From Cupriavidus necator N-1 (GTDB taxonomy: Bacteria; Pseudomonadota; Gammaproteobacteria; Burkholderiales; Burkholderiaceae): a stretch of DNA of 64,000 nt. Numbering within the stretch: the stretch's first letter is position 1; each line of letters begins with the position of its first letter. Made by a program: the position numbers and the translations under genes. This document shows, piece after piece, positions 1-64,000 of the stretch. The notes under the pieces were generated by a model. The model saw only the letters and a list, made by a program, of their open reading frames with translations, did not search any database and was not told the origin of the DNA. The stretch is from positions 1,550,001 to 1,614,000 of the forward strand of contig NC_015723.1 of the NCBI RefSeq assembly GCF_000219215.1. The letters are read 5' to 3'.

Positions 1-206
1 ATGATCTTCCATCGATCACGACACCGACGCTGGTACTGGTGGGCGAGCGCGACTTCTGCGCCCCGCCGTACTTCTCTGCGGAGCTTGCAGCGCGGATTCC
101 GGGAGCGGAGTTTGCCACCCTGGACGGTGGCCACTTCATCTTCCTGGAGAAGCCCGTACTCCTGCACGACACTGTGGAAGCCTTCATTGCCAGGCACGAG
201 CGATGA
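1..206 (+). CDS. alpha/beta hydrolase, C-terminal fragment (5' end outside window)
   Basis: The third frame is open from base 3 to a TGA at 204-206 and encodes 67 residues typical of the end of an alpha/beta-fold hydrolase. It has the strand ending in VLVGERD, carrying the acid member of the catalytic triad, and the LDGGHFIFLEKP segment, carrying the catalytic histidine. The nucleophile elbow lies upstream of the window, so substrate and subfamily cannot be judged. A 101-residue frame starting at base 1 overlaps it but has no recognisable features. The gene ends 32 bases before the stop of the convergent sensor kinase. Confidence 0.8.
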   Translation, partial: DLPSITTPTLVLVGERDFCAPPYFSAELAARIPGAEFATLDGGHFIFLEKPVLLHDTVEAFIARHER

Positions 207-238
207 TCGGTTCGAGGACACGGCACCATCATGCCATG

Positions 239-2302
239 TCATGGCTCACCGCCGCCCGCCTCTGCCTGCGCCGGGGCCGCCCCGTCCTCGCGCAGCCAGA
301 CAATGAACTCGGCGCCCTGTCCCACCGCGCTCTCCACGGTAATGCGGCCGCCGTAGCGCTCCACCAGCGCATAGCTGATCGATAGGCCGAGGCCCGTCCC
401 CATCTGCTTTTTGGTCGTGAAGAACGGATTGAACAGGTTGGGCAGGTCTTCTTCCCGGATGCCATGGCCGGTGTCGCGCACGTGCAGCGTCACGCCCTGC
501 CCTTCCCAGTCGCGCGTGCCCAGCGTGAGCGTGCCGCCCTCGGGCATGGCGTGGATGGCATTGGTCAGCAGGTTGACCACGACCTGCTGCAACTCGCTGC
601 GGCTGATGCGCACCTGCCGTGTGGCCAGGCAGTCCAGCTCGACCCGGATCGACGCGCCCTTCAGCATGTGCCGGACCAGGTCGACGCAGCCGGCCGCCAG
701 TTCACCCACGTCCAGGCGCTCCATATTGCCGGCGTAGGCCTCTGGCCGGACAAACTGCAGCAGCCGGTTGGTCAGCTGCTGGATGCGTCGGACCTGCTCG
801 TCGATCAGCCGCAGCTCATGGCGGACCGGCTCCGCGGCCGGGCCCAGGATCTCGCGCGCCACGTCCAGGTTGCCCTGGATCACGGCAATCGGGTTGTTGA
901 CCTCATGGGCCACGCCGGCGGTGAGCTGTCCCGCCACGGCGAGCTTTTCCGACGTGATCAGCTGCTGCCGGGCCGCCCGCAGGACGGCGTTGGATTCTTC
1001 CAGCTCGCGGGTGCGTTCGGCCACCTTGCGATCGAGCGAGTCCGCCCAGTCCTTGAGCTGGGCGTTGCGCTGCTGCAGGTCAGACAGCAACTGGTCGAAC
1101 TGGCCGGCAAGCTGGCCCAGCTCGTCTTCGCTGCCCACCGGGCCGACGCGTGCCCCGGTGTTGCCGGCCTTGAGCGCGCGCATGGTGCCGACCATCCGCG
1201 CCATCGGCGCAAACACGCGCCTGGCCCACAGCAGCGAAAAGAGCGCGCCGGCCACGCCCAGCAGCAGGAACAGGCCCACCAGCACGCCCAGCGCCAGGTC
1301 CTTGGCCTGGCTGATCGGCTTGGCCAGGTAACCCACGTACAGCATGCCGATGCGCTGGCCGCGGCTGTCCGCGATCGGCTCATAGGCGCTCATGTACCAG
1401 TCGTTGACCACGAAGGCCAGGTCCAGCCATTTCTCGCCGCGCAGCAGCACCTTGTCGCGTACCTGGCGCGAGACCCGCGTGCCCAGCGCGCGCTCGCCAT
1501 GGAACAGCCGCACGTTGGTGGCGATGCGCGTGTCGTCCAGGAACAGGGTCGCCGTGCCCTGGCTGCCGCGGGGCAATGACTCGGGCTGGTAGACCAGCGC
1601 GTTGATGGTGTCGATAAAGCCGAGGTTGTTGTTCAGCAGGGTGCCGCCGTGCAGGATCGCCACCAGTGTGCCGGCTTCATCGAACACCGGCGCCGCCGCG
1701 TGCACCACCATGCCGCGGGTTTCCAGGGTCTTGTCGGTGGGCACCGCATTGGCGGTGGGCCGCAGCGCCACCTGCGCGCGCCGGGCAAGCTCGGCGGACA
1801 CGGCTGCCAGCTGGGCCGCGGACCAGGCGTCGGTGGCGGCCGCCGCGCGGCCGGCCGCGGCGCTGCTCACGATGCGCCAGGCGGCAGGGTCAGCCCCTGT
1901 GCCAGCGGGCGCAGCGGCAAGCAGCCGCCCTTGCGGATCCAGCAGTTGCAGGAAGTCCAGCCCGTGCGTGCGCCGCGCGTCGGCCAGGATGGCGGGCATG
2001 GCGTTGCCGCGGCCAAGCCCGGCCACCAGCGCATGTGAGCGCGCCTCCTGCAGGACCCGGTCTTCCACGCCGCCCACCATATGCTCGAAGTACTCGTGGG
2101 CGACCAGCAGGTCGCTGTTGACCTTGTAGGCCAGCAAGGCCTGGAACGCGCGATTACCCCACAACCCCATGATCAGCAGCAGCACCAGCAGCGCCACCAG
2201 CAGCGGCGCGACCACGATGGACACAAGCTTGGCCCGCAGCGAGGCGCGATAGCGGCGCAGCAGCGCGGCCGGGCTCAAGGACGCAGGCCCCACTGCAGGC
2301 AT
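239..2302 (-). CDS. two-component sensor histidine kinase with periplasmic Cache-type domain
   Basis: This 687-residue membrane kinase has a first membrane segment at about residues 26-48, a large periplasmic region resembling a Cache sensor domain, and a second membrane segment at about 330-355. A HAMP-like linker and a coiled-coil stretch (SLDRKVAERTRELEESN) follow. The phosphoacceptor motif is HEVNNP with His at about 466. The ATPase domain shows the N box (NLLTNAIHAMP), DTGHGI, and GTGLGLSIS. Its start overlaps the end of the sigma-54 response regulator by 28 bp, so the two are an operon and almost certainly cognate. Adjacency to an OFA-type carrier suggests that it senses a small carboxylate; that is inference. 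Confidence 0.93.
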   Translation of the reverse strand: MPAVGPASLSPAALLRRYRASLRAKLVSIVVAPLLVALLVLLLIMGLWGNRAFQALLAYKVNSDLLVAHEYFEHMVGGVEDRVLQEARSHALVAGLGRGNAMPAILADARRTHGLDFLQLLDPQGRLLAAAPAGTGADPAAWRIVSSAAAGRAAAATDAWSAAQLAAVSAELARRAQVALRPTANAVPTDKTLETRGMVVHAAAPVFDEAGTLVAILHGGTLLNNNLGFIDTINALVYQPESLPRGSQGTATLFLDDTRIATNVRLFHGERALGTRVSRQVRDKVLLRGEKWLDLAFVVNDWYMSAYEPIADSRGQRIGMLYVGYLAKPISQAKDLALGVLVGLFLLLGVAGALFSLLWARRVFAPMARMVGTMRALKAGNTGARVGPVGSEDELGQLAGQFDQLLSDLQQRNAQLKDWADSLDRKVAERTRELEESNAVLRAARQQLITSEKLAVAGQLTAGVAHEVNNPIAVIQGNLDVAREILGPAAEPVRHELRLIDEQVRRIQQLTNRLLQFVRPEAYAGNMERLDVGELAAGCVDLVRHMLKGASIRVELDCLATRQVRISRSELQQVVVNLLTNAIHAMPEGGTLTLGTRDWEGQGVTLHVRDTGHGIREEDLPNLFNPFFTTKKQMGTGLGLSISYALVERYGGRITVESAVGQGAEFIVWLREDGAAPAQAEAGGGEP

Positions 2303-3678
2303 TTGCGGTCCAGCGTGCGGCGCGAGATGCCAAGCCGGCGCGCCGCTTCCACCCGGTTGCCGCCCTCGGCCGCCAGTACCTGCAGGATGTGCCTCCGCTC
2401 CACCGACTCCAGCAGCGTGCCGTCGTCGGCCGGCATGGCTGCGTCCTCGTGCTCCGCTTCCGGCAGGTTCGCTTGAGGCGAATCGGCCTGGTGCGCGAGC
2501 AGCTCGACCGGGTATTCGCCAAGGATCAGCGCCCGCTCCACGAGGTTGCGCAGCTCGCGCGCATTGCCTGGCCAGTCGTAGCCCTTGAGCACCCGGATCA
2601 ATGAGGGCGAGAGCGGCACCGCGGGCAGTCCGAGCTGGGCCGACAGCTGCTCCGAGAAATGCTCGGCCAGCGGCACGATGTCTTCCGGCCGCGTGCGCAA
2701 CGGCGGGATGGCGATGGACACAACGTCGAGCCGGTAGTACAGGTCCTGGCGGAAGCGCCCGGCGGCGACCTCGTTGGCCAGGTTGCGGTTGCAGGCCGCG
2801 ACGATGCGCACGTCCACGGCAATCTCGCGCTCGGTGCCGAGCGGCCGGATGCGCCGGTCCTCGATCACTCGCAACAGCTTGGCCTGCATCCCCAGCGGCA
2901 GCTCCGAGATCTCGTCCAGGAACAGCGTGCCGCCGTCGGCATAGAGAAACAGGCCATGGCGCCCGCCGGCCGCGCCGGTGAAGGCACCCTTGGCGTGGCC
3001 GAACAATTCGCTTTCGATGATCTCGGGCGCCATCGCGCCGCAGTTCAGCGGCACGAACTGGCCCTGCCGTCCGCTCAGGTGATGCAGTTCGCGCGCCACC
3101 ACTTCCTTGCCGGTGCCGGACTCGCCCGTCACCAGTACCGTCGATGGCATCGGTGCCACCCGTGCCACCAGCGCCATGACCTTCTTCATGGCCTCGGACT
3201 CGCCGATGAAGTGCTTGTGGATGGTGTACTTGTCCAGCTCGCGGCGCAGCAGGTAGTTCTCCCGCGCGAGCCGGGTCCGGTCAAAGCAGCGCCGGATTGC
3301 ATTGAGCATCTGGTCGACACGGAACGGCTTGACGATGAAGTCCGCCGCGCCCGAGCGCAGCGCGGCGATCGCCGTGTCCATGTCGGCGAAGGCGGTCATC
3401 AGGATCACATCGGCGGGGTTGCCGGCCGCGCGCAGTGCCTTGAGCCACTCCACCCCGCTGATACCGGGCAGCGCCACGTCTAGCAGGATCAGGTCGAAAT
3501 GCCGTTGCTCAAGCAGCGCGGCACCCGCTTCGGCGCTGTCGGCCGTCACCACGCTGCCCACCTTGCCTTCGAGCGCGCGCGACAGGAACGAACGCATGCC
3601 GGCCTCGTCGTCCACCACCAGGATCGTGCGGCGCTGCCAGTTGTCGGCATCGGCTGCGTTGCTTTGTCTTTCGTTCAT
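2275..3678 (-). CDS. sigma-54-dependent response regulator (NtrC family)
   Basis: I chose the ATG at 3678 ([14 protein letters not shown]), giving 467 residues. The frame stays open to 4143, but the extra N-terminal sequence lies antisense to the carrier gene and its promoter. Domains in order: receiver with ILVVDDE, the [10 protein letters not shown] phospho-acceptor strand and the IVKPF lysine; an AAA+ domain with Walker A GESGTGKE and the sigma-54 contact loop GAFTGA; and a C-terminal Fis-type helix-turn-helix ([16 protein letters not shown]). It is therefore a complete sigma-54 activator. It is transcribed with the kinase and divergently from the OFA carrier at 3977, whose upstream region carries a matching sigma-54 promoter and paired repeats. 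Confidence 0.95.
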
Positions 3679-3780
3679 CACTTTAGTAGTTGCGGGGGCA
3701 AGAGAAGAGTCTAGCGACAGTGCGCTATCCGCCTGTATTGGGGGTAAACCGAGCCAGCCCCGCAAACCGCGGCCACGGAT

Positions 3781-3826
3781 GGACAGTTTGGCCCGCGCGA
3801 GGGGCTGCTGCCAGGACATTTTGTCC
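3781..3826. promoter_or_regulatory. paired inverted repeats, probable response-regulator enhancer sites
   Basis: A perfect inverted repeat, GGACATTTTGTCC, lies at 3814-3826. A degenerate copy, GGACAGTTTGGCC, lies at 3781-3793. Their starts are 33 bp apart, close to three helical turns, and they sit about 65-110 bp upstream of the -24 element. This is the arrangement expected for dimers of an NtrC-type activator. Binding by the adjacent regulator is inferred. Confidence 0.6.
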
Positions 3827-3890
3827 ACGGCTGCGCCTGACGGCCCGGTCCGCGCGCGGCAAGCCATTGACGGCAAACGAAATCCGCCAT

Positions 3891-3905
3891 GGGCATGGCT
3901 TTTGC
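3891..3905 (+). promoter_or_regulatory. sigma-54 (-24/-12) promoter of the OFA carrier
   Basis: The sequence GGGCATGGCTTTTGC matches the TGGCAC-N5-TTGC consensus. The invariant GG is at 3892-3893 and GC at 3904-3905, with exactly 10 bases between. It predicts a transcript start near 3917, about 60 bases before the carrier ATG. Confidence 0.7.
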
Positions 3906-3976
3906 TGAACCACGCACTCCAGCCCATCGCATCACGCGCAAGAAGAGGCTGCCACTTCCAGGTAGGAGACAACTTC

Positions 3977-5407
3977 ATGTCATACCCCGCGCAAGCGCAA
4001 ACGCCCTCGCAGAAGTCCCAACACGCGTCGCCGTCCCGGCCAACGTCACGCCCGTCGGCCTTCTCCAAGGAGGCCATCATCGCCCGCCCCGGCTTCAACC
4101 GCTGGATGGTTCCGCCCGCCGCGCTGGCGGTGCATCTGTGCATCGGCCAGGCCTATGCCTTCTCGGTCTTCAACGAACCGCTGACCCGGATCCTCGGCGT
4201 CACGCAGTCGGCGCCGGGCGACTGGCAACTGACCACGCTGGGCTGGGTGTTCTCGCTGGCGATCTTCTTCCTCGGCATCTCTGCCGCGTTTGCCGGCAAG
4301 TGGCTGGAGAAGGTCGGGCCGCGGCGCACCATGTTCACGGCGGCGTGCTGCTTCGGCGGCGGCTTCCTGGTGTCGGCGCTCGGCATCTGGCTGCACCAGA
4401 TCTGGCTGCTGTACCTGGGCTACGGCGTGCTGGGCGGGATCGGGCTGGGGCTGGGCTACGTGTCGCCGGTGTCCACGCTGATCCGCTGGTTCCCCGACCG
4501 CCGCGGCATGGCCACCGGCATGGCGATCATGGGCTTCGGCGGCGGCGCGATGATTGGCGCGCCGCTCTCGGTCGCGCTGATGAACACCTTCAAGAGCGCA
4601 ACCAGCGCGGGCGTGGCACAGACCTTCCTGGTGATGGGCGTGGTCTACTTCATCTCGATGTCGATCGGCGCGCTGGCCATCCGCATCCCGCTCCCGGGCT
4701 GGGCGCCCCCGGGCTACGTTCCCACCACCAAGGCCCGCAAGATGGTCACGCACGCCCACGTGCACATCGACCAGGCGCTGAAAACGCCGCAATTCTACCT
4801 GCTGTGGGTGATCCTGTTCCTGAACATCACCGCCGGCATCGGCGTGCTGGGCCAAGCTGCGGTGATGATCCAGGAAACCTTCAAGGGCAGCATCACTGCG
4901 GCAGCCGCCGCCGGCTTCGTCGGCCTGCTCAGCATCGGCAACATGACGGGGCGCTTCCTGTGGAGCTCCGCCAGCGACTACTTCGGCCGCAAGATCACCT
5001 ATGCCATCTTCTTCGCCTTTGGCGCCGCGCTGTACATGGCGGTGCCGGCCGTCGGCGCGTCCGGCAACGTGGCCCTGTTCGTGGCCTGCTACTTCTTGAT
5101 CCTGACCATGTATGGCGGCGGCTTCAGCACCATTCCCGCCTACCTGGCCGACATGTTCGGCACCGCCTACGTCGGCGGCATCCACGGCCGCCTGCTGACC
5201 GCCTGGGCCGCCGCCGGCATTGCCGGCCCGGCGCTGGTCAACTACATCCGCGAGCACAAGCTGGCCATGGGCGTTCCCAGGTCAGAGGTCTATGTCGACA
5301 CCCTGCACATCATGGCCGGCCTGCTGGTGGCGGGTTTCGTCTGCAACCTGCTGATCCGGCCGGTGCATGAGCGCCACCACCTGCGCGAAGCCACCAGCGC
5401 AGCCTGA
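3977..5407 (+). CDS. OFA-family MFS transporter (oxalate/formate or lactate type)
   Basis: A 476-residue protein starting at ATG 3977 (MSYPAQAQTPSQ) behind AGGTAGGAGAC. About 12 membrane segments follow a polar N-terminal tail of roughly 45 residues. The segment WFPDRRGMATGMAIMGFGGG is characteristic of the oxalate/formate antiporter family, and YLADMFGTAYVGGIHGRLLTAWA is typical near the last helices. In other bacteria this family exchanges or takes up small mono- and dicarboxylates. The exact substrate cannot be read from sequence. It is divergent from the two-component pair, preceded by a sigma-54 promoter, and followed after 43 bases by a 40-residue membrane protein. Confidence 0.9.
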   Translation: MSYPAQAQTPSQKSQHASPSRPTSRPSAFSKEAIIARPGFNRWMVPPAALAVHLCIGQAYAFSVFNEPLTRILGVTQSAPGDWQLTTLGWVFSLAIFFLGISAAFAGKWLEKVGPRRTMFTAACCFGGGFLVSALGIWLHQIWLLYLGYGVLGGIGLGLGYVSPVSTLIRWFPDRRGMATGMAIMGFGGGAMIGAPLSVALMNTFKSATSAGVAQTFLVMGVVYFISMSIGALAIRIPLPGWAPPGYVPTTKARKMVTHAHVHIDQALKTPQFYLLWVILFLNITAGIGVLGQAAVMIQETFKGSITAAAAAGFVGLLSIGNMTGRFLWSSASDYFGRKITYAIFFAFGAALYMAVPAVGASGNVALFVACYFLILTMYGGGFSTIPAYLADMFGTAYVGGIHGRLLTAWAAAGIAGPALVNYIREHKLAMGVPRSEVYVDTLHIMAGLLVAGFVCNLLIRPVHERHHLREATSAA

Positions 5408-5450
5408 GCGCCCCCCCGGATTCCGATACCAATACTCAGGAGACACCACC

Positions 5451-5573
5451 GTGCAAGACGACCGAACTTTCGGCAAGACGCTGCTGCTGCTCGCGTTCTG
5501 GGCCTATGTGCTGATCCCGCTGGGCGCGGGCATCTGGTCGACCCTCGGGAAGGCCATGAAGCTGTTCAGCTAA
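5451..5573 (+). CDS. small single-membrane-segment partner of the OFA carrier
   Basis: A GTG at 5451, preceded by CAGGAGACACCACC, opens a 40-residue protein with one hydrophobic helix (LLLLAFWAYVLIPLGAGIW) and a short basic tail. The position 43 bases after the carrier and the composition match the short proteins annotated as MFS transporter small subunit next to OFA carriers. It probably assembles with or stabilises the carrier; this is inference from association. It is too short for most gene finders. Confidence 0.75.
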   Translation: MQDDRTFGKTLLLLAFWAYVLIPLGAGIWSTLGKAMKLFS

Positions 5574-5590
5574 GCGCTCGCCCTGACCGT

Positions 5591-5620
5591 CCGCTGCATC
5601 ACGATCCGTCGATGCAGCGG
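5591..5620 (+). terminator. perfect 10-bp hairpin after the OFA carrier genes
   Basis: CCGCTGCATC at 5591-5600 and GATGCAGCGG at 5611-5620 are perfect complements around a 10-base loop, 17 bases after the small-subunit stop. No T-run follows, so it is a terminator-like or mRNA-end hairpin rather than a classic intrinsic terminator. Confidence 0.5.
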
Positions 5621-5720
5621 GGTCCATCCATGACTGTGATCCCGCGCAATGGCGCTATCTGTATTTGCTTTGCGGCGCCTGGCGAGCGCTTCTTCCGGCT
5701 CTGCAAACTGAGCTTTAGCG

Positions 5721-5790
5721 GTTCTGCAAGAACTGTATCCTTCGCGGGCAGGCTGTACTCCTTACGCTTGTCCGTAGTGTCGCGCGACAC
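5721..5790. promoter_or_regulatory. palindromes in the cioA upstream region
   Basis: Two palindromes lie between the upstream hairpin and cioA: GTTCTGCAAGAAC at 5721-5733 (5-bp arms, 3-base spacer) and the perfect 14-mer GTGTCGCGCGACAC at 5777-5790. Both are plausible operator sites for the oxidase operon. No FNR-type TTGAT-N4-ATCAA box is visible. Confidence 0.4.
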
Positions 5791-5828
5791 GCCGTCGTGC
5801 CGGCGGCAACCCCACGGAGAGCACATCG

Positions 5829-7268
5829 ATGCACGGACTCACAGCCCTGGAGCTCGCTCGAATCCAGTTCGGATTCACGGTTTCCTTTCATATCTTATTT
5901 CCCGCCATCACGATCGGGCTGGCATGTTTCCTGGCGTTCCTGGAAGCACGCTGGCTCTACACCAAGGACACGGTGTACAGGACCCTGTACCAGTTCTGGA
6001 TCAAGATCTTCGCGTTGAACTTCGGCATGGGGGTCGTTTCCGGCCTGGTCATGGCCTATGAGTTCGGCACCAACTGGTCTGGCTTCTCGCAGTTTGCGGG
6101 GAGCGTCACCGGACCGCTGCTGACCTACGAGGTGCTGACCGCCTTCTTCCTGGAAGCGGGCTTCCTGGGCGTGATGCTGTTCGGCTGGAACCGCGTCGGG
6201 CCGGGGCTGCATTTCTTCTCGACGGTGATGGTGGCTCTCGGCACCATGATTTCCTCCACCTGGATCCTGGCGTCGAACAGCTGGATGCATACGCCGGCCG
6301 GCTACGTCGTCGTTGCCGGCAAGGTGGTGCCCACCGACTGGCTCGAGGTGATCTTCAACCCGTCGTTCCCCTACCGGCTCACGCACATGGTGATCGCCGC
6401 GCTGCTGTCCACGGCACTGTTCGTGGCGGCATCCTCGGCCTGGCAGCTGCTGCATGACCGCGCCGTGCCCGCCGCCCGCAAGATGCTGTCGATGGCCCTG
6501 TGGATGGTACTGATCGCGGCGCCGATCCAGGCGGTGGTGGGCGACGCCCACGGCCTGAACACGCTGGAGCACCAGCCCGCCAAGATCGCGGCGATGGAGG
6601 GGCACTGGAACACCGCCGCCAGGGATGTCAAGGGCGGCTTCCCGCTGATCGTCTTCGGCATCCCCGACATGGAACGCGAGGAAACCCGCTACGCCATCGA
6701 GATTCCGCGCCTGGGCAGCCTGATCCTCACGCACAGCCTTGACGGCCAGATCCGCGGCCTGAAGGACTTCCCCAGAGAAGACCGCCCCAATGCCACGGTG
6801 CTGTTCTTCACCTTCCGCGTCATGGTTGGGCTGGGCGTGGCGATGATCCTGTTCGGCCTGCTGGGTTGGGTGCTGCGCCGCAATGGCGCCCTGTACCGGT
6901 CCAAGGCCTTCCTGCGCCTCGCGGTGGTGATGGGCCCCGCCGGCCTGGTCGCGCTGCTGGCCGGCTGGATGACCACCGAGATCGGCCGCCAGCCGTGGGT
7001 GGTCTATGGACTGCTGCGTACCCATGATGCCGTTTCCGCGCATGCCGCCGGCCCGGTGGCGCTGTCGCTGGCGTTGTTCGTGGTGATCTACTTCGTCTGC
7101 TTCGGCGTGGGCATCCGCTACATGCTCAGGCTGGCCAGCGCCGGCCCCGCCCCCGACGCGCACCCGCACGATGAGCCGTCCTACGGCCCCGGCAGCGTCG
7201 TTCCCGCCGCCATCGCCGCGGCTTCCACACCCAACCCGATGGCCCCGCACGGCCAGCGCGAATCCTGA
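5829..7268 (+). CDS. cioA: cytochrome bd-type quinol oxidase subunit I, cyanide-insensitive type
   Basis: A 479-residue subunit I of a bd-type terminal oxidase. It oxidises ubiquinol and reduces oxygen in the inner membrane. Heme-ligand regions are visible: FTVSFHILFPA near residue 21, NPSFPYRLTHM, and the MTTEIGRQPWVVYGLLRT segment. The quinol-binding loop is short, as in the CIO subgroup, rather than the long loop of E. coli CydA. ATG 5829 follows GGAGAG. The order cioA-cioB-DUF2474 with 13-base and overlapping junctions supports one operon. CIO oxidases are poorly sensitive to cyanide and often serve at low oxygen or under respiratory inhibition. Confidence 0.95.
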   Translation: MHGLTALELARIQFGFTVSFHILFPAITIGLACFLAFLEARWLYTKDTVYRTLYQFWIKIFALNFGMGVVSGLVMAYEFGTNWSGFSQFAGSVTGPLLTYEVLTAFFLEAGFLGVMLFGWNRVGPGLHFFSTVMVALGTMISSTWILASNSWMHTPAGYVVVAGKVVPTDWLEVIFNPSFPYRLTHMVIAALLSTALFVAASSAWQLLHDRAVPAARKMLSMALWMVLIAAPIQAVVGDAHGLNTLEHQPAKIAAMEGHWNTAARDVKGGFPLIVFGIPDMEREETRYAIEIPRLGSLILTHSLDGQIRGLKDFPREDRPNATVLFFTFRVMVGLGVAMILFGLLGWVLRRNGALYRSKAFLRLAVVMGPAGLVALLAGWMTTEIGRQPWVVYGLLRTHDAVSAHAAGPVALSLALFVVIYFVCFGVGIRYMLRLASAGPAPDAHPHDEPSYGPGSVVPAAIAAASTPNPMAPHGQRES

Positions 7269-7281
7269 ACAGGTGATCAAC

Positions 7282-8289
7282 ATGGGTATCAACCTTCCCG
7301 TTATCTGGGCCGCCCTGATCTTCTTCGGCGTGATGATGTACGTCATCATGGACGGATTCGATCTTGGCATCGGCATTCTCTTCCCCTTCGTCGGCGACCG
7401 TCATGACCGCGACGTCATGATGAACACGGTGGCGCCGGTCTGGGACGGCAACGAAACCTGGCTGGTGCTGGGCGGCGCGGCGCTGCTGGGCGCCTTCCCG
7501 CTGGCCTACTCGGTGCTGCTCAGCGCCTTCTACCTGCCGCTGATGTTCATGCTGATGGGGCTGATCTTCCGCGGCGTGGCCTTTGAATTCCGCTTCAAGG
7601 CCAGCGACCGCAGCCGCCCCTACTGGGATGCCGCGTTCACGTGGGGATCGGTGGTCGCCGCCTTCTTCCAGGGCGTGACGCTGGGCGCCTATATCGACGG
7701 CATCACCATGGAAGGCACCACCTTCACCGGCGGCGCGCTCGACTGGCTGGCGCCGTTCCCGATCTTCTGCGGCGTGGGCGTGGTGATTACCTATGCCTTC
7801 CTCGGGGTCACCTGGCTCATCATGAAGACCGAGGGCCGCCTGCAATGGACCATGCTGCGCGTGACCAACGTGCTGACCGGCGTGATGCTGGCAATGGTCG
7901 CCGCGGTGAGCGTGTGGACGCCGCTGACCCATCCGGAGATCGCGCAACGCTGGTTCGCGCTGCCCAACCTGTTCTTCTTCCTGCCGGTGCCGCTGCTGGT
8001 GCTGTTCTCCGCCTTCGGCATCTACCGGTCCCTGCGCAACCACCCGAACGTGTCGCCGTTCCTGTACGCGCTGCTGATGATCTTCATGGGTTATACGGGG
8101 CTTGCCATCAGCATCTGGCCCAATATCATCCCGCCGTCGATCTCGATCTTCGATGCGTCGTCGCCCCCGCAAAGCCAGGGCTTCGCGCTGGTCGGCACCC
8201 TGTTCATCGTGCCGATCATCCTGGCCTACACCTCCTGGTCCTATTACGTGTTCCGCGGCAAGGTCAAGCGCGGGGAGGGGTACCACTAA
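7282..8289 (+). CDS. cioB: cytochrome bd-type quinol oxidase subunit II
   Basis: A 335-residue CydB/CioB protein from ATG 7282 (MGINLPVIWAALIFFGVMMY), 13 bases after cioA. Diagnostic segments include MDGFDLGIGILFPFVGD, VWDGNETWLVLGGAALLGAFPLAYS and the C-terminal SIWPNIIPPSISIFDA-SPPQSQ region. Eight or nine membrane helices are expected. It forms the heterodimer with CioA. The frame continues upstream to 7171 but that part overlaps cioA. Its TAA overlaps the ATG of the next small gene. Confidence 0.95.
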   Translation: MGINLPVIWAALIFFGVMMYVIMDGFDLGIGILFPFVGDRHDRDVMMNTVAPVWDGNETWLVLGGAALLGAFPLAYSVLLSAFYLPLMFMLMGLIFRGVAFEFRFKASDRSRPYWDAAFTWGSVVAAFFQGVTLGAYIDGITMEGTTFTGGALDWLAPFPIFCGVGVVITYAFLGVTWLIMKTEGRLQWTMLRVTNVLTGVMLAMVAAVSVWTPLTHPEIAQRWFALPNLFFFLPVPLLVLFSAFGIYRSLRNHPNVSPFLYALLMIFMGYTGLAISIWPNIIPPSISIFDASSPPQSQGFALVGTLFIVPIILAYTSWSYYVFRGKVKRGEGYH

Positions 8290-8426
8290 TGACCAGGATC
8301 CTGCATTCGCGGCTGGCGGCCCGCCTGGGCTGGCTGCTGGCCCTGTGGCTGGCGGGGGTCGGCACGGTCTTCGTCTGCGCCAGCCTGATGAAGCTGCTGA
8401 TGCGCGCAGCCGGGCTTGCCAACTGA
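8289..8426 (+). CDS. DUF2474-type small membrane protein of the CIO operon
   Basis: A 45-residue protein whose ATG at 8289 shares a base with the cioB stop (TAATG), implying translational coupling. It has a basic start and a single hydrophobic helix (LGWLLALWLAGVGTVFVCA). Size, topology and position match DUF2474, short proteins found after CIO-type oxidase genes and thought to be a third subunit, comparable to CydX of E. coli. The subunit role is inference. Confidence 0.8.
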   Translation: MTRILHSRLAARLGWLLALWLAGVGTVFVCASLMKLLMRAAGLAN

Positions 8427-8430
8427 AGCC

Positions 8431-10521
8431 ATGCCGTCCTCAAGCCCGCTCTCCCGCCCCGCGCTGCCCGCGCGCACCACCGGCGTGCTCGACACGCTTG
8501 CGGCAGCCTGGGCGCGACGCGCCGACCTTGCACCCTGGCTGCATTCCCTGAAGGTGTTCGGCGCGGCAATGCTGGCGCTCTACGTGGCGCTGGCGCTCGG
8601 GCTGCCGCGGCCCTACTGGGCCATGGCCACCGTCTACCTGGTGTCCAGCCCGCTGGCCGGCGCCACCTATGCCAAGGGCACCTACCGCGTCTTCGGCACG
8701 CTGCTGGGCGCCGTGTGCGCGGTGGCGCTGGTGCCCTGGCTGGTCGACGAGCCCATGCTGCTGATGGCCGCGATCGCGTGCTGGACCGGCACCATGCTCT
8801 ACCTGTCCTTGCTGGAACCGGCGCCGCGCAACTACATCTGCCTGCTGGCCGCCTATACACTGCCGATCGTGGCGCTGCCGACGGTCACCAACCCGGCCAC
8901 CGTCTTTGACGTGGCCCTCACCCGCATCGAGGAAATCATCATCGGCATCGTCTGCGCCAGCGTGGTCAGCGCGGTGGTCTTTCCCTCGCGCACCACGCCG
9001 GCGCTGGCCGCACGCGCGTCGGCGTGGCTGGACCATGCCTCGCGCTGGATCACCGACGTGCTGGCCGCCGGTGCCAGCGCAGGCCAGCGCCATGACAGCT
9101 TCAGCCTGCTGGCCGCCGATATCCTCGCAATGGAAACCCAGCTGGCCCAGCTGACCTATGAAGCCGACGGCGCCCTGACCCTGCGGCGCGCACGTGCCCT
9201 GCACCAGCGCATGACGGCCCTGCTGCCGCTGGTGCTCGCGCTGGCCGATGCCGCCAGCGCCTTGCGCCGGCATCCGGCGGGCATGCCTGACGCCGTCGCG
9301 CAGCGCATGCGCGCCACGCTGGCCTGGATCGCCGGCGACGCCGGTGCGTCCCGGCCCCCGCCTTCCTGGTACCCGGCAGGCAGCACGCCGGCCGCACCCG
9401 CGGACTGGCATGCACGGCTGGTCGCGGCGACCTGCACTTACCTGGATGAACTGGGCGATCTCTGGCAGGACTGCCGCCTGCTGCAGGCCAGCCTGCGCCA
9501 GGGCGGGAGCGAGCCCACCGCGCTGCGCTACCGCGTGGAACCCGCCGGGCAGGCCCGGCACCATGATCACGCGCAGCTGTTGTTCCGCGGCGCTACCGCC
9601 GGCTCGGCCACCTTCGTCGCGGGCCTGCTGTGGATGGTGTCGGGGTGGGTCGATGGTGCCGGCCCGGTCGGCCTGGCCGCGCTCGCCAGCTGCTTTATCG
9701 CCACCACCGCGGAGCCGCGGCTGATGGCCGGCCGGGTGATCGCGTGGAGCATCGGCTGTGCCTTGCTGTCCTGGTACTACCAGTTCGTGGTGCTGCAACT
9801 GGCCCATGACTTTGGCTCGCTTGCCGCCCTGCTGTGCAGCCCCTACCTGGTCATCGGCGCCATGACCACGCAGCCGCGCAACGCGCTGTTCGGCGTGTTG
9901 CTGGCGGTCACGGCGGCGTCGTTCCCGGGCCCGCAGCACCTGACCGCCGCCAGTTTCGCCGGCATCTTCAACAGCAGCCTGGCGAGCCTGGCGGCGCTGG
10001 TGTTCGCGGCCTTGTGGGCAGTCCTGATGCAGCCCTTCGGCCAGCAGCTGGTGGCCTACCGGCTGGCCAGGGCCAACTGGAACGAGATCGCGCTGGCGGC
10101 GCACCCGCGCGCGCCGGTCAACAGCGCGCGGCTGCGCGGCCGCATGCTGGACCGGCTGCTGCGCCAGTGGCCGCCATTGACCCGCTGCAACAATGCCAGC
10201 GGCAGGCAGGCCGGCAGCGCCGTTGCCGACTTCCTGGTCGAATCAGCCGCGCTCGCGCTGCGGCGCGTCCCGGCTGGCGTGCCCGCGCCGCGCCGCCGGG
10301 CCGTGGAGCGCGTGCTGACAGGGGTCGCACGCCACTACCGCCAATGCGCGCGCACCGGCCATGCTAGCCCGCCCGCGCCGGCGCTGGCCGCGCACATCGA
10401 CGCGGCCTTCGCGGCGCTGGCCACGACGGCCCATGGCAGCCCGCGCACCGCGCTGGCGGCACTGGCCACCCTGCGGCTTGCCCTGCATCCGCATGAAGGA
10501 GATCACCATGCACGCCACTGA
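8431..10521 (+). CDS. FUSC-family aromatic-acid efflux protein (AaeB-like)
   Basis: A 696-residue inner-membrane protein starting at ATG 8431, only 4 bases after the DUF2474 gene. A TTG five codons upstream is an alternative start. Two blocks of membrane helices (about residues 30-190 and 380-540) are separated by a soluble region, the FUSC/AaeB layout, with PYWAMATVYLVSSPLAGATYAK in the first block. E. coli AaeB works with the fusion protein AaeA to pump p-hydroxybenzoate and related acids. The two downstream genes supply the DUF1656 (AaeX) and fusion (AaeA) partners. The tight junction with the oxidase genes is unusual. Confidence 0.9.
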   Translation: MPSSSPLSRPALPARTTGVLDTLAAAWARRADLAPWLHSLKVFGAAMLALYVALALGLPRPYWAMATVYLVSSPLAGATYAKGTYRVFGTLLGAVCAVALVPWLVDEPMLLMAAIACWTGTMLYLSLLEPAPRNYICLLAAYTLPIVALPTVTNPATVFDVALTRIEEIIIGIVCASVVSAVVFPSRTTPALAARASAWLDHASRWITDVLAAGASAGQRHDSFSLLAADILAMETQLAQLTYEADGALTLRRARALHQRMTALLPLVLALADAASALRRHPAGMPDAVAQRMRATLAWIAGDAGASRPPPSWYPAGSTPAAPADWHARLVAATCTYLDELGDLWQDCRLLQASLRQGGSEPTALRYRVEPAGQARHHDHAQLLFRGATAGSATFVAGLLWMVSGWVDGAGPVGLAALASCFIATTAEPRLMAGRVIAWSIGCALLSWYYQFVVLQLAHDFGSLAALLCSPYLVIGAMTTQPRNALFGVLLAVTAASFPGPQHLTAASFAGIFNSSLASLAALVFAALWAVLMQPFGQQLVAYRLARANWNEIALAAHPRAPVNSARLRGRMLDRLLRQWPPLTRCNNASGRQAGSAVADFLVESAALALRRVPAGVPAPRRRAVERVLTGVARHYRQCARTGHASPPAPALAAHIDAAFAALATTAHGSPRTALAALATLRLALHPHEGDHHARH

Positions 10522-10720
10522 GTTCGACCTGTACGGCGTGTTCGTGCCAGCCACCGTGGTGTGGATGCTGGCCGCCTTCGCCGTGACCGCCGGCGTGCGC
10601 GTCGTGCTCGCCCGGATCGGCTTCTACCGCATCATCTGGCACCGGTCCTTGTTCAATTTCTCGCTCTATATCCTCGTACTGGGCGCGATCGTCGCGCTCG
10701 TCTGGCAGGCCCCATCATGA
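10508..10720 (+). CDS. DUF1656 (AaeX-like) small membrane protein
   Basis: A 70-residue protein from ATG 10508 behind GAAGGAGATCACC, overlapping the FUSC gene by 14 bp and ending in an ATGA overlap with the next gene. It has two hydrophobic segments, one near the start (VPATVVWMLAAFAVTAGVRV) and one near the end. DUF1656 proteins sit between FUSC transporters and HlyD-type partners. Their biochemical role is not established. Confidence 0.88.
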   Translation: MHATEFDLYGVFVPATVVWMLAAFAVTAGVRVVLARIGFYRIIWHRSLFNFSLYILVLGAIVALVWQAPS

Positions 10721-11550
10721 TTCGCAAACTTTCGCTGCTCGGCCCCGTTGCGGTGACCTTGGCGGCCGTGGTCGCCGCGGCGCTGACCGCCTGGCATTTG
10801 TGGCAGTACTACACCGAGGCGCCCTGGACCCGCGACGGCCATGTGCGCGCAGAAGTGATCCAGGTCGCGCCGGATGTCTCCGGCCTGGTCACGGCCGTGC
10901 TCGTCGGCGACAACGCCCGGGTGCAACGCGGCCAGGTCCTGTTCGTAGTGGACCAGGACCGCTTCATCCTGGCCCTGAAACAGGCGCAGGCCGAGGCCGC
11001 TTCGGCGCGCGCCGCGCTGGCACTGGGCCGGCGCCAGGCGTCGAACGCGGCCGGCGTTGCCGCCCTGGCCGCCGCGCAGGCGCGCATCGACGAAGCCGAT
11101 GCCGCGGTGGACGTGGCCAGGCTGAACCTGGCCCGCTGCCGCGTGACCAGCCCGGTCGACGGCTATGTCAGCGACCGCCTGCCGCGCGCCGGCGACTTTG
11201 CCACCCGCGGCAAGCCAGCCCTGTCGGTGGTGGCCAGCGGCTCGCAGTACGTGGAGGGCTATTTCGAGGAAACCAAGCTGCCCGCGATCCGCGTCGGCAG
11301 CGCCGCCGAAGTGCACATCATGGGCCAGCGCACCCCCTTGCGCGGACATGTGCAGAGCATTGCGCCCGGCATCGAGGACCAGGACCGCGCCATCGGGCCG
11401 AACATGCTCCCCAGCGTCAACCCGACCTTCAACTGGGTGCGCCTGGCGCAGCGCATACCGGTGCGCATCGCGCTGGACCAGGTGCCGGCCGGGGCCCACC
11501 TGATCGCCGGCCAGACCGCGACGGTGCGCATCCGGGCGCCGCGCGAATGA
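10717..11550 (+). CDS. HlyD/EmrA-family periplasmic adaptor (AaeA-like)
   Basis: A 277-residue membrane-fusion protein with one N-terminal membrane anchor (about residues 8-25), a biotinyl-lipoyl-like half (WTRDGHVRAEVIQVAPDVSG) and an alpha-hairpin rich in Ala, Gln and Arg. A second lipoyl half (LARCRVTSPVDGYVSDRL) and a beta-barrel region follow. It should bridge the FUSC pump to the outer membrane. Start ATG 10717 overlaps the DUF1656 stop. No outer-membrane factor gene follows, so a shared TolC-like channel is presumed. Confidence 0.9.
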   Translation: MIRKLSLLGPVAVTLAAVVAAALTAWHLWQYYTEAPWTRDGHVRAEVIQVAPDVSGLVTAVLVGDNARVQRGQVLFVVDQDRFILALKQAQAEAASARAALALGRRQASNAAGVAALAAAQARIDEADAAVDVARLNLARCRVTSPVDGYVSDRLPRAGDFATRGKPALSVVASGSQYVEGYFEETKLPAIRVGSAAEVHIMGQRTPLRGHVQSIAPGIEDQDRAIGPNMLPSVNPTFNWVRLAQRIPVRIALDQVPAGAHLIAGQTATVRIRAPRE

Positions 11551-11649
11551 GGCGCCCAATTCAGCCGCACCGGTCCCGCCGGAACTGTTCTGCTTCCGCT
11601 CCTGCCGATTTGTGCGCCTGCCGGGCGGCCATCGGTTCGTACCATGGAT

Positions 11650-11669
11650 GGCATGGCATGCGCCATGCC
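11650..11669. promoter_or_regulatory. perfect inverted repeat upstream of moaA
   Basis: GGCATGGC and GCCATGCC form perfect 8-bp arms around ATGC, ending 28 bases before the moaA start. This could be an operator or a leader hairpin. No molybdenum cofactor riboswitch fold is evident. Confidence 0.35.
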
Positions 11670-11697
11670 CTACCCCATTGCCCCCGGGAGATTCGCC

Positions 11698-12798
11698 ATG
11701 CAAGCAGCGCTTGTGCAAAAAATGCCCGCCGCCCGCAGTTTTGAGGCGCCCGAGCCGGACCACGCATCACCCGCCTGCCGGGACCAGCTGGGCCGTCCGC
11801 TGCGCGACCTGCGCCTCTCGGTGATCGACCAATGCAACTTCCGCTGCACCTACTGCATGCCCAAGGAGCGCTTCGGGCGCGACTATCCGTTCCTGTCGCC
11901 TGAGCAGCGCCTGTCCGATGCCGAATTGCTGCGCATCGTGCGCGCCTTTGTCAGCCTGGGCGTTGAGAAGGTGCGCCTGACCGGCGGCGAGCCGCTGCTG
12001 CGCAAAGGCATCGAGTCTCTGGTCGAACGCATTGCGGCCATGCGTACCCTGGAGGGCCGGCAGGTGGAAGTGGCCATGACCACCAACGGCAGCCTGCTGG
12101 CCCGCAAGGCGCGTTCGCTGCGCGACGCGGGCCTGGGCCGGGTCACGGTCAGCCTGGACAGCCTCGACGACCAGATCTTCCGCGCCATAAACGATGTGGA
12201 TTTCCCGGTCGGCCGCGTGCTGGAGGGCATCGACGCGGCCATCGCGGCGGGCTTGGCGCCAGTCAAGGTCAACTGCGTGGTCGAGCGCGGCACCAACGAC
12301 GCGCAGGTGCTGCCGCTGGTCGAACACTTCCGCGGCAGCGACGTCACGCTGCGCTTTATCGAATATATGGATGTGGAAGGCCCGAGCGGCTGGTCACAGT
12401 CGCGCGTCGTCCCGTCCGACGAGATCCGCGGCATGGTCGAACGCGCGCATGCGCTGCTGCCGGTCACTCGGCGCGACGGCGAAACCGCCAGCAACTACCC
12501 GCTGGCCGACGGCAGCCTGAAGGTGGGCTTTATCTCCAGCGTTTCGCACCCATTCTGCGGCGATTGCACCCGCGCACGCGTTTCGGTCGACGGCCGGCTG
12601 CACCTGTGCCTGTTCGCCACCAGTTCCGTCGACCTGCGCCAGCACCTGGGCACCGCCCACCCGGATGAAGCCGTGGCGGACGCGGTCCGGCAAGCGTGGC
12701 AGGCCCGCGGCGACCGCTACTCTGAGCTGCGCGCTGACCGGCTGGCCAGCGGCAAGCGCCAGTACCCGACGGTGCGCATGTCGCTGGTCGGGGGCTGA
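11698..12798 (+). CDS. moaA: GTP 3',8-cyclase MoaA
   Basis: A radical-SAM enzyme of 366 residues that makes the first molybdopterin precursor from GTP. The N-terminal cluster motif CNFRCTYC has cysteines at 46, 50 and 53. TGGEPLLRKG binds SAM. The C-terminal second cluster is marked by HPFCGDCTRARVSVDG and LHLCLF, and the protein ends in the conserved GG. I chose ATG 11698, preceded by CGGGAG. An upstream in-frame ATG at 11644 is possible but adds a non-conserved leader. It is convergent with the formate/molybdenum genes on the other strand and may be a second moaA dedicated to them. Confidence 0.95.
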   Translation: MQAALVQKMPAARSFEAPEPDHASPACRDQLGRPLRDLRLSVIDQCNFRCTYCMPKERFGRDYPFLSPEQRLSDAELLRIVRAFVSLGVEKVRLTGGEPLLRKGIESLVERIAAMRTLEGRQVEVAMTTNGSLLARKARSLRDAGLGRVTVSLDSLDDQIFRAINDVDFPVGRVLEGIDAAIAAGLAPVKVNCVVERGTNDAQVLPLVEHFRGSDVTLRFIEYMDVEGPSGWSQSRVVPSDEIRGMVERAHALLPVTRRDGETASNYPLADGSLKVGFISSVSHPFCGDCTRARVSVDGRLHLCLFATSSVDLRQHLGTAHPDEAVADAVRQAWQARGDRYSELRADRLASGKRQYPTVRMSLVGG

Positions 12799-12814
12799 GC
12801 CGCGGGCGCGGCTC
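12797..12814. terminator. hairpin between convergent moaA and winged-helix genes
   Basis: GAGCCGC and GCGGCTC form perfect 7-bp arms around GGGC, overlapping the moaA stop. It could act in both directions, though no T-run is present on either side. Confidence 0.4.
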
Positions 12815-12822
12815 CCGGTCAC

Positions 12823-13089
12823 TCAGTCAGGATTCGGGAAGGCCTGCGCGGCAAGCTCCGCGCCGGCTGGTGTCAGGCTCGCGTGACCGCGGCCTTCCTC
12901 GTCGATCGCCACGTCCGCCAGTCCGGCGGCCTGCAGCTGCGTCAACACGCGCCGCAGCACGCTCATCGGCAGTTGTGCCCGCTTCGCGATCTTGGCGAGC
13001 GACCAGGGGCTGCCGCCACCCTCGCGCCCAGCCTGCCACAGGACCTGGAGCGCCGCGACCATGGCGGGATCGATATCAGCGTCTTGCAT
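12823..13089 (-). CDS. small winged-helix DNA-binding protein
   Basis: An 88-residue protein, nearly all one winged helix-turn-helix: SLAKIAKRAQLPMSVLRRVLTQL forms the HTH and ADVAIDEEGRGHASLT the wing. It overlaps the end of the MocR-type gene by 14 bp and is translated in the same direction, so the two are coupled. No effector domain is present. It may be a stand-alone regulator of the formate/molybdenum genes, which is inference from position. Confidence 0.75.
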   Translation of the reverse strand: MQDADIDPAMVAALQVLWQAGREGGGSPWSLAKIAKRAQLPMSVLRRVLTQLQAAGLADVAIDEEGRGHASLTPAGAELAAQAFPNPD

Positions 13090-14530
13090 GCTCTTCCTCT
13101 GCGCGTTCCCGGCTGCGTGCCAGCAGGTGCTGTGCGATTTTGCCCAGCGTCTGCACGGCGGACTCGATGCCGGGCGTCCATTCCGAGCTGTAGTTCAGCC
13201 GGATGCAGTTGCCGTAAGTGGCCCCGGGCGCAAACATATGCCCCGGCGCAACGGTGATGCGGTGCTCCAGCGCGGCGTGATACATCTCCATCGCATCGAT
13301 GCCCTCCGGCAGCTGCACCCACAGCACATAGCCCCCCGCGGGGCGCGACGTGGTGGTGCCGTCCGGGAAGAACCTGCGCACCGCGGCGGCCATGATGCTG
13401 GCCTGCTGCGCATAGGCCTTGCGCACCCGCCGCAGGTGGAAGTCGTAGCCGTCGTTCTTCAGGAACTCGGCAATCGCCAGTTGCGGAATCGCCGGCGTGG
13501 TCAGCGTGTTGAGGAACTTGAGTCGTTCCACGGCCTCGCGGTAGCGGCCCGGCAGCGCCCAGCCGATCCGGTAGGCATTGGTCAGCGTCTTGGAGAACGA
13601 CGAGCAATGCAGCACGATGCCGGCCTTGTCAAACGCCTTCAATGAACTGGGATGGGCCTCGCCGTAATAGAGCTCGCCGTAGACGTCGTTCTCGATGACG
13701 GGGATGTCCTTCTCGGTCAGCATGGCCACCAGCGCGCGCTTCTTCTCATCGGGCATCTGGAAGCCGAGCGGGTTCTGGAAATTGGGCATCACCATGCAGG
13801 CAGCCACGCCCTTTTCATCGATCAGCCGCGCCAGCTCGCCGATGTCGATGCCCTCCGCCGGATCGGTCGCCACCTCGATGGCGCGCATGCCCAGCCGTTC
13901 GATGGCATGGAGCATGGCGTAGAAGGTCGGCGACTCCACCGCGATGGTATCGCCCGGCCTGGCCACCGCCTGCAGGCAGAGGTTGATGGCCTCGGTCGCG
14001 CCGATGGTGACGATCACCTCGTTCGGATCGATGGCGTAGCCGTTCTCCAGGTAGCGGCGCGAGATCTGCCGGATCAGCTCGGGGCTGCCGGGCGGCAGGT
14101 CGTCGAGCATGGTCCACTTGGCATAGCGGCGCGCGATGTTGTTGGCGTACTGGTTGATGCGCTGCCACGGAAACAGCGAAGGGTCCGGATAGGGCGAACC
14201 GAGCGGCACGGCATCATCGGAACGGATCGAGCGCAGCGTGGAAAGCACCAGCGCGCTGACGTCCACCGCCGAGGGCTTGGCACTGGGCCTGGACGGGCGC
14301 AGCTCGAACACCGGCTCGCCCGGCCGCGCGCGCACAAAGTAGCCGGACTGCGGCCGGCTTTCGATGATGCCGCGGCTCTCCAGCAAGACGTAGGCCCGGA
14401 TCACCGTGGTGATGCTCATGCGGTGGTGCTGGCTGGTCTGCCGCACCGAGGGAATCCGCTCGCCGGGCAGCAGCACGCCCTGTTGCACCGATGCCTCGAT
14501 GTCCGCAGCCAGTTTTTCATATAGTTTCAC
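13076..14530 (-). CDS. MocR-type regulator: GntR HTH fused to a PLP aminotransferase fold
   Basis: I chose GTG 14530 (VKLYEKLAADIEASVQQG), preceded by GGGGAGCGCAGC, giving 484 residues. Residues 1-75 are a GntR winged helix (GERIPSVRQTSQHHRMSITTVIRAY). The rest is a fold-type I aminotransferase with VTIGATEAINLCLQA, VENDVYGELYY and the PLP-lysine region CSSFSKTLTNAYRIGW. Proteins of this build (PdxR, GabR, TauR) act as transcription regulators that read PLP or a PLP-amino acid adduct. The gene lies 63 bases downstream of moeA in the same direction. Its target is not evident. Confidence 0.92.
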   Translation of the reverse strand: MKLYEKLAADIEASVQQGVLLPGERIPSVRQTSQHHRMSITTVIRAYVLLESRGIIESRPQSGYFVRARPGEPVFELRPSRPSAKPSAVDVSALVLSTLRSIRSDDAVPLGSPYPDPSLFPWQRINQYANNIARRYAKWTMLDDLPPGSPELIRQISRRYLENGYAIDPNEVIVTIGATEAINLCLQAVARPGDTIAVESPTFYAMLHAIERLGMRAIEVATDPAEGIDIGELARLIDEKGVAACMVMPNFQNPLGFQMPDEKKRALVAMLTEKDIPVIENDVYGELYYGEAHPSSLKAFDKAGIVLHCSSFSKTLTNAYRIGWALPGRYREAVERLKFLNTLTTPAIPQLAIAEFLKNDGYDFHLRRVRKAYAQQASIMAAAVRRFFPDGTTTSRPAGGYVLWVQLPEGIDAMEMYHAALEHRITVAPGHMFAPGATYGNCIRLNYSSEWTPGIESAVQTLGKIAQHLLARSRERAEEEHARR

Positions 14531-14593
14531 GCTGCGCTCCCCTTTCCCTTGCGCCCCGTCGGTGCCCGGACCGGCCACCTTGCCGGGCCGCCG

Positions 14594-15805
14594 TCAGCTG
14601 AGCCAACGATGGAGATCATAGTACGGCAGGGGCACATTTTGGAGCTGTCCGGCACATTGGGGTTCGACCCGCACAAAGCCGCTGGCCTGGCCGAGCGCCG
14701 ACACCGAGGCGGCGCCCTGCTGTGCATTGACCTGCACGAAACTCTCGCGGCCGCCGAGGTTGCCGATTTCGCCCACGCGCCAGAAGGCATCGCCCCGGTG
14801 CGGGCGCGTGCCGGCCAGCGCCGCCCTGACCCGGCCTACCGGTGGGAACAGCTCGGCGCGCCCCTGCAGGCGGCGCAGCAGCGGCGTCACCAGCAGCGCG
14901 AAGGTGGCATAAGCTGCCGCCGGATTTCCCGGCAGGCACACCACGGGCTTGCCGCGCAGGCGCCCCACCGTGACCGGCTTGCCGGGCTTCATGTTGACGC
15001 CACGGCAAAGCAGCTCGCCGCCCGCCGAAGCCAGCGCCGCCGCGACCAGGTCGCGCTGGCCGACCGAGGCACCGCCGGTGACCAGCACCAGGTCGGCGTC
15101 GGCGGCAAGTTCCCGCAGCATGTCGTGCAAGGCGCGCTCGTCGTCCTGCACGTGGCGGTGGCAACTGACCACGGCGCCCATCGACTGCACCAGCGACTCG
15201 AGCATCGGGCCATTGACGTCATGCACCTGATACACGTCGCGCGGCTCGTCGTGCGCCGCCACCTCGTCGCCCGAGGTCAGGATAGCCACCTCCACCAACC
15301 GGCAGACCGTGGCCTCTGTCAGTCCCTGCGACGCCAGCGCGGCAATATGCCCCGCATGCAGCAGGGTTCCTGCCGACAGCAACAGGTCGCCCCGGCGGGC
15401 ATCCTCGCCCTTGCGCCGGATATGCTGGCCCGCCACGGGTGCGCGCGCGCAGACCACACCGCGATAGGTCTCTTCGGCATCTTCCAGCGCGACCACGGCA
15501 TCGGCGCCGGGCGGGATCACGCCGCCGGTGTAGATGCGGATGGCCTGGCCGGGCAACAGCGGCTGCGGCTGCGTGCCGGCGAAGACGACCTGCTGCAGCG
15601 GCAGGCAGGCGCCCTCGCGACAGTCTTCGCAGCGCACCGCATAGCCGTCCATGGCGCTGCGGTCCGCCGCGGGCGTATCCATGACCGCGGCCACGTCGCC
15701 GGCCAGCACGCGGCCAGTCAGCAAGCCCAGCCACACGGTTTCGGTCTGCCGCACGGGCTCCGCGCACATCGCGAAGACCGCCTGCGCCTCGTCAAAGTTC
15801 AGCAT
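14594..15805 (-). CDS. moeA: molybdopterin molybdotransferase MoeA
   Basis: A 403-residue MoeA that inserts molybdate into adenylylated molybdopterin. Visible family marks are the N-terminal DTPAADRSAMDGYAVR, the central VLVTGGASVGQRDLV with its conserved TGG, and KPVVCLPGNPAAAYATF before the C-terminal barrel. It overlaps the end of fdhD by 7 bp, so fdhD-moeA is an operon whose products complete the cofactor of the molybdo-oxidoreductase encoded upstream. Confidence 0.95.
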   Translation of the reverse strand: MLNFDEAQAVFAMCAEPVRQTETVWLGLLTGRVLAGDVAAVMDTPAADRSAMDGYAVRCEDCREGACLPLQQVVFAGTQPQPLLPGQAIRIYTGGVIPPGADAVVALEDAEETYRGVVCARAPVAGQHIRRKGEDARRGDLLLSAGTLLHAGHIAALASQGLTEATVCRLVEVAILTSGDEVAAHDEPRDVYQVHDVNGPMLESLVQSMGAVVSCHRHVQDDERALHDMLRELAADADLVLVTGGASVGQRDLVAAALASAGGELLCRGVNMKPGKPVTVGRLRGKPVVCLPGNPAAAYATFALLVTPLLRRLQGRAELFPPVGRVRAALAGTRPHRGDAFWRVGEIGNLGGRESFVQVNAQQGAASVSALGQASGFVRVEPQCAGQLQNVPLPYYDLHRWLS

Positions 15806-16644
15806 GCTGCGTCTCCGCGGCTGGCGTCCAATGCGGCGCTGGTATAGTCGACATAACCATCCTGGCGGCAGAAGCTGAGCAGGCGCAGGCCGGCCTGCTC
15901 GGCGATGCGGATCGCCAGCGAGGTCGGCGCCGAGATCGTCGCCAGCATCTGGATATTCATGCGCGCCACCTTGCGCACCAGTTCATAGCTGGCGCGGCTG
16001 GACAGCAGCACGAAGCCGTCGTCCATCGCCATGCGCTGCATCGCCAGGTGGCCGATCAGCTTGTCCAGGCCGTTGTGGCGGCCCACATCCTCGAACACAT
16101 GCAGGATCTCGCCGCCCGCACCGCACCAGGCCGCGGCGTGGACGCCCCCGGTAGCCTGCATCAGCCGCTGGTGCGACGGCAGCGCCGCGACGGCGCGCTC
16201 GATCATCTCGCGCGACGGCGTCAGCCGGGTGGCCGGCTCGGGCATGCGCGCGGGCTCCAGGTCGAGCAGCTCGATGCTCTCGATGCCGCAGACGCCGCAG
16301 CCGGTGCGCCCCGCCAGCGCGCGCCGGCGGGCCCGCATGGTGGCAAAGGCGTGTTCGCTGATCTCCATCTGTACCTCGGCGCCGTGCGCGTGCACGCGCA
16401 CTTCCAGGTCGTGGATCTCCGCATTGCGCCCGACGATGCCCTCGGTCAGCGAGAAGCCGACCGCGAATGCCTCCAGGTCCAGCGGCGTGGCCATCATCAC
16501 GGCGTGCGAGATGCCGTTGTACACCAGCGCCACCGGGAGCTCTTCCGCCACGTTGTCCGTGGCCGGCTGCACCACGCAGTTCTTGTGCCGCACGATGCTG
16601 CGCGCTTCATAGCCTGAGTGTTCAACCAGTTCGGTGCATTGCAT
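15799..16644 (-). CDS. fdhD: formate dehydrogenase accessory sulfurtransferase FdhD
   Basis: I prefer ATG 16644 (MQCTELVEHSGYEARS), giving 281 residues; a TTG at 16680 would add 12. FdhD carries sulfur from the cysteine desulfurase IscS to the bis-MGD cofactor of formate dehydrogenases. The essential CxxC is present in GRTGCGVCGIES. VFEDVGRHNGLDKLIG and SSRASYELVRKVARM are family signatures. The 157-base upstream gap holds GTACG-AGG-CGTAC at 16742-16754, a possible operator, and a hairpin, so fdhD-moeA may have its own promoter rather than reading through from psiE. Confidence 0.95.
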   Translation of the reverse strand: MQCTELVEHSGYEARSIVRHKNCVVQPATDNVAEELPVALVYNGISHAVMMATPLDLEAFAVGFSLTEGIVGRNAEIHDLEVRVHAHGAEVQMEISEHAFATMRARRRALAGRTGCGVCGIESIELLDLEPARMPEPATRLTPSREMIERAVAALPSHQRLMQATGGVHAAAWCGAGGEILHVFEDVGRHNGLDKLIGHLAMQRMAMDDGFVLLSSRASYELVRKVARMNIQMLATISAPTSLAIRIAEQAGLRLLSFCRQDGYVDYTSAALDASRGDAAC

Positions 16645-16766
16645 GGGGGTCTCGCCAAGATGGATGCCGCGCCGGCACAAGGCCGGCGCTGGTCGGGAGT
16701 GATCGGGTCTGTTGGGAATGATGGTAGGCGCGGACCGCCCCGTACGAGGCGTACAGTTGCGCCGAT

Positions 16767-16790
16767 CGCCGGCATCTACAGATGCCGGCG
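16767..16790 (-). terminator. strong hairpin after the psiE-like gene
   Basis: CGCCGGCATC and GATGCCGGCG form perfect 10-bp arms around a TACA tetraloop, 11 bases beyond the psiE-like stop. No T-run follows on the minus strand. Confidence 0.45.
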
Positions 16791-16801
16791 CGCTTCGGGC
16801 T

Positions 16802-17248
16802 TCACTCGCCGGCGCCGGCTTCCCTGTCGTCGTTGCTGGGGAAGCGGTATTGCCCGTAGCGCAGGATCAGCACGCCGAAGGCCAGCATGACCACGCCCGC
16901 GCACAAGGCCAGCATGTGGAACTCGGTGGACTCGTTGAAGCGCAGGATCAGGTCGCGCGCCAGCGACACCATCGCGATGTACAAGGGGAAGCGCACGGGC
17001 AGCTGGCCCAGCCTCAGGTAGCGCACCACCATCGCCAGCACCTCCAGGTACAGGAACACCAGCAGCAGGTCGGTGATCGAGAAGACCCCCATGGCCGCGA
17101 CCTTCCAGCCTTCCTGTGCCATGGCAAAGGTCGTGGCCAGGCCGATCACGACCAGGCCAGCCAGTTCCACCATGCCCAGGAAGGATTCCACCCGGGCGCG
17201 CACGTGGCTCTGGCCCGGCCGGGCGCCGGGGCTTTTGTCCATGTTCAT
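16802..17248 (-). CDS. psiE: PsiE-family membrane protein
   Basis: A 148-residue protein with four predicted membrane helices: about residues 27-47, 53-77, 85-105 and 112-132. It matches the phosphate-starvation-inducible PsiE family, with DLLLVFLYLEVLAMVVRYL in the second helix region. PsiE has no established biochemical function. It begins 16 bases after the molybdo-oxidoreductase stop in the same direction, so it is probably co-transcribed. No Pho box was seen. Confidence 0.85.
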   Translation of the reverse strand: MNMDKSPGARPGQSHVRARVESFLGMVELAGLVVIGLATTFAMAQEGWKVAAMGVFSITDLLLVFLYLEVLAMVVRYLRLGQLPVRFPLYIAMVSLARDLILRFNESTEFHMLALCAGVVMLAFGVLILRYGQYRFPSNDDREAGAGE

Positions 17249-17264
17249 GGCTGTGCTGGCGCGG

Positions 17265-19592
17265 TCAGGCCGCCGCCGCGGGCTGCCGACGGGACGGGGT
17301 CAGCAACACCGGCACCGACTTCGACGTGGGCGTGCCGCAGCCATCGCCAGTGCTTTCCAGCGGCACCAGCGGATTGGTCTCGGGGTAGTACGCCCCCAGG
17401 CAGCCTTGCGGGATGTCGTATTCGACCAGCACGAAGTCCTCGACCTGGCGCTGCACGCCGTCGTCCCAGACACTGGTGATGTCCACGTGCTGGCCCGCCT
17501 TCAGGCCAAGCCGCGCCAGGTCAGCGGGGCTGATGAAGACCACCCGGCGCAGGCCGAACACGCCGCGGTAGCGGTCGTCCAGGCCATAGATCGTGGTGTT
17601 GTACTGGTCGTGCGAGCGCGTGGTCATCATCACCATCAGCTTGTCGCCATACTTCTGGCGGGCCCGGCTGATGGGGGTGTCCTTTTCGATGCGGTTGACC
17701 AGGAACTGCGCCTTGCCCGACGGCGTATGCCAGACCCGGTTGCATGCCGCCGGCGTCAGGTGGAACCCGCCCGGCACCGCCACGCGCGCGTTGTAGCTCT
17801 CGAATCCGTCGATCACCTGCTCGATGGCGTCGCGGATGCGGGCATAGTCCTGCGCATACCAGAGCCAGTCGATCTTCTGCGAGCCCAGCGTGGCGGCCGC
17901 CATGTGCGCGACGATGGCAATCTCCGACAACAGGTGCGGCGACGCCGGCGCGTTCATGCCGAAGGAGATATGGACCATGCAGACCGAGTCCTCGACCGTC
18001 ACGCCCTGCGCCACGCCGTCCTGCTGGTCGATCTCGGTGCGGCCCAGCGTCGGCAGGATCAGCGACTCCTTGCCGTGCACCAGGTGGCTGCGGTTGAGCT
18101 TGGTGGCGATATTTACGGTCAGGTCGCACTGGCGCAGGGCCTCGAAGGTGCGCGGCGTATCCGGCGTGGCGGTGGAGAAATTGCCGCCCAGGCCGACAAA
18201 GACCTTGACCTTGCCCTCGAGCATCGCCGAGATGGTGTGGACCACGTCATACCCGTGCTTGCGCGGCGGCTCGAAGCCGAAGGCGGCCTGCAGGCGGTCC
18301 AGGAATTCCTGCTCAGGCTTCTCTTCGATACCCACCGTGCGGTCGCCCTGCACGTTCGAATGCCCGCGCACCGGCAGCAGCCCCGCACCGGGGCGCCCGA
18401 TGTTCCCGCGCATCATCATCAGGTTGGACAGGATCTGCACCGTCGGCACGGAGTGCTTATGCTGCGTCAGGCCCATGCCCCAGCAGGCGATCACGCGCTT
18501 ACCCCTGGCGTAGACCTGGGTCAGCGCATCGATATCTTCCTGCGACACGCCCGACTCGGCGACGATGTCGGCCCAGCTTTCCACGCGCAGGTCTTCGATG
18601 AAGTCGCCGAAGCCGATGGTGTGCTCGCGCACGAAATCCACGTCGATCAGGCGCTCGCGGCCGTGCCGGATGGCCTCTTCGTCGAGTTCGTCCAGGCGCT
18701 TGGCCATGCCCTTGATCAACGCAAAGTCGCCGCCCAGCTTGGGCTGCACGAACATCGAGGCGATCTTGGTGCTGGAGCCGGTGAGCATCTCCACCGGGTG
18801 CTGCGGGCTGGTAAAGCGCTCCACCCCGCGTTCGCGCAGCGGGTTGATCGACACAATGGTGGCGCCGCGCCGCGCGCACTCGCGCAGCTCGCCCAGCATG
18901 CGCGGATGGTTGGTGGCCGCGTTGTGGCCGAACAGCAGGATGGTGTCGGCATGCTCGAAATCATCCAGCACCACGGTGGCCTTGCCCACGCCGATGGTCG
19001 GCGGCAGGCCCCGGCTGGTGGCCTCGTGGCACATGTTCGAGCAGTCGGGGAAGTTGTTGGTGCCATAGGCTCGCACGAACAGCTGGTAGAGGAAGGCGGC
19101 CTCGTTGCTGGCGCGCCCCGACGTATAGAATGCGGCCTGGTTCGGGTCCGGCAGCGCGCGCAGGTGGCGCCCGATCAGCGCAAAGGCCTCGTCCCAGGCG
19201 ATCGCACGGTACTTGTCGGTCTGCGCGTCATAGACCATGGGGTGCGTCAGCCGCCCGTGCTGCTCCAGCTCATAATCGGTCTGCGCCATCAGCGACGTCA
19301 CCGTGTGCTGCGCAAAGAACTCAGGGGTCACGCGCATGCTGGTGGATTCGGCGGCCACGGCCTTGACGCCGTTCTCGCAGAATTCAAAGGTGGAGGCGTG
19401 CTGCCGGTCCGGCCAGGCACAGCCGGGGCAGTCGAAGCCATCGGCCTGGTTCTGCTTGAACAGCATCTTGTACTTGCCTCCGGCAACCTTCTCCTTGATC
19501 AGGTTGATGGCAACGTACTTCAGCGCACCCCAGCCGGCGGCGGGGTGGGTGTAGGGGGCGATGTGGCCTTTTTCAGGGGTCGGGGAGCTCAT
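17265..19592 (-). CDS. FdhF/YdeP-family molybdopterin oxidoreductase
   Basis: A 775-residue bis-MGD enzyme of the group related to formate dehydrogenase H and E. coli YdeP. Residues around 50 carry FDCPGCAWPD, the iron-sulfur segment of the family. NNFPDCSNMCHEATSRGL near residue 190 is the active-site loop with the candidate molybdenum-ligating Cys. LLFGHNAATNHPRM, CWGMGLTQHKHSV and the C-terminal MMTTRSHDQYNTTIYG bind the cofactor. No Tat signal, so it is cytoplasmic. The neighbours fdhD and moeA support a formate-dehydrogenase-like role, but YdeP relatives lack a proven substrate. Confidence 0.9.
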   Translation of the reverse strand: MSSPTPEKGHIAPYTHPAAGWGALKYVAINLIKEKVAGGKYKMLFKQNQADGFDCPGCAWPDRQHASTFEFCENGVKAVAAESTSMRVTPEFFAQHTVTSLMAQTDYELEQHGRLTHPMVYDAQTDKYRAIAWDEAFALIGRHLRALPDPNQAAFYTSGRASNEAAFLYQLFVRAYGTNNFPDCSNMCHEATSRGLPPTIGVGKATVVLDDFEHADTILLFGHNAATNHPRMLGELRECARRGATIVSINPLRERGVERFTSPQHPVEMLTGSSTKIASMFVQPKLGGDFALIKGMAKRLDELDEEAIRHGRERLIDVDFVREHTIGFGDFIEDLRVESWADIVAESGVSQEDIDALTQVYARGKRVIACWGMGLTQHKHSVPTVQILSNLMMMRGNIGRPGAGLLPVRGHSNVQGDRTVGIEEKPEQEFLDRLQAAFGFEPPRKHGYDVVHTISAMLEGKVKVFVGLGGNFSTATPDTPRTFEALRQCDLTVNIATKLNRSHLVHGKESLILPTLGRTEIDQQDGVAQGVTVEDSVCMVHISFGMNAPASPHLLSEIAIVAHMAAATLGSQKIDWLWYAQDYARIRDAIEQVIDGFESYNARVAVPGGFHLTPAACNRVWHTPSGKAQFLVNRIEKDTPISRARQKYGDKLMVMMTTRSHDQYNTTIYGLDDRYRGVFGLRRVVFISPADLARLGLKAGQHVDITSVWDDGVQRQVEDFVLVEYDIPQGCLGAYYPETNPLVPLESTGDGCGTPTSKSVPVLLTPSRRQPAAAA

Positions 19593-19742
19593 TGGCGTGG
19601 TGTCCTGTAACGACGGGGGCGCTGTCCGGCGGCCTGCGCTGCTTATCGAAGGGGGCCGGATCGTTGCGGTGTCACCAGATTAGATTTCCCGGGTGCCCAC
19701 GGGTACATACAAACAGGCGCTCCCCCGGGGAGCACAGTTGCT

Positions 19743-20651
19743 TCAGACCAGCGGGAACGCCTTCACCAGGTGCCGCAGCAAGCTGTCAGCCACCGGCGAC
19801 AGGTGCCGGCCGGTCCGGGTGATGATGTGGATGCGGCTATTGTTCAGGATGGGATTGGCCAGCGGCAATGACACCAGCTGCCTGAACTGCGGCTCCTTCA
19901 GCGCCACCGAGCGTGCCGTCATGATGTAGCCCAGCCCCATCGCTGCATATTCCCACAGCACCTTGAACGAGTTGGTCACAAGCATCGGCTTCAGGGTGAC
20001 GTGCTCGTCCAGCTCCGCCGCCTGGATATGCTTGCGCACACCGAACGATTCCGTCAGCGCCGCTCCCTGGTGCGGCGCCAGGTCCGCGAGCGTCAGCGCG
20101 CGGCGCCTGCGCGCCAACGGATGGTCCTTGTGCACATGCACGCGGATCGGCGACAGCCTTGAATAGTGCGAGCGCAGGCGCACATCGTCGGGCGGCTGAA
20201 AGACAAAGCCGATATGCGCCAGGTCCTCCAGGATATGCCGCACCGTTTCATCGGTGCCGGCCACCTGGATGCTGCAGCTCACGTCGGGATGCTTGCGCAG
20301 GAAGCCCTGCAGCACGGGATCTAGCACCAGGTCGACGAAGCCTTCGCCAAAGACCAGCTCCACGTGGCCACGCCGGGCATTCTTCAGGTTGTTGACCTCG
20401 GCAAGGAAAGTATCGTTCAGGTCCTGCTGGCGCCGGGCAAACAGCGCCAGCAGGCGCCCGGCATCGGTGGCGACAACACCCCGCCCGCGCCGCTCAAGCA
20501 AAGTCAGCCCGGTATCCTGCTCCAGTTTCGCCACGGCGCGGCTCACCACCGACGGATCCAACTCAAGCACCTCGGCCGCGCCGCGCACAGTGCCGGTCTC
20601 GATGATCTGCAACAGGCACAGCGCGCGCTTGCGGTCCAGCACATCTTCCAT
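19743..20651 (-). CDS. LysR-family transcriptional regulator
   Basis: A 302-residue LysR protein. The N-terminal HTH is TVRGAAEVLELDPSVVSRAVAKLEQ, and a substrate-binding domain of two Rossmann-like lobes follows. It is divergent from the M20 amidohydrolase/Bug pair, with a TTGCA-N5-TGCAA box between them, and it also lies 150 bases upstream of the molybdo-oxidoreductase. Control of the divergent amidohydrolase is the simplest reading. Confidence 0.93.
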   Translation of the reverse strand: MEDVLDRKRALCLLQIIETGTVRGAAEVLELDPSVVSRAVAKLEQDTGLTLLERRGRGVVATDAGRLLALFARRQQDLNDTFLAEVNNLKNARRGHVELVFGEGFVDLVLDPVLQGFLRKHPDVSCSIQVAGTDETVRHILEDLAHIGFVFQPPDDVRLRSHYSRLSPIRVHVHKDHPLARRRRALTLADLAPHQGAALTESFGVRKHIQAAELDEHVTLKPMLVTNSFKVLWEYAAMGLGYIMTARSVALKEPQFRQLVSLPLANPILNNSRIHIITRTGRHLSPVADSLLRHLVKAFPLV

Positions 20652-20710
20652 GTCTTCCTCCTCTGGCTCGCGGCGCCGGCCCAGGACGGCAGCGCGCGGA
20701 TTCTTCTAAT

Positions 20711-20727
20711 GTTGCAAATTATGCAAC
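20711..20727. promoter_or_regulatory. LysR-type operator between LysR gene and amidohydrolase
   Basis: GTTGCA-AATTA-TGCAAC is a perfect inverted repeat containing T-N11-A (TTGCA-N5-TGCAA), the classic LysR recognition form. It is located 60 bases from the regulator start and 80 from the amidohydrolase start. Confidence 0.6.
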
Positions 20728-20806
20728 GTTTCGCTCTTACCATTGTCATGGTTTCGGCAAGCGCATGCGTGGAGAATGCGGTGGACGACCACGCTCCGAT
20801 ACCGCC

Positions 20807-21988
20807 ATGAACCAGGCCCCGCTTGCCGATCTGCACCAATCCATCCAGACCCTGTCGCCGGAGTTCGTTGAGATCCGCCGAAAGATCCATGCGCACCCCG
20901 AACTGGCCTTTGAAGAGCGCCGGACCAGCGACCTGGTCGCCGGGCGGCTGGCGGCATGGGGCTACGAAGTGCATCGTGGCATGGGCACCACCGGTGTCGT
21001 GGGCAGGCTCAGGAAGGGGCAAGGCAGCAAGGCGCTGGGCATCCGCGCCGACATGGACGCGCTGCCGATCCAGGAGAAGACCGGCCTGGACTACGCCAGC
21101 ACCATCGCCGGCAAGATGCACGCCTGCGGCCATGACGGGCACACGGCGATCCTGCTGTGCGCCGCCAGGTACCTGGCCGAGTCCGCCGATTTCAATGGCA
21201 CGCTGAACCTGATCTTCCAGCCGGCCGAAGAGAACGAAGGCGGTGCGCTGCGCATGTTGGAAGATGGGCTGTTCGAGCAATTCCCCTGCGACGAAATCTA
21301 TGCGCTGCACAATTCCCCGGGCCTGCCGGTCGGCCAGATCGGGGTCATCGCCGGCCCTGCCATGGCCTCGTTCGACCGCGCCACGGTCACGCTGCGCGGC
21401 CGCGGCGCCCATGGCGCCATGCCGCATCATGGCATCGACGCCATGCAGTGCGCCGCCAGCATTGTGCTGGGCCTGCAATCGATCGTCAGCCGCGAGATCG
21501 ATGCGCTCAAGTCGGCGGTCATTACGGTGGGCTCCATCCAGGCCGGCACCACCTACAACGTCGTGCCCGATAGCGCAACGATCAAGATCGGCGTGCGCAC
21601 GCTGGACCCGCAGGTGCGCACGCTGGTCGAGGCGCGCATCAGCGAATTTGTCGCCGCCCAGGCCCAGAGCTTCCGGCTGCAATCCGAGGTCGTCTACGAA
21701 CGCAAGTACCCGGTGCTGGTCAACCACGACGCGCAGACCGAGCGCGCGCGCCAGGCCGCGATCCGGCTGGTGGGCGCGGACAACGTGGTCGAGCGCCCGC
21801 CGGTGATGGGCAGCGAGGACTTCGCCTACATGCTGGAGCACCGGCCCGGTGCCTACATCCGGCTTGGCAACGGCCTGGGCGAAGATGGCGGTTGCATGGT
21901 CCACAACCCCCTGTACGACTTCAATGACAAGGCTCTGCCTGTCGGTGCCGCATTCTGGGCACACCTGACGCAAAGCTATCTGGTTTGA
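20807..21988 (+). CDS. M20-family amidohydrolase (hippurate hydrolase-like)
   Basis: A 393-residue dizinc amidohydrolase from ATG 20807. Metal and catalytic motifs are IRADMDALPIQE, GKMHACGHDGHTAILL, FQPAEENEGGA and VMGSEDFAYMLEHRPGAY. The central dimerisation domain (VTLRGRGAHGAMPHHGIDAM) is present. Relatives hydrolyse N-acyl amino acids or hippurate, and the substrate here is unknown. The Bug binding protein starts 26 bases after it, so the pair probably handles one imported compound under the divergent LysR protein. Confidence 0.92.
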   Translation: MNQAPLADLHQSIQTLSPEFVEIRRKIHAHPELAFEERRTSDLVAGRLAAWGYEVHRGMGTTGVVGRLRKGQGSKALGIRADMDALPIQEKTGLDYASTIAGKMHACGHDGHTAILLCAARYLAESADFNGTLNLIFQPAEENEGGALRMLEDGLFEQFPCDEIYALHNSPGLPVGQIGVIAGPAMASFDRATVTLRGRGAHGAMPHHGIDAMQCAASIVLGLQSIVSREIDALKSAVITVGSIQAGTTYNVVPDSATIKIGVRTLDPQVRTLVEARISEFVAAQAQSFRLQSEVVYERKYPVLVNHDAQTERARQAAIRLVGADNVVERPPVMGSEDFAYMLEHRPGAYIRLGNGLGEDGGCMVHNPLYDFNDKALPVGAAFWAHLTQSYLV

Positions 21989-22014
21989 ACAACAATTCCC
22001 CGGGGACATCCGCC

Positions 22015-23025
22015 ATGGCTTCACTGAACCGCCGCCGCTTCCTTCAATACGCCGGTCTTTCCGCCGGCACCTCCGTGCTGGCCGGCCTGCCGGCCTTTGC
22101 CGCAGACAACTTTCCCGCCAAGTCGCTGTCCCTGGTGGTCCCCTACCCGGCCGGCGGTGCCAGCGACACTTCTGCCCGCATCTTCGGGGAATCCATCGGC
22201 AAGAGCGTCAGGCAGCAGGTGATCGTCGAGAACTACGGTGGCGGTACTGGGCTGATCGGCGCCAACAAGGTGCTGGGCGCACCGGCTGATGGCTACACCT
22301 TCTTCCACGGGTCGATCAACGAGGTCTTCCTGGCCCCCATGCTCAACCCGGCGGCGCGCTACAAGCCGCAGGACTTCCAGCTGGCCGCACCCATCAGCGA
22401 CGCCAACATCGTGCTGCTCGTCAGGAACGGCATTGCCGTCGATGTCCTGGACAAGTTCCTGGACTATGCGAAGCAAAGCAAGGGAAAACCGCTGACCTAC
22501 GCCACGGTCGGCATCGACTCCATCTATCACCTCATGGGCGATGCCCTCGCTGCCCGGCTCGGCGTGCCCTTCCTGCACGTGCCGTACAAGGGCGGCGCAC
22601 CGGCGCTGCAGGGCCTTGCCGGCGGTGAGGTCGACTTTGCCATCCTGCCTTACCAGTCCAGTTTCGACAGCATGCAGCAACAGGGCCGGCTGAAGGTGCT
22701 AAGCAGCTTCGCCAGGGCTCTGCCCCCGGCACTCAAGCATATTCCGCTGATCTCGCAAAGCCGGATGGTGCCCGACTTCGAGTACTCGATCGGCGGCGGC
22801 TACTTCGTCAGGCAGGGCACGCCCGCGAGCCGGGTGGCGGTACTGCGCAAGGCGATTGGCGAAGCCCTGGCCAAGCCCGAGATCCGGGCCAAGCTGGAAG
22901 CCGAGGGACGTACGGTCGCACAGCCGATCGACAGCCAGGAGCAGGCGAATCAGGTCTTCGACCAGTACCTGGGACGTGTCACACAACTGATCCGGAACGT
23001 GGGCCGCAAGACCAACGCGTCCTGA
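22015..23025 (+). CDS. tripartite tricarboxylate transporter (Bug/TctC) substrate-binding protein
   Basis: A 336-residue periplasmic protein from ATG 22015. The start MASLNRRRFLQYAGLSAGTS is a twin-arginine-type signal, with cleavage expected after AFA-AD. VVPYPAGGASDTSARIFGE and PFLHVPYKGGAPALQGLAGGEVD are hallmarks of the very large Bug family of Burkholderiales. No TctA/TctB membrane subunits are nearby, as is common for orphan Bug proteins. A TTG at 21985 overlapping the upstream stop gives a longer frame but loses the RBS context. Confidence 0.93.
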   Translation: MASLNRRRFLQYAGLSAGTSVLAGLPAFAADNFPAKSLSLVVPYPAGGASDTSARIFGESIGKSVRQQVIVENYGGGTGLIGANKVLGAPADGYTFFHGSINEVFLAPMLNPAARYKPQDFQLAAPISDANIVLLVRNGIAVDVLDKFLDYAKQSKGKPLTYATVGIDSIYHLMGDALAARLGVPFLHVPYKGGAPALQGLAGGEVDFAILPYQSSFDSMQQQGRLKVLSSFARALPPALKHIPLISQSRMVPDFEYSIGGGYFVRQGTPASRVAVLRKAIGEALAKPEIRAKLEAEGRTVAQPIDSQEQANQVFDQYLGRVTQLIRNVGRKTNAS

Positions 23026-23058
23026 AGGCTTGTCGCAGCAGGCGCCTGAGCTGGCCGG

Positions 23059-23819
23059 TCAGGCTGCCTTGGGTGACACACCCGGGGCAAGCCGTTCGGC
23101 CAGGAAGGCCTGCATTGCCGCCCAGGACCGGCGGTCCGCCGCCGCATCATAGGCAATGCCACGTTCCGGAAGATTCGCCCCTCGAACGTGAATGCGTGCC
23201 GGGCATGGCCATAGGCATGTAGCTGCCAGTCCGCGCCGGCGCCGGTCAGTTCCCCTGCAATGCCGAGAACGTCGTTCGGCGGCGCGACCGGGTCTTCCCA
23301 ACCATGCAGTAGCAGGATGCTGGAGGTGATGGGTGCTTGCGGGCCGATCCGCGGCGCGTGGAGCACCCCGTGAAAGCTGACGGTAGCCAGAAGGTTTGGC
23401 GGGGCCGCGCGCGCCAGATACGGGGCGCACAGGGCGCCGAAGCAATACCCGAGCGCGGCCATCCGGTGCGCATCGACTCCGGGAAACCTGGTGGCCGCAT
23501 CGAACCCGGCCAACAGGCGCCGGCGAAACAGGCGGCGATCGGCCATCATCGGGCCCATGAGATGCGCGTTGTCTCCCAGCTCGTCACCACGGACGCCCTT
23601 GCCGTACACGTCTGCGGCAAAGCCGATGTAGCCCAGTGCCGCGAGCTGGTCGGCGCAGCGGCGCATCGCGGCGTTGAGTCCACTCCATTCATGGGCCAGC
23701 AGCACGCACGGCGTGCGTTGCGCCAGCCCGGCGGGCCGCGCTACATACCCTTCGAAGACAGTCGTGCCATCCGTGTACTCGACCAACGATCGTTCCAGCG
23801 GCAGTTTCCCGGCGTCCAT
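23059..23819 (-). pseudogene. dienelactone hydrolase family protein, single-base frameshift
   Basis: An alpha/beta hydrolase of about 253 residues if read through one frameshift. The main frame starts at ATG 23819 (MDAGKLPLERSLVEY) and shows the nucleophile motif GYCFGALCAP, the acid in LLLHGWEDPV and the His in YGHARHAFTFEG. After FEG it leaves the family sequence. The natural C-terminus (ANLPERGIAYDAAADRRSW to SPKAA, stop at 23059) lies in the next frame. One missing G in the G4 run at 23178-23181 (C on the plus strand) explains it. All catalytic residues precede the shift. Real mutation and sequencing error cannot be separated here. Confidence 0.85.
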
Positions 23820-23900
23820 AGCATGCTTCTTTCGAGCCGCCAGAATGCGGCAGGCTGGGAGCGCTGTATTGAACGTTTGGGACGCCAGGTGCTTGCGTCG

Positions 23901-24455
23901 TCAGAGATAGAAGGCCGGGGCATCGTCTGGCAGGCGTCCGAAGTACTCGGCAAGCGGCGATGGCCCGTTGCGCGCATAGTCGCCCGGCGTCTGGGCCAGG
24001 CGCCGTCGCCAGCTCCGGATCTTATGCGGCTGATCGCTATAGCCCGACAGCGCGTCGCCCTCGCCGCGTTGCACGGCCTGGATGCTGAACTGCAATCGCT
24101 CCAGGTCCATCAACTGCTTGGGGCCAAGGCCAAGGTGCCGCTCGAACCAGCGGTTCAGCTGGCGCCGGTTGACGGCGGTCAGGCTGGCGACTTCCTGCAC
24201 CTGCCGTCCCTGGCGCAGCAGCGCATGCGCCGCCCTGATCGTCGCCAGTTCCGCAGGCGGCCGGATAGCCGTCATGCGCTGCAGCAACCACGCGTCCAGC
24301 TGGCAGGCAATCCGCGCCGGCGTCCAGGCGGCGCTCAGGTCGGCGCTGAGCGCGTGGGCCGCGCCATCCCCAAGGTATCCGGCCAGGGCATTTAATAGCA
24401 CTACCGGCGCTAGTTGACGGTGTGGCCGCCGCGGCGCGCCTTGTGATAAAGGCAC
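23901..24455 (-). CDS. AraC-family regulator, N-terminally truncated
   Basis: A 184-residue frame from GTG 24455 whose second half is an AraC-type DNA-binding domain: VQEVASLTAVNRRQLNRWFERHLGLGPKQLMDLERL is the first HTH and a weaker second one follows. Full-length relatives are about 250-280 residues, and most of the N-terminal effector domain is missing. The codon directly upstream of the start is TGA, and the sequence beyond is the chrB operator. It was therefore probably cut when the chr operon was placed here and may be a remnant. Confidence 0.6.
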   Translation of the reverse strand: MPLSQGAPRRPHRQLAPVVLLNALAGYLGDGAAHALSADLSAAWTPARIACQLDAWLLQRMTAIRPPAELATIRAAHALLRQGRQVQEVASLTAVNRRQLNRWFERHLGLGPKQLMDLERLQFSIQAVQRGEGDALSGYSDQPHKIRSWRRRLAQTPGDYARNGPSPLAEYFGRLPDDAPAFYL

Positions 24456-24465
24456 TCACAGATGA

Positions 24466-24516
24466 ATTTGTAGAGATCGCTACATAGTTGATCAACACTC
24501 TACAAATACTTAGTAT
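24466..24516 (+). promoter_or_regulatory. chrBA promoter with nested operator palindromes
   Basis: ATTTGTAGAG (24466-24475) and CTCTACAAAT (24498-24507) are perfect 10-bp inverted arms, 32 bp start to start (three turns). Between them lies the perfect palindrome GTTGATCAAC (24487-24496). A promoter is embedded here: -35 TTGATC (24488-24493), 17-bp spacer, -10 TAGTAT (24511-24516). The predicted start is at about 24523, which is the A of the chrB ATG. ChrB itself is the likely ligand-responsive repressor. Confidence 0.65.
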
Positions 24517-24522
24517 CGGCCC

Positions 24523-25479
24523 ATGGAACCAGCTCCGGAACTGTGGACCCTCCTCGTCATCAGCCTGCCAACCAAGGGCGCTACTGCCCGGATGCGCATC
24601 TGGCGAGCCCTCAAGGCACTAGGCTGCGCTGCATTGCGCGACGGCGCCTATCTGTTGCCGACGGCAAGCGCGCAAAGCGCTCAACTGCGCGACCTGGCCG
24701 ATGAAACCATCCAGGAAGGCGGCCAGGCCTGGCTGCTGAACGTGCGCGCGCAAGATCCGGCGGAGGCTCACGCCTACCGGACACTGTTTGACCGCACGGC
24801 CGACTACGCCGGCTGGCTGGCCGCCCTCTCCGAGGACCGCAAGAGCTTGTCCGGCCAGGATGAAGCCGGGATCGCCCGCCTGCTGCGCCGGCACGGCCGT
24901 GCCTTTGATGCCATCGCCGGGACCGACTTTTTCCCCAACGACGCCTCGGCCAACGCCGCCTTGCAATGGCGGGACTTCAACAGTGCGGTCGAAACCCTGC
25001 GCTCGCCAGGCGAGCCCCAGCCTGCAAGCGGCGGCATCCCGCGCCGGGATCCTGCCCAATACCAGGGGCGCGACTGGGCAACGCGGCGCCACCTGTGGGT
25101 GGACCGGGTTGCCTGCGCGTGGCTGATCCAGCGTTTTATTGACCCGCATGCGCGCTTCCTGTGGCTGGAGCATCCCGCGGACTGCCCGCATGACGCGCTG
25201 GGTTTCGACTTCGACGGCGCCGCCTTCACGCATGTGGGCGACAAGGTTTCATTTGAGGTGCTGCTGGCCAGCTTCGGGCTGGACGCCGACCGCGGACTGG
25301 CCCGCCTGGCCAGCATGGTCCACGCCCTGGATATCGGCGGGGCCCAGGTGCCCGAAGCCAGCGGCTTCGAAGCCGTACTTGCCGGCGCGCGCGAGCACCT
25401 GGCGGATGACGACGCACTGCTGGCCGAAATCGGCCGTACCCTGGATTCCCTTTATGTGCATTTTTCCGGAAAGCGATAG
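24523..25479 (+). CDS. chrB: chromate resistance regulator ChrB
   Basis: A 318-residue ChrB. The N-terminal domain (WTLLVISLPTKGATARMRIWRALKALG) resembles a DNA-binding fold. The C-terminal ChrB domain starts at about residue 185 with ATRRHLWVDRVACAWLIQRF and includes GFDFDGAAFTHVGDKVSFE. ChrB proteins regulate chr operons in response to chromate. There is no Shine-Dalgarno sequence before ATG 24523, and the promoter geometry puts the transcript start on the ATG, so the message is probably leaderless. chrA follows after 24 bases. Confidence 0.93.
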   Translation: MEPAPELWTLLVISLPTKGATARMRIWRALKALGCAALRDGAYLLPTASAQSAQLRDLADETIQEGGQAWLLNVRAQDPAEAHAYRTLFDRTADYAGWLAALSEDRKSLSGQDEAGIARLLRRHGRAFDAIAGTDFFPNDASANAALQWRDFNSAVETLRSPGEPQPASGGIPRRDPAQYQGRDWATRRHLWVDRVACAWLIQRFIDPHARFLWLEHPADCPHDALGFDFDGAAFTHVGDKVSFEVLLASFGLDADRGLARLASMVHALDIGGAQVPEASGFEAVLAGAREHLADDDALLAEIGRTLDSLYVHFSGKR

Positions 25480-25503
25480 CACCATGCCCCTGAGGTCCAC
25501 GAC

Positions 25504-26706
25504 ATGAGCAACGTCTCCCAGGCCCCAACCCCTCCGGCCGCACTCACGGAACGGCCGCGCTACACCCTCTGGCAGCTGGTCGGCTACATGCTGCGCCTGG
25601 GCACGCTCGGCTTCGGCGGTCCGGTGGCGCTGGCCGGCTATATGCATCGCGACCTGGTAGACCGGCGCCAGTGGATCACCGACGCCGACTACAAGGAGGG
25701 GCTGGCCCTGGCACAGCTGGCACCTGGCCCGCTGGCCGCGCAACTGGCCATCTACCTGGGCTATGTCCATTACCGGATCGCGGGCGCGACGCTGGTCGGG
25801 ATCGCGTTCGTGCTGCCGTCATTCCTGATGGTGCTGGCGCTGGGCTGGGCCTATGTGCGCTTTGGCGGCCTGACGTGGATGCAGTCCGTGTTCTACGGCG
25901 TCGGGGCCGCGGTGATCGGCATCATTGCGATCAGCGCGTACAAGCTCACCACCAAGAGCGTGGGCAAGGACCGCCTGCTGTGGGCGATCTACCTGGTACT
26001 TGCCGCGGTCACGGTGGTCACCGAATCCGAAATCGCGTGGATGTTCCTCGCGGCCGGGCTGCTGGTGTGGTTCTGGCGCGCCCCGCCCAAATGGCTGCGC
26101 CAGGGCGGCCTGCACGCGGCCGCGGCGACACAGCTGCCCCTGGCCGGCGGCGTGGCCGGCGCCATTGACTGGCCCCTGCTGGCGCAGATTGCCGTGTTCT
26201 TTGCCAAGGCGGGCGCATTTGTGTTCGGCTCGGGGCTGGCCATTGTGCCGTTCCTGTACGGCAGCGTGGTCACCGACTTCCATTGGCTCAATGACAAGCA
26301 GTTCGTGGATGCCGTGGCGGTGGCCATGATCACGCCCGGCCCCGTGGTGATCACCGTTGGCTTTATCGGCTACCTGGTGGCCGGCTTTCCGGGCGCGTCG
26401 GTTGCGGCGCTGGCCACCTTCCTGCCGTGCTACCTGTTCACCGTCCTGCCGGCCCCCTACTTCAAGAAATACGGCAAGCTGCCCGCCATCCTAGCCTTTG
26501 TCGATGGCGTGACCGCTGCCGCGGTGGGAGCCATCACCGGCGCGGTGATCGTGCTGGCCAGGCGTTCGATCGTGGATGTGCCGACGGTGCTGCTGGCGCT
26601 TTGCACGGTGGCGCTGCTGCTCAAATTCAAGAAGCTGCCCGAACCCGTGATCGTGGCCGGCGCCGCGCTGATCGGCCTGGTGGTCTATCCGCTCATGCAT
26701 CATTGA
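25504..26706 (+). CDS. chrA: chromate efflux transporter ChrA
   Basis: A 400-residue long-chain CHR transporter with two homologous halves. The first begins LGTLGFGGPVALAGYMHRDL and contains LAQLAPGPLAAQLAIYLGY. The second begins AFVFGSGLAIVPFLYG and contains AVAMITPGPVVITVGFIGY. ChrA expels chromate from the cytoplasm, driven by the membrane potential. About ten membrane helices are expected. It is co-transcribed with chrB. A weak hairpin (26730-26748) follows the stop. Confidence 0.95.
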   Translation: MSNVSQAPTPPAALTERPRYTLWQLVGYMLRLGTLGFGGPVALAGYMHRDLVDRRQWITDADYKEGLALAQLAPGPLAAQLAIYLGYVHYRIAGATLVGIAFVLPSFLMVLALGWAYVRFGGLTWMQSVFYGVGAAVIGIIAISAYKLTTKSVGKDRLLWAIYLVLAAVTVVTESEIAWMFLAAGLLVWFWRAPPKWLRQGGLHAAAATQLPLAGGVAGAIDWPLLAQIAVFFAKAGAFVFGSGLAIVPFLYGSVVTDFHWLNDKQFVDAVAVAMITPGPVVITVGFIGYLVAGFPGASVAALATFLPCYLFTVLPAPYFKKYGKLPAILAFVDGVTAAAVGAITGAVIVLARRSIVDVPTVLLALCTVALLLKFKKLPEPVIVAGAALIGLVVYPLMHH

Positions 26707-26885
26707 GGGGGGTGCCGCGCCGAGTCTATGAGATCGCTTTGCGGTCTCGGGCGCGCAACCGGCCCACTGCCCTGGTGGCCGAAGCCACTTGCGATGGGCG
26801 GCTTTAGGGAATCTAATCCTACGGAGGAGGCGTCCCGATGCGGATCTGAGAACCCCGTGGGCGCCAACTTTTTTTGCCGAACGCC

Positions 26886-28103
26886 ATGCCAGCCTCCCGG
26901 TCAGGGACCACCGGCTTCCCCACGATCCTGTTTGGCGCTTTCGATCGCCACAACTTCGGTGACCTGCTGCTGCCGCATGTGGTGCGAAGCCTGATCGGGC
27001 AGGCCAACCCGTTCTACGGGGGCCTGGCCGAGCGCAACCTGAGAATCCATGGCGGCCATCGGGTCCACACCCTAGCGCGGCTGGCAGCCACCGTGGGCGA
27101 CAGCGCCGTCGATGTCATCCATGTGGGTGGCGAAACCCTGACCTGCTCGCTCTGGGAGGCGGCCGTGATGCTGCAGCCTCCCGAGCAAGCCCGGGCGGTG
27201 GTGGCGCTGCTCGATGCCCGGCCGCACGAGCGGACGGTCTGGGCCCAGGCGCAGTTGGGCGTACGGGACCGGGTCCCCTACCTGTTGCCGGCCGGCATCT
27301 TTGCCAATGTCCGGCGTGTCATTGTCCACGCCGCCGGCGGCATTGACTTTGGATCGGTTGAGCCTGCCATGCGGGCCGAGGTGGTGGCCAAGCTCGGGGC
27401 CGCCACCAGCGTCGGGATACGAGACCATCAGACCCGGGCCATGCTCGCGGAGAACGGCATTGACTGCCGCCCGGAGCCTGATCCGGCCGTGCTGGTGGCC
27501 GAGCTGTTCGGCGACTGCATCCGCCGGCGCGCCCGCCAGGGCGAGTGCGCCCGCATCGTGTCAGGGTTCCCTGCCGGATACCTGGCCGTGCAGTTCAGCG
27601 CGGATTTTGGCGACGACGATACCCTTTCACAGCTGGCCGCCCAGCTCGAACGTATCGCCCGGACCAGGATCCTGGGCCTGGTGCTGTTTCGCGCCGGCGC
27701 CGCGCCCTGGCACGACGACCTGGCCTGCTACCAGCGCCTGGCGGCACGGCTGCGCGGCACGCCTGTGGTCCTGTTCGACTCGCTCAACCTGTGGGATATC
27801 TGTGCGCTGATTGCGCACAGCCAGGGTTTTGTCGGCAGCAGCCTGCACGGCGGCATTGTCGCCGGCGCATTTTTCCTGCCATGGCTTGGCCTGCTCCGGG
27901 CCGCACAACACCCTGGGACCAGCAAGCAAATCGCCTTTGCCGCGGCCTGGGGCGCGGCCGGGGCGCCGGCCGCGGTCACCGTGCAGGATCTTGCGGCCGG
28001 CCTGGACGAAGCGATGGCGTCCCGGACCGCGCAGCGTAGGGAATTGGCTAGGGAATGGGCCAAGGCCTGCAGGACCGCATTCCAGTTGGTTCAGGAGAAC
28101 TAG
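26886..28103 (+). CDS. polysaccharide pyruvyl transferase family protein
   Basis: A 405-residue protein from ATG 26886, with the family opening GAFDRHNFGDLLLPHVV, a central HVGGETL segment and the C-terminal ALIAHSQGFVGSSLHGGIVAGAF. The last is the conserved GSSLHG signature of the GT-B-like pyruvyl transferases (CsaB/ExoV relatives), which add a pyruvate ketal to a sugar from phosphoenolpyruvate. No glycosyltransferase, polymerase or export gene is nearby, so the acceptor is unknown. Some family members have other roles. Confidence 0.85.
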   Translation: MPASRSGTTGFPTILFGAFDRHNFGDLLLPHVVRSLIGQANPFYGGLAERNLRIHGGHRVHTLARLAATVGDSAVDVIHVGGETLTCSLWEAAVMLQPPEQARAVVALLDARPHERTVWAQAQLGVRDRVPYLLPAGIFANVRRVIVHAAGGIDFGSVEPAMRAEVVAKLGAATSVGIRDHQTRAMLAENGIDCRPEPDPAVLVAELFGDCIRRRARQGECARIVSGFPAGYLAVQFSADFGDDDTLSQLAAQLERIARTRILGLVLFRAGAAPWHDDLACYQRLAARLRGTPVVLFDSLNLWDICALIAHSQGFVGSSLHGGIVAGAFFLPWLGLLRAAQHPGTSKQIAFAAAWGAAGAPAAVTVQDLAAGLDEAMASRTAQRRELAREWAKACRTAFQLVQEN

Positions 28104-28134
28104 CACGATCGAGTCCCGCGGGGCATGACGACTG

Positions 28135-28275
28135 CTATCGGCACATCGCCATCAGCTGTACCCACGCCAGCGCAAAAGTCGGGTCGAGCCAAGATGTCAG
28201 TGCCACCATGCACAGGCCCGCCAGGCCGAGTACCGACAGCCATATGCCGAGCGCCGGTCCGCGGCGCAGACTCAT
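28135..28275 (-). CDS. 46-residue membrane protein coupled to an MFS gene
   Basis: A 46-residue protein (MSLRRGPALGIWLSVLGLAG) with a basic start and a long hydrophobic stretch that could form one or two helices. Its ATG overlaps the stop of the MFS gene (ATGA), so it is translationally coupled. I do not recognise a family. Position suggests an accessory subunit of the carrier, similar in style to the small protein at 5451-5573. Confidence 0.6.
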   Translation of the reverse strand: MSLRRGPALGIWLSVLGLAGLCMVALTSWLDPTFALAWVQLMAMCR

Positions 28276-29561
28276 GACCGCACAGGCGCGAGGCCGGTCC
28301 TGACAATCTGCCGGTCGTCGATCGGGAAGTGCAAGGCCGCGGCCAGTACGCCCAGCGCCATGGCGCTGAACCAGACCAGGTCGTACGAGCGCGTCAGTTC
28401 GAACGCGAGCCCGCCCAGCCATACGCCGAGGAACGAGCCCAGCTGGTGGCCGAAGAACACGAAGCCGAACAGCGTGGCGAGATAGCGCACGCCGAACACC
28501 TGTGCGAGGATCCCGTTGGTCAGCGGCACGGTGCCGAGCCACAGGAAGCCCATCGCCGCGCAGAACAAGTACAAAGTGGGCGTGCTCAGCGGCAGCAGCA
28601 GGAACAGCGCCATCGCCGCGGTGCGCACGAGGTAGATCCCGGCGAGCAGGTATTTCTTGCTGTGGCGCCCGCCCAGCAGGCCGAACACGTAGATGCCGGC
28701 CACATTGGCGAGCGCGATGATGGCGAGCGCGGCCATGCCGTCGGCCGGACGCATGCCACGATCCAGCAGATAGGCGGGCAGGTGGCTGGCGATGAAGGCG
28801 AGCTGGAAGCCGCAGGCAAGAAAGCCGAGGTTCAGGAGCCAGAAGCCGGAATGACCGAATGCCTCGCGCACCGCGCCGAGCAGCGACGGCTGGCCGCGGG
28901 CCGCGTTGGTCTCGTCCGCGGCCGGCGCCGGCGCGGCGGCAATCCGGTCCTCGAACGGCAGCGCAAGCGGCAGCAGCACGGCCAGTGCCAGGGCGAGCAT
29001 CAGCAGCGTGGTCGCCCATCCCGATGTGACCAGCAGCCCCTGCGCGGCCGGCACCAGCGCGAACTGCGCGATGCCGCCGACGGCGCCGGCCAGGCCCAGT
29101 GCGCGGCTGCGCTGCGCGGTGTCAGCCATTCTGCTCAGCGCGCCATACACTACGCCGAAGGTCGTGCCGGACAGCGCAATGCCGATGCAGACGCCTGCCG
29201 ACCAGACGAAGGCCGGTGACGTGTCGGCCTGTGTCATCCCGCAAAGTCCGGCGGCATATAACGCCAGTCCGCCGGCCATCACCTTCCACGAGCCGTACCT
29301 GTCGGCCAGCATGCCAGTGAAGGGCTGCACCAGCCCCCAGACCAGGTTCTGCACCGCCATCGCGAAGCCGAAGGTCTCGCGGGTCCAGCCGCGCTCGGCG
29401 ATGATGGGCAGCAAGAACAAACCCTGCACATGGCGCACGCCCAACGCCAGCCCCATCAGCAGGCCGCCCGCCAGCACGAGCACCCACAACTCCCGCCACC
29501 ATGGCGTGGCGGACTGCGGCGTGGCGATGGCGGCGCAAGTGTGCGGCAGGCGAGAAGTCAT
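28272..29561 (-). CDS. MFS transporter
   Basis: A 429-residue carrier with 12 predicted helices and a central polar loop (about residues 205-230). GMLADRYGSWKVMAGG is the family loop 2-3 motif, and VWGLVQPFTG precedes it. It resembles the monocarboxylate/OFA-like and cyanate-permease branch of bacterial MFS, but substrate is not readable. It is divergent from a LysR regulator across a 174-base region with two inverted repeats, and followed by the overlapping 46-residue protein. Confidence 0.88.
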   Translation of the reverse strand: MTSRLPHTCAAIATPQSATPWWRELWVLVLAGGLLMGLALGVRHVQGLFLLPIIAERGWTRETFGFAMAVQNLVWGLVQPFTGMLADRYGSWKVMAGGLALYAAGLCGMTQADTSPAFVWSAGVCIGIALSGTTFGVVYGALSRMADTAQRSRALGLAGAVGGIAQFALVPAAQGLLVTSGWATTLLMLALALAVLLPLALPFEDRIAAAPAPAADETNAARGQPSLLGAVREAFGHSGFWLLNLGFLACGFQLAFIASHLPAYLLDRGMRPADGMAALAIIALANVAGIYVFGLLGGRHSKKYLLAGIYLVRTAAMALFLLLPLSTPTLYLFCAAMGFLWLGTVPLTNGILAQVFGVRYLATLFGFVFFGHQLGSFLGVWLGGLAFELTRSYDLVWFSAMALGVLAAALHFPIDDRQIVRTGLAPVRS

Positions 29562-29635
29562 GACGGCCCCTTGTCGGACAATGGCGCCGGCAGGCGCGCG
29601 ATGGCTCTATTGCAGCCGCCCCGGCGCCGTGCTTC

Positions 29636-29679
29636 AAACGATCATTTGGTCGTTTTGCCATGCGCGCCGCGCATGGCAA
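29636..29679. promoter_or_regulatory. two adjacent inverted repeats in the MFS/LysR divergent region
   Basis: AAACGA (29636-29641) pairs with TCGTTT (29650-29655). Immediately beside it, TTGCCATGCGC (29655-29665) pairs perfectly with GCGCATGGCAA (29669-29679) around GCC. The 25-bp repeat includes T-N11-A spacings and is the best candidate for the LysR operator. Confidence 0.5.
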
Positions 29680-29735
29680 GAGGGCCGGGGATCGTGCTGT
29701 AATGGCGTATCGCGAATCTGCCAGGAGGCCACCGC

Positions 29736-30668
29736 ATGTCCGTCCCGCTTGTCCGGCTGTTTCCGCTCGACCTGCTCAAAGGCTTCGTCGCTGTCGGCCG
29801 ACGCATGAGCATTACGCAGGCAGCGGACGACCTGTGCCTGACGCAGTCGGCGGTAAGCCGGCAGATCCACGCGCTGGAGGAGCAGCTGAAGGTGCCGCTG
29901 TTCGTGCGCAAGCATCGCGGCGTGGCCTTCACTGCCGAGGGCGAACGGCTGTTTCGCAGCGCCGACAGCGCACTGCAGCAGTTGCAGGACGTGGTAGCCG
30001 AAGTGCGCCGCAACGAGGGCCAGCGCGCCGTCACGGTCACCGCCAGCATCGGCGTGACCGGCTTGTGGCTGCTGCCGCGGCTGGGGAACCTGCAGAAGAC
30101 GCATCCGCATCTGGATGTGCGCCTGTCCGCCAGCAACCGTATCAGCGACTTGCGTGCCGAGGGCATCGACCTCGCCGTGCGCTACTGCCGCGACGCCGCG
30201 GCGCCGCCCGATGCTGTGCGCCTGTTCGGCGAAAACATCGCCCCGGTTGCCCATCCATCGCTGGTGGCCGGGGTCGCCCGGCACGACGAGGCGCTGCTTC
30301 AGTTGCCGCTGCTGGAATTCGACGATCCCCGTCCGTGGCTGCAATGGCGCAGCTGGCTCGAGCCACGCGGCTACCGCCAGGCGAGCCAGCACGGCGTGCT
30401 TCGCTTCAATCAGTACGACCAGGTCATCCACGCGGCGCTGGCGGGACAGGGCGTCGCACTGGGCCGGCTCGAGCTGGTGCGGCCCCTGATCGATGGCGGC
30501 CAGCTGGTGATCGTGCCGACGGCGCTACAAGCGCCGCCGAGCCCCAACGCATACTGGCTGGTCCATGCCTCCGCCGATCCGCGCGAGGACGTCAGGTGTG
30601 TAGCCGAGTGGATTTGCCAGGAAGCCGCACACACCGTCAGGACACGTGCGAGCCCCGTAGCCACCTGA
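29736..30668 (+). CDS. LysR-family transcriptional regulator
   Basis: A 310-residue LysR protein of the GcvA-like branch. The HTH is RRMSITQAADDLCLTQSAVSRQI, preceded by FPLDLLKGFVAVG. The effector domain holds the typical DLRAEGIDLAVRYCRD. ATG 29736 follows CCAGGAGGCCACCGC. It is divergent from the MFS gene, which it probably regulates. Its last 32 bases overlap the convergent DUF2917 gene. Confidence 0.93.
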   Translation: MSVPLVRLFPLDLLKGFVAVGRRMSITQAADDLCLTQSAVSRQIHALEEQLKVPLFVRKHRGVAFTAEGERLFRSADSALQQLQDVVAEVRRNEGQRAVTVTASIGVTGLWLLPRLGNLQKTHPHLDVRLSASNRISDLRAEGIDLAVRYCRDAAAPPDAVRLFGENIAPVAHPSLVAGVARHDEALLQLPLLEFDDPRPWLQWRSWLEPRGYRQASQHGVLRFNQYDQVIHAALAGQGVALGRLELVRPLIDGGQLVIVPTALQAPPSPNAYWLVHASADPREDVRCVAEWICQEAAHTVRTRASPVAT

Positions 30669-30930
30669 GCCAGGGGAAGCCTGCACGGCGCGGGGGTGGC
30701 GGCGCCTCGATCCCGCACAAAACGGGGCCGGCGCCGTGCAGCGCCGCCAGAAACACGTCGGCGTCACCATGCAGCTGATAGCGCTCGCCGGGTGCGAGCA
30801 GGACGTCCGGGGACGGCCTGTCCCGTGTTTCGAACGTCAGCCACAGGCTGCCGCCGCGGCAGACCAGGTCCGCGCCGGCCCGCAGTCGCAAGCGCAGGCA
30901 TTCCGCTTCAAGGCAAAGGGTGTATGGCAT
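30637..30930 (-). CDS. DUF2917-like protein
   Basis: A 97-residue protein matching the small DUF2917 group of betaproteobacteria: LRLRAGADLVCRGGSLWLTFE and DVLLAPGERYQLHGDADVFLAAL form the conserved beta-rich core, resembling a small cupin-like fold. Such genes are often near LysR genes. Function is unknown. It runs toward and overlaps the LysR gene end by 32 bp. Confidence 0.7.
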   Translation of the reverse strand: MPYTLCLEAECLRLRLRAGADLVCRGGSLWLTFETRDRPSPDVLLAPGERYQLHGDADVFLAALHGAGPVLCGIEAPPPPRRAGFPWLRWLRGSHVS

Positions 30931-31066
30931 GAAAGGCTCCGGTGAGCCATTTCATTGTGCGAGCCGGCGTCGCGGCTTGCCATGAGCATTGCGTCGGCCA
31001 GCCATGCGTTATCCGATCGCATACGGCCCGGCAAAGCCACCGGGATTGCCGAGTCCCTGGTAAACG

Positions 31067-31094
31067 AAAAGGCGGGCTTCCGAAGATGCCCGCC
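31067..31094 (-). terminator. intrinsic terminator of the second OFA carrier
   Basis: On the minus strand, GGCGGGC and GCCCGCC pair around a 10-base loop and are followed by TTTTCGTTT. This is a convincing rho-independent terminator 34 bases after the carrier stop. Confidence 0.8.
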
Positions 31095-31127
31095 CGTCTT
31101 GCCGCGAAACGCCTGCGGACCTGTCCG

Positions 31128-32447
31128 TCAGGCTGGCACTTGCGTCCCCGCCGCCGCCGTCTCCTTCGAGAAAAGACTCCTGGAGGTGGCAACATGGCTG
31201 GCCAGCACCGGCCGCAAGACCATGATCGCCAGGAAGGCCGCGGTCAGGTCCATGGCCGCAACCGTGTAGAGCACCGTCGACCAGGTGCCGCTCGCCTCCA
31301 TCATCAGGTTGCCGACCGGCACGAACAGTGCGCCGATGCCCTTGGCCGTATAGAGCACGCCGTAGATCTTGCCGATGTGCTTGGTGCCGAAGGCATCGCC
31401 GGCAAGTGCCGAGAACAGCGAGTAGACCTCGCCCCAGGCCAGGAACACCACGCCCGACAGGATCAGGAAGGCGTACGGGTTGCTGCCGAAGTAGCCGAGC
31501 GCGATGATGCCAAGGCCTTCCAGGGTGAAGGCGATGACCATGGTCTTCTCACGGCCGATGTTGTCCGAAATCCAGCCGAACAGCGGACGCGAGATGCCGT
31601 TCATGATCCGGTCGAGCATCAGCGCGAGCGGCAGTGCGGCCATCACGAAGAAGTGCAGGTCGACCTTGAACTCCTTCACGCCCAGGTCCTTGGCGATGAC
31701 GCCAAGCTGGGCCACGGCCATCATGCCGCCGGTGACGACCAGGATGAACATCACAAACATCAGCCAGAACAGCCTGGTGGACATCGCTTCCTTGAGCGTG
31801 TAGTCGCGCGTGGCCTGGACCAGCTTCTGCGATGCCCTCACCTCGCTACCCTTTGGTGCGCGCAGGAACCACGCCGCGACAAAGGCGAGCCCGCCCTGCA
31901 GCAGGCCGAAGAACAGGAAGGTGTGCTGGAAGCCCTGCGACTCGATCATGGCCGCGATGGGCAGGATCGTCGCCGCGGAGCCGGCGCCGTAACCGCCCGC
32001 GGTCAGGCCCACCGCAAGGCCACGGCGGTCAGGGAACCACTTGAGCGCGTTGTTGATGCAGGTGGCGTAGATCGAGCCCACGCCAAGGCCGCCAACGGCT
32101 GCGCCGACGTAGAAGCCCATCAGGGTAGTCGCCTGGGAATTGATGCACCATGCCGCGCCGATGAAGACCGCGCCGAAGGCAACCATCATGCGCGGGCCGA
32201 ACTTGTCGATGAAATAGCCTTCGATCGGCGCCAACCAGGTCTGCACAAGGACGAAAACGGTGAAGGCGATCTGGATGCTGGCGCGCGACCAGCCGTAGGT
32301 GCCCTGGATCTCAGGGACGAACAAGGTCCAGGCGTACTGGATATTGGCGGTGGCGATCATGCAGACCACACCGACAATCAATTGCAGCCAGCGTGTGCCT
32401 TCCGGGACCTGGCGATTAGCGCCCAGCGCTGCCGATGGATTATTCAT
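31128..32447 (-). CDS. OFA-family MFS transporter (oxalate/formate antiporter type)
   Basis: A 439-residue 12-helix carrier from ATG 32447 behind AAGGAGCGCGCAA. Family marks: NIQYAWTLFVPEIQGTYGWS in helix 1, the loop signature ALKWFPDRRGLAVGLTAGGYG, and ISRPLFGWISDNIGREKTM in the middle. It is closer to OxlT-type oxalate/formate antiporters than the carrier at 3977. No oxalyl-CoA or formyl-CoA genes are nearby. It has its own promoter region and terminator, so it appears monocistronic. Confidence 0.9.
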   Translation of the reverse strand: MNNPSAALGANRQVPEGTRWLQLIVGVVCMIATANIQYAWTLFVPEIQGTYGWSRASIQIAFTVFVLVQTWLAPIEGYFIDKFGPRMMVAFGAVFIGAAWCINSQATTLMGFYVGAAVGGLGVGSIYATCINNALKWFPDRRGLAVGLTAGGYGAGSAATILPIAAMIESQGFQHTFLFFGLLQGGLAFVAAWFLRAPKGSEVRASQKLVQATRDYTLKEAMSTRLFWLMFVMFILVVTGGMMAVAQLGVIAKDLGVKEFKVDLHFFVMAALPLALMLDRIMNGISRPLFGWISDNIGREKTMVIAFTLEGLGIIALGYFGSNPYAFLILSGVVFLAWGEVYSLFSALAGDAFGTKHIGKIYGVLYTAKGIGALFVPVGNLMMEASGTWSTVLYTVAAMDLTAAFLAIMVLRPVLASHVATSRSLFSKETAAAGTQVPA

Positions 32448-32644
32448 TTGCGCGCTCCTTGAATCTTTTGACCATTCAATTGCGGGGGTGCGGGCGGGTA
32501 TGCGGACGCGCTTCGCCTCAGCATAAGGGTGGCTGCTGGCATTTCATGTCTCCTGTGTCATTGGCATTTATTTGCCTCTTATTCCGACGCCGACCTGAGG
32601 TCTCCGCCCTCACCCCTCTTCAAGTTCGGAGTGGCGATGGGATA

Positions 32645-32673
32645 CACAGTATGTGATATATCAAGCAAGTCAA
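32645..32673 (-). promoter_or_regulatory. possible promoter/operator of the second OFA carrier
   Basis: On the minus strand a good -35, TTGACT (32668-32673), is followed at about the right distance by a weak -10. The -10 area contains the palindrome CACA-GTA-TGTG (32645-32655), which could be a repressor site. The predicted leader is about 190 bases. Confidence 0.35.
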
Positions 32674-32933
32674 GAGAAAGGGATAGCAGGGTTTTCACTG
32701 AATTTATGACGGGGAAGGATCGGCACCGGATATTCACGCTGAATATGCATCATCGCCCCCGGAGAAAGGCGTCGCCAGGCGCCACCCGATGCCCATGAAA
32801 CCCTTTGCTGGAGCCGCTTCCAGGCGAATCGCCGCCGATAGATGAGCGTTCGTTTTGAATGAATGAGGAAAAGGACTTAAATTTAATCATTACGAATTTG
32901 TAATGCCCGGAAGTCCACCCACCGGTCAGTCAG

Positions 32934-32979
32934 CATGATTACAAAAATGTCATGATTACAGAAATGTCATGATTTTGAC
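32934..32979. repeat. 17-bp tandem direct repeats
   Basis: CATGATTACAAAAATGT (32934-32950) is repeated as CATGATTACAGAAATGT (32951-32967), with a third partial unit CATGATTTTGAC from 32968. The ATTACA core also occurs inverted in the GTAATG arm at 32900-32905. Iterons for a DNA-binding protein are possible. Confidence 0.65.
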
Positions 32980-33046
32980 TGCGTCGAATGATGAGCTAAA
33001 TAAATCAGATCGATTAATACCGTACAAACAGCATCCTCGCGTCCCC

Positions 33047-33140
33047 AAAAAAAATGCCCGCAGGCAAGCCTGGCGGGCGTAGGCATGATGCGTGACATCA
33101 GCCGCAGCATGTAGATGCAGTTATAGGCGATTATTCGAGC
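33047..33140 (-). ncRNA. candidate small RNA ending at an orphan intrinsic terminator
   Basis: The minus strand has GCCCGCCAGGC pairing with GCCTGCGGGC (one bulge) followed by A and eight T residues (33047-33078), a textbook terminator. No gene on this strand ends nearby: the next minus-strand coding region upstream is more than 15 kb away. A promoter-like stretch with AATAAT or TATAAC lies around 33125-33160. A transcript of roughly 60-100 nt is inferred and its 5' end is uncertain. Confidence 0.35.
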
Positions 33141-33226
33141 CAGATAAACAAATAAAAATGCTTATTGCCGGGCAGCGGCCAGAAACACCTCGAAAACCCT
33201 GACGGATTTACCGAAACACCCTGAAC

Positions 33227-33259
33227 GCCATTTTGGCCGATTCAGAAGATGGCATTTTT
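33227..33259 (+). terminator. terminator-like hairpin, plus strand
   Basis: GCCATTTT and AAGATGGC pair with one G-T pair around an 11-base loop and are followed by ATTTTT. No plus-strand gene ends here, so it is either fortuitous or the end of a non-coding transcript. Confidence 0.4.
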
Positions 33260-33314
33260 GTCATGATGGGTTTCGATTTGCAGGCGACCAGAGGCACCGC
33301 TACCCGGGTCGGAA

Positions 33315-33494
33315 GGCAAGCCCTGTAGACAAGATCATCCAGGCTACCCCCGAGAGTAGACGAAACGGTAAGTCCTGTAGAACTCCTGGGAAGCCCGGCG
33401 ATCAGGTTGCCCGTCCATCGCTATAGATAGAATGGAAAGCATTTGGCCATCAAGTAGATGTTTTGGTAAATTCTGTAGAAACTCTGGTAAGCTC
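33315..33494 (+). repeat. three iteron-like boxes upstream of the Fic gene
   Basis: CTGTAGA occurs at 33323-33329, 33375-33381 and 33473-33479, each preceded by GG(C/T)AA. The second and third boxes extend to about 33 bases of imperfect direct repeat (33367-33399 and 33465-33497). In the last copy TTCTGTAGAA is itself palindromic. They probably mark binding sites for a regulator of the Fic gene. Confidence 0.5.
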
Positions 33495-33528
33495 CGGGCA
33501 AACCCGCACCCAAGGATTGCGACTTCAT

Positions 33529-35052
33529 ATGTCTCATGCGCCACTAGGCTACGATGCGCTTATCCGCAAGTTCGGCTTGCGCGTCCCGCCGCTGCGCTCG
33601 ACGTCCGCTCTCGCCGACAAGACCGGGGTCCTCAGCACGCACACCGGACCGGACGGCACCACGCGCACCGTGTACCCAAGGAACCGCTACCGCGGCGCCG
33701 ACACGACCGTGGACCACCTGACGTTCGCGCTGAAGAAGGAGCACCTGGACCTGACCGTGCTGGCGGCGCTGTTCGAGCATGCGCAAGCGGTGCAGGCTGT
33801 ACGCGAGTGGCTGGCGGCCACCCCGACCTCCCGTTATGCGAGGCTGAGCGCGTTCTATGCCAAATGGCTGGCCGGGGCGCAATTCGACTACAAGCTGCCG
33901 GCCGGGGCGCCCAGGGTACTGGCGCTGGACGAGACCCACTACCTGACCGGCCCGGCAACGCCGGACCTGCAGTTCGGCATCCAGAACAACCACCTTGGCC
34001 CGGCCGCGTTTTGCCCCCTGGTGCGCCGCACCGAGAAGCTGGCGCAGTACATTGCCGCCGACCTCCCCGGCCGCGTGGCCGCGGCCATCAAGCGGCTCGA
34101 GCCAGAGTTGCTGGCGCGCGCGGTGGACTACCTCTACCTCGCGGAAACTCGATCGACCTACTCCATCGAGCACGAGATCCCCGATAACCAGCGGGTCGCC
34201 AAGTTCAGGCGACTGCTGGAGTACGCCGGCAATCCCGCCCCGCTTACCGAAGAGCAGCTGTGCGAGTGGCAGAACGAAATCATCTCGGGGCTGCGCGCTG
34301 AATTCTCCTACCGCGACAAGCAGAACTGGCTGTCCCGCGGCGGGCGCATGCGCAACATCGCGGACTATATTCCCCCGCCGCCCGAGCAGCTTGGCGCGAT
34401 GATGGACGGGATTGCCGCGGTGGCGGGCCTGGTCGCTGCACAGGCGGCAAACCCGATCGTGGCCGCGGCGTGTGTATCGTTTGGCTTTGTCTTCGCCCAC
34501 CCGTTCTACGACGGCAACGGCCGGCTCCATCGGTTCCTCATCCACCATTTGCTGCGCCAGGCCGGTGTCACGCCCGATGGCGTAGTGCTGCCGGTGTCGG
34601 CGCGGATGCTCAAGCAGATCGATACCTATGCCGCCCTGCTGAAGTCCTATTCCGCCCCGCGGACGGCCCTGCTCAACTACGCGCTGGATTCGGACAGCGA
34701 CACGATCCTGATCAAGTCGCCACAGCCCGGCTGGCTTTACGCATCCTTTGATGCGACAGCGCTGTGCGAATTCGTCTTCGAATGCATTGAGCAGTGCGTC
34801 GAGCAAGACCTTGCGCAGGAGATCCAGTACCTGCGCGCTTACGATGCCAGCGTCACACGCCTGGAAAGCTGGCTCGACCTGCGCCAGTCACGCCTGTCGA
34901 ACCTGATCGACCTGATCGTCCAGAACCACGGCGAGCTGTCCAGGCGCAAGCGCAAGCTGTTCGAAGACATCACGGACGACGAGCTCGCCCGCATTGAAGC
35001 CGTCGTGCGCGACGAATTCACGGAATACCTCGAGCTCCACGGCAGCCGCTGA
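33529..35052 (+). CDS. Fic-family protein (class II type adenylyltransferase)
   Basis: A 507-residue protein from ATG 33529 (MSHAPLGYDALIRKFG) behind AAGGATT; a TTG at 33463 gives a longer frame with no RBS. The Fic core motif HPFYDGNGRLHR is at 324-335, a full match to HxFx(D/E)GNGRxxR, so transfer of AMP or another phosphate-linked group to a target protein is expected. An N-terminal element STYSIEHE at 209-216 corresponds to the autoinhibitory S/T-x-x-x-E-G/N motif with His in place of Gly/Asn. The C-terminal 120 residues are helical (VTRLESWLDLRQSRLSNLID) and include a possible HTH. There is no antitoxin gene beside it. Confidence 0.9.
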   Translation: MSHAPLGYDALIRKFGLRVPPLRSTSALADKTGVLSTHTGPDGTTRTVYPRNRYRGADTTVDHLTFALKKEHLDLTVLAALFEHAQAVQAVREWLAATPTSRYARLSAFYAKWLAGAQFDYKLPAGAPRVLALDETHYLTGPATPDLQFGIQNNHLGPAAFCPLVRRTEKLAQYIAADLPGRVAAAIKRLEPELLARAVDYLYLAETRSTYSIEHEIPDNQRVAKFRRLLEYAGNPAPLTEEQLCEWQNEIISGLRAEFSYRDKQNWLSRGGRMRNIADYIPPPPEQLGAMMDGIAAVAGLVAAQAANPIVAAACVSFGFVFAHPFYDGNGRLHRFLIHHLLRQAGVTPDGVVLPVSARMLKQIDTYAALLKSYSAPRTALLNYALDSDSDTILIKSPQPGWLYASFDATALCEFVFECIEQCVEQDLAQEIQYLRAYDASVTRLESWLDLRQSRLSNLIDLIVQNHGELSRRKRKLFEDITDDELARIEAVVRDEFTEYLELHGSR

Positions 35053-35124
35053 AGCGGCGGCACCGCGTTGGCACGCCCGGTGCGGTCACCGTGCGGCGGG
35101 TGCGGCGCTACTATGTTTCGCTCT

Positions 35125-35190
35125 GTATCCCGGGCCGCTGCAGACATGAAAGATTGCACGGATGCCCGGAAGCGGAAACAGCCGGGATAC
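35125..35190. promoter_or_regulatory. widely spaced perfect inverted repeat upstream of the thiol redox pair
   Basis: GTATCCCGG (35125-35133) and CCGGGATAC (35182-35190) are perfect complements 57 bp apart start to start. They could be two operator half-sites or a long-range hairpin in the leader. Confidence 0.35.
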
Positions 35191-35312
35191 GTGCGGACGG
35201 TGGAATGCGTCTATCGCCAACACCGGGAGTTCTCCGCCATGTCCATCCATCCGCCGCCCCGCCCCTGCCATCGTGCCTGCTACGGCACCGCGCACGCCAA
35301 CGGGGGCCGCCC

Positions 35313-36014
35313 ATGATCGACGCCTTCCTTGCCTTTGCCGCAGGCGTGCTGACCATTGCCTCACCCTGTGTGCTGCCGGTGCTGCCCATGCTGCTCGCCG
35401 GCTCGGTGGGCGAATCCGGCCGGCTGCGCCCGCTGGCGATCGCGCTTGGCTTCGTCAGCGCCTTTTCCGCGCTGGGCATTGTCTTCGGCGCGCTGTCCAG
35501 CGCCTTCAGCGAAGCCCCGGGCGTGGTGCGCAACGCGGCCATCCTGTTCCTGCTGGGCGCCGGCCTGGCGCGGCTCTGGCCGGCGGGCTTCGAGCGCCTG
35601 GCGGCCCCGTTCGCCGGCGTGGTCGACCGCCTGGCGGGCGCCGGCGGCCGGACCGGCACCGGCGTGGCCGGCGGCTTTGTGCTGGGCATGACGCTGGGCG
35701 CGGTATGGACCCCGTGCGCCGGGCCGGTGCTGGCGTCGATCCTCGCGCTGGTGGCCAAGGCGCAAGACCTGCATCGCGCCGCCGGGCTGCTGGCGCTGTT
35801 CGCGGCTGGCGCGGCCATCCCGATGCTGGGCATTGCCTATGGCGGCCAGTTCGCCACCACTCACGTGCGCCGCCTGGCCCGTCACACGCACCGGCTGCAG
35901 CAAGCCTTCGGTGTGCTGGTGGTGGCGACCGCCATCGCCATGTACTTCCAGTACGACACGCTTGCCGTCGCCTGGCTGACCTCCCTTTTCCCTGCCTCCC
36001 AACCTGGAGCCTGA
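35313..36014 (+). CDS. CcdA-like cytochrome c biogenesis/thiol-disulfide transmembrane protein
   Basis: A 233-residue membrane protein from ATG 35313 with about six helices. The redox cysteines are in ASPCVLPVLPMLLAGS near residue 19 and in TLGAVWTPCAGPVLASI near residue 133, as expected for CcdA/DsbD-beta proteins. These pass electrons from cytoplasmic thioredoxin across the inner membrane. The next gene, 3 bases on, encodes the periplasmic thioredoxin-like acceptor. The longer upstream frame (from 35091) lacks hydrophobic or conserved sequence. Confidence 0.9.
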   Translation: MIDAFLAFAAGVLTIASPCVLPVLPMLLAGSVGESGRLRPLAIALGFVSAFSALGIVFGALSSAFSEAPGVVRNAAILFLLGAGLARLWPAGFERLAAPFAGVVDRLAGAGGRTGTGVAGGFVLGMTLGAVWTPCAGPVLASILALVAKAQDLHRAAGLLALFAAGAAIPMLGIAYGGQFATTHVRRLARHTHRLQQAFGVLVVATAIAMYFQYDTLAVAWLTSLFPASQPGA

Positions 36015-36017
36015 ACC

Positions 36018-36536
36018 ATGCACCGCTTCCTTCGTACCCTGCTGGCCACCACCGCCATCGTTGCCGCCCAGTATGCAGCCGCCGCCCCTGCCGACTATGG
36101 CAAGGCGCCTGAATTCACCGGCATCGACAAGTGGCTCAACGCTGAACCGCTGACCGTTGCCGGGCTGCGCGGCAAGGTCGTGCTGGTCGATTTCTGGACC
36201 TACAGCTGCATCAACTGCATCAACACGCTGCCCCATGTGCGGCAGTGGTACGACAAATACCGCGACAAGGGCCTGGTTGTGGTCGGCGTCCACACCCCGG
36301 AGTTCCCCTTCGAGAAGTCCACCGCCAACGTGCAGGCAGCGCTCAAGCGCTTCGATATCCGCTACCCGGTCGCGCAGGACAACGCCTATGCCACCTGGAA
36401 CGCCTGGCGCAACCAGTACTGGCCGGCGCTCTACCTGGTCGATGCCAACGGCACCGTGGTCTACAAGCACTTTGGCGAAGGGAGTTACGCCGAGACCGAA
36501 GCGGCCATCCAGAAGGCGCTGGCCGGGCGCAAGTAA
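36018..36536 (+). CDS. periplasmic thioredoxin-like protein
   Basis: A 172-residue protein with a signal peptide (cleavage near AAA-AP at about 24) and a TlpA/DipZ C-terminal-like thioredoxin fold. The active site is YSCINCINTLP (CxxC with Ile-Asn), followed by the VVVGVHTPEFPFEK strand and the cis-proline region QYWPALYLVD. It should receive electrons from the CcdA-like protein directly upstream and reduce a periplasmic partner, which is not identified here. Confidence 0.92.
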   Translation: MHRFLRTLLATTAIVAAQYAAAAPADYGKAPEFTGIDKWLNAEPLTVAGLRGKVVLVDFWTYSCINCINTLPHVRQWYDKYRDKGLVVVGVHTPEFPFEKSTANVQAALKRFDIRYPVAQDNAYATWNAWRNQYWPALYLVDANGTVVYKHFGEGSYAETEAAIQKALAGRK

Positions 36537-36588
36537 GGCTGACATACCGCCGCCATCGAGCGCGGATGGCGAACGAGCCTGCCGCGCC

Positions 36589-36643
36589 CCGGGCCGTGCT
36601 CTCAGGCACGGCCCGGCCCTTGGAACCTGTCTCGGGTTCCAAG
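36589..36643 (+). terminator. two consecutive hairpins after the thioredoxin-like gene
   Basis: CCGGGCCGTGC pairs perfectly with GCACGGCCCGG (36589-36616). CTTGGAACC pairs perfectly with GGTTCCAAG (36619-36643). Neither has a T-run, but together they probably insulate the Fur-regulated receptor downstream. Confidence 0.5.
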
Positions 36644-36704
36644 ACACATCCGAGCCGGTTTCCCGGCACACCAGACGAAAATTTAGATTCCTCCACAATT
36701 TATT

Positions 36705-36723
36705 GTTAATGCGAATCATTACT
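36705..36723 (+). promoter_or_regulatory. Fur box upstream of the TonB receptor
   Basis: GTTAATGCGAATCATTACT matches the 19-bp Fur consensus GATAATGATAATCATTATC at 14 positions, including the AATCATTA core. It lies 71 bases before the receptor ATG and implies iron repression. Confidence 0.75.
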
Positions 36724-36794
36724 ATTACTATTACAACTCACGGAGTTCTATTACAGCACATTTCGCACATCACTACGTTGGCCTGACCATCACC

Positions 36795-39089
36795 ATGCAA
36801 ACCGCAACACGCTCAGTCACCCTGGCGGGGCCGGCCGGCCGCTGCCGGGTACGTCCGCTCGCTCTTCTTGTGGCCGCCATCGGCGCGGGCACTCCGCTGC
36901 TGTCCGAGGCGCAGGCAATGGCCGCCGCGTCCGCCGTCGCGCAAACCGGCACATCCGGTGCGAGCACAAAGCAGGACAGCCCGCCTGCCAAGGCCGACGG
37001 TGGCGAGCTGAATGCGGTGGAGGTCAGGGTCGACCGGATCAAGAGCGACCTCGTCAGCCCGACGCGCCAGGTAACGGTGCTGGAACGCGAGGAAATCGAG
37101 GAACTGAAGGTGGGTTCCAACAATCTCGCGACCATGCTGAGCAAGCTGATCCCGGGCATGGCGGACTCCAGCCGCACGGTCACAGACTTCGGCCAGACGC
37201 TGCGCGGCCGCGGCACGCTGATCCTGGTGGATGGCATTCCGCTCAACACCAACCGGGATTCGGCGCGCAACCTCGCCACCATCGATCCCAGCAATATCGA
37301 GAAGATCGAGGTCATGCGTGGCAGCAGCGCAATCTACGGCGCCGGCGCCAACGGCGGCATCATCGCGATCACCACGCGGCCTGCGGGTGGCCCGCCCAGC
37401 GCGGATACCACCGTGACGCTGGGCACCCCGCTGACGCGGCTGAGCAAGGAGGGGCTCAGCGCCAATGTCCAGCAGCACTTCTCCGGCAGCCAGGGGCCGA
37501 TCGACTACGCGTTCCACCTGGGCGCGCAGCATATCGGCAGCCCCTATGACGCCCACGGACACCGCATCGCACCGGAGCCGAGCCAGGGTGACCTGTTCGA
37601 TTCCAACGTTTACAACGTGAGCGGCAAGCTGGGCTGGCGCATCGACAGCCAGCAGCGCATCGAACTGAGCGTGAGCCAGTACCAGGCCAAGCAGAACACC
37701 AACTACGCCTCCGATCCCTCGGTGGCCAAGCTGCCGCCTGGCACCGCGGCCGCGCGCGCGATTAAGGGGTTGCAGCTCGAAAACCAGAACGAGCTGCGCA
37801 ACACCGTCGTCAACCTGGGCTACCAGAACCTGGACCTGCTCGGCAGCACCGTGTCCACCCAGATCTACTACCGCGACTACTTCACCCGCTTCCCGCCGTT
37901 CGATGCGCGCGCGGTGGCCACGCGTGGCGGCAACGTGGACCAGGTCAGCCAGAACAGCGATGTATTTGGCGGGCGCCTGACCATCAGCACCCCGCTGGGC
38001 GCGGACAAGAAGACCAAGCTGCTGTGGGGCGCGGACTACAACCAGGAGCGCAGCGACATGCCGCTCGATGTGTTCGATCCGCGCACCTATGACCAGAGCG
38101 GCGGCCTGGTCTTCAACAAGACCGGTTCGCTGACCTACATGCCGCCGCTGGCCACCCGCAGCGGCGGCGTCTTCGGGCAGCTGCAGCACAAGTTCAACGA
38201 GCAATGGTCGATGGAGGGCGGCGTGCGCTACGAGCGCGCCAACGCCAGCTTCGACGACTTCGTGCCGCTGTCGCAATCGAAGGTCAGCAACCCGGTCGCG
38301 GTCAAGGGCGGCACGGTCAACTATGGCGCGTGGCTGTTCAATATCGGCGGTGCGTACGCGCCGGTGAAGAACCAGGAGTTCTATGCCTCGTTCGGCCAGG
38401 GCTTCCAGTTGCCCGATATCGGCCTGCAGATCCGCAATGCGCGCCCGGGCTTCGATATCAATTCGTCCAGCCTGGAGCCGGTCAAGACCAACAACTATGA
38501 AATCGGCTGGCGCGGCGCGTTCGGCAATACGATGGCGAGCCTGGCGCTGTTCTACACCACCTCGCAACTGGGCGACGTGCAGAGCTTCAACAACGGCCTG
38601 ATCCTGACCCGCACCAAGGAACGCATCGCGGGCGTGGAGGCTTCCGCCGACTACCTGAGCGACAGCGAGACCTGGGGCGCGGGCGGCACGTTTACCTGGA
38701 TCAACGGCCGCGAGCAGCCGCAAGGCAGCAGCAGCTTCCAGAACATGACCGGCTACCGCATACCGCCGCTGAAGCTGACCGCCTACGTCCAGTACCGGCC
38801 GATCAGCACGTGGAGCAACCGCCTGCAGGTGACCTACTACGGCGGCCGCGACTACCGCCTCAACGACCAGAACAGCTTCGGGCGGCGCGAGGTCAGCAGC
38901 TACACCACCGTCGACCTGATCAGCCGCTACCAGGTCAGCAAGAAGGACACGATAACGGTGGGGATTGAGAACCTGTTCAACCGCTACTACTACCCGTTGT
39001 ACAGCCAGCTGATGCGCAACAGCAACAACACCAGCCGCCTGCCGGCTGCGGGCATCACGCTGACCGCGATGTACCAGCACCGCTGGTAA
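36795..39089 (+). CDS. TonB-dependent ferric siderophore receptor
   Basis: A 764-residue outer-membrane receptor. The signal peptide is within residues 20-40 (RPLALLVAAIGAG). The plug spans about residues 75-210, with QTLRGRGTLILVDGIPLNTN and IEKIEVMRGSSAIYGAGANGG. A 22-strand barrel follows, ending in the terminal aromatic YQHRW. It is expected to import the ferric form of the staphyloferrin B-type siderophore made by the next eight genes. C. metallidurans has a comparable receptor beside its staphyloferrin B genes. It is separated from sbnA by a terminator and a second Fur box, so it is its own unit. Confidence 0.93.
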   Translation: MQTATRSVTLAGPAGRCRVRPLALLVAAIGAGTPLLSEAQAMAAASAVAQTGTSGASTKQDSPPAKADGGELNAVEVRVDRIKSDLVSPTRQVTVLEREEIEELKVGSNNLATMLSKLIPGMADSSRTVTDFGQTLRGRGTLILVDGIPLNTNRDSARNLATIDPSNIEKIEVMRGSSAIYGAGANGGIIAITTRPAGGPPSADTTVTLGTPLTRLSKEGLSANVQQHFSGSQGPIDYAFHLGAQHIGSPYDAHGHRIAPEPSQGDLFDSNVYNVSGKLGWRIDSQQRIELSVSQYQAKQNTNYASDPSVAKLPPGTAAARAIKGLQLENQNELRNTVVNLGYQNLDLLGSTVSTQIYYRDYFTRFPPFDARAVATRGGNVDQVSQNSDVFGGRLTISTPLGADKKTKLLWGADYNQERSDMPLDVFDPRTYDQSGGLVFNKTGSLTYMPPLATRSGGVFGQLQHKFNEQWSMEGGVRYERANASFDDFVPLSQSKVSNPVAVKGGTVNYGAWLFNIGGAYAPVKNQEFYASFGQGFQLPDIGLQIRNARPGFDINSSSLEPVKTNNYEIGWRGAFGNTMASLALFYTTSQLGDVQSFNNGLILTRTKERIAGVEASADYLSDSETWGAGGTFTWINGREQPQGSSSFQNMTGYRIPPLKLTAYVQYRPISTWSNRLQVTYYGGRDYRLNDQNSFGRREVSSYTTVDLISRYQVSKKDTITVGIENLFNRYYYPLYSQLMRNSNNTSRLPAAGITLTAMYQHRW

Positions 39090-39096
39090 AGCAGCC

Positions 39097-39145
39097 GCCG
39101 GACGGCGATGGCCTTGTCGGGGCCATCCTCGGCCGGCATTTTTTT
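39097..39145 (+). terminator. intrinsic terminator after the receptor gene
   Basis: GATGGCC (39107-39113) pairs with GGCCATC (39121-39127), extended by GCCGG/CCGGC (39097-39101 and 39133-39137), and is followed by A and seven T residues. Confidence 0.75.
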
Positions 39146-39155
39146 AAGCTCAGAT

Positions 39156-39174
39156 GTAAATAATTATCATTTAC
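39156..39174 (+). promoter_or_regulatory. Fur box upstream of sbnA
   Basis: GTAAATAATTATCATTTAC is itself nearly palindromic and matches the Fur consensus at 13 of 19 positions. It lies 57 bases before sbnA and should give iron repression of the whole biosynthetic operon. Confidence 0.75.
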
Positions 39175-39231
39175 AAAGCGATACAAATTGCCCAGGCACG
39201 GTGCCGGGCAACATCGAATGAGGGGTAAGCC

Positions 39232-40254
39232 ATGGTTTGCAACAGCATCATCGAGAGTATCGGCGGGACACCCGTGGTCCATCTGCGCCGCCTGTTCGGG
39301 GACACCGGGGCCGAGGTCTTTGCCAAGCTGGAGCTATTCAATCCCGCCGGCAGCGTCAAGGACCGCCCTGCCCGCTACATCATCGAAAAGGGCCTCGCCG
39401 AAGGCACCATCGGCGCCAACGCCCACATCGTCGAAAGCTCGTCGGGCAACCTGGCGATCGCGCTGGCCATGGTATGCCGGCTGAAGGGACTGCGCTTCAC
39501 CGCCGTGGTCGACCCGAAGATCTCGCAGACCAACCTGACGATCCTGCGCTGTTATGGCGCCGGGATTGAGCTGGTGACCGAGAAGGACAGCCAGGGCGGC
39601 TACCTGGAAACGCGTATCGCGCGCGTGCGGCAGATGCTGCTCGACCTGCCGGATGCGGTCTGGATCAACCAGTACGGCAATCCGCGCAACTGGGAAAGCC
39701 ATTACCACGGCGAAGGCGAGGAAATCCTGCGCCAGCTCGACCGGCCGGTCGACGTGCTGGTGCTCGGCGTGAGTACCTCGGGCACGGTGCATGGCATCGC
39801 GCGCCGCCTGCGCGAGGCGTGGCCCGCGTTGAAGGTGGTGGGCGTGGACGCCGCCGGCTCGGTGCTGTTCGGCCACCCGCCGGCCAGCCGCGAGCTGCCG
39901 GGCATCGGCGCGAGCCGCGTGCCGGAGCTGCTGTGCCGCGAAGAAATCGACCAGGTCATCCATGTGGACGACCACGCGGCGGCCCTCGGCTGCCGGCGCC
40001 TGCTGGCGCAGGAAGGCATCTTTGCCGGCGGGTCGTCCGGCGCGGTGGTCGCCGCGATCGGCCGCCTGTTGCAGGACCTGCCACGCAGCGCACGCCCGCC
40101 CCGCATCCTCACCCTGTTTCCTGACCGCGGCGAACGCTATCTCGACACCGTCTACGACGACGCGTGGCTGGAACGCGTCGCCGCCATCCATCGCGCGCGC
40201 ACGGCTTCGGCTGCCGCGCAATCGTCCATCCCTGCACACGGAGTGACCGCATGA
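39232..40254 (+). CDS. sbnA: SbnA-like N-(2-amino-2-carboxyethyl)-L-glutamate synthase
   Basis: A 340-residue fold-type II PLP enzyme related to cysteine synthase. The PLP lysine is K43 in NPAGSVKDRPARYI, and the substrate loop reads ESSSGNLAIALAM. In S. aureus, SbnA joins O-phospho-L-serine and L-glutamate to form ACEGA, the precursor of L-2,3-diaminopropionate. Start ATG 39232 follows GAGGGGTAAGCC. It overlaps sbnB by ATGA. First gene of a collinear sbnA-H operon. Confidence 0.92.
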   Translation: MVCNSIIESIGGTPVVHLRRLFGDTGAEVFAKLELFNPAGSVKDRPARYIIEKGLAEGTIGANAHIVESSSGNLAIALAMVCRLKGLRFTAVVDPKISQTNLTILRCYGAGIELVTEKDSQGGYLETRIARVRQMLLDLPDAVWINQYGNPRNWESHYHGEGEEILRQLDRPVDVLVLGVSTSGTVHGIARRLREAWPALKVVGVDAAGSVLFGHPPASRELPGIGASRVPELLCREEIDQVIHVDDHAAALGCRRLLAQEGIFAGGSSGAVVAAIGRLLQDLPRSARPPRILTLFPDRGERYLDTVYDDAWLERVAAIHRARTASAAAQSSIPAHGVTA

Positions 40255-41279
40255 ACGCCCCCATCCAGACCCCCGCTGCCGAGCTGCGCTACCTCAGCCG
40301 CGCCGACCTGATCGCCCTTGGCGCCGACCATTCCGACGCCTTTGTTCAGGCTATTGCCGAAGGCCTGGCGCTGCATGCGCGCGACGAATGCGTGCAGCCG
40401 CTCAAGCCTTACCTGCGCTGGGCCGGCGCCGACCATATCGCCGACCGCATCATTGCGATGCCCTGCTACGTCGGCGGCGACAACCCGGTCGCCGGCATCA
40501 AGTGGATCGGCAGCCGCCAGCACAACCCGCAGCGCCATGGTCTGGAACGCGCCAGCGCCGTGATCGTGCTCAACGACGCCCAGACCAATTATCCGGTCGC
40601 CATCATGGAAGGCGGCCTGATCAGCGGCATGCGCACCGCGGCCATCACCGCGGTGGCGACGCGCCACCTGGCGCGCGCGAGCTTTACCGACGTGGCCTGT
40701 ATCGGCTGCGGCCCGATCGCGCGCATGCAGCTGCAGACGCTGCTGGAGCAGTTCCCGGGCATCCGCTGCATCCACCTGTTCGATCTGTCGCGCGACGCAA
40801 TGCAGGCGATGCGCAGCCAGCTGGGCGCGCGCTTCCCGGCGGTTGGCTGGGAGCTGTCGGCAAGCGCCGAGGCGGCGGTGCGTGCCGCCGACGTGACCGT
40901 CACCTGCACGGTTGCGGATGCGCCGTACCTGGAGCATGCCTGGCTCAAGCCCGGAGCCTTTGTCGCCAACGTCTCGATCATGGACGTGCACAAGGACGTC
41001 TATGAGAAGATCGACAAGGTGGTGGTGGACGACTGGGACCAGTCCAACCGCGAGAAGAAGATCATCAACCAACTGGTGCTGGAAGGCCGCTTCAGCCGCG
41101 AGCAGCTGCATGCCGAGCTGGGCGAGATCGTGATCGGCGCGAAGCCGGGGCGCGAGCGCGACGACGAGATCATCCTGCTTAACCCGATGGGCATGGCGCT
41201 GGACGATATGGTGTGCGCGCGCCATTTCTACCAGCTTGCGCTGCAGCGCGGCGTCGGCGTGCGCCTGCCCCTGCTATGA
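40251..41279 (+). CDS. sbnB: SbnB-like N-(2-amino-2-carboxyethyl)-L-glutamate dehydrogenase
   Basis: A 342-residue member of the ornithine cyclodeaminase/mu-crystallin family. The NAD-binding turn is ACIGCGPIARMQLQT, with AGIKWIGSRQHNP and EGGLISGMRTAAITAVATRH upstream, as in SbnB. It oxidatively splits ACEGA into L-2,3-diaminopropionate and 2-oxoglutarate, both used in staphyloferrin B. It overlaps both neighbours by 4 bp. Confidence 0.92.
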   Translation: MNAPIQTPAAELRYLSRADLIALGADHSDAFVQAIAEGLALHARDECVQPLKPYLRWAGADHIADRIIAMPCYVGGDNPVAGIKWIGSRQHNPQRHGLERASAVIVLNDAQTNYPVAIMEGGLISGMRTAAITAVATRHLARASFTDVACIGCGPIARMQLQTLLEQFPGIRCIHLFDLSRDAMQAMRSQLGARFPAVGWELSASAEAAVRAADVTVTCTVADAPYLEHAWLKPGAFVANVSIMDVHKDVYEKIDKVVVDDWDQSNREKKIINQLVLEGRFSREQLHAELGEIVIGAKPGRERDDEIILLNPMGMALDDMVCARHFYQLALQRGVGVRLPLL

Positions 41280-43060
41280 CGGTGCTGCCACACCACCCCG
41301 TACGCGAGCGGATGCTGGCGCAGGACCTGCTGGACGCATTATGGCAGGAGAACCTGTACGGCATGCGCGAGCACTGCCGGCTGGTAGCCGCTGACGACAC
41401 GCCGCTGGCCGCGCTCGCCGTCGACCTGGGTACGGCCGGCACGCTGCTTTGGCTTGGCCGCCGCCTCGACGGCCCCCGGCCGCTGCAGCTTGGCGCCGGC
41501 GATGACAGGCCGCCCGTCGTCCTGCAACGCGACGGCAGCTCCATGCCGCTCGGCGCCGCCGCGGCGTTGGAAGCCTTGCAGTCGGCGGACTGGTGGCCCG
41601 GCCGCAGCGGGCGCCTGCAGACGCTGTTCGCGCTGGCCGAGGCGCAAGCCGCGCGCACGCTTGCGCACGAGCCGGCCATCCTGGATCGCCTTGCGGCGGC
41701 GCCGCGCTCGCTACTGTCGTGGGAGGCGGTTTGCTGCCTGCGCGACCGCCCTTTCCATCCGCTCGCTCGCGCCAAGGCCTGGGGCGATGCGACCGGGCCG
41801 CACGCCGGCTTCGACGCGGAATCCGGCCAGCCCGTATGGCTGCACTGGATTGCCGTGCCGTTACACCGGCTCCGGACCGGTTCGGCGATGGAAGCGTCAG
41901 CGCAACCGCTGGCCCGCTCGCTGCTGCCGCCCGACGAACTCGACCGCCTGGTGGCACGCGCGGAAGCCGCCGGCGCGCAGCGCGGCTACCTGTGGATGCC
42001 GGTGCACCCGTGGCAATGGCAGCAGCAGGCCCACGCCGCCGCCAGCGGGCAAGCGCCATGCATCGACCTCGGTAGCGGCATCGGTGCGGCCTACCCGACC
42101 GCCTCACTGCGCTCGCTCGTCATGCATGGCCGGCCCGAGCTCCACCTCAAGCTGTCGCTGGGCGTGCAGGCACTGGGGGCCAGGCGCACCCTGCCCGCGC
42201 GCTACCTGCACAACGGTGCGCTCGCGCAACAATGCCTGGCGCAGCTGCGGGCGCGCGATCCCTGGCTCGGCCAGCACCTGCTGCTTTGCGACGAGCGCGA
42301 CTGGTGGGCACTGCGCCAGCACGACTCGCTGATCGCTGAGCCGGGCGAGCTCGCCTGCGTGCTCAGGCGCTACCCCGGCGACCTGGCGGCTGGCACGTGG
42401 CTGTTGCCCATGGCGGCGTGCGCGGCGCTGACCGCCTGCAACGACCTGCCGGCGCTGCGCCGGCTGTCCTGCACCGATGCCGACGAGGCCTGGGCGGCAT
42501 TCCGGTGCATCGCGGCCCTGATGCTCGAAACCGGCCTGCGTTGCTTTGCCAACGGCGTCATGCCCGAGCTGCATGGGCAGAACGTCGTGCTGGTGGTCGG
42601 CGAGGCAGGCCCGCGGGCGCTGCTGCTGCGCGATCACGACACGCTGCGCATCTGCCCGTCCCTGCTCGCAGAGGCCGGCGCGGACGTGCCCGCGTACGCC
42701 GTGGACACCGCCACGCCGAATACGCTGATGCTCGATGCGCCGGCGCAACTGCTCGCGTACTTCCAAACGCTGGCGATCGAGGTCAACCTGTACGCCATCG
42801 CCGCCGCGATCGCCGTGGCCTTCGACAGCGACGAGCGCACGGGCTGGCGCATCCTGCGCGAGGAGATCGCCCGATTGCTGGCCGCCGGTACCGGCAACCG
42901 GACCGCAGAGATTGCGCGGACCGCGCTGCTGGATGCGCCGGAATGGCCATTCAAGCAATTGCTTGCGCCGCTGCTGGCGCGCGACACCGCCAGTACCGGC
43001 ATGCCCAGCGCGCTCGGCAGCCTGCGCAATCCGCTGCGCGAGAGCGGAGTCCCGTCATGA
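41276..43060 (+). CDS. sbnC: SbnC-like NIS siderophore synthetase (IucA/IucC family)
   Basis: A 594-residue NRPS-independent synthetase. MPVHPWQWQQQ, LHLKLSLGVQALGARR and the ATP-site ELHGQNVVLV are family motifs, and the C-terminal FhuF-like region is present. In S. aureus, SbnC performs the last step, attaching 2-oxoglutarate. Assignment as C rather than E or F rests on gene order, which is exactly sbnA-B-C-D. ATG 41276 overlaps the sbnB stop. Confidence 0.88.
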   Translation: MTVLPHHPVRERMLAQDLLDALWQENLYGMREHCRLVAADDTPLAALAVDLGTAGTLLWLGRRLDGPRPLQLGAGDDRPPVVLQRDGSSMPLGAAAALEALQSADWWPGRSGRLQTLFALAEAQAARTLAHEPAILDRLAAAPRSLLSWEAVCCLRDRPFHPLARAKAWGDATGPHAGFDAESGQPVWLHWIAVPLHRLRTGSAMEASAQPLARSLLPPDELDRLVARAEAAGAQRGYLWMPVHPWQWQQQAHAAASGQAPCIDLGSGIGAAYPTASLRSLVMHGRPELHLKLSLGVQALGARRTLPARYLHNGALAQQCLAQLRARDPWLGQHLLLCDERDWWALRQHDSLIAEPGELACVLRRYPGDLAAGTWLLPMAACAALTACNDLPALRRLSCTDADEAWAAFRCIAALMLETGLRCFANGVMPELHGQNVVLVVGEAGPRALLLRDHDTLRICPSLLAEAGADVPAYAVDTATPNTLMLDAPAQLLAYFQTLAIEVNLYAIAAAIAVAFDSDERTGWRILREEIARLLAAGTGNRTAEIARTALLDAPEWPFKQLLAPLLARDTASTGMPSALGSLRNPLRESGVPS

Positions 43061-44258
43061 CGCCGGCGCCGCAAGCCGGCCCGTCGCGCGACATCGCCCT
43101 GCTGCTGGCCGGCCAGGCGGTGGTGACGACGGGCCTGATGACGCTGGTGCCGATCATGCCGCTCTACCTGCGCGACCTCGCCGGCCCCGCTGCCGCGCAC
43201 TGGAGCAGCCTGGCGCTGGCCGCGCCGGGCGTCGGCGCGCTGCTGCTGGCGCCGTTCGCCGGCAGCTGGTGCGAACGATGGGGCTACCGCCGGCCCTTGC
43301 TGCTGTCGTTGTCGGCCTTCACCGCCAGCCTGCTGCTGATGGGGCTGTCCACGCACGTGGCCGGCTTCATGGTCGGCCGCCTGTTGCAGGGCGCGAGCGC
43401 CGTCGGCGTCTTGCTGACCATCTGCATCGGCCGCGTCAGCACGCCCGGCATGCGCGGCCGTGCCTTCGGCATGCAGGAATCGGCCGTGGCCACCGGCGCG
43501 CTGCTGGGCCCCGTGCTCGGCGGCGTGCTGCAGGACTGGTGGACGGTGCGGCCGATGCTGCTTGCAGTGGCCGCGGCCAATGCCGTGCTGACGCTGCTGC
43601 TCGCATGGCGGCTGCGCGAGCCGGCGCCACAGGCGTTGCCAGGCGCCGGCTCGTCGCGCGGATTCGCCGCCATGCTGGCGGACGCGTCGCTGCGCCGCTG
43701 GCTGCTGGCCGGCTGCCTGACGCAGGCCGGCGCGTTCGCGCTGGTGAACGTGTTCGCGCTCTACCTGCAGCAGCGCTACCCGTACGATGCCCTGCTCGGC
43801 AGCAAGACCGGCTTCCTGCACGCGCTGGGCTGGCTGGCCGCGATGCTCGCCAGCCCGCTGTGGGGCCGCTCAGCGACCGCGGCACGACCGTGCGCGTATT
43901 CATGTTGGCCGCCGGCGGCTGCGCCGTCGCGCTCGCGTTGCTGCCGCTTGCCGATGCGCTCTGGCAGATCGGCGCGCTCCGGGTCGTGCAGGGCGCGCTG
44001 TTCGCCGCGCTCGCGCAATCCATGCTGTCCTATTGCTGCGCCCGCCTGCCCGCGAGTTTGCACGGCAGCGCCACCGGCATCGCCAAGAGCGCCATGACCG
44101 CCGGGCAACTGGTCGGGCCGCTGGCGGTGATGGCGTGGCTGCCACGCTCCGACCCGGCGGGCACGTTATGGCTGATCGCCGCCATGTTCGCGCTGGCCGC
44201 CGCACTCGTCGTCCCTGATCGCTCATCGTTGTTTGCCACCGTCCCTGATGCGAGGTAA
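43057..44258 (+). pseudogene. sbnD: SbnD-like MFS siderophore exporter, single-base frameshift
   Basis: About 400 residues and 12 helices if read through one shift. From ATG 43057 (MTPAPQAGPSRDIALLL) the frame is clearly MFS (GSWCERWGYRRPLLLSLSAF, FGMQESAVATGALLGPVLGG) up to ASPLWGR. It then continues in the next frame as LSDRGTTVRVFMLAAGG through SATGIAKSAMTAGQLVGP to the stop at 44258. A missing C at about 43869, in GGCCGCTCAGC, explains it. SbnD exports the finished siderophore. The rest of the operon is intact and overlapping, so a sequencing error is plausible; if real, export would need another carrier. Confidence 0.85.
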
Positions 44259-44262
44259 CTGC

Positions 44263-46074
44263 ATGCTTTCCACTCTCCTGCCATCGACCACCGTGGCGCC
44301 GCAAGGGCGCCTGCGCGCCCATCGCCCGGACCGGGATGCCGCCGCGCCCGACGCCGTCGAGCGCCGCCTGATCGAGCAATTCTTCAACACCTACTGCCGC
44401 GAGACCGGCATCGTCGATCCCCGCCTTGACGCGCACCTTCCGGCCCCGGTGCCGGCTGCGCTGAGAAGTACCCTTGCGCGCTGGCGTGCCGAGGGGCTGG
44501 TACCGGCGGTGCTGGCACTGGCGGATCGCGACGGCCGCCACCGCTGGCTGGCTGCTGCGCTCTCCTACGTATCCCCGATCGGCTACCACCGGCTCGCGGA
44601 TGCGGTGCTGTCCGACGGCAGCGCCTTCGCCCCGCTGCGCCGCGCCGAGAATCTGGCCGATGCCATCACCCAGGCGCTCGCGCATGCCTACCCACAGAGC
44701 GCCGCCACCGACTGGCCGGAGCGCTTTGCCACGCTGATGAAGAACGGCGTCCAGAAGGTGCGCCTGTACCACCGCGAAGCGCCCGCACGGCAAGCGCCCT
44801 CGCGCTTTATCGCTGCCGAGCAGGGGCTGCGCTTCGGGCACATATTCCACGCCACGTCGAAGGCGTCGGAAGGGTTCAGCCACGATGCGCTGCAACGCTA
44901 TGCGCCGGAGCTCGGCGCCGCCTTCCAGCTGCACTACTTCGCCGTCGCCAGCGACCAGTTGGAGAGCAGCGCCATCGACGGCCAGCCGCTGCCTATCGAC
45001 CCCGCGGCAATGGAGGCCGCCGCGGACCTGCTCAAGGAGGGCGACTACCGCCTGCTGCCCTGCCATCCCTGGCAAGCCACGCAGCTGCTCGCGCACAGCG
45101 AGATCCAGCCACTGCTGGCCAGCCGCGCGATGATTTCCCTCGGGCCGCTGGGAGAGCTGGCCTGGCCGACCTCGTCGGTACGCACGGTGTGGCTGCCGCA
45201 GCAGCAACGCTTCCTCAAGCTGGCGCTCGATATCCGCATCACCAACTTTGTCCGCAACAATCCGCCCGAGCACGTGCGGCGCGCGCTGGATGCCAGCCGC
45301 GCCATCGCCATGCTGCCCGAGGCGGCGCGTTCGTCCGCACACTTCACGGTGCTGGCCGAAACCGGCTACGCCGTGCTGGCCCTGCCCGACAACGCGCTGC
45401 GCGCGAGCACCGCGGTGATCTTCCGGCAAGGCATGACCGGCCCGCATGGCGACGCCGCGCAAGTGCTCGCCACGGTGCTGGAGGAGCCCGCGCATGGCGC
45501 CGGCATCCTGGACGGCCTGCTGCGCGAAGCGCTGGGCCATCAACCCGGCGCGGCGGATATCCGCCGCTGGTGGGCGCGCTATCTCGATGTCACGCTGCTG
45601 CCGCTGGCGCGCCTGTTCGCCGAGCACGGCGTCAGCCTGGAGGCACACCTGCAGAACAGCATGGTCGCGTTCGCGGGCGGCTGGCCGGTGCACGGCTATG
45701 TCCGCGACATGGAAGGCGCCAGCATCAGCCGCGCCCGCTTTGCCTGGGCGGCGCAGTTCGATGCCGACAGTCCCGCCCTGTACACCGAGGAAGCCGCGCT
45801 GCATCGCTTTGCCTATTACGTGCTGGTCAACCATATCGGCCACTTCGTCGCCTGCCTGGCGCGCACGGGCGGCTGCGACGAAGCCACGCTGTGGCAGGAC
45901 ACCGCAGCCGCGCTCGACGCAGGCGGCCCATCGCTGCGCCAGCTGCTGGCGTCGCTGCAGGGCCTGCCCACCCTTCCCGCCAAGGCCAACATGCTGAGCT
46001 GCTTCGGCCGCCACGGCGAAACGCCTGCGTGGGCAGGCGTCCCGAACTTCCTCGTATCCGCACCGCTAGCCTGA
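44263..46074 (+). CDS. sbnE: SbnE-like NIS siderophore synthetase (IucA/IucC family)
   Basis: A 603-residue synthetase from ATG 44263 (MLSTLLPSTTVAPQG), preceded by GCGAGG and 4 bases after the exporter. Motifs: GHIFHATSKASEGFS, LLPCHPWQATQL, LKLALDIRITNFVRNNPPE and LEAHLQNSMVAF. In S. aureus, SbnE condenses citrate with the first L-2,3-diaminopropionate. An in-frame ATG at 44233 would overlap the exporter and is less likely. Confidence 0.88.
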   Translation: MLSTLLPSTTVAPQGRLRAHRPDRDAAAPDAVERRLIEQFFNTYCRETGIVDPRLDAHLPAPVPAALRSTLARWRAEGLVPAVLALADRDGRHRWLAAALSYVSPIGYHRLADAVLSDGSAFAPLRRAENLADAITQALAHAYPQSAATDWPERFATLMKNGVQKVRLYHREAPARQAPSRFIAAEQGLRFGHIFHATSKASEGFSHDALQRYAPELGAAFQLHYFAVASDQLESSAIDGQPLPIDPAAMEAAADLLKEGDYRLLPCHPWQATQLLAHSEIQPLLASRAMISLGPLGELAWPTSSVRTVWLPQQQRFLKLALDIRITNFVRNNPPEHVRRALDASRAIAMLPEAARSSAHFTVLAETGYAVLALPDNALRASTAVIFRQGMTGPHGDAAQVLATVLEEPAHGAGILDGLLREALGHQPGAADIRRWWARYLDVTLLPLARLFAEHGVSLEAHLQNSMVAFAGGWPVHGYVRDMEGASISRARFAWAAQFDADSPALYTEEAALHRFAYYVLVNHIGHFVACLARTGGCDEATLWQDTAAALDAGGPSLRQLLASLQGLPTLPAKANMLSCFGRHGETPAWAGVPNFLVSAPLA

Positions 46075-46081
46075 GCCCCCG

Positions 46082-47863
46082 ATGAACACCACCGATTACC
46101 AACGACTGATCCAGAGCCCGCAATACCAGCAAGCCGCCCGCCGCGTGCTGCGCCAGCTGCTGGAAGCCCTGTTGTTCGAAGACTGCCTGCGCGACGTGAT
46201 TGTCAGCGACGCCGGCGTCGAACTGCCCGGCGTGACGGCAGGCGGCCAACCCGTCAGCTATCGCTGCGCCGCGCAGCGCACCGCCAGCTTCGGCCGCATC
46301 CGCATCCGTGGGCCGGTGCTCCGTTGCGAAGGCGAGAGCCAGGCTGAAGCCGACGACGTCGCGCAACTGCTGTCCGAGCTTGCCGGCCAGCTCGATGCCG
46401 ACCCGGTGCGCCTGCAGCAGTTCGGGCTGGAGCTGCTGTCCACGCAGGTCAAGGACGCGCAGTCCCACCATGCCAACGGGCACGCCGGACAACCGTTGCG
46501 CGATGCCGGCTACGATGCCATCGAAGCGCGGCTGACGGGTGCCCATCCTTACCACCCGGGATATAAATCGCGCATGGGTTTCACGCTGGCGGACAACGGA
46601 CGCTACGCGCCGGAATGCGCCGCGCCCCTGCAGCCCGTGCTGCTGGCAGCGCGCCGCTCGCATTGCCGCTGGAATCTCGGCAACGCCGAGGCATCGCCCG
46701 AGAGCCTGCTGCCACCGCCGGCGCGCGCCGCATTTGAGGCCGCTTTGCGCGAGCATGGTGCCAATCCCGCCGACTACCTGCCGCTGCCCGTCCACCCGTG
46801 GCAATGGGACGAGGTCATCGCGCCGGGCTACCACGGCGCGTTCGCGCGCGGCGAGCTGATCGCCGTCGGCGAGATGCCGGGCCGCTACCTGCCCCAGCAG
46901 TCGATCCGCACCCTCGCCAATGCCGATCAGGCCGATGCGTTGTCGCTCAAGCTGGCCATGAATCTCGTCAACACGTCCACTTCGCGCGTGCTGGCGCCGC
47001 ACACGGTATGCAACGCCGCCGTCTTGAGTGACTGGCTGGCGAGCCTGGTGGCGCGCACGGAATGGACCGAGCCGATGGCCGCGCCGGTGTTGCTGCGCGA
47101 AGTCGCCGGCGTCAGCCATGTGCCCGCCGCGCCGGTGCAGGGCCAGTACGGCGCGCTTTCCTGCATCTGGCGCGAAAGCATCCACCGCTATCTGGCACCC
47201 GGCGAGGCCGCCATTCCCATGACCGCGCTTACCCATATCGATGTCGACGGCCTGCCGCTGATCGAGCCGTGGGTCCGCCGTCATGGCGTGCGCGTCTGGC
47301 TGCAGCGGCTGGTGGAGCGTGCATGGCTGCCGGTGCTGCACCTGCTCTGGGAGCACGGCACCGCGCTCGAGTCGCACGCGCAGAACATGCTGCTGCTGCA
47401 CGTCGACGGCCTGCCGCAGCGCGTGGCGCTCAAGGACTTTCACGACGGCGTGCGCTTCTCGCGCCAGTGGCTGTCCGGCGCCGCGCCGCAACTCACGCCG
47501 CCGCCGGCCGAGCATGCGCGCGTCAACCCGAACTCGTTTATTGAAACGGACGATGCCGATGAACTGCGGGACTTCACCTGCGACGCACTGTTCTTCGTCA
47601 ACCTGGCCGAACTGGCCCCACTGCTTGCCGGCCACTACCAGCTCGAGGAAACAGCGTTCTGGGCCATCGTGGCAGGCGTGATCCGCAGCTACCAGCGCGC
47701 ACACCCGCGCCTGGCTGAAAGCTTCCGGCGCTTCGACTGCTTCGCGCCCACCATGTCGATCGAACTGTTGGCCAGCCGCCGCTTCATGCCCGAGATCCGG
47801 CTGCGCACGCGGCAGGCGCCCAATCCGCTGGCGCTGGCGGAGGCGGAGGCGGAGGCGGCATGA
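46082..47863 (+). CDS. sbnF: SbnF-like NIS siderophore synthetase (IucA/IucC family)
   Basis: A 593-residue synthetase, the third in the operon. Motifs: AHPYHPGYKSRMGF, LPVHPWQWDEV, LSLKLAMNLVNTSTSRVLAPH, LESHAQNMLLLH and LKDFHDGVRFSR. SbnF adds the second diaminopropionate unit to citryl-diaminoethane in S. aureus. The C-terminus is an Ala/Glu repeat (ALAEAEAEAA) from GGCGGAGGC-type codon repeats. It overlaps sbnG by 4 bp. Confidence 0.88.
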   Translation: MNTTDYQRLIQSPQYQQAARRVLRQLLEALLFEDCLRDVIVSDAGVELPGVTAGGQPVSYRCAAQRTASFGRIRIRGPVLRCEGESQAEADDVAQLLSELAGQLDADPVRLQQFGLELLSTQVKDAQSHHANGHAGQPLRDAGYDAIEARLTGAHPYHPGYKSRMGFTLADNGRYAPECAAPLQPVLLAARRSHCRWNLGNAEASPESLLPPPARAAFEAALREHGANPADYLPLPVHPWQWDEVIAPGYHGAFARGELIAVGEMPGRYLPQQSIRTLANADQADALSLKLAMNLVNTSTSRVLAPHTVCNAAVLSDWLASLVARTEWTEPMAAPVLLREVAGVSHVPAAPVQGQYGALSCIWRESIHRYLAPGEAAIPMTALTHIDVDGLPLIEPWVRRHGVRVWLQRLVERAWLPVLHLLWEHGTALESHAQNMLLLHVDGLPQRVALKDFHDGVRFSRQWLSGAAPQLTPPPAEHARVNPNSFIETDDADELRDFTCDALFFVNLAELAPLLAGHYQLEETAFWAIVAGVIRSYQRAHPRLAESFRRFDCFAPTMSIELLASRRFMPEIRLRTRQAPNPLALAEAEAEAA

Positions 47864-48636
47864 GATCGCTGAAGGCGCGTTTGTCGGATCCGGGCGGCGG
47901 CCAGGTGCACGGCCTGTTCTGCTCGACGCCTGCGGCACTGACCGTCGAGCTGATCGCTGCCGCCGGCTATGACTTCGTGGTGATCGACCTGGAACACACG
48001 CTGATCGATGGCGCGCAGCTTGGCGCCATGCTGCTGGCGGCGCGCGCCAGCGGCATCGCGCCACTGGTGCGCGTGGCGGCCCCGCACCAGGTGGCGCCGG
48101 CGCTGGACGCCGGCGCCCAGGGCATCGTCTTCCCGCGCATCAGTGCTGTAGCGCAGGCAAGGCAGGCGGCCAGGCTCTGCCACTACGCACAGCATCAGCC
48201 CATGCCCGGCGAGCGGGGGCTGAACGCCACCTGGCATAGCGCGTTCGGCCGCGACGATCTTGCCGCCGCCACTGCCGCAGCGGGCGCCGATACGCTGGTC
48301 GTGGCGATGATCGAAGACAGCGCCGCGCTCGATGCGCTCGATGACATCGCCGCTGTACCCGGCATCGATGTGCTGCTCGAAGGCGCCGCGGATCTCTCGC
48401 AATCACTGGGCGTGCCATGGCAGACGCGTCATCCGCTGGTGTGGGACGCCGTGGCGCGCATTGCCGATGCGGCGCGCGCGCATGGCAAGCATTTCTGCGC
48501 GCTGCCGCGCACCCCGGAAGACGCCGCGCTCTGGCGCCGGCAAGGCACGCGCATGCTGCTGCTCGGCGACGACCGCGGCATCGCGCGCCGGGCCATGGCC
48601 GCACACCTGCAATCCCATTCCCAGTCATCAACATAA
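47860..48636 (+). CDS. sbnG: SbnG-like citrate synthase (HpcH/HpaI aldolase fold)
   Basis: A 258-residue member of the HpcH/HpaI aldolase superfamily, with YDFVVIDLEHTLIDG, GAQGIVFPRIS and TLVVAMIEDSAALD marking the divalent-metal site. In S. aureus, SbnG makes citrate from oxaloacetate and acetyl-CoA, freeing siderophore synthesis from the TCA-cycle citrate synthase. The generic aldolase annotation is possible from sequence alone; the operon position decides for SbnG. Confidence 0.88.
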   Translation: MRSLKARLSDPGGGQVHGLFCSTPAALTVELIAAAGYDFVVIDLEHTLIDGAQLGAMLLAARASGIAPLVRVAAPHQVAPALDAGAQGIVFPRISAVAQARQAARLCHYAQHQPMPGERGLNATWHSAFGRDDLAAATAAAGADTLVVAMIEDSAALDALDDIAAVPGIDVLLEGAADLSQSLGVPWQTRHPLVWDAVARIADAARAHGKHFCALPRTPEDAALWRRQGTRMLLLGDDRGIARRAMAAHLQSHSQSST

Positions 48637-48658
48637 AGCCGCCCCTTCCCGCCACCCC

Positions 48659-49849
48659 ATGAACCCGCAAAACATCACCCGTTACCTGGATGAACTTGAT
48701 CCCCGCAAGGGGCCTGCGTGCGCCTATCTCTATGACCTGGACCACCTGCGCACGCGCGCGGCTGGCCTCGCTGCCGCCTTGCCCGAGGACTGCGATCTCT
48801 ACTACGCAATCAAGGCCAACAGCGATGCGCCAGTGCTGCGCGCGCTGCTGGGCGCAACGGCCGGCTTCGAAGTCGCGTCGCTGGGTGAAATCGAACGCGT
48901 GCGCGCCGTCGAAGCCGACGTGCCGGTCGTATTCGGGGGCCCGGGCAAGACCGATGCCGAGCTGGAGGGCGCGCTGCGCCTCGGCGTCAGGCTGATCCAC
49001 GTCGAAAGCGCGCTGCAACTGCGCCGGCTGGACCGCATCGCGCAACGCATGGGCCGCCGCGCCGACGTGCTGCTGCGCGTGAATCCGGCCTACGGCCTGC
49101 CCGGCGCCACGCTGCAGATGGGCGGGCGTCCGACGCAGTTCGGCATCGACCAGGCGGAACTCCCCGCCGTGATCGCGTTGGCATGCGACCTGCCCGGCGT
49201 GCGCCTGGTCGGGCTGCACCTGCACGCGGGCTCCAACAGCCTGGACGCCGACCAGCATCTCGAACTGATTTCACGCCATATCGCGCTGGCGCAGCAATGC
49301 CGTGACGAACACGGATTGGCGCTGGAATGGCTGAATGTCGGCGGCGGCATCGGCATCGACTACACCGATCCCGATCGCACCTTTGACTGGCCGCGCTTCT
49401 GCGCCGGGCTGGCGCAACTGCTGCAGCAGCGGCGGCCCGGCTGCCGCATCGTGCTGGAATGCGGCCGTTTCATCAGCGCCGACTGCGGCTGCTACGTGGC
49501 TGAAGTCATCGACCTCAAGCACAATCACGGCAAGCACTTCGCCATCGTGCGCGGCGGTACGCACCATTTCCGGCTGCCGGTGTCGTGGCAGCACAATCAT
49601 CCGTTTTTCGTCGCGCCGAACGACGCGTGGCCTTACCCGTTTGCGCGCCCGGAGCTGACTGACGCAAGGCTCACGATCTGCGGCGAGCTTTGCACGCCGA
49701 AGGACGTCTTCGCGCAGGAGGTAACGGTGCCGCGCGTGCGCGTGGGCGACCGCATCGTCTTTATGCTGGCCGGGGCCTACGGCTGGCACATCTCGCACCA
49801 CGACTTCCTCAGCCATCCGCATCCGGAAAGGGTGTTTTTCGGCGAGTAG
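48659..49849 (+). CDS. sbnH: SbnH-like PLP-dependent decarboxylase
   Basis: A 396-residue fold-type III (alanine racemase-like) decarboxylase related to LysA. The PLP lysine is K52 in DLYYAIKANSD, HLHAGSNSLDAD and LNVGGGIGIDYTDP bind PLP phosphate, and CGELCTPKDVFA carries the catalytic Cys-Asp region. SbnH decarboxylates citryl-diaminopropionate to citryl-diaminoethane. It ends the cluster. S. aureus sbnI, which makes O-phosphoserine, has no counterpart here. Confidence 0.9.
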   Translation: MNPQNITRYLDELDPRKGPACAYLYDLDHLRTRAAGLAAALPEDCDLYYAIKANSDAPVLRALLGATAGFEVASLGEIERVRAVEADVPVVFGGPGKTDAELEGALRLGVRLIHVESALQLRRLDRIAQRMGRRADVLLRVNPAYGLPGATLQMGGRPTQFGIDQAELPAVIALACDLPGVRLVGLHLHAGSNSLDADQHLELISRHIALAQQCRDEHGLALEWLNVGGGIGIDYTDPDRTFDWPRFCAGLAQLLQQRRPGCRIVLECGRFISADCGCYVAEVIDLKHNHGKHFAIVRGGTHHFRLPVSWQHNHPFFVAPNDAWPYPFARPELTDARLTICGELCTPKDVFAQEVTVPRVRVGDRIVFMLAGAYGWHISHHDFLSHPHPERVFFGE

Positions 49850-49866
49850 CCGGCCCCGGACCTGTT

Positions 49867-49884
49867 CCGCGCGCCGGCGCGCGG
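49867..49884 (+). terminator. GC-rich palindrome after sbnH
   Basis: CCGCGCGCCGGCGCGCGG is perfectly self-complementary, 17 bases after the sbnH stop. It has no loop or T-run in the usual form, so its terminator role is tentative. Confidence 0.35.
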
Positions 49885-49922
49885 CGCTGTTCCACGGTTC
49901 TTATCCTCCCGTGCAAGGGAGC

Positions 49923-49952
49923 TGATACAAATTGTATGCAATTTTTGTATCA
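49923..49952. promoter_or_regulatory. nested palindromic operator upstream of the NCS2 permease
   Basis: TGATACAAA (49923-49931) pairs perfectly with TTTGTATCA (49944-49952). Inside lies AATTG-TATG-CAATT (49930-49943). Sites of the TTGTATNCAA type are typical of GntR-family repressors. No such regulator gene is in the immediate vicinity. Confidence 0.55.
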
Positions 49953-50064
49953 CGGAGTGCTTATCCCTGCTATTCTTGCTCCCCGGTTGCGGCCTGGAAC
50001 CTGATCCCGGCCATGCTTGCTGCAGGCGGTCTTCTCCGCCTGTCCGGCAGCGCGCAACGACAGG

Positions 50065-50088
50065 GCCGGGGGCTGCCCCTCCCCCGGC
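50065..50088 (+). promoter_or_regulatory. stable leader hairpin upstream of the NCS2 permease
   Basis: GCCGGGGG and CCCCCGGC pair perfectly around CTGCCCCT, ending 55 bases before the permease ATG. The leader also contains smaller hairpins (CAGGCGG/CCGCCTG near 50022-50043). Attenuation or a purine-type riboswitch is possible but I cannot identify a known class. Confidence 0.4.
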
Positions 50089-50143
50089 GCCAGAAGAACA
50101 AGACAGTCCGGAAACATATCCGGCCAGACAACAGGAGACATGA

Positions 50144-51475
50144 ATGGCGCCCTTGCTGTTCAAGGTGGAAGACCGCCCCCCGCGGCTGACGACGTTTTTG
50201 CTTGCGCTCCAGCATCTGCTGGCCGCCCTGGGCGGCATCATTGCGGTGCCGCTGGTCATTGGCGGTGCCCTGAAACTGCCGCCGGACCAGGTCATAGCGC
50301 TGGTGAATGCCGCCCTGCTTGGCTCGGGCATCGTCACCATCATCCAGTGCAAGGGCATTGGCCCGGTGGGTATCCGCATGCCATGCGTGATGGGCACCAG
50401 TTTCGCCTTTGTCGGCGCGGCCATCAGCGTGGGCGTCGAACACGGCGTGGCCGGCATCCTGGGCTCGGCGCTGGCGGGCTCGCTGGTGATGATCCTGGGC
50501 AGCTTCTTCATGCCGGCGATCCGCAAGCTGTTTCCGCATACCGTCACCAGCGTGGTGGTCACCATGATCGGCCTGTCGCTGATTCCGGTGGCCATCGACT
50601 GGGCCGCAGGCGGCCAGGGCAGCAGCCGCTATGGCGCGCCCGGCAATCTGGCGATTGCCGTCGCGGTGCTGGCGCTGGTGGTGGCGGTGGTGCAGTGGGG
50701 CAAGGGCATGCTGTCGGCCTCGGCCATTGTCGTCGGCATTGCCGGCGGCTACCTGCTCTGCCTGGCACTGGGCCTGGTCGATTTCACCCAGTTTCACCAG
50801 GCACCCATCATCGCGGTGCCGCAGCCGCTGCACTTCGGCATGTCGTTCCCCATCTCGGGCATTGTCGCCATGTCGATCGCTTTCCTGGTGACCATCGTCG
50901 AGTCCACGGGCACGTTCATGGCACTGGGCGCGGCCACGCAGCGGCCGATTTCCGGCAAATGCCTGTCGCGCGGCATCCTGTGCGATGGCTTTGGCTCGGC
51001 CTTTGCGGCACTGGTGTCGAGCCCGCCGTTGTCGACCTTCGCGCAGAATGTCGGCGTGGTCTCGCTGACCGGCGTGGCCAGCCGCCATGTGGTCGCGCTG
51101 ACCGGTGTCATGCTGCTGCTGGCGGGGCTGTTCCCGGTGCTGGGCGCGTTGGTGGTGGCGATCCCGCAGCCGGTACTGGGTGGCGCCGGCCTGATGATGT
51201 TCGCGATGATCGTGTCGGGCGGGATCCAGATGCTCAGCACCGTCAAGTTCACGCAGCGCAATACCCTGATCGTGGCCGTGTCGATCGGCTGCGGCCTGGC
51301 GGTGACGTTCCGCCCGGAACTGCTGTCGAAGCTGCCGGCCTTTGTCCACGAAGTGTTTGGCTCCGGCATCACGGTGGGCTCGCTGTCGGCGGTGATCCTC
51401 AACTTGCTGCTGCCCGGCGGCAAGGACGAGCCGGCTGAAGACGCCGGCCACGGCACCGTCGGCGAGGCTGCCTGA
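50144..51475 (+). CDS. NCS2-family nucleobase (xanthine/uric acid type) permease
   Basis: A 443-residue 14-helix permease of the nucleobase:cation symporter-2 family. ALQHLLAALGGIIAVPLVIG is in helix 1, and FLVTIVESTGTFMALG carries the conserved Glu of helix 8. PLSTFAQNVGVVSLTGVASR is the substrate-binding QN-x-G motif, characteristic of the xanthine/urate branch. The upstream region holds a nested palindrome and a stable hairpin. Confidence 0.92.
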   Translation: MAPLLFKVEDRPPRLTTFLLALQHLLAALGGIIAVPLVIGGALKLPPDQVIALVNAALLGSGIVTIIQCKGIGPVGIRMPCVMGTSFAFVGAAISVGVEHGVAGILGSALAGSLVMILGSFFMPAIRKLFPHTVTSVVVTMIGLSLIPVAIDWAAGGQGSSRYGAPGNLAIAVAVLALVVAVVQWGKGMLSASAIVVGIAGGYLLCLALGLVDFTQFHQAPIIAVPQPLHFGMSFPISGIVAMSIAFLVTIVESTGTFMALGAATQRPISGKCLSRGILCDGFGSAFAALVSSPPLSTFAQNVGVVSLTGVASRHVVALTGVMLLLAGLFPVLGALVVAIPQPVLGGAGLMMFAMIVSGGIQMLSTVKFTQRNTLIVAVSIGCGLAVTFRPELLSKLPAFVHEVFGSGITVGSLSAVILNLLLPGGKDEPAEDAGHGTVGEAA

Positions 51476-51602
51476 GCGGCCTGCCAGGGCCTGCGCACCA
51501 CATCAAACGCCCTCGGCACCACTTCTGCAAGTATCCTCCGGTCGAACCATATGGGCTGGCGCCGGTCATATCCTGACGTTTTCACTTCAATGAGGAGAAG
51601 CA

Positions 51603-51899
51603 ATGGATTGTCCGGTGTGCCCGCAAACGCAACTCGTGATGTCCGAACGCCAGGGCATCGAGATCGATTACTGCCCGAAATGCCGCGGTGTCTGGCTGGA
51701 CCGGGGCGAACTCGACAAGATCCTCGAGCGCTCCGTGGCAGCCGCCCCGGTGCAGCAGGTGCCCATGCAGCAAATGCCGCAGCAAACTCCGCCCCCGCGA
51801 CAGGAATACCAGCGCGGCCATGGCGACCGCGACCGGCACTATGAGCGCGAGCAGAAGCACTATAAGAAGAAGAGCATCTGGCACGAGCTGTTCGACTGA
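51603..51899 (+). CDS. small zinc-ribbon (TFIIB-type zinc finger) protein
   Basis: A 98-residue protein. Residues 1-42 form a zinc ribbon: CPVCPQTQLV and IDYCPKCRGVWLDRGELDKIL. A Gln/Pro-rich linker and a highly basic tail with His, Arg, Lys and Tyr follow (ERDRHYEREQ-like composition), ending in SIWHELFD. Common in betaproteobacteria and of unknown role. ATG 51603 follows GAGGAGAAGCA. Confidence 0.85.
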   Translation: MDCPVCPQTQLVMSERQGIEIDYCPKCRGVWLDRGELDKILERSVAAAPVQQVPMQQMPQQTPPPRQEYQRGHGDRDRHYEREQKHYKKKSIWHELFD

Positions 51900-51918
51900 C
51901 TCTGGCTTGCCAGTGAGC

Positions 51919-51945
51919 AAGGGCGACGCAAGGTCGCCCTTTTTT
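51919..51945 (+). terminator. intrinsic terminator of the zinc-ribbon gene
   Basis: AAGGGCGAC and GTCGCCCTT pair perfectly around GCAAG, and the T-run continues after the stem. Confidence 0.88.
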
Positions 51946-52013
51946 GTTGCCGGCCGCTATTGCGCTGTCCCGCGCAAACCGGACCGGCACAACCGGGGCT
52001 TAGCGCGCTGCCC

Positions 52014-53654
52014 TCACGCCGCCTTGCGCCTGCGCCTTGAAGCTTCCGCGGCAGCATCGCGCAACTCTGGCGGCAAGGCACGCAGTTCCGCGGTGAAGAA
52101 CGCACGCTCGGCCGGCCGCAGCGCAGGCAGCTGGGCGGCCAGCCGCTCCACTGCTGTGCACGCCATTGCGGTCGCGCCTTGCTCGTGGGTGAGATACCAG
52201 GCCGATTCGAGCAGCAGGTTGGCCAGCTGCAACGGCCCCAGCCTGATGTGGCCGGCGTCATGGTCTTCCAGTGCGAACGCAGCCACGGCCGACCAGCGCA
52301 CGAAGCCCTTGGCCGGCGCGAACGGCGCGTGGAACGGCCGCAGGGCGTCGACAGCGTCCGCAACGGACAACGGGCGCTGGCGGCGGAACGCGGCCATGCT
52401 GTCGTTGGCCCTGGCTGGCCGGTCGGACGGCGGGGTATCGGGCCCGCAGCTGCCGCGTGCGATGCGCAGCAGGAAGATCGCGTTCCACGCCGTGCCGCCG
52501 CCTACGCCGAACCGGTCGCAGATCCACTCCGACAAGCCCAGCCAGCGCATCGCCTGCCGCTGCACCGCGCTGGCGGACAAGACCCGCGCGGCATCGACCA
52601 GGCCGTGCTGCCAGAACAGCCACAGGCACAGGCCGATATTGGCCGCGGCATGCTGCACGGCGTCGACGGAATCGGCCTCGTAGGCTGCCTGCAGCGCGCC
52701 GGCGAAGGTATCCAGCGCCAGCTGCGCGGCCTGCGCCGTGCAGGCATGCCCGGCGCGCATGGCATCGGCCTTGTGCAGCAGCGCTTCCAGGTTCAGCACT
52801 TCAAAACGCACGCGCGGGTTGTAGCGCACCACCAGGCGCAGTTCCGGATCGGAGTGCAGTCCTTCCAGGCCGGCACGCGCGCCGTCGCTGTCGCCGCGGG
52901 TATAGCGTTCCCAGGCCCGCACGATATGCGCCATGGCGCAGAACGCGGGCGTCGCCGCGCCTGCCTCGGCCGCCTGCACCAGGCGGTCGACACGCCTGAG
53001 CGCCGCCCGGCTCTGATCGAGGCGGCCGCAGCGGCGCCAGGCCAGGCTTTCCTTGAGCAGCGACAGGGCTTGCTGGAAACCGTCGCCGGCACTGCGGCCA
53101 GCCGCGCGGAAGGATTCGGCCACGGCTGAGCCATGCATGCCCGCGTGGCCGTCCTGGGCGCCGCGCATGGCCTGGGTCAGCTCGCGCCAGAAGGCCATGT
53201 CGCGCATCACGTAGCCAACGCCGTCCGGCTGGCCGGCCGGCGCCGCTTGCGGCGCCGTGGCAAAGGCAAGATGGCCGGCCAGCGCGGCCGGGCCCAGCGT
53301 GCGCCCGTCCGCCACAAAGCGCAGGCGCCGCGCGCTCGCTGCCGTGATCCAGAACGGCCCGCGGCTGCGGTGCGCCGGATTGGCCGCAGCGGGATCGCGC
53401 TGGCGGTCGGCGCCCCATCCGACCGCCACCTGCCAGCGCGCAAAGTCCGCAAACGCGCGCGACGCCAGCATGCGCAGGTTGGCCGCCGTCGGGAAGGCGC
53501 TGCGCACCACTGCCGCGGTGACTCCTCCCTCCCCGGTGCGATGCGCATGCCAGATGCGCGCCAGCAGCCAGACCGACTGGTAGCGCGCGGGTTGGCCGTC
53601 GACCCGGTACGGGGCCGACACGTCGATACGGATCGGGGCAGGCGTGGCTGGCAT
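52014..53654 (-). CDS. 546-residue helical-repeat protein, possible regulator of the adjacent OXA gene
   Basis: I do not recognise a named domain. The N-terminal 110 residues (YRVDGQPARYQSVWLLARIWHAH) resemble a winged-helix effector module. The rest is rich in Ala/Leu/Arg helices of TPR-like spacing and has no membrane segment or signal peptide. It is divergent from the class D beta-lactamase gene across 160 bases. From memory, an unrelated-looking gene placed divergently beside OXA-60 in Ralstonia pickettii is needed for beta-lactamase induction. Size and position suggest this is its counterpart, but that needs a comparison. Confidence 0.6.
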   Translation of the reverse strand: MPATPAPIRIDVSAPYRVDGQPARYQSVWLLARIWHAHRTGEGGVTAAVVRSAFPTAANLRMLASRAFADFARWQVAVGWGADRQRDPAAANPAHRSRGPFWITAASARRLRFVADGRTLGPAALAGHLAFATAPQAAPAGQPDGVGYVMRDMAFWRELTQAMRGAQDGHAGMHGSAVAESFRAAGRSAGDGFQQALSLLKESLAWRRCGRLDQSRAALRRVDRLVQAAEAGAATPAFCAMAHIVRAWERYTRGDSDGARAGLEGLHSDPELRLVVRYNPRVRFEVLNLEALLHKADAMRAGHACTAQAAQLALDTFAGALQAAYEADSVDAVQHAAANIGLCLWLFWQHGLVDAARVLSASAVQRQAMRWLGLSEWICDRFGVGGGTAWNAIFLLRIARGSCGPDTPPSDRPARANDSMAAFRRQRPLSVADAVDALRPFHAPFAPAKGFVRWSAVAAFALEDHDAGHIRLGPLQLANLLLESAWYLTHEQGATAMACTAVERLAAQLPALRPAERAFFTAELRALPPELRDAAAEASRRRRKAA

Positions 53655-53707
53655 CAGGCAGTCTGGGAACGGGGAAATCGCGGGGAAAGCCAGGCGGCGC
53701 CCGTCAT

Positions 53708-53721
53708 GTTACGCAAGTTAC
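53708..53721. promoter_or_regulatory. short direct repeat in the OXA divergent region
   Basis: GTTAC occurs at 53708-53712 and 53717-53721, a 9-bp period, about midway between the 546-residue protein and the OXA gene. It may be part of an activator site. Confidence 0.3.
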
Positions 53722-53814
53722 AGCCGGCGCGGTTGGCGTTATCCGGGCGCTCTCCTATGCTGCGCACCACGGTCCGGGCCCGGATTGCCATCCCCTCAAC
53801 TCCTCTGCACAGCC

Positions 53815-54654
53815 ATGAACAATCATCTTGCTCGTTTGCTGACACCGATGGCGATCGGCCTCGGCCTGCTTGCCGCCACCGTGCCCGCCCTGGCGGCACC
53901 GAAAGAAGTCCCGCTGGATGCCGCGGCGCTGTTCCGCCAGGCCGATGCCACCGGCACCATGGTGATCTACGACCTGCGGCGCGACCGCATGCTGACCTAC
54001 AACAAGCCGCGTGCGTCCACGCAGTACTCGCCGGCGTCGACCTTCAAGATCCTGAACTCGATGATCGGCCTGGAGAGCGGCGCCGTGGCCGACGTCAACC
54101 ATGACAAGCTGCCGTGGGACGGCAAGGTCTGGCTGGTCGGCGGCAAGGCCATCCTGCCCGAGGCCTGCAACGCTGACGTGCCGCTGCGCGTGGCCTTCCC
54201 CAACTCCTGCGTGCCGGCCTACCAGGCGCTGGCGCGGCGGGTTGGCAGCGCGGCCTACCAGCGCTACCTGACTGCGTCGCACTATGGCAATGCCAACAGT
54301 TCAGGCCAGGTCGACCGCTTCTGGCTGAACGGCACGCTGCAGATTTCCGCCTACCAGCAGATCGACTTCCTAAAGGGCGTGGTGCAGCGCACGCTGCCGT
54401 TCTCGCCAACCACCTTCAAGGCAGTGGACGACATTACGGTGATGGAGCGCACCGCCGCCTACACCCTGCACGCCAAGACCGGCTGGGCCGATTCGGCCAG
54501 GCCGGCAGTGGGCTGGCTGGTGGGCTGGGTTGAGCGTGGCGATGATGACTACCTGTTTGCGCTCAATCTCGACATGCTGCGGCCCGAGCACGCCAAGGCG
54601 CGCATGGAGATCGCACGCGCGGCGCTGCGGCAGGCGGGCGCGTTGCCGGATTGA
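53815..54654 (+). CDS. bla: class D (OXA) beta-lactamase
   Basis: A 279-residue serine beta-lactamase with a signal peptide cleaved near ALA-AP (about residue 27). All class D motifs are present: S75-T-F-K78 with the carboxylated lysine, S131-C-V133, Y157-G-N159 and K221-T-G223 followed by W. NSCVPAYQALAR and KTGWADSARPAVGWLVGWV resemble the OXA-22/OXA-60 group native to Ralstonia and related genera. It is probably chromosomal and inducible rather than recently acquired, since base composition is like its surroundings and no mobile element is near. Confidence 0.92.
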   Translation: MNNHLARLLTPMAIGLGLLAATVPALAAPKEVPLDAAALFRQADATGTMVIYDLRRDRMLTYNKPRASTQYSPASTFKILNSMIGLESGAVADVNHDKLPWDGKVWLVGGKAILPEACNADVPLRVAFPNSCVPAYQALARRVGSAAYQRYLTASHYGNANSSGQVDRFWLNGTLQISAYQQIDFLKGVVQRTLPFSPTTFKAVDDITVMERTAAYTLHAKTGWADSARPAVGWLVGWVERGDDDYLFALNLDMLRPEHAKARMEIARAALRQAGALPD

Positions 54655-54663
54655 CGCTTCCGA

Positions 54664-54690
54664 AGGCGGCCGCCGGATGCGCGGCCGCCT
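54664..54690 (+). terminator. strong hairpin after the OXA gene
   Basis: AGGCGGCCGC and GCGGCCGCCT pair perfectly (10 bp) around a 7-base loop, 9 bases after the stop. No T-run. Confidence 0.5.
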
Positions 54691-54898
54691 GTAGCCACTA
54701 CCCTAGACACTTCATTCAGGCATTTTCTCCCCCGTATTTCAGATCCGTCTGATTTACCTGCCAACCCCGGATCGATAGCTTTGGCTGGTCGGCATTTCCC
54801 ACCGCGTCGCCCGACGCAACCAATCCGTAATGGGATCCGCCGGCGCCTGTATGCAACGGGAAAGCAAGACCGTTCCCACAATCCGGAGGTGAAATCCA

Positions 54899-55799
54899 AT
54901 GAGAAAAATAGCCATGCCGGCAGCCCTGCTGTCAGCCATCGCGTTGCTGGCCGCCTGTGGCGGCGGCGGGGACAATGCGACGCCCACACCGGCGCCACAA
55001 ACGCCACCGTCTGAAAATAGTCCGGCACCGGCACCCGGGCCAAAGCCGGATCCAGCACCGCAACCTGAACCCACTGGCGAGCTACGGCCGAGCCTGAGCG
55101 CACCGCAACCGGGCTCGACGGCAGCGGTCGGCAATGGCAGCGAAGGTCTCTGGGTCGGCGTCATGAACGCCACGCTGGTCGACAACAGCGGGAAGTTCGT
55201 GCACGCGAGACTGACGGGCGTGCTGGGAGGCGCGTTCCAGTTCTCTGGTTCGACCTGGACACTGGGCCCCGGCACGCTGTACGAAACCGGCTTTGCCTAC
55301 CCGGCCACCGGGGCCGGCACCATTACCCCGGGCCAGCGCTTTGACGGCAATTTCGTCGCCACGCCAGGCAACCCTACCAATGTGCTATCCGGTACCTACG
55401 ATCCGTCCAACGCGCTAGCCGTGGACCACGGCTGCCATCGCCGGCAACTGGAAGCAAGACGGCTTTGCCATGCAGATCGACGACGCCGGCAACGTCACCG
55501 GTACCTATACCAGCGGCACCCGCATTTGCGACCTGCAGGGCACGGCAACGCTTGCCACCCCGGGATCGGCCAAGAACCTGTATGCGGTCAGGATCGTTGC
55601 CGAAAACTCCACGCAGCCGGGCAGCACCGGCTGCGCGCTGTCGACTGGCGTGCCGCACAACGGCTTTGCCGCGATCCGCCTGATGCCGGCCGACGGCAGC
55701 ATCATCGTGAACAGCAGCACGCGCTATGCGCGCACGCTGGTGATGGCCGGCAGCACCGGGACCGGCGGGTATTTCACCATGCAGATGACCAAACAATAA
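54899..55799 (+). pseudogene. secreted lipoprotein of unknown function, single-base frameshift
   Basis: ATG 54899 follows GGAGGTGAAATCC. The start MRKIAMPAALLSAIALLAACG has a lipobox (LAAC, Cys at 20), then a Pro/Ala-rich linker of about 45 residues and a beta-rich domain (LWVGVMNATLVDNSGKFVHA) up to TYDPSNALAV. The family sequence resumes in the next frame as TTAAIAGNWKQDGFAMQID and runs to a stop at 55799 (YFTMQMTKQ). One extra G at 55423-55424 accounts for it. The intact product would be about 299 residues on the cell envelope. Without correction the frame runs wrongly to 56107, into the next gene. Confidence 0.75.
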
Positions 55800-55820
55800 G
55801 CCCGCTCCCGGGCAGCACCC

Positions 55821-55853
55821 CGGCGGTCCCCCTGCGCACGGACCGCCGCTTTC
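55821..55853 (+). terminator. terminator after the lipoprotein gene
   Basis: CGGCGGTCC and GGACCGCCG pair perfectly around a 10-base loop and are followed by CTTTCTT. Confidence 0.65.
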
Positions 55854-55957
55854 TTCCGCATCCGAGTCACGACAGTGGCTTCCCCATCACCTGGCGCCCA
55901 GGCGCCGCATCCGCCCTCCGGGTTTCCCCGCGGTTGAGTTCTGCGCTCTCATATCAT

Positions 55958-55976
55958 TTAATTCAAGGTGAATTAA
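55958..55976 (+). promoter_or_regulatory. palindromic operator of the frc operon
   Basis: TTAATTCA-AGG-TGAATTAA is a perfect 8-bp inverted repeat 21 bases before the frcR ATG, in an AT-rich spot. It is the likely binding site of FrcR, acting as an autoregulated repressor. Confidence 0.6.
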
Positions 55977-55997
55977 TTAATAGCGGACGGAGACAAG

Positions 55998-57266
55998 ATG
56001 ACCGCATCCAAAGCGGGCCGTGGCGTGAATTCCGCCAGCCTGCGCCTGTACAACGAACGCGCGCTGCTGCTGGCGCTGCGCCGTGCCGGCGAGGCCTCCA
56101 AGGCTGATCTGGCGCGGATGGCGCAGCTGACCAATACGGCGGTGGGCAGCATCGTGCAGACCCTGTCCGAGGAAGGCCTGGTCGAGCAGTCCGGGCGCCG
56201 CACGGAAGGCCAGCGCGGCCAGCCCGCCAGCCTGATCCGGCTGCAGCCCAAGGGCGCCTTCGGCATTGGCGTACGGCTGGACCGCGGGAGCATCGAGGTG
56301 GTGATGGTGGACTTTGCCGGCCATATCCTGGCCAGCCGCGCCCACCAGCTGGTCCTGCCCCACCCTGACCAGGCGCTGGACATGGTGCGGCACGATATTG
56401 CCGAGCTGCGCGCCCTGCTCACCCCCGCCGAACAGAAGCGGCTGCTGGGCATCGGCGTGGCGCAGCCCTATAACCTGGGTGCCTGGCTGCGCGAGCTGGA
56501 CGTACAGGGCGAGGCCTTCCAGGCAAGCTTCCGCGCCTGGGACCAGGCTGACTTCCCGGCAATGCTCAACGCCGCCACCGGCTTGCCGGTCTTCGGCGAG
56601 AACGACGGCACCGCCGCCGCGGTGGCCGAGCTGTTCTACGGGCGCCACCATGCCCAGCATTTCCTCTACGTCTTCCTTGGCCCCGCCATCGGCGGCGGCG
56701 TGGTGCTCAATGGCGACTGCGTGCGCGGTGTCTCCGGCAATGCCGGCGATATCGCGATGATGCCGGTGCCGCCCAGCACCCTGCCCTCCGCGCCGGGTGC
56801 CGCCGGCAACGGCAAGCGGCGCGACATCCTGATCTCGCGCGCGTCGCTCAACGCGTTGACCCGCCACCTGCGCCACCACGGCGTGGTGGTCAACGGCCAT
56901 GCCGACCTTCAGCGCCAGGTCGAGCTGGGCCACCCCGCGGTCGAGGAATGGATTGCCGACTGCGTCGATGCGCTGGCGCCTGCGCTGCAGTCCGCCCTCG
57001 CCGTGCTCGACGTGCCGCTGGTGATCTTCGATGCCGATATCGACGGCGGCCTGGTCGCCACGCTGATCGCGCGCCTGCAGCAGGCGCTGGATGAAGGCGC
57101 CCCCGAAGCCCGCGCGCCCGCCACCGTGGTGCGCGGCTGCTTTGGCGCCAACGCCGGCGCGGTGGGTGCCGCGTCGCTGCCGATGTTCATGAACTTCTCG
57201 CCGCGCGCCGAGCTGTTACGGGGTGCGTCTGCCATCGTTCCGGAGGCCAGCCATGCCATTGTCTGA
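55998..57266 (+). CDS. frcR: ROK-family transcriptional regulator of fructose uptake
   Basis: A 422-residue ROK repressor. Residues 20-70 are the winged HTH ([24 protein letters not shown]). The sugar-kinase-like body follows with [13 protein letters not shown] and [14 protein letters not shown]. The zinc-binding Cys motif usual in ROK kinases and many ROK repressors is not evident. Its end overlaps frcA by 14 bp. In C. necator the same order, regulator then ATPase, permease and binding protein, serves fructose uptake. Confidence 0.9.
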
Positions 57267-58849
57267 AGCACCGCGTACCTCGCCCATGCCAGCGCACCTG
57301 CATGGCGGCCATGCGGGCCCCGCCCCGCTGCTCGAGCTGCGCAATATCTCCAAGACCTTCCCCGGGGTGAAGGCGCTCAGCAACATGGAGCTGACCGTCT
57401 ACGCCGGCGAAGTCCATGCCCTGATGGGCGAAAACGGCGCGGGCAAATCCACGCTGATGAAGATCCTGTCCGGCGCCTATATCGCCGACCCGGGCGGCGA
57501 GTGCCGCATCAGCGGCGAGCCGGTGGCCATCGACGGCCCGGCCACGGCGCGTGCCCACGGCGTGGCCGTGATCTACCAGGAGCTGAGCCTGGCCGCCCAA
57601 CCTGAGCGTGGCCGAGAACATCTACCTGGGCCGCCACCTGCACCACCGCGGCATGGTCGACCGCGCCGCCATGGCGCGCGCCTGCGAGGCCACGCTGGCC
57701 CGGCTGGGCGCGGACTTCACGCCGCAGACGCCGGTGCATACGCTGTCGATCGCGCAGCGCCAGCTGGTGGAGATTGCTCGCGCGGTGCATTTCGAGACCC
57801 GCATCCTGGTGATGGACGAGCCCACCACGCCGCTGTCCACCCGCGAGACCGACCGCCTGTTCGCGCTGATCCGTCAGCTGCGCGCCGAAGGCATGGCCAT
57901 CATCTACATCAGCCACCGCATGGCGGAGATCGATGAGCTGGCCGACCGCGTCACCGTGCTGCGCGACGGCTGCTTTGTCGGCACGCTCACGCGTGAGGCG
58001 CTGACGCAGGCGGCGCTGGTCAAGATGATGGTCGGGCGCGACCTGTCCGGCTTCTACACCAAGACCCATGGCGAGGCCGCGCCGGGCGAGATCATGCTGT
58101 CGGTGCGCAATATGTCCGATGGCCGGCGCGTGCGCGGCTGCAGCTTCGACCTGCGCGCCGGCGAGGTGCTGGGCCTGGCCGGGCTGGTGGGCGCCGGGCG
58201 CACCGAGCTGGCGCGGCTGGTCTTCGGCGCCGATGCCCGCACCGATGGCGCCGTGTTCGTGGCCGGCACGCCGCTGGCCGTCACCGGCCCGCGCCAGTCA
58301 ATCGATGCCGGCATTGCCTACCTGACCGAAGACCGCAAGCTGCAGGGCCTGTTCCTGGACCAGAGCGTGCACGAGAACATCAACCTGATCGTGGCCGCGC
58401 GCGATGCGCTGCGGGGCGGGCGCCTGAACCGCGCCAGCGCGCGCCAGCGCACCGCCGCGGCGATCCGCTCGCTCGGCATCCGCGTGGCGCACCCGCAGGT
58501 CAACGTGGGATCGCTGTCCGGCGGCAACCAGCAGAAGGTGATGCTGTCGCGCCTGCTGGAAACCCGGCCGCGCGTGCTGATCCTGGACGAGCCCACGCGC
58601 GGCGTGGATATCGGCGCCAAGGCCGAGATCTACCGGCTCATCAATGAGCTGGCGCGCTCCGGCGTGGCGGTGCTGATGATTTCCAGCGAACTGCCCGAGG
58701 TGGTCGGCCTGTGCGACCGCGTGCTGGTGATGCGCGAAGGCGAGCTGGCCGGCGAAGTGCCGGGCTGCGCCGATGCCGCCGCCATGCAGGAACAGATCAT
58801 TGCGCTGGCAACCGGCGCCGGCGAGCAACAGCCCCCGGTCTTGCATTGA
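57253..58849 (+). pseudogene. frcA: fructose ABC transporter ATP-binding protein, single-base frameshift
   Basis: A CUT2-family ATPase with two nucleotide-binding halves, 531 residues when corrected. The first frame from ATG 57253 contains Walker [10 protein letters not shown] (59-67) and ends its homology at VIYQELSLA. The next frame resumes [13 protein letters not shown] and includes [27 protein letters not shown], the second-half [24 protein letters not shown] and [12 protein letters not shown]. One extra G near 57595 (CTGGCCGCCCAAC for CTGGCCCCCAAC) explains the break. Flanking operon genes are intact, so sequence error is likely. Confidence 0.88.
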
Positions 58850-58928
58850 ACCGCTGAATTCCCGTACAGGCCGGCAAAGAACGGCCGCACCGGGGCGGCA
58901 TCCCGCCTCGCAGCATCAGGAGACACTT

Positions 58929-59960
58929 ATGCGCAATCCCCTCTCATCCACGTCCCATGCGGCCCATGGCGTCACCGCCCAGGCTTCCACACCGCTGGCG
59001 CGCGCCACCGGACGCGCCACCACGCAGGAACGCCTGCGCGCACTAGGCATGCTGCCGGTGCTGGTGCTGCTCTGCCTGGGCTTCACGCTGCTGACCGAGA
59101 ACTTCGCCAGCCTGCAGAACCTGTCGATCATCGCCCAGCAGGCGTCGATCAACCTGGTGCTGGCCGCGGGCATGACCTTCGTGATCCTGACCGGCGGCAT
59201 CGACCTGTCGGTGGGATCGATCCTGTCGGTGTCGGCGGTGGTGGCGATGCTGGTCTCGCTGATGCCGCAACTGGCGGCGCTGAGCGTGCCGGCAGCGCTG
59301 CTGTGCGGGCTGCTGTTCGGACTGGTCAATGGCGCGCTGATCGCCTTCATGAAGCTGCCGCCGTTCATCGTGACGCTGGGCAGCCTGACCGCGGTACGCG
59401 GGCTGGCGCGGCTGGTCGGCAACGACAGCACGGTCTACAACCCGGATATCTCGTTCGCCTTTATCGGCAACGGCGATCTGCTGGGTATCCCCTGGCTGGT
59501 GGTGATTGCCATTGCGGTGGTCGCGGTGTCGTGGCTGGTGCTGCGCCGCACGGTGCTGGGGCTGCAGATCTACGCGGTCGGCGGCAATGCCGAGGCGGCG
59601 CGCCTGTCGGGCATCAAGGTATGGGTGGTGCTGCTGTTCGTCTATGCGGTGTCGGGCCTGCTGTCGGGGCTGGGCGGCGTGATGTCGGCGTCGCGGCTTT
59701 ATGCGGCCAACGGGCTGCAGCTGGGGCAGTCCTATGAGCTGGATGCGATCGCCGCGGTGATCCTGGGCGGCACCAGCTTTGTCGGCGGGGTCGGATCGAT
59801 TGCCGGCACGCTGGTGGGCGCGCTGATCATTGCGGTGCTGTCCAACGGGCTGATCCTGCTGGGCGTGTCGGATATCTGGCAATACATCATCAAGGGCCTG
59901 GTGATCATCGGCGCGGTCGCGCTCGACCGCTATCGCCAGAAGGGCTCCGCCCGTACCTGA
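58929..59960 (+). CDS. frcC: fructose ABC transporter permease
   Basis: A 343-residue CUT2-type permease from ATG 58929 behind AGGAGACACTT. About eight to ten helices follow a polar N-terminus of 35 residues. Family signatures are AAGMTFVILTGGIDLSVGSI and YELDAIAAVILGGTSFVGG, with MKLPPFIVTLGSLTAVRG between. It forms the membrane channel with FrcA and FrcB. Confidence 0.93.
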   Translation: MRNPLSSTSHAAHGVTAQASTPLARATGRATTQERLRALGMLPVLVLLCLGFTLLTENFASLQNLSIIAQQASINLVLAAGMTFVILTGGIDLSVGSILSVSAVVAMLVSLMPQLAALSVPAALLCGLLFGLVNGALIAFMKLPPFIVTLGSLTAVRGLARLVGNDSTVYNPDISFAFIGNGDLLGIPWLVVIAIAVVAVSWLVLRRTVLGLQIYAVGGNAEAARLSGIKVWVVLLFVYAVSGLLSGLGGVMSASRLYAANGLQLGQSYELDAIAAVILGGTSFVGGVGSIAGTLVGALIIAVLSNGLILLGVSDIWQYIIKGLVIIGAVALDRYRQKGSART

Positions 59961-59985
59961 CACGCTGCCGGACAGGAGAAACATT

Positions 59986-60972
59986 GTGATCCAACCCATC
60001 CTCAAAGCCCTGGCGGCCGGCGTGCTGGCCGCTCTGTGCGCTGCACCGGCCATGGCTCAGGCGCCCGCGCAAGACGCGCACGCTTCGGATGCCCAGGCCC
60101 CGCAACGTCCGCTCAGGAAGGTAGGCGTGACGCTGGGCTCGCTGGGCAATCCATATTTCGTCGCACTGGGCCGCGGTGCCGAGGCCGCGGCCCGGCAGGT
60201 CAACCCGAAGGTAAAGGTCACCGTGCTGTCGGCGGACTACGACCTGAACAAGCAGTTCATGCACATCGACAGCTTTATCGTCGCCGGCGTCGACCTGATC
60301 CTGATCAACGCCGCCGACGCCCGCGCCATCGAGCCGGCGGTACGCAAGGCGCGCAAGGCCGGGATCGTGGTGGTGGCGGTCGATGTGGCCGCCGCCGGCG
60401 CCGATGCCACCGTGCAGACCGACAACACCCAGGCCGGCGAACTCGCCTGCGGCTTTATCGCCGACCGGCTCAAGGGCCGCGGCAACGTCATCATCCAGAA
60501 CGGCCCGCCGGTATCGGCAGTGTTGGATCGGGTCAAGGGCTGCAAGACTGTGCTGGCGCGCCATCCCGATATCCGCATCCTGTCCGACGACCAGGATGCC
60601 AAGGGCTCCCGCGAAGGCGGGCTGAACGTGATGCAGCTGTACCTGACGCGCTTTCCCAAGGTGGACGCGGTCTTCACCATCAACGACCCGCAGGCCGTGG
60701 GCGCGGACCTGGCCGCGCGCCAGCTTAACCGCCGCGGCATCGTGATTGCCTCGGTCGACGGCGCGCCTGACATCGAAGCGGCGCTCAAGGCCGACACCCT
60801 GGTGCAGGCCTCGGCCAGCCAGGACCCGTGGGCCATTGCCCGCACGGCGGTGCTGCTGGGCGTGGGCATGATGAATGGCCAGCGCCCGCCCAACCCGACC
60901 GTGCTGCTGCCGTCCACGCTGGTGACGCGCGCCAATGTCGGCCAGTACAAGGGCTGGGCCGCGCCGCGGTAA
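59986..60972 (+). CDS. frcB: fructose ABC transporter periplasmic binding protein
   Basis: A 328-residue sugar-binding protein of the ribose-binding (CUT2) type from GTG 59986, preceded by CAGGAGAAACATT. A signal peptide is cleaved near AMA-QA. The mature protein has VGVTLGSLGNPYFVALGRGAE, a hinge region DLILINAADARAIEP, and VDAVFTINDPQAVGA. It delivers fructose to FrcC and FrcA. Confidence 0.93.
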   Translation: MIQPILKALAAGVLAALCAAPAMAQAPAQDAHASDAQAPQRPLRKVGVTLGSLGNPYFVALGRGAEAAARQVNPKVKVTVLSADYDLNKQFMHIDSFIVAGVDLILINAADARAIEPAVRKARKAGIVVVAVDVAAAGADATVQTDNTQAGELACGFIADRLKGRGNVIIQNGPPVSAVLDRVKGCKTVLARHPDIRILSDDQDAKGSREGGLNVMQLYLTRFPKVDAVFTINDPQAVGADLAARQLNRRGIVIASVDGAPDIEAALKADTLVQASASQDPWAIARTAVLLGVGMMNGQRPPNPTVLLPSTLVTRANVGQYKGWAAPR

Positions 60973-61016
60973 GCGGCATGGCGGGTCCCTCCACCTCTTC
61001 CACTATTTTCTGATCC

Positions 61017-62513
61017 ATGATGGCTAGCCACCCTGCCGGCGCTCCGGCACCTGAACCTGCCCCGGAGTTCGATTTCGTATTGTTCGGCGCCACCGGCGAC
61101 CTGGCGCGGCGCAAGCTGCTGCCGGCGCTGTTCGATGCCCACGCCGCCGGTTCGCTGCATCCGCGCGGACGCATCCTGGCCCTGGGCAGCCAGCCGCTGT
61201 CGCATGATGCCTACCTGGCGATGCTCGACGACGAAGTACTGCCCGCGCTGGCGGGCAACGCCGCGGCCGCAGCCTGGCAGAGTTTTCTCGACCGCATCCT
61301 GTACCTGCAGGTGGATGCCAACGCCAATGCCGGCTTCGATGCGCTGGCCGAGCTGGTCAATGCGCGCGCGGCGCCGGTGGTGGTGTTCTACCTGGCCACG
61401 GCCCCGCACCTGTTCGTCACCATCTGCGAGCAACTGGCGCGCGTGGGCCTGACCGGCCAGCGCAGCCGCATCGTGCTGGAAAAGCCGCTCGGGCACGACC
61501 TGGCCTCGTCCGAGGCCATCAATGCCGAAGTGGCGCGGCACTTTGCCGAGGACCAGATCTACCGGATCGACCACTACCTGGGCAAGGAGTCGGTGCAGAA
61601 CCTGATGGCGGTGCGCTTTGGCAACGTACTGTTCGAGCCGCTGTGGCGGCGCGAATGGGTGCGGCAGGTGCAGATCACCATCGCCGAAGAACTGGGCGTG
61701 GAGCGCCGCGGCAACTTCTACGACGGCATCGGCGCGCTGCGCGACATGGTGCAGAACCACCTGCTGCAGCTGCTGTGCATGGTCGCGATGGAGCCGCCCA
61801 CGAGCCTGTCGGAAGACGCCATCCGCGACGAGAAGCTCAAGATCCTGAAGGCGCTGCGGCCGATCCGGCCGGAAGACGTCGCCGAGAAGGTGGTGCGCGG
61901 GCAATACGCCCGTGGCGCCGCCGGCGGCGACCCCGTGCCCGGCTATGCCAGTGAGCCCGGGATCGCGCCCGACAGCCGCACCGAGACCTTCGTCGCCATC
62001 CGCGCCGAGATCGCCAACTGGCGCTGGGCCGGGGTGCCGTTCTACCTGCGCACCGGCAAGCGCATGCAGTCGCGCGTGGCGGAGATCGTGATCCATTTCC
62101 ACGACGTGCCCTACCCGCTGTTCCCGCATCCGCTGGGGGTCATGTCCGGCAACCGGCTGGTGATCACGCTGCAGCCCGAGGAAAGCATCCGGCTGTATTT
62201 CCTGACCAAGCAGCCGGGCGACACGCAGGCACTGATTCCCGCGTCCCTCGACCTGCAACTGAACACTGCCGCCCCACGTGTGCGGCGCGTGGGCGCGTAC
62301 GAGCGCCTGCTGCTCGACGTGATCCGCGGCCGGCTGGGCCTGTTCGTGCGGCGCGATGAGCAGGTGCAGGCATGGCGCTGGGTCGCGCCCATCCTGAAGA
62401 CGTGGGAGAACTCGCCCACGCCACCCAAGCCTTACACCGCCGGCACCTGGGGCCCGGCGGCCTCCAGTGCCCTGCTGTCGCGAGACAGCATGGCCTGGCA
62501 TGAAGAGATGTAG
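61017..62513 (+). CDS. zwf: glucose-6-phosphate 1-dehydrogenase
   Basis: A 498-residue Zwf (497 if the second ATG at 61020 is used; no clear RBS decides). The cofactor loop FGATGDLARRKLLPALF and the active-site RIDHYLGKESVQNLMAVRF with its catalytic His are present. EKPLGHDLASSEAIN and YLRTGKRMQSRV complete the family pattern. It sends glucose-6-phosphate, formed from fructose by Pgi, into the Entner-Doudoroff route. It follows frcB by 44 bases. Confidence 0.95.
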   Translation: MMASHPAGAPAPEPAPEFDFVLFGATGDLARRKLLPALFDAHAAGSLHPRGRILALGSQPLSHDAYLAMLDDEVLPALAGNAAAAAWQSFLDRILYLQVDANANAGFDALAELVNARAAPVVVFYLATAPHLFVTICEQLARVGLTGQRSRIVLEKPLGHDLASSEAINAEVARHFAEDQIYRIDHYLGKESVQNLMAVRFGNVLFEPLWRREWVRQVQITIAEELGVERRGNFYDGIGALRDMVQNHLLQLLCMVAMEPPTSLSEDAIRDEKLKILKALRPIRPEDVAEKVVRGQYARGAAGGDPVPGYASEPGIAPDSRTETFVAIRAEIANWRWAGVPFYLRTGKRMQSRVAEIVIHFHDVPYPLFPHPLGVMSGNRLVITLQPEESIRLYFLTKQPGDTQALIPASLDLQLNTAAPRVRRVGAYERLLLDVIRGRLGLFVRRDEQVQAWRWVAPILKTWENSPTPPKPYTAGTWGPAASSALLSRDSMAWHEEM

Positions 62514-62537
62514 CCCACGTATTGCGGAGTATCCAAG

Positions 62538-64000
62538 ATGACCACTTCCCTACCCGCCTGGCAAGCCCTGCGCGCGCACGCCGACACCCTGCGCGGCACC
62601 CATATGCGCGACTGGTTCGACGGCCCGTGCGGCCCGCTGCGCGCCGAGCGCTTCACCGCCGAAGCCTGCGGCCTGACGCTGGACTACGCCAAGAACCGCA
62701 TCACCGACGAAACGCTGGCGTTGCTGTTCACCCTGGCTGGCCAGGCGCGCGTGGCCGAGCGGCGCGACGCCATGTTCGGCGGCGAACCGGTCAACACCAC
62801 CGAGCACCGCGCCGCACTGCATATCGCGCTGCGCGCCTATCCGGAGGATGGCTATCGCGCGCTCGGCGTACCCGTGGGCGCAGACGTCGCCACGGTGCTG
62901 GCGCAGATCGAGCGCTTTGCCAATGCGGTGCGCAGTGGCGCCTGGACCGGGTTCGATGGCCGAGCGATCACCGACGTCGTCAATATCGGCATCGGCGGTT
63001 CGGACCTGGGCCCGCGCATGGTCTGCCGCGCGCTGGGCGATGCACAAACCACCGGCCCGCGCATGCACTTTGTCGCCAATGTCGACGGCAGCGATCTGGC
63101 ACGCACGCTGTCCGGGCTGGATGCCGCCACCACGCTGGTGATCGTCTGCTCCAAGACCTTCACCACGCTGGAAACCATGGCCAACGCCTGCACCGCGCGC
63201 GACTGGTTCCTGCAGCAAGGCGTGACCCGTGCCGGGCTGGCGCGGCATTTCGTGGCGGTGTCGACCAACCGCGATGCGGTGGCCGAATTCGGCATCGACC
63301 CGGCAAATATGTTCCCGTTCTGGGACTGGGTGGGCGGACGCTTCTCGCTGTGGTCGGCGGTAGGCTTGTCGATCGCCGTCGCCATCGGCTTCGAGCGCTT
63401 CCGGCAATTGCTGGACGGCGCGCGCGCGATGGACCTGCATTTCGCCAGCGCATCGCCCGAGCGCAACCTGCCGATGATCCTAGGCCTGCTCGATGTCTGG
63501 TACCGCAGCTTCCTCGGTGCCGGCAGCCGCTGCGTGGCGCCCTACTGCGAGCCGCTGGAACTGCTGCCGGCCTTCCTGCAGCAACTGGAAATGGAAAGCA
63601 ACGGCAAATCCGTGCGGCTCGACGGCGGCGCGCTCGATGCGGGCTCGGCTGCGGTGGTGTGGGGCACGACCGGCACCAACGGCCAGCACGCCTACTTCCA
63701 GATGATGCATCAGGGTTCCCAACTGGTTCCGGTAGACTTCATCGCCACGCTGGAACCCGTGAGCGACTTGCCCGGCCACCATACCAAGCTGCTGGCCAAC
63801 TGCTTTGCACAGGGCGAAGCGCTGCTGCGCGGGCGCACCGCCGACGAAGTGCGCGCCGAGGGCGTGCGCGACGAAGCGCTGGTGCCGCACCTGGTATTCG
63901 AGGGCAACCGGCCCAGCAACACGCTGCTGCTGCAGCGGCTGGACCCGTACCACCTGGGCGCGCTGCTGGCGCTGTCGGAACACCGCACCTTCGTGCAGGG
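62538..64000 (+). CDS. pgi: glucose-6-phosphate isomerase (3' end outside window)
   Basis: 487 codons of an open frame from ATG 62538 ([20 protein letters not shown]), 24 bases after zwf. Motifs: [13 protein letters not shown] for the phosphate site, [41 protein letters not shown] with the catalytic Glu, and [14 protein letters not shown] with the catalytic His. It interconverts fructose-6-phosphate and glucose-6-phosphate. Family length is about 540 residues, so some 50 codons lie beyond the window. It is the last visible gene of the frc-zwf-pgi unit. Confidence 0.95.

Follow-up and report, generated by a model that had tools for sequence, protein, structure and literature searches.

The locus described here raises the questions of which siderophore its genes would make, how they came to lie at this chromosomal site and what sets their expression. 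In the window, that is, the whole 64-kb stretch of DNA that was analysed, open reading frames together with profile searches revealed a gene for a TonB receptor followed by homologues of sbnA to sbnH in order, all on the plus strand (Table 1). The start sites used for SbnB, SbnC, SbnE and SbnH were set from the sequence and lie later than the longest-ORF starts. The first-pass annotation had reported the S. aureus order A-B-C-D-E-F-G-H and a TonB receptor in place of sirABC, and both were borne out by the sbn-like genes and the receptor gene in front of them. Its term "complete" does not hold, because sbnD is broken as sequenced. The arrangement is also less surprising than it had appeared, since the locus, its receptor and the synteny with S. 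aureus were published in 2010 for Cupriavidus CH34 and Ralstonia (PMC2864759). The staphyloferrin B system is thus of a known kind, present in CH34 and in Ralstonia solanacearum. We consider it very likely that the block serves to make, export and take up staphyloferrin B, belongs to the proteobacterial branch, was recently inserted as a whole and can be expected to be under Fur-only control. New here are the block as an insertion, the lack of STN and FecIR, and the lack of a match to an SbnI fragment, an interesting regulatory simplification of an otherwise ordinary locus.

Table 1. Features of the sbn block in the window
Feature	Coordinates	Strand	Basis
Insertion; five related Cupriavidus genomes examined lack it between the corresponding flanking genes	36531..49883	+	Flank alignments
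Unit that C. lacunae carries elsewhere in its chromosome	36703..49837	+	91.0% identity over 13,153 aligned columns, against L024
Fur-box-like site before receptor	36705..36723	+	14/19, best plus-strand site of window
TonB-dependent ferric siderophore receptor, AleB orthologue without N-terminal STN	36795..39089	+	TIGR01783, 357 bits
Fur-box-like site before sbnA	39156..39174	+	13/19, second-best plus-strand site of window
sbnA, ACEGA synthase, first step to L-2,3-diaminopropionate	39232..40254	+	TIGR03945, 431 bits (cut-off 350)
sbnB, ACEGA dehydrogenase	40251..41279	+	TIGR03944, 404 bits (cut-off 327)
sbnC, NIS synthetase, last condensation	41276..43060	+	NF033583 SbnC, 279 bits
sbnD N-terminal piece, MFS exporter	43057..43866	+	PF07690/PF00083 in P0126; frame continues out of register to 44097
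sbnD C-terminal piece, different frame	43869..44258	+	Same ORF as N-terminal piece in C. lacunae
sbnE, NIS synthetase, citrate-activating by position	44263..46074	+	PF04183 and PF06276
sbnF, NIS synthetase	46082..47863	+	NF033586 SbnF, 485 bits
sbnG, HpcH/HpaI-fold citrate synthase	47860..48636	+	S. aureus SbnG 4tv5
sbnH, PLP decarboxylase	48659..49849	+	S. aureus SbnH 6knh

Among known systems, the locus of C. lacunae S23 (NZ_QKWJ01000012, L024/L063) carries the same nine genes at 91% DNA identity. The CH34 locus (Rmet_1109-1118 with aleB; PMC2864759) likewise has the receptor followed by A-H, with proteins 56-89% identical to those of the window, but lies at a different chromosomal place. 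The RSp0414-0424 cluster of the Ralstonia solanacearum complex has the same product and gene set according to the literature (PMC2864759, PMC12997786) and is located on the megaplasmid in one strain (PMC10073495). The S. aureus sbnA-I/sirABC region shares the A-H order and the chemistry; there an opposite sirABC operon is adjacent (PMC7139808), whereas a TonB receptor stands in front in the window. In the Gram-negative cluster of Methylobacterium aquaticum 22A, sbnE and sbnF are fused (PMC9301485), unlike the separate genes here.

The enzymes for the precursors were clearly recognizable. SbnA and SbnB, the pair for L-2,3-diaminopropionate, both exceeded the NCBIfam curated cut-offs, and the sbnB start overlaps the sbnA stop. 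SbnA is 57% identical to S. aureus SbnA, which was also its best PDB match (401 bits; next protein 187), and all three residues named as phosphoserine-binding, Arg132, Tyr152 and Ser185 (PMC12414870), are kept in an alignment in which positions were counted by eye. S. aureus SbnB was the best PDB match of SbnB (393 bits; next 153). Among solved relatives, the S. aureus enzymes were ahead by about two-fold in bits for SbnG (4tv5, 208 bits; next protein 96) and SbnH (6knh, 381 bits; next protein 190); a table in PMC7139808 assigns 4m54, 4tv5 and 6knh to SbnB, SbnG and SbnH, respectively. In 14 of 60 Cupriavidus genomes, genes from another kind of cluster share 46-49% identity with SbnG.

The absence of sbnI claimed earlier was checked across whole genomes. 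A 169-aa fragment of S. schweitzeri SbnI had no match in the three genomes searched, the host's among them (G000, G002, G030), and matched in both staphylococcal genomes. The ParB family, with six PF02195 matches in the host genome, one of them below the cut-off, was set aside as a route to SbnI because the staphylococcal fragment itself has no match there. SbnI was not treated as defining an sbn cluster outside staphylococci; sbnI belongs to the staphylococcal operon, and the Methylobacterium 22A cluster is described as being without it (PMC9301485). As the search for SbnI was negative, the proposed pathway would have to draw its phosphoserine from ordinary serine synthesis. SbnA and SbnB would convert O-phosphoserine and glutamate into L-2,3-diaminopropionate and alpha-ketoglutarate, SbnG would supply citrate, and SbnE, SbnH, SbnF and SbnC would assemble staphyloferrin B, to be exported by SbnD and taken back in its ferric form by the AleB-type receptor.

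Three IucA/IucC matches were detected by profile search in the whole genome, all within the sbn block, and the C, E and F synthetases occupy their sbn positions in the order of the loci and in the trees. The first-pass annotation had regarded best matches to aerobactin- or achromobactin-type pathways as the finding that would speak against these assignments. The assignments withstood this comparison. SbnC and SbnF scored far better against Sbn models than against the rhizoferrin model of the same library. Their scores are below the name cut-offs of 700 and 900 bits, respectively, which are a naming rule rather than a pathway trait and are taken to be set for staphylococcal proteins. The best PDB match of SbnC was 7cbb (219 bits; next 46), and that of SbnF was AsbB (389 bits). 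SbnE is 65% identical to its CH34 homologue and falls in the proteobacterial sbn clade of its tree, but its best solved relatives, in a PDB listing that contained no staphylococcal SbnE, were IucA (129 bits) and AcsD (107 bits), and no SbnE model was among the matches of the profile search. These relatives of SbnE, together with the SbnG-like genes of the other cluster kind, are what an achromobactin- or aerobactin-type cluster would have in its favor; we regard such a cluster as extremely improbable in view of the SbnA/SbnB pair, SbnF and a decarboxylase of the Sbn type, and the placement of the window in the proteobacterial sbn group in all seven gene trees. A related but different diaminopropionate-citrate siderophore is improbable to a lesser degree. 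Identity to the S. schweitzeri synthetases is only 31% for C and E and 37% for F, and the product of the Methylobacterium 22A cluster is called staphyloferrin B-like, with its structure pending (PMC9301485). However, all precursor and assembly genes are present here, and the siderophore of CH34, whose cluster has been described, is classified as staphyloferrin B (PMC2864759). Staphyloferrin B is therefore the product that we infer for the block.

The exporter gene departs from this picture. The two pieces of sbnD are separated by a frame change near 43867, whereas sbnD is in one frame in C. lacunae and in CH34. The N-terminal piece is 93% identical to C. lacunae and 65% to CH34, and the C-terminal piece is 93% identical to C. 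lacunae. The predicted product P0126 has 346 aa, compared with 400 aa for P0127 of C. necator, which is 93% identical over the N-terminal piece. Both pieces matched a single frame in 19 of the 22 distinct collinear loci; in the remaining three (L028, L068 and L070), the N-terminal piece alone was matched, inside long frames. If the break were real, the exporter would be impaired, and a decaying cluster, in a strain with chiefly the receptor retained or little siderophore produced, would explain both the frame change and the shortened product. We consider such decay unlikely, since every other gene of the block, eight in all, is uninterrupted in its frame and S. aureus sbnD mutants are only partly deficient in secretion (PMC7139808). 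Moreover, a second single-base break near 57594 affects an ordinary sugar ABC ATPase gene that is open in G029, in a comparison covering the window parts that align; this suggests indels in the assembly and not a decaying locus. We regard the break in sbnD as a probable assembly error. Two further apparent breaks, at 53412 and 55429, are in sequence without demonstrable coding.

The gene order common to S. aureus and the window had been taken to argue for transfer of the block across phyla. The sbnA-H order was found in 22 distinct loci of Firmicutes, Actinobacteria and Proteobacteria, staphylococci and CH34 included. The per-gene trees that the first-pass annotation had suggested separated Proteobacteria from Firmicutes and Actinobacteria in seven of seven cases, although SH-aLRT was only 72 for SbnB; therefore, no recent exchange with staphylococci is seen. 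The window grouped with C. lacunae in every tree. Several details count against one clean history: CH34 is outside the Cupriavidus clade in the SbnC tree (inside it, with support of 86, in a wider SbnC tree), support for this clade is only 46 for SbnA and 70 for SbnG, and Burkholderia is not joined to Cupriavidus in the SbnH tree. One recent transfer between staphylococci and Cupriavidus, in either direction, would account for the identical order, but it is already contradicted: the same order is common to Brevibacillus, Paenibacillus, Marinithermofilum, Pseudonocardia, Motiliproteus and ten beta-proteobacterial loci, and in 7/7 trees the branch between Proteobacteria and the rest separates the window from the staphylococci.

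The receptor consists of plug and barrel without an STN domain; over residues 72-764 it shares 73% identity with that of CH34. The plus strand of the 64-kb window was scanned against the classical 19-bp Fur consensus, along with 20 single-base shuffles of the window. No shuffle reached the value of the site in front of the receptor, where the first-pass annotation had placed a Fur box. The best shuffled value was 13, reached in 3/20; taken by itself, the second site therefore does not exceed chance. Both sites are present at the same places in C. lacunae (13/19 for the receptor, 12/19 for sbnA), whose receptor also lacks STN. On the other hand, an STN receptor, FecR and an ECF sigma factor are found beside the cluster in all four other beta-proteobacterial loci with a like receptor, namely CH34, two Herbaspirillum and one Burkholderia (L025, L058, L060, L062); this comparison covered clusters with such a receptor in reach of the fetched locus, which others, such as L046, L047, L048, L053, L055 and L064, lack. 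CH34 has FecI and FecR beside aleB, and the Ralstonia cluster shares aleB and FecI with it (PMC2864759); the CH34 genome paper was the only literature found that joins staphyloferrin B, FecI and Ralstonia. The window and C. lacunae have neither STN nor adjacent FecI/FecR, and the receptors of L065 and L066 are also without STN. A search for FecI/FecR remnants in the window by tblastn gave chance-level matches only (best E 0.13). A pair acting in trans was also considered and set aside: the sole FecR match of the host genome is a LysM-FecR protein beside a response regulator, and its sole STN match is in a secretin. There was no convincing FecI/FecR substitute in these searches. The best host match to CH34 FecI is 33% identical, and given five weak matches in the genome, a sigma factor acting from elsewhere is possible. 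Because STN and FecI/FecR are missing, Fur, and hence iron rather than the returning siderophore, is expected to set expression alone. We infer that the signalling genes were lost rather than gained elsewhere.

The block is an insertion at the window site. In G029, the alignment ends at 36530 (94.0%) and resumes at 49884 (95.8%), 10 bases separating the two parts, and the flanks are joined with 23-56 bases in G002, G015, G070 and G014. C. lacunae is one of these five flank-joined relatives, yet it carries the block elsewhere in its chromosome, between DUF934/sulfite reductase and PEBP/carboxylase genes. Outside the shared unit, there was no match of at least 60 bases to the rest of L024 or to L151, except for the same stretch in L152. 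No literature on Cupriavidus lacunae and a siderophore was found. We propose that the block arrived at this site recently and in one piece, bringing along its own receptor promoter under the control of Fur. It may have been acquired from a strain of the genus or close to it, or an older copy may have been relocated. Transfer and the relocation of a long-resident block explain the data equally well, because block and flanking DNA are similarly close to C. lacunae (91.0% and 88.8-91.5% identity, respectively). No word of at least 10 bases is shared between 36501-36740 and 49801-49920 that would indicate direct repeats at the junctions, and a repeat origin of the left junction was rejected, 36531-36794 occurring once in the genome. 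Spread by plasmids was rejected as well: megablast of 36700-49900 gave no match in 72,556 PLSDB records, a set that may omit records close to the window's genome. The composition had been read as ameliorated to the host. GC content is 68.7% inside the block, 68.1% in the right flank and 63.8% in the 30.0-36.5 kb to the left; a block so close to the right flank, with a lower left flank, is not diagnostic, and a source in the genus would explain the matching composition without amelioration. It is conceivable, though we hold it only tentatively, that in one lineage the block became a self-contained mobile unit of about 13.1 kb starting at its own Fur box, which shed STN and FecI/FecR, changing from siderophore sensing plus Fur to Fur-only control, and whose freedom from a specific sigma factor enables it to work at new chromosomal sites and in new hosts.

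Neither the siderophore system nor its occurrence in this genus is new, and the order that it has in common with S. aureus does not point to recent cross-phylum transfer, since this cluster layout is widespread. The locus offers a natural comparison of one receptor and pathway in the presence (CH34, Herbaspirillum, Burkholderia) or absence (window, C. lacunae) of trans-envelope sigma-factor signalling, along with an insertion of clear bounds whose site is empty in close relatives. It thereby allows tests of the part that surface signalling plays in siderophore systems and of a link between its loss and mobility.

The staphyloferrin B-type locus of the window is real and belongs to a kind of locus already described. 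It lies on a contig of 2,684,606 bp in a host genome of 8.48 Mb, and all three IucA/IucC (PF04183) matches in that genome fall inside the sbn block. The start codons of sbnB, sbnC, sbnD and sbnG overlap the stop codon of the preceding gene, an arrangement that would fit one transcript.

Features of the sbn block and its receptor gene in the window
Feature	Position	Strand	Remark
Fur-like site before receptor	36705-36723	+	consensus-like
TonB receptor	36795-39089	+	
Fur-like site before sbnA	39156-39174	+	consensus-like
sbnA	39232-40254	+	
sbnB	40251-41279	+	
sbnC	41276-43060	+	
sbnD	43057-43866 and 43869-44258	+	two frames
sbnE	44263-46074	+	
sbnF	46082-47863	+	
sbnG	47860-48636	+	
sbnH	48659-49849	+	

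SbnA and SbnB passed the curated cut-offs of NCBIfam; SbnC and SbnF matched the staphylococcal models but scored below the name cut-offs, and no SbnE model was among the NCBIfam matches of the block. The best solved-structure matches of SbnA, SbnB, SbnG and SbnH were the S. aureus counterparts, with a wide lead in each list; PMC7139808 assigns the PDB codes of these structures to Sbn proteins. The top matches were 7cbb, labelled "IucA/IucC family protein", for SbnC, AsbB for SbnF and IucA for SbnE, and no protein labelled SbnE or SbnF appeared in the structure listings for the latter two. Arg132, Tyr152 and Ser185 of SbnA, which PMC12414870 credits with the selective binding of phosphoserine, are conserved in the window protein (alignment, positions counted by eye). 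A 169-aa SbnI fragment of S. schweitzeri, which matches the genomes of S. schweitzeri itself and of S. coagulans, found no match in the host, C. lacunae or C. metallidurans CH34; phosphoserine for the block is presumably supplied by the general serine pathway.

The first-pass annotation called the locus complete, which needs correction, since the halves of sbnD, as sequenced, are in separate reading frames. Alignment with C. lacunae places the frame change near 43867, and the database entry of the window's own product (P0126) is 346 aa long; a C. necator homologue has 400 aa and is 93% identical across the N-terminal piece. A single frame covers both halves in 19 of the 22 distinct collinear loci, including C. 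lacunae and CH34, and in the other three (L028, L068 and L070) the N-terminal piece alone was matched, within long frames. Because a second single-base break, near 57594, splits a sugar ABC ATPase gene (57223-58849) whose counterpart in another Cupriavidus genome, G029, is an uninterrupted 541-aa frame carrying two ABC domains, assembly indels would be the likelier cause of the sbnD break; the ATPase split is itself likely an assembly indel. Another frame, 307 aa long in G029, is interrupted in the window as well (54899-55796, near 55429), with the same difference from C. lacunae; it has no Pfam domain, so its coding status is unsure. In a gamma-proteobacterial MAG (Ga0077554, L038), the sbnC match extends over two separate frames, possibly another frame break in a collinear cluster.

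The genome_contigs collection was scanned with SbnA of S. aureus, the window, CH34 and C. lacunae; the best 80 of 104 relatives were kept and, with the C. lacunae and CH34 loci added, 82 were examined. The order A-B-C-D-E-F-G-H was found in 23 of the 82 (22 distinct, C. lacunae being present twice); as the scan ranked relatives by their similarity to S. aureus, this count is no measure of the overall frequency of the order. The collinear loci belong to Staphylococcus (3), Paenibacillus (1), Brevibacillus (2), Marinithermofilum (1), Pseudonocardiaceae (2), Motiliproteus (1), Methylobacter (1), the gamma-proteobacterial MAG with sbnC in two frames (1) and beta-proteobacteria (10). In the remaining loci the genes are arranged differently, as in the A-B-H-F-F pattern of many Paenibacillus, or sbnA stands alone. 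In a sample of 60 genomes from the genus, three (the host, C. lacunae and CH34) encode an SbnG at least 75% identical to that of the window, and 14 others carry a different SbnG-like gene (46-49% identity). G014, G008, G015, G029 and other Cupriavidus genomes carry different NIS synthetase genes together with this SbnG-like gene.

A concatenated tree of SbnA, B, C, E, F, G and H was built by a quick method, with SH-aLRT support only and a midpoint root, from 25 clusters: the window, the 22 distinct collinear loci, L034 (no SbnH) and the differently ordered L065. It set Proteobacteria apart from Bacillota, Actinobacteria and one Nitrospira MAG, and paired the window with C. lacunae (92% identity); CH34 joined them next, followed by Burkholderia Ax-1724. 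Both the separation of Proteobacteria from the rest (support 72 for SbnB, 99-100 for the others) and the pairing with C. lacunae recurred in all seven single-gene trees. The three Cupriavidus formed a group in six of seven (not SbnC; weakly for SbnA, 46, and SbnG, 70), as did these three with Burkholderia (except SbnH). In a wider SbnC tree, with 18 proteins added from the listed homologues for named taxa, a Ralstonia-Burkholderia-Pararobbsia group stood beside Cupriavidus, with long-branch warnings elsewhere. The concordant gene trees are consistent with a block that may have moved as a unit. Since they split Proteobacteria from the rest, they speak against a recent link with staphylococci, and the earlier reading of gene order as cross-phylum transfer has to be revised.

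Among 60 genomes of the genus searched with the flanks, five were read. G029 aligns up to 36530 (94.0%) and resumes at 49884 (95.8%), with 10 bases between; the flanks are also joined in C. lacunae (23 bases), G015 (54), G070 (56) and G014 (54). The sbn block of C. lacunae sits elsewhere, between DUF934/sulfite reductase and PEBP/carboxylase genes, and the DNA it shares with the window ends at 36703 and 49837 (91.0% identity); its empty site matches the window flanks at 88.8-91.5%, with a weaker 73% piece farther left. These alignments are most simply read as an insertion that this site received once the host and G029 lineages had separated, and the block may have come from another strain by transfer or have been an older copy that relocated. 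A search of the insertion junctions found no repeats, and no mobile element was identified. Three more stretches are missing at the same place in G029: 19807-23455 (M20 peptidase, TctC receptor and part of a dienelactone hydrolase), 23654-25254 (part of the chrB region) and 28105-31056 (MFS transporter), so this part of the chromosome is rich in insertions or deletions. ChrB and a chromate transporter form a chromate resistance pair at 24523-26706; a Fic/DOC-family protein (33463-35052) lies upstream of the DsbD-like/redoxin pair bordering the insertion, and numerous small indels relative to G029 occur at 32.6-33.4 kb.

Two sites resembling the Fur consensus make the case for Fur control; the first, but not the second, scores above the 20 shuffles of the window. 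In CH34, aleB is directly preceded by genes for FecR and FecI, which work alongside Fur (PMC2864759); among the eight best Fur-like sites listed for that locus, none is directly before aleB and one (12/19) precedes sbnA. The CH34 receptor has an STN domain, whereas those of the window and C. lacunae consist of plug and barrel only, with no FecR/ECF sigma pair adjacent. Herbaspirillum robiniae, Herbaspirillum CF444 and Burkholderia Ax-1724 likewise combine an STN receptor with neighbouring genes for FecR and an ECF sigma factor, so that, C. lacunae aside, all four beta-proteobacterial loci found with a like receptor have the three together. Genome-wide, the host has one FecR match, a LysM protein adjoining a response regulator, and one STN match, a secretin; the CH34 sigma factor has five matches, the best 33% identical. 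STN is not a universal trait, because L065 and L066, which are distant loci, have receptors without it as well; one loss within the Cupriavidus-Burkholderia-Herbaspirillum group is the simplest reading. What merits further attention is that a relocating block has apparently lost its surface signalling.
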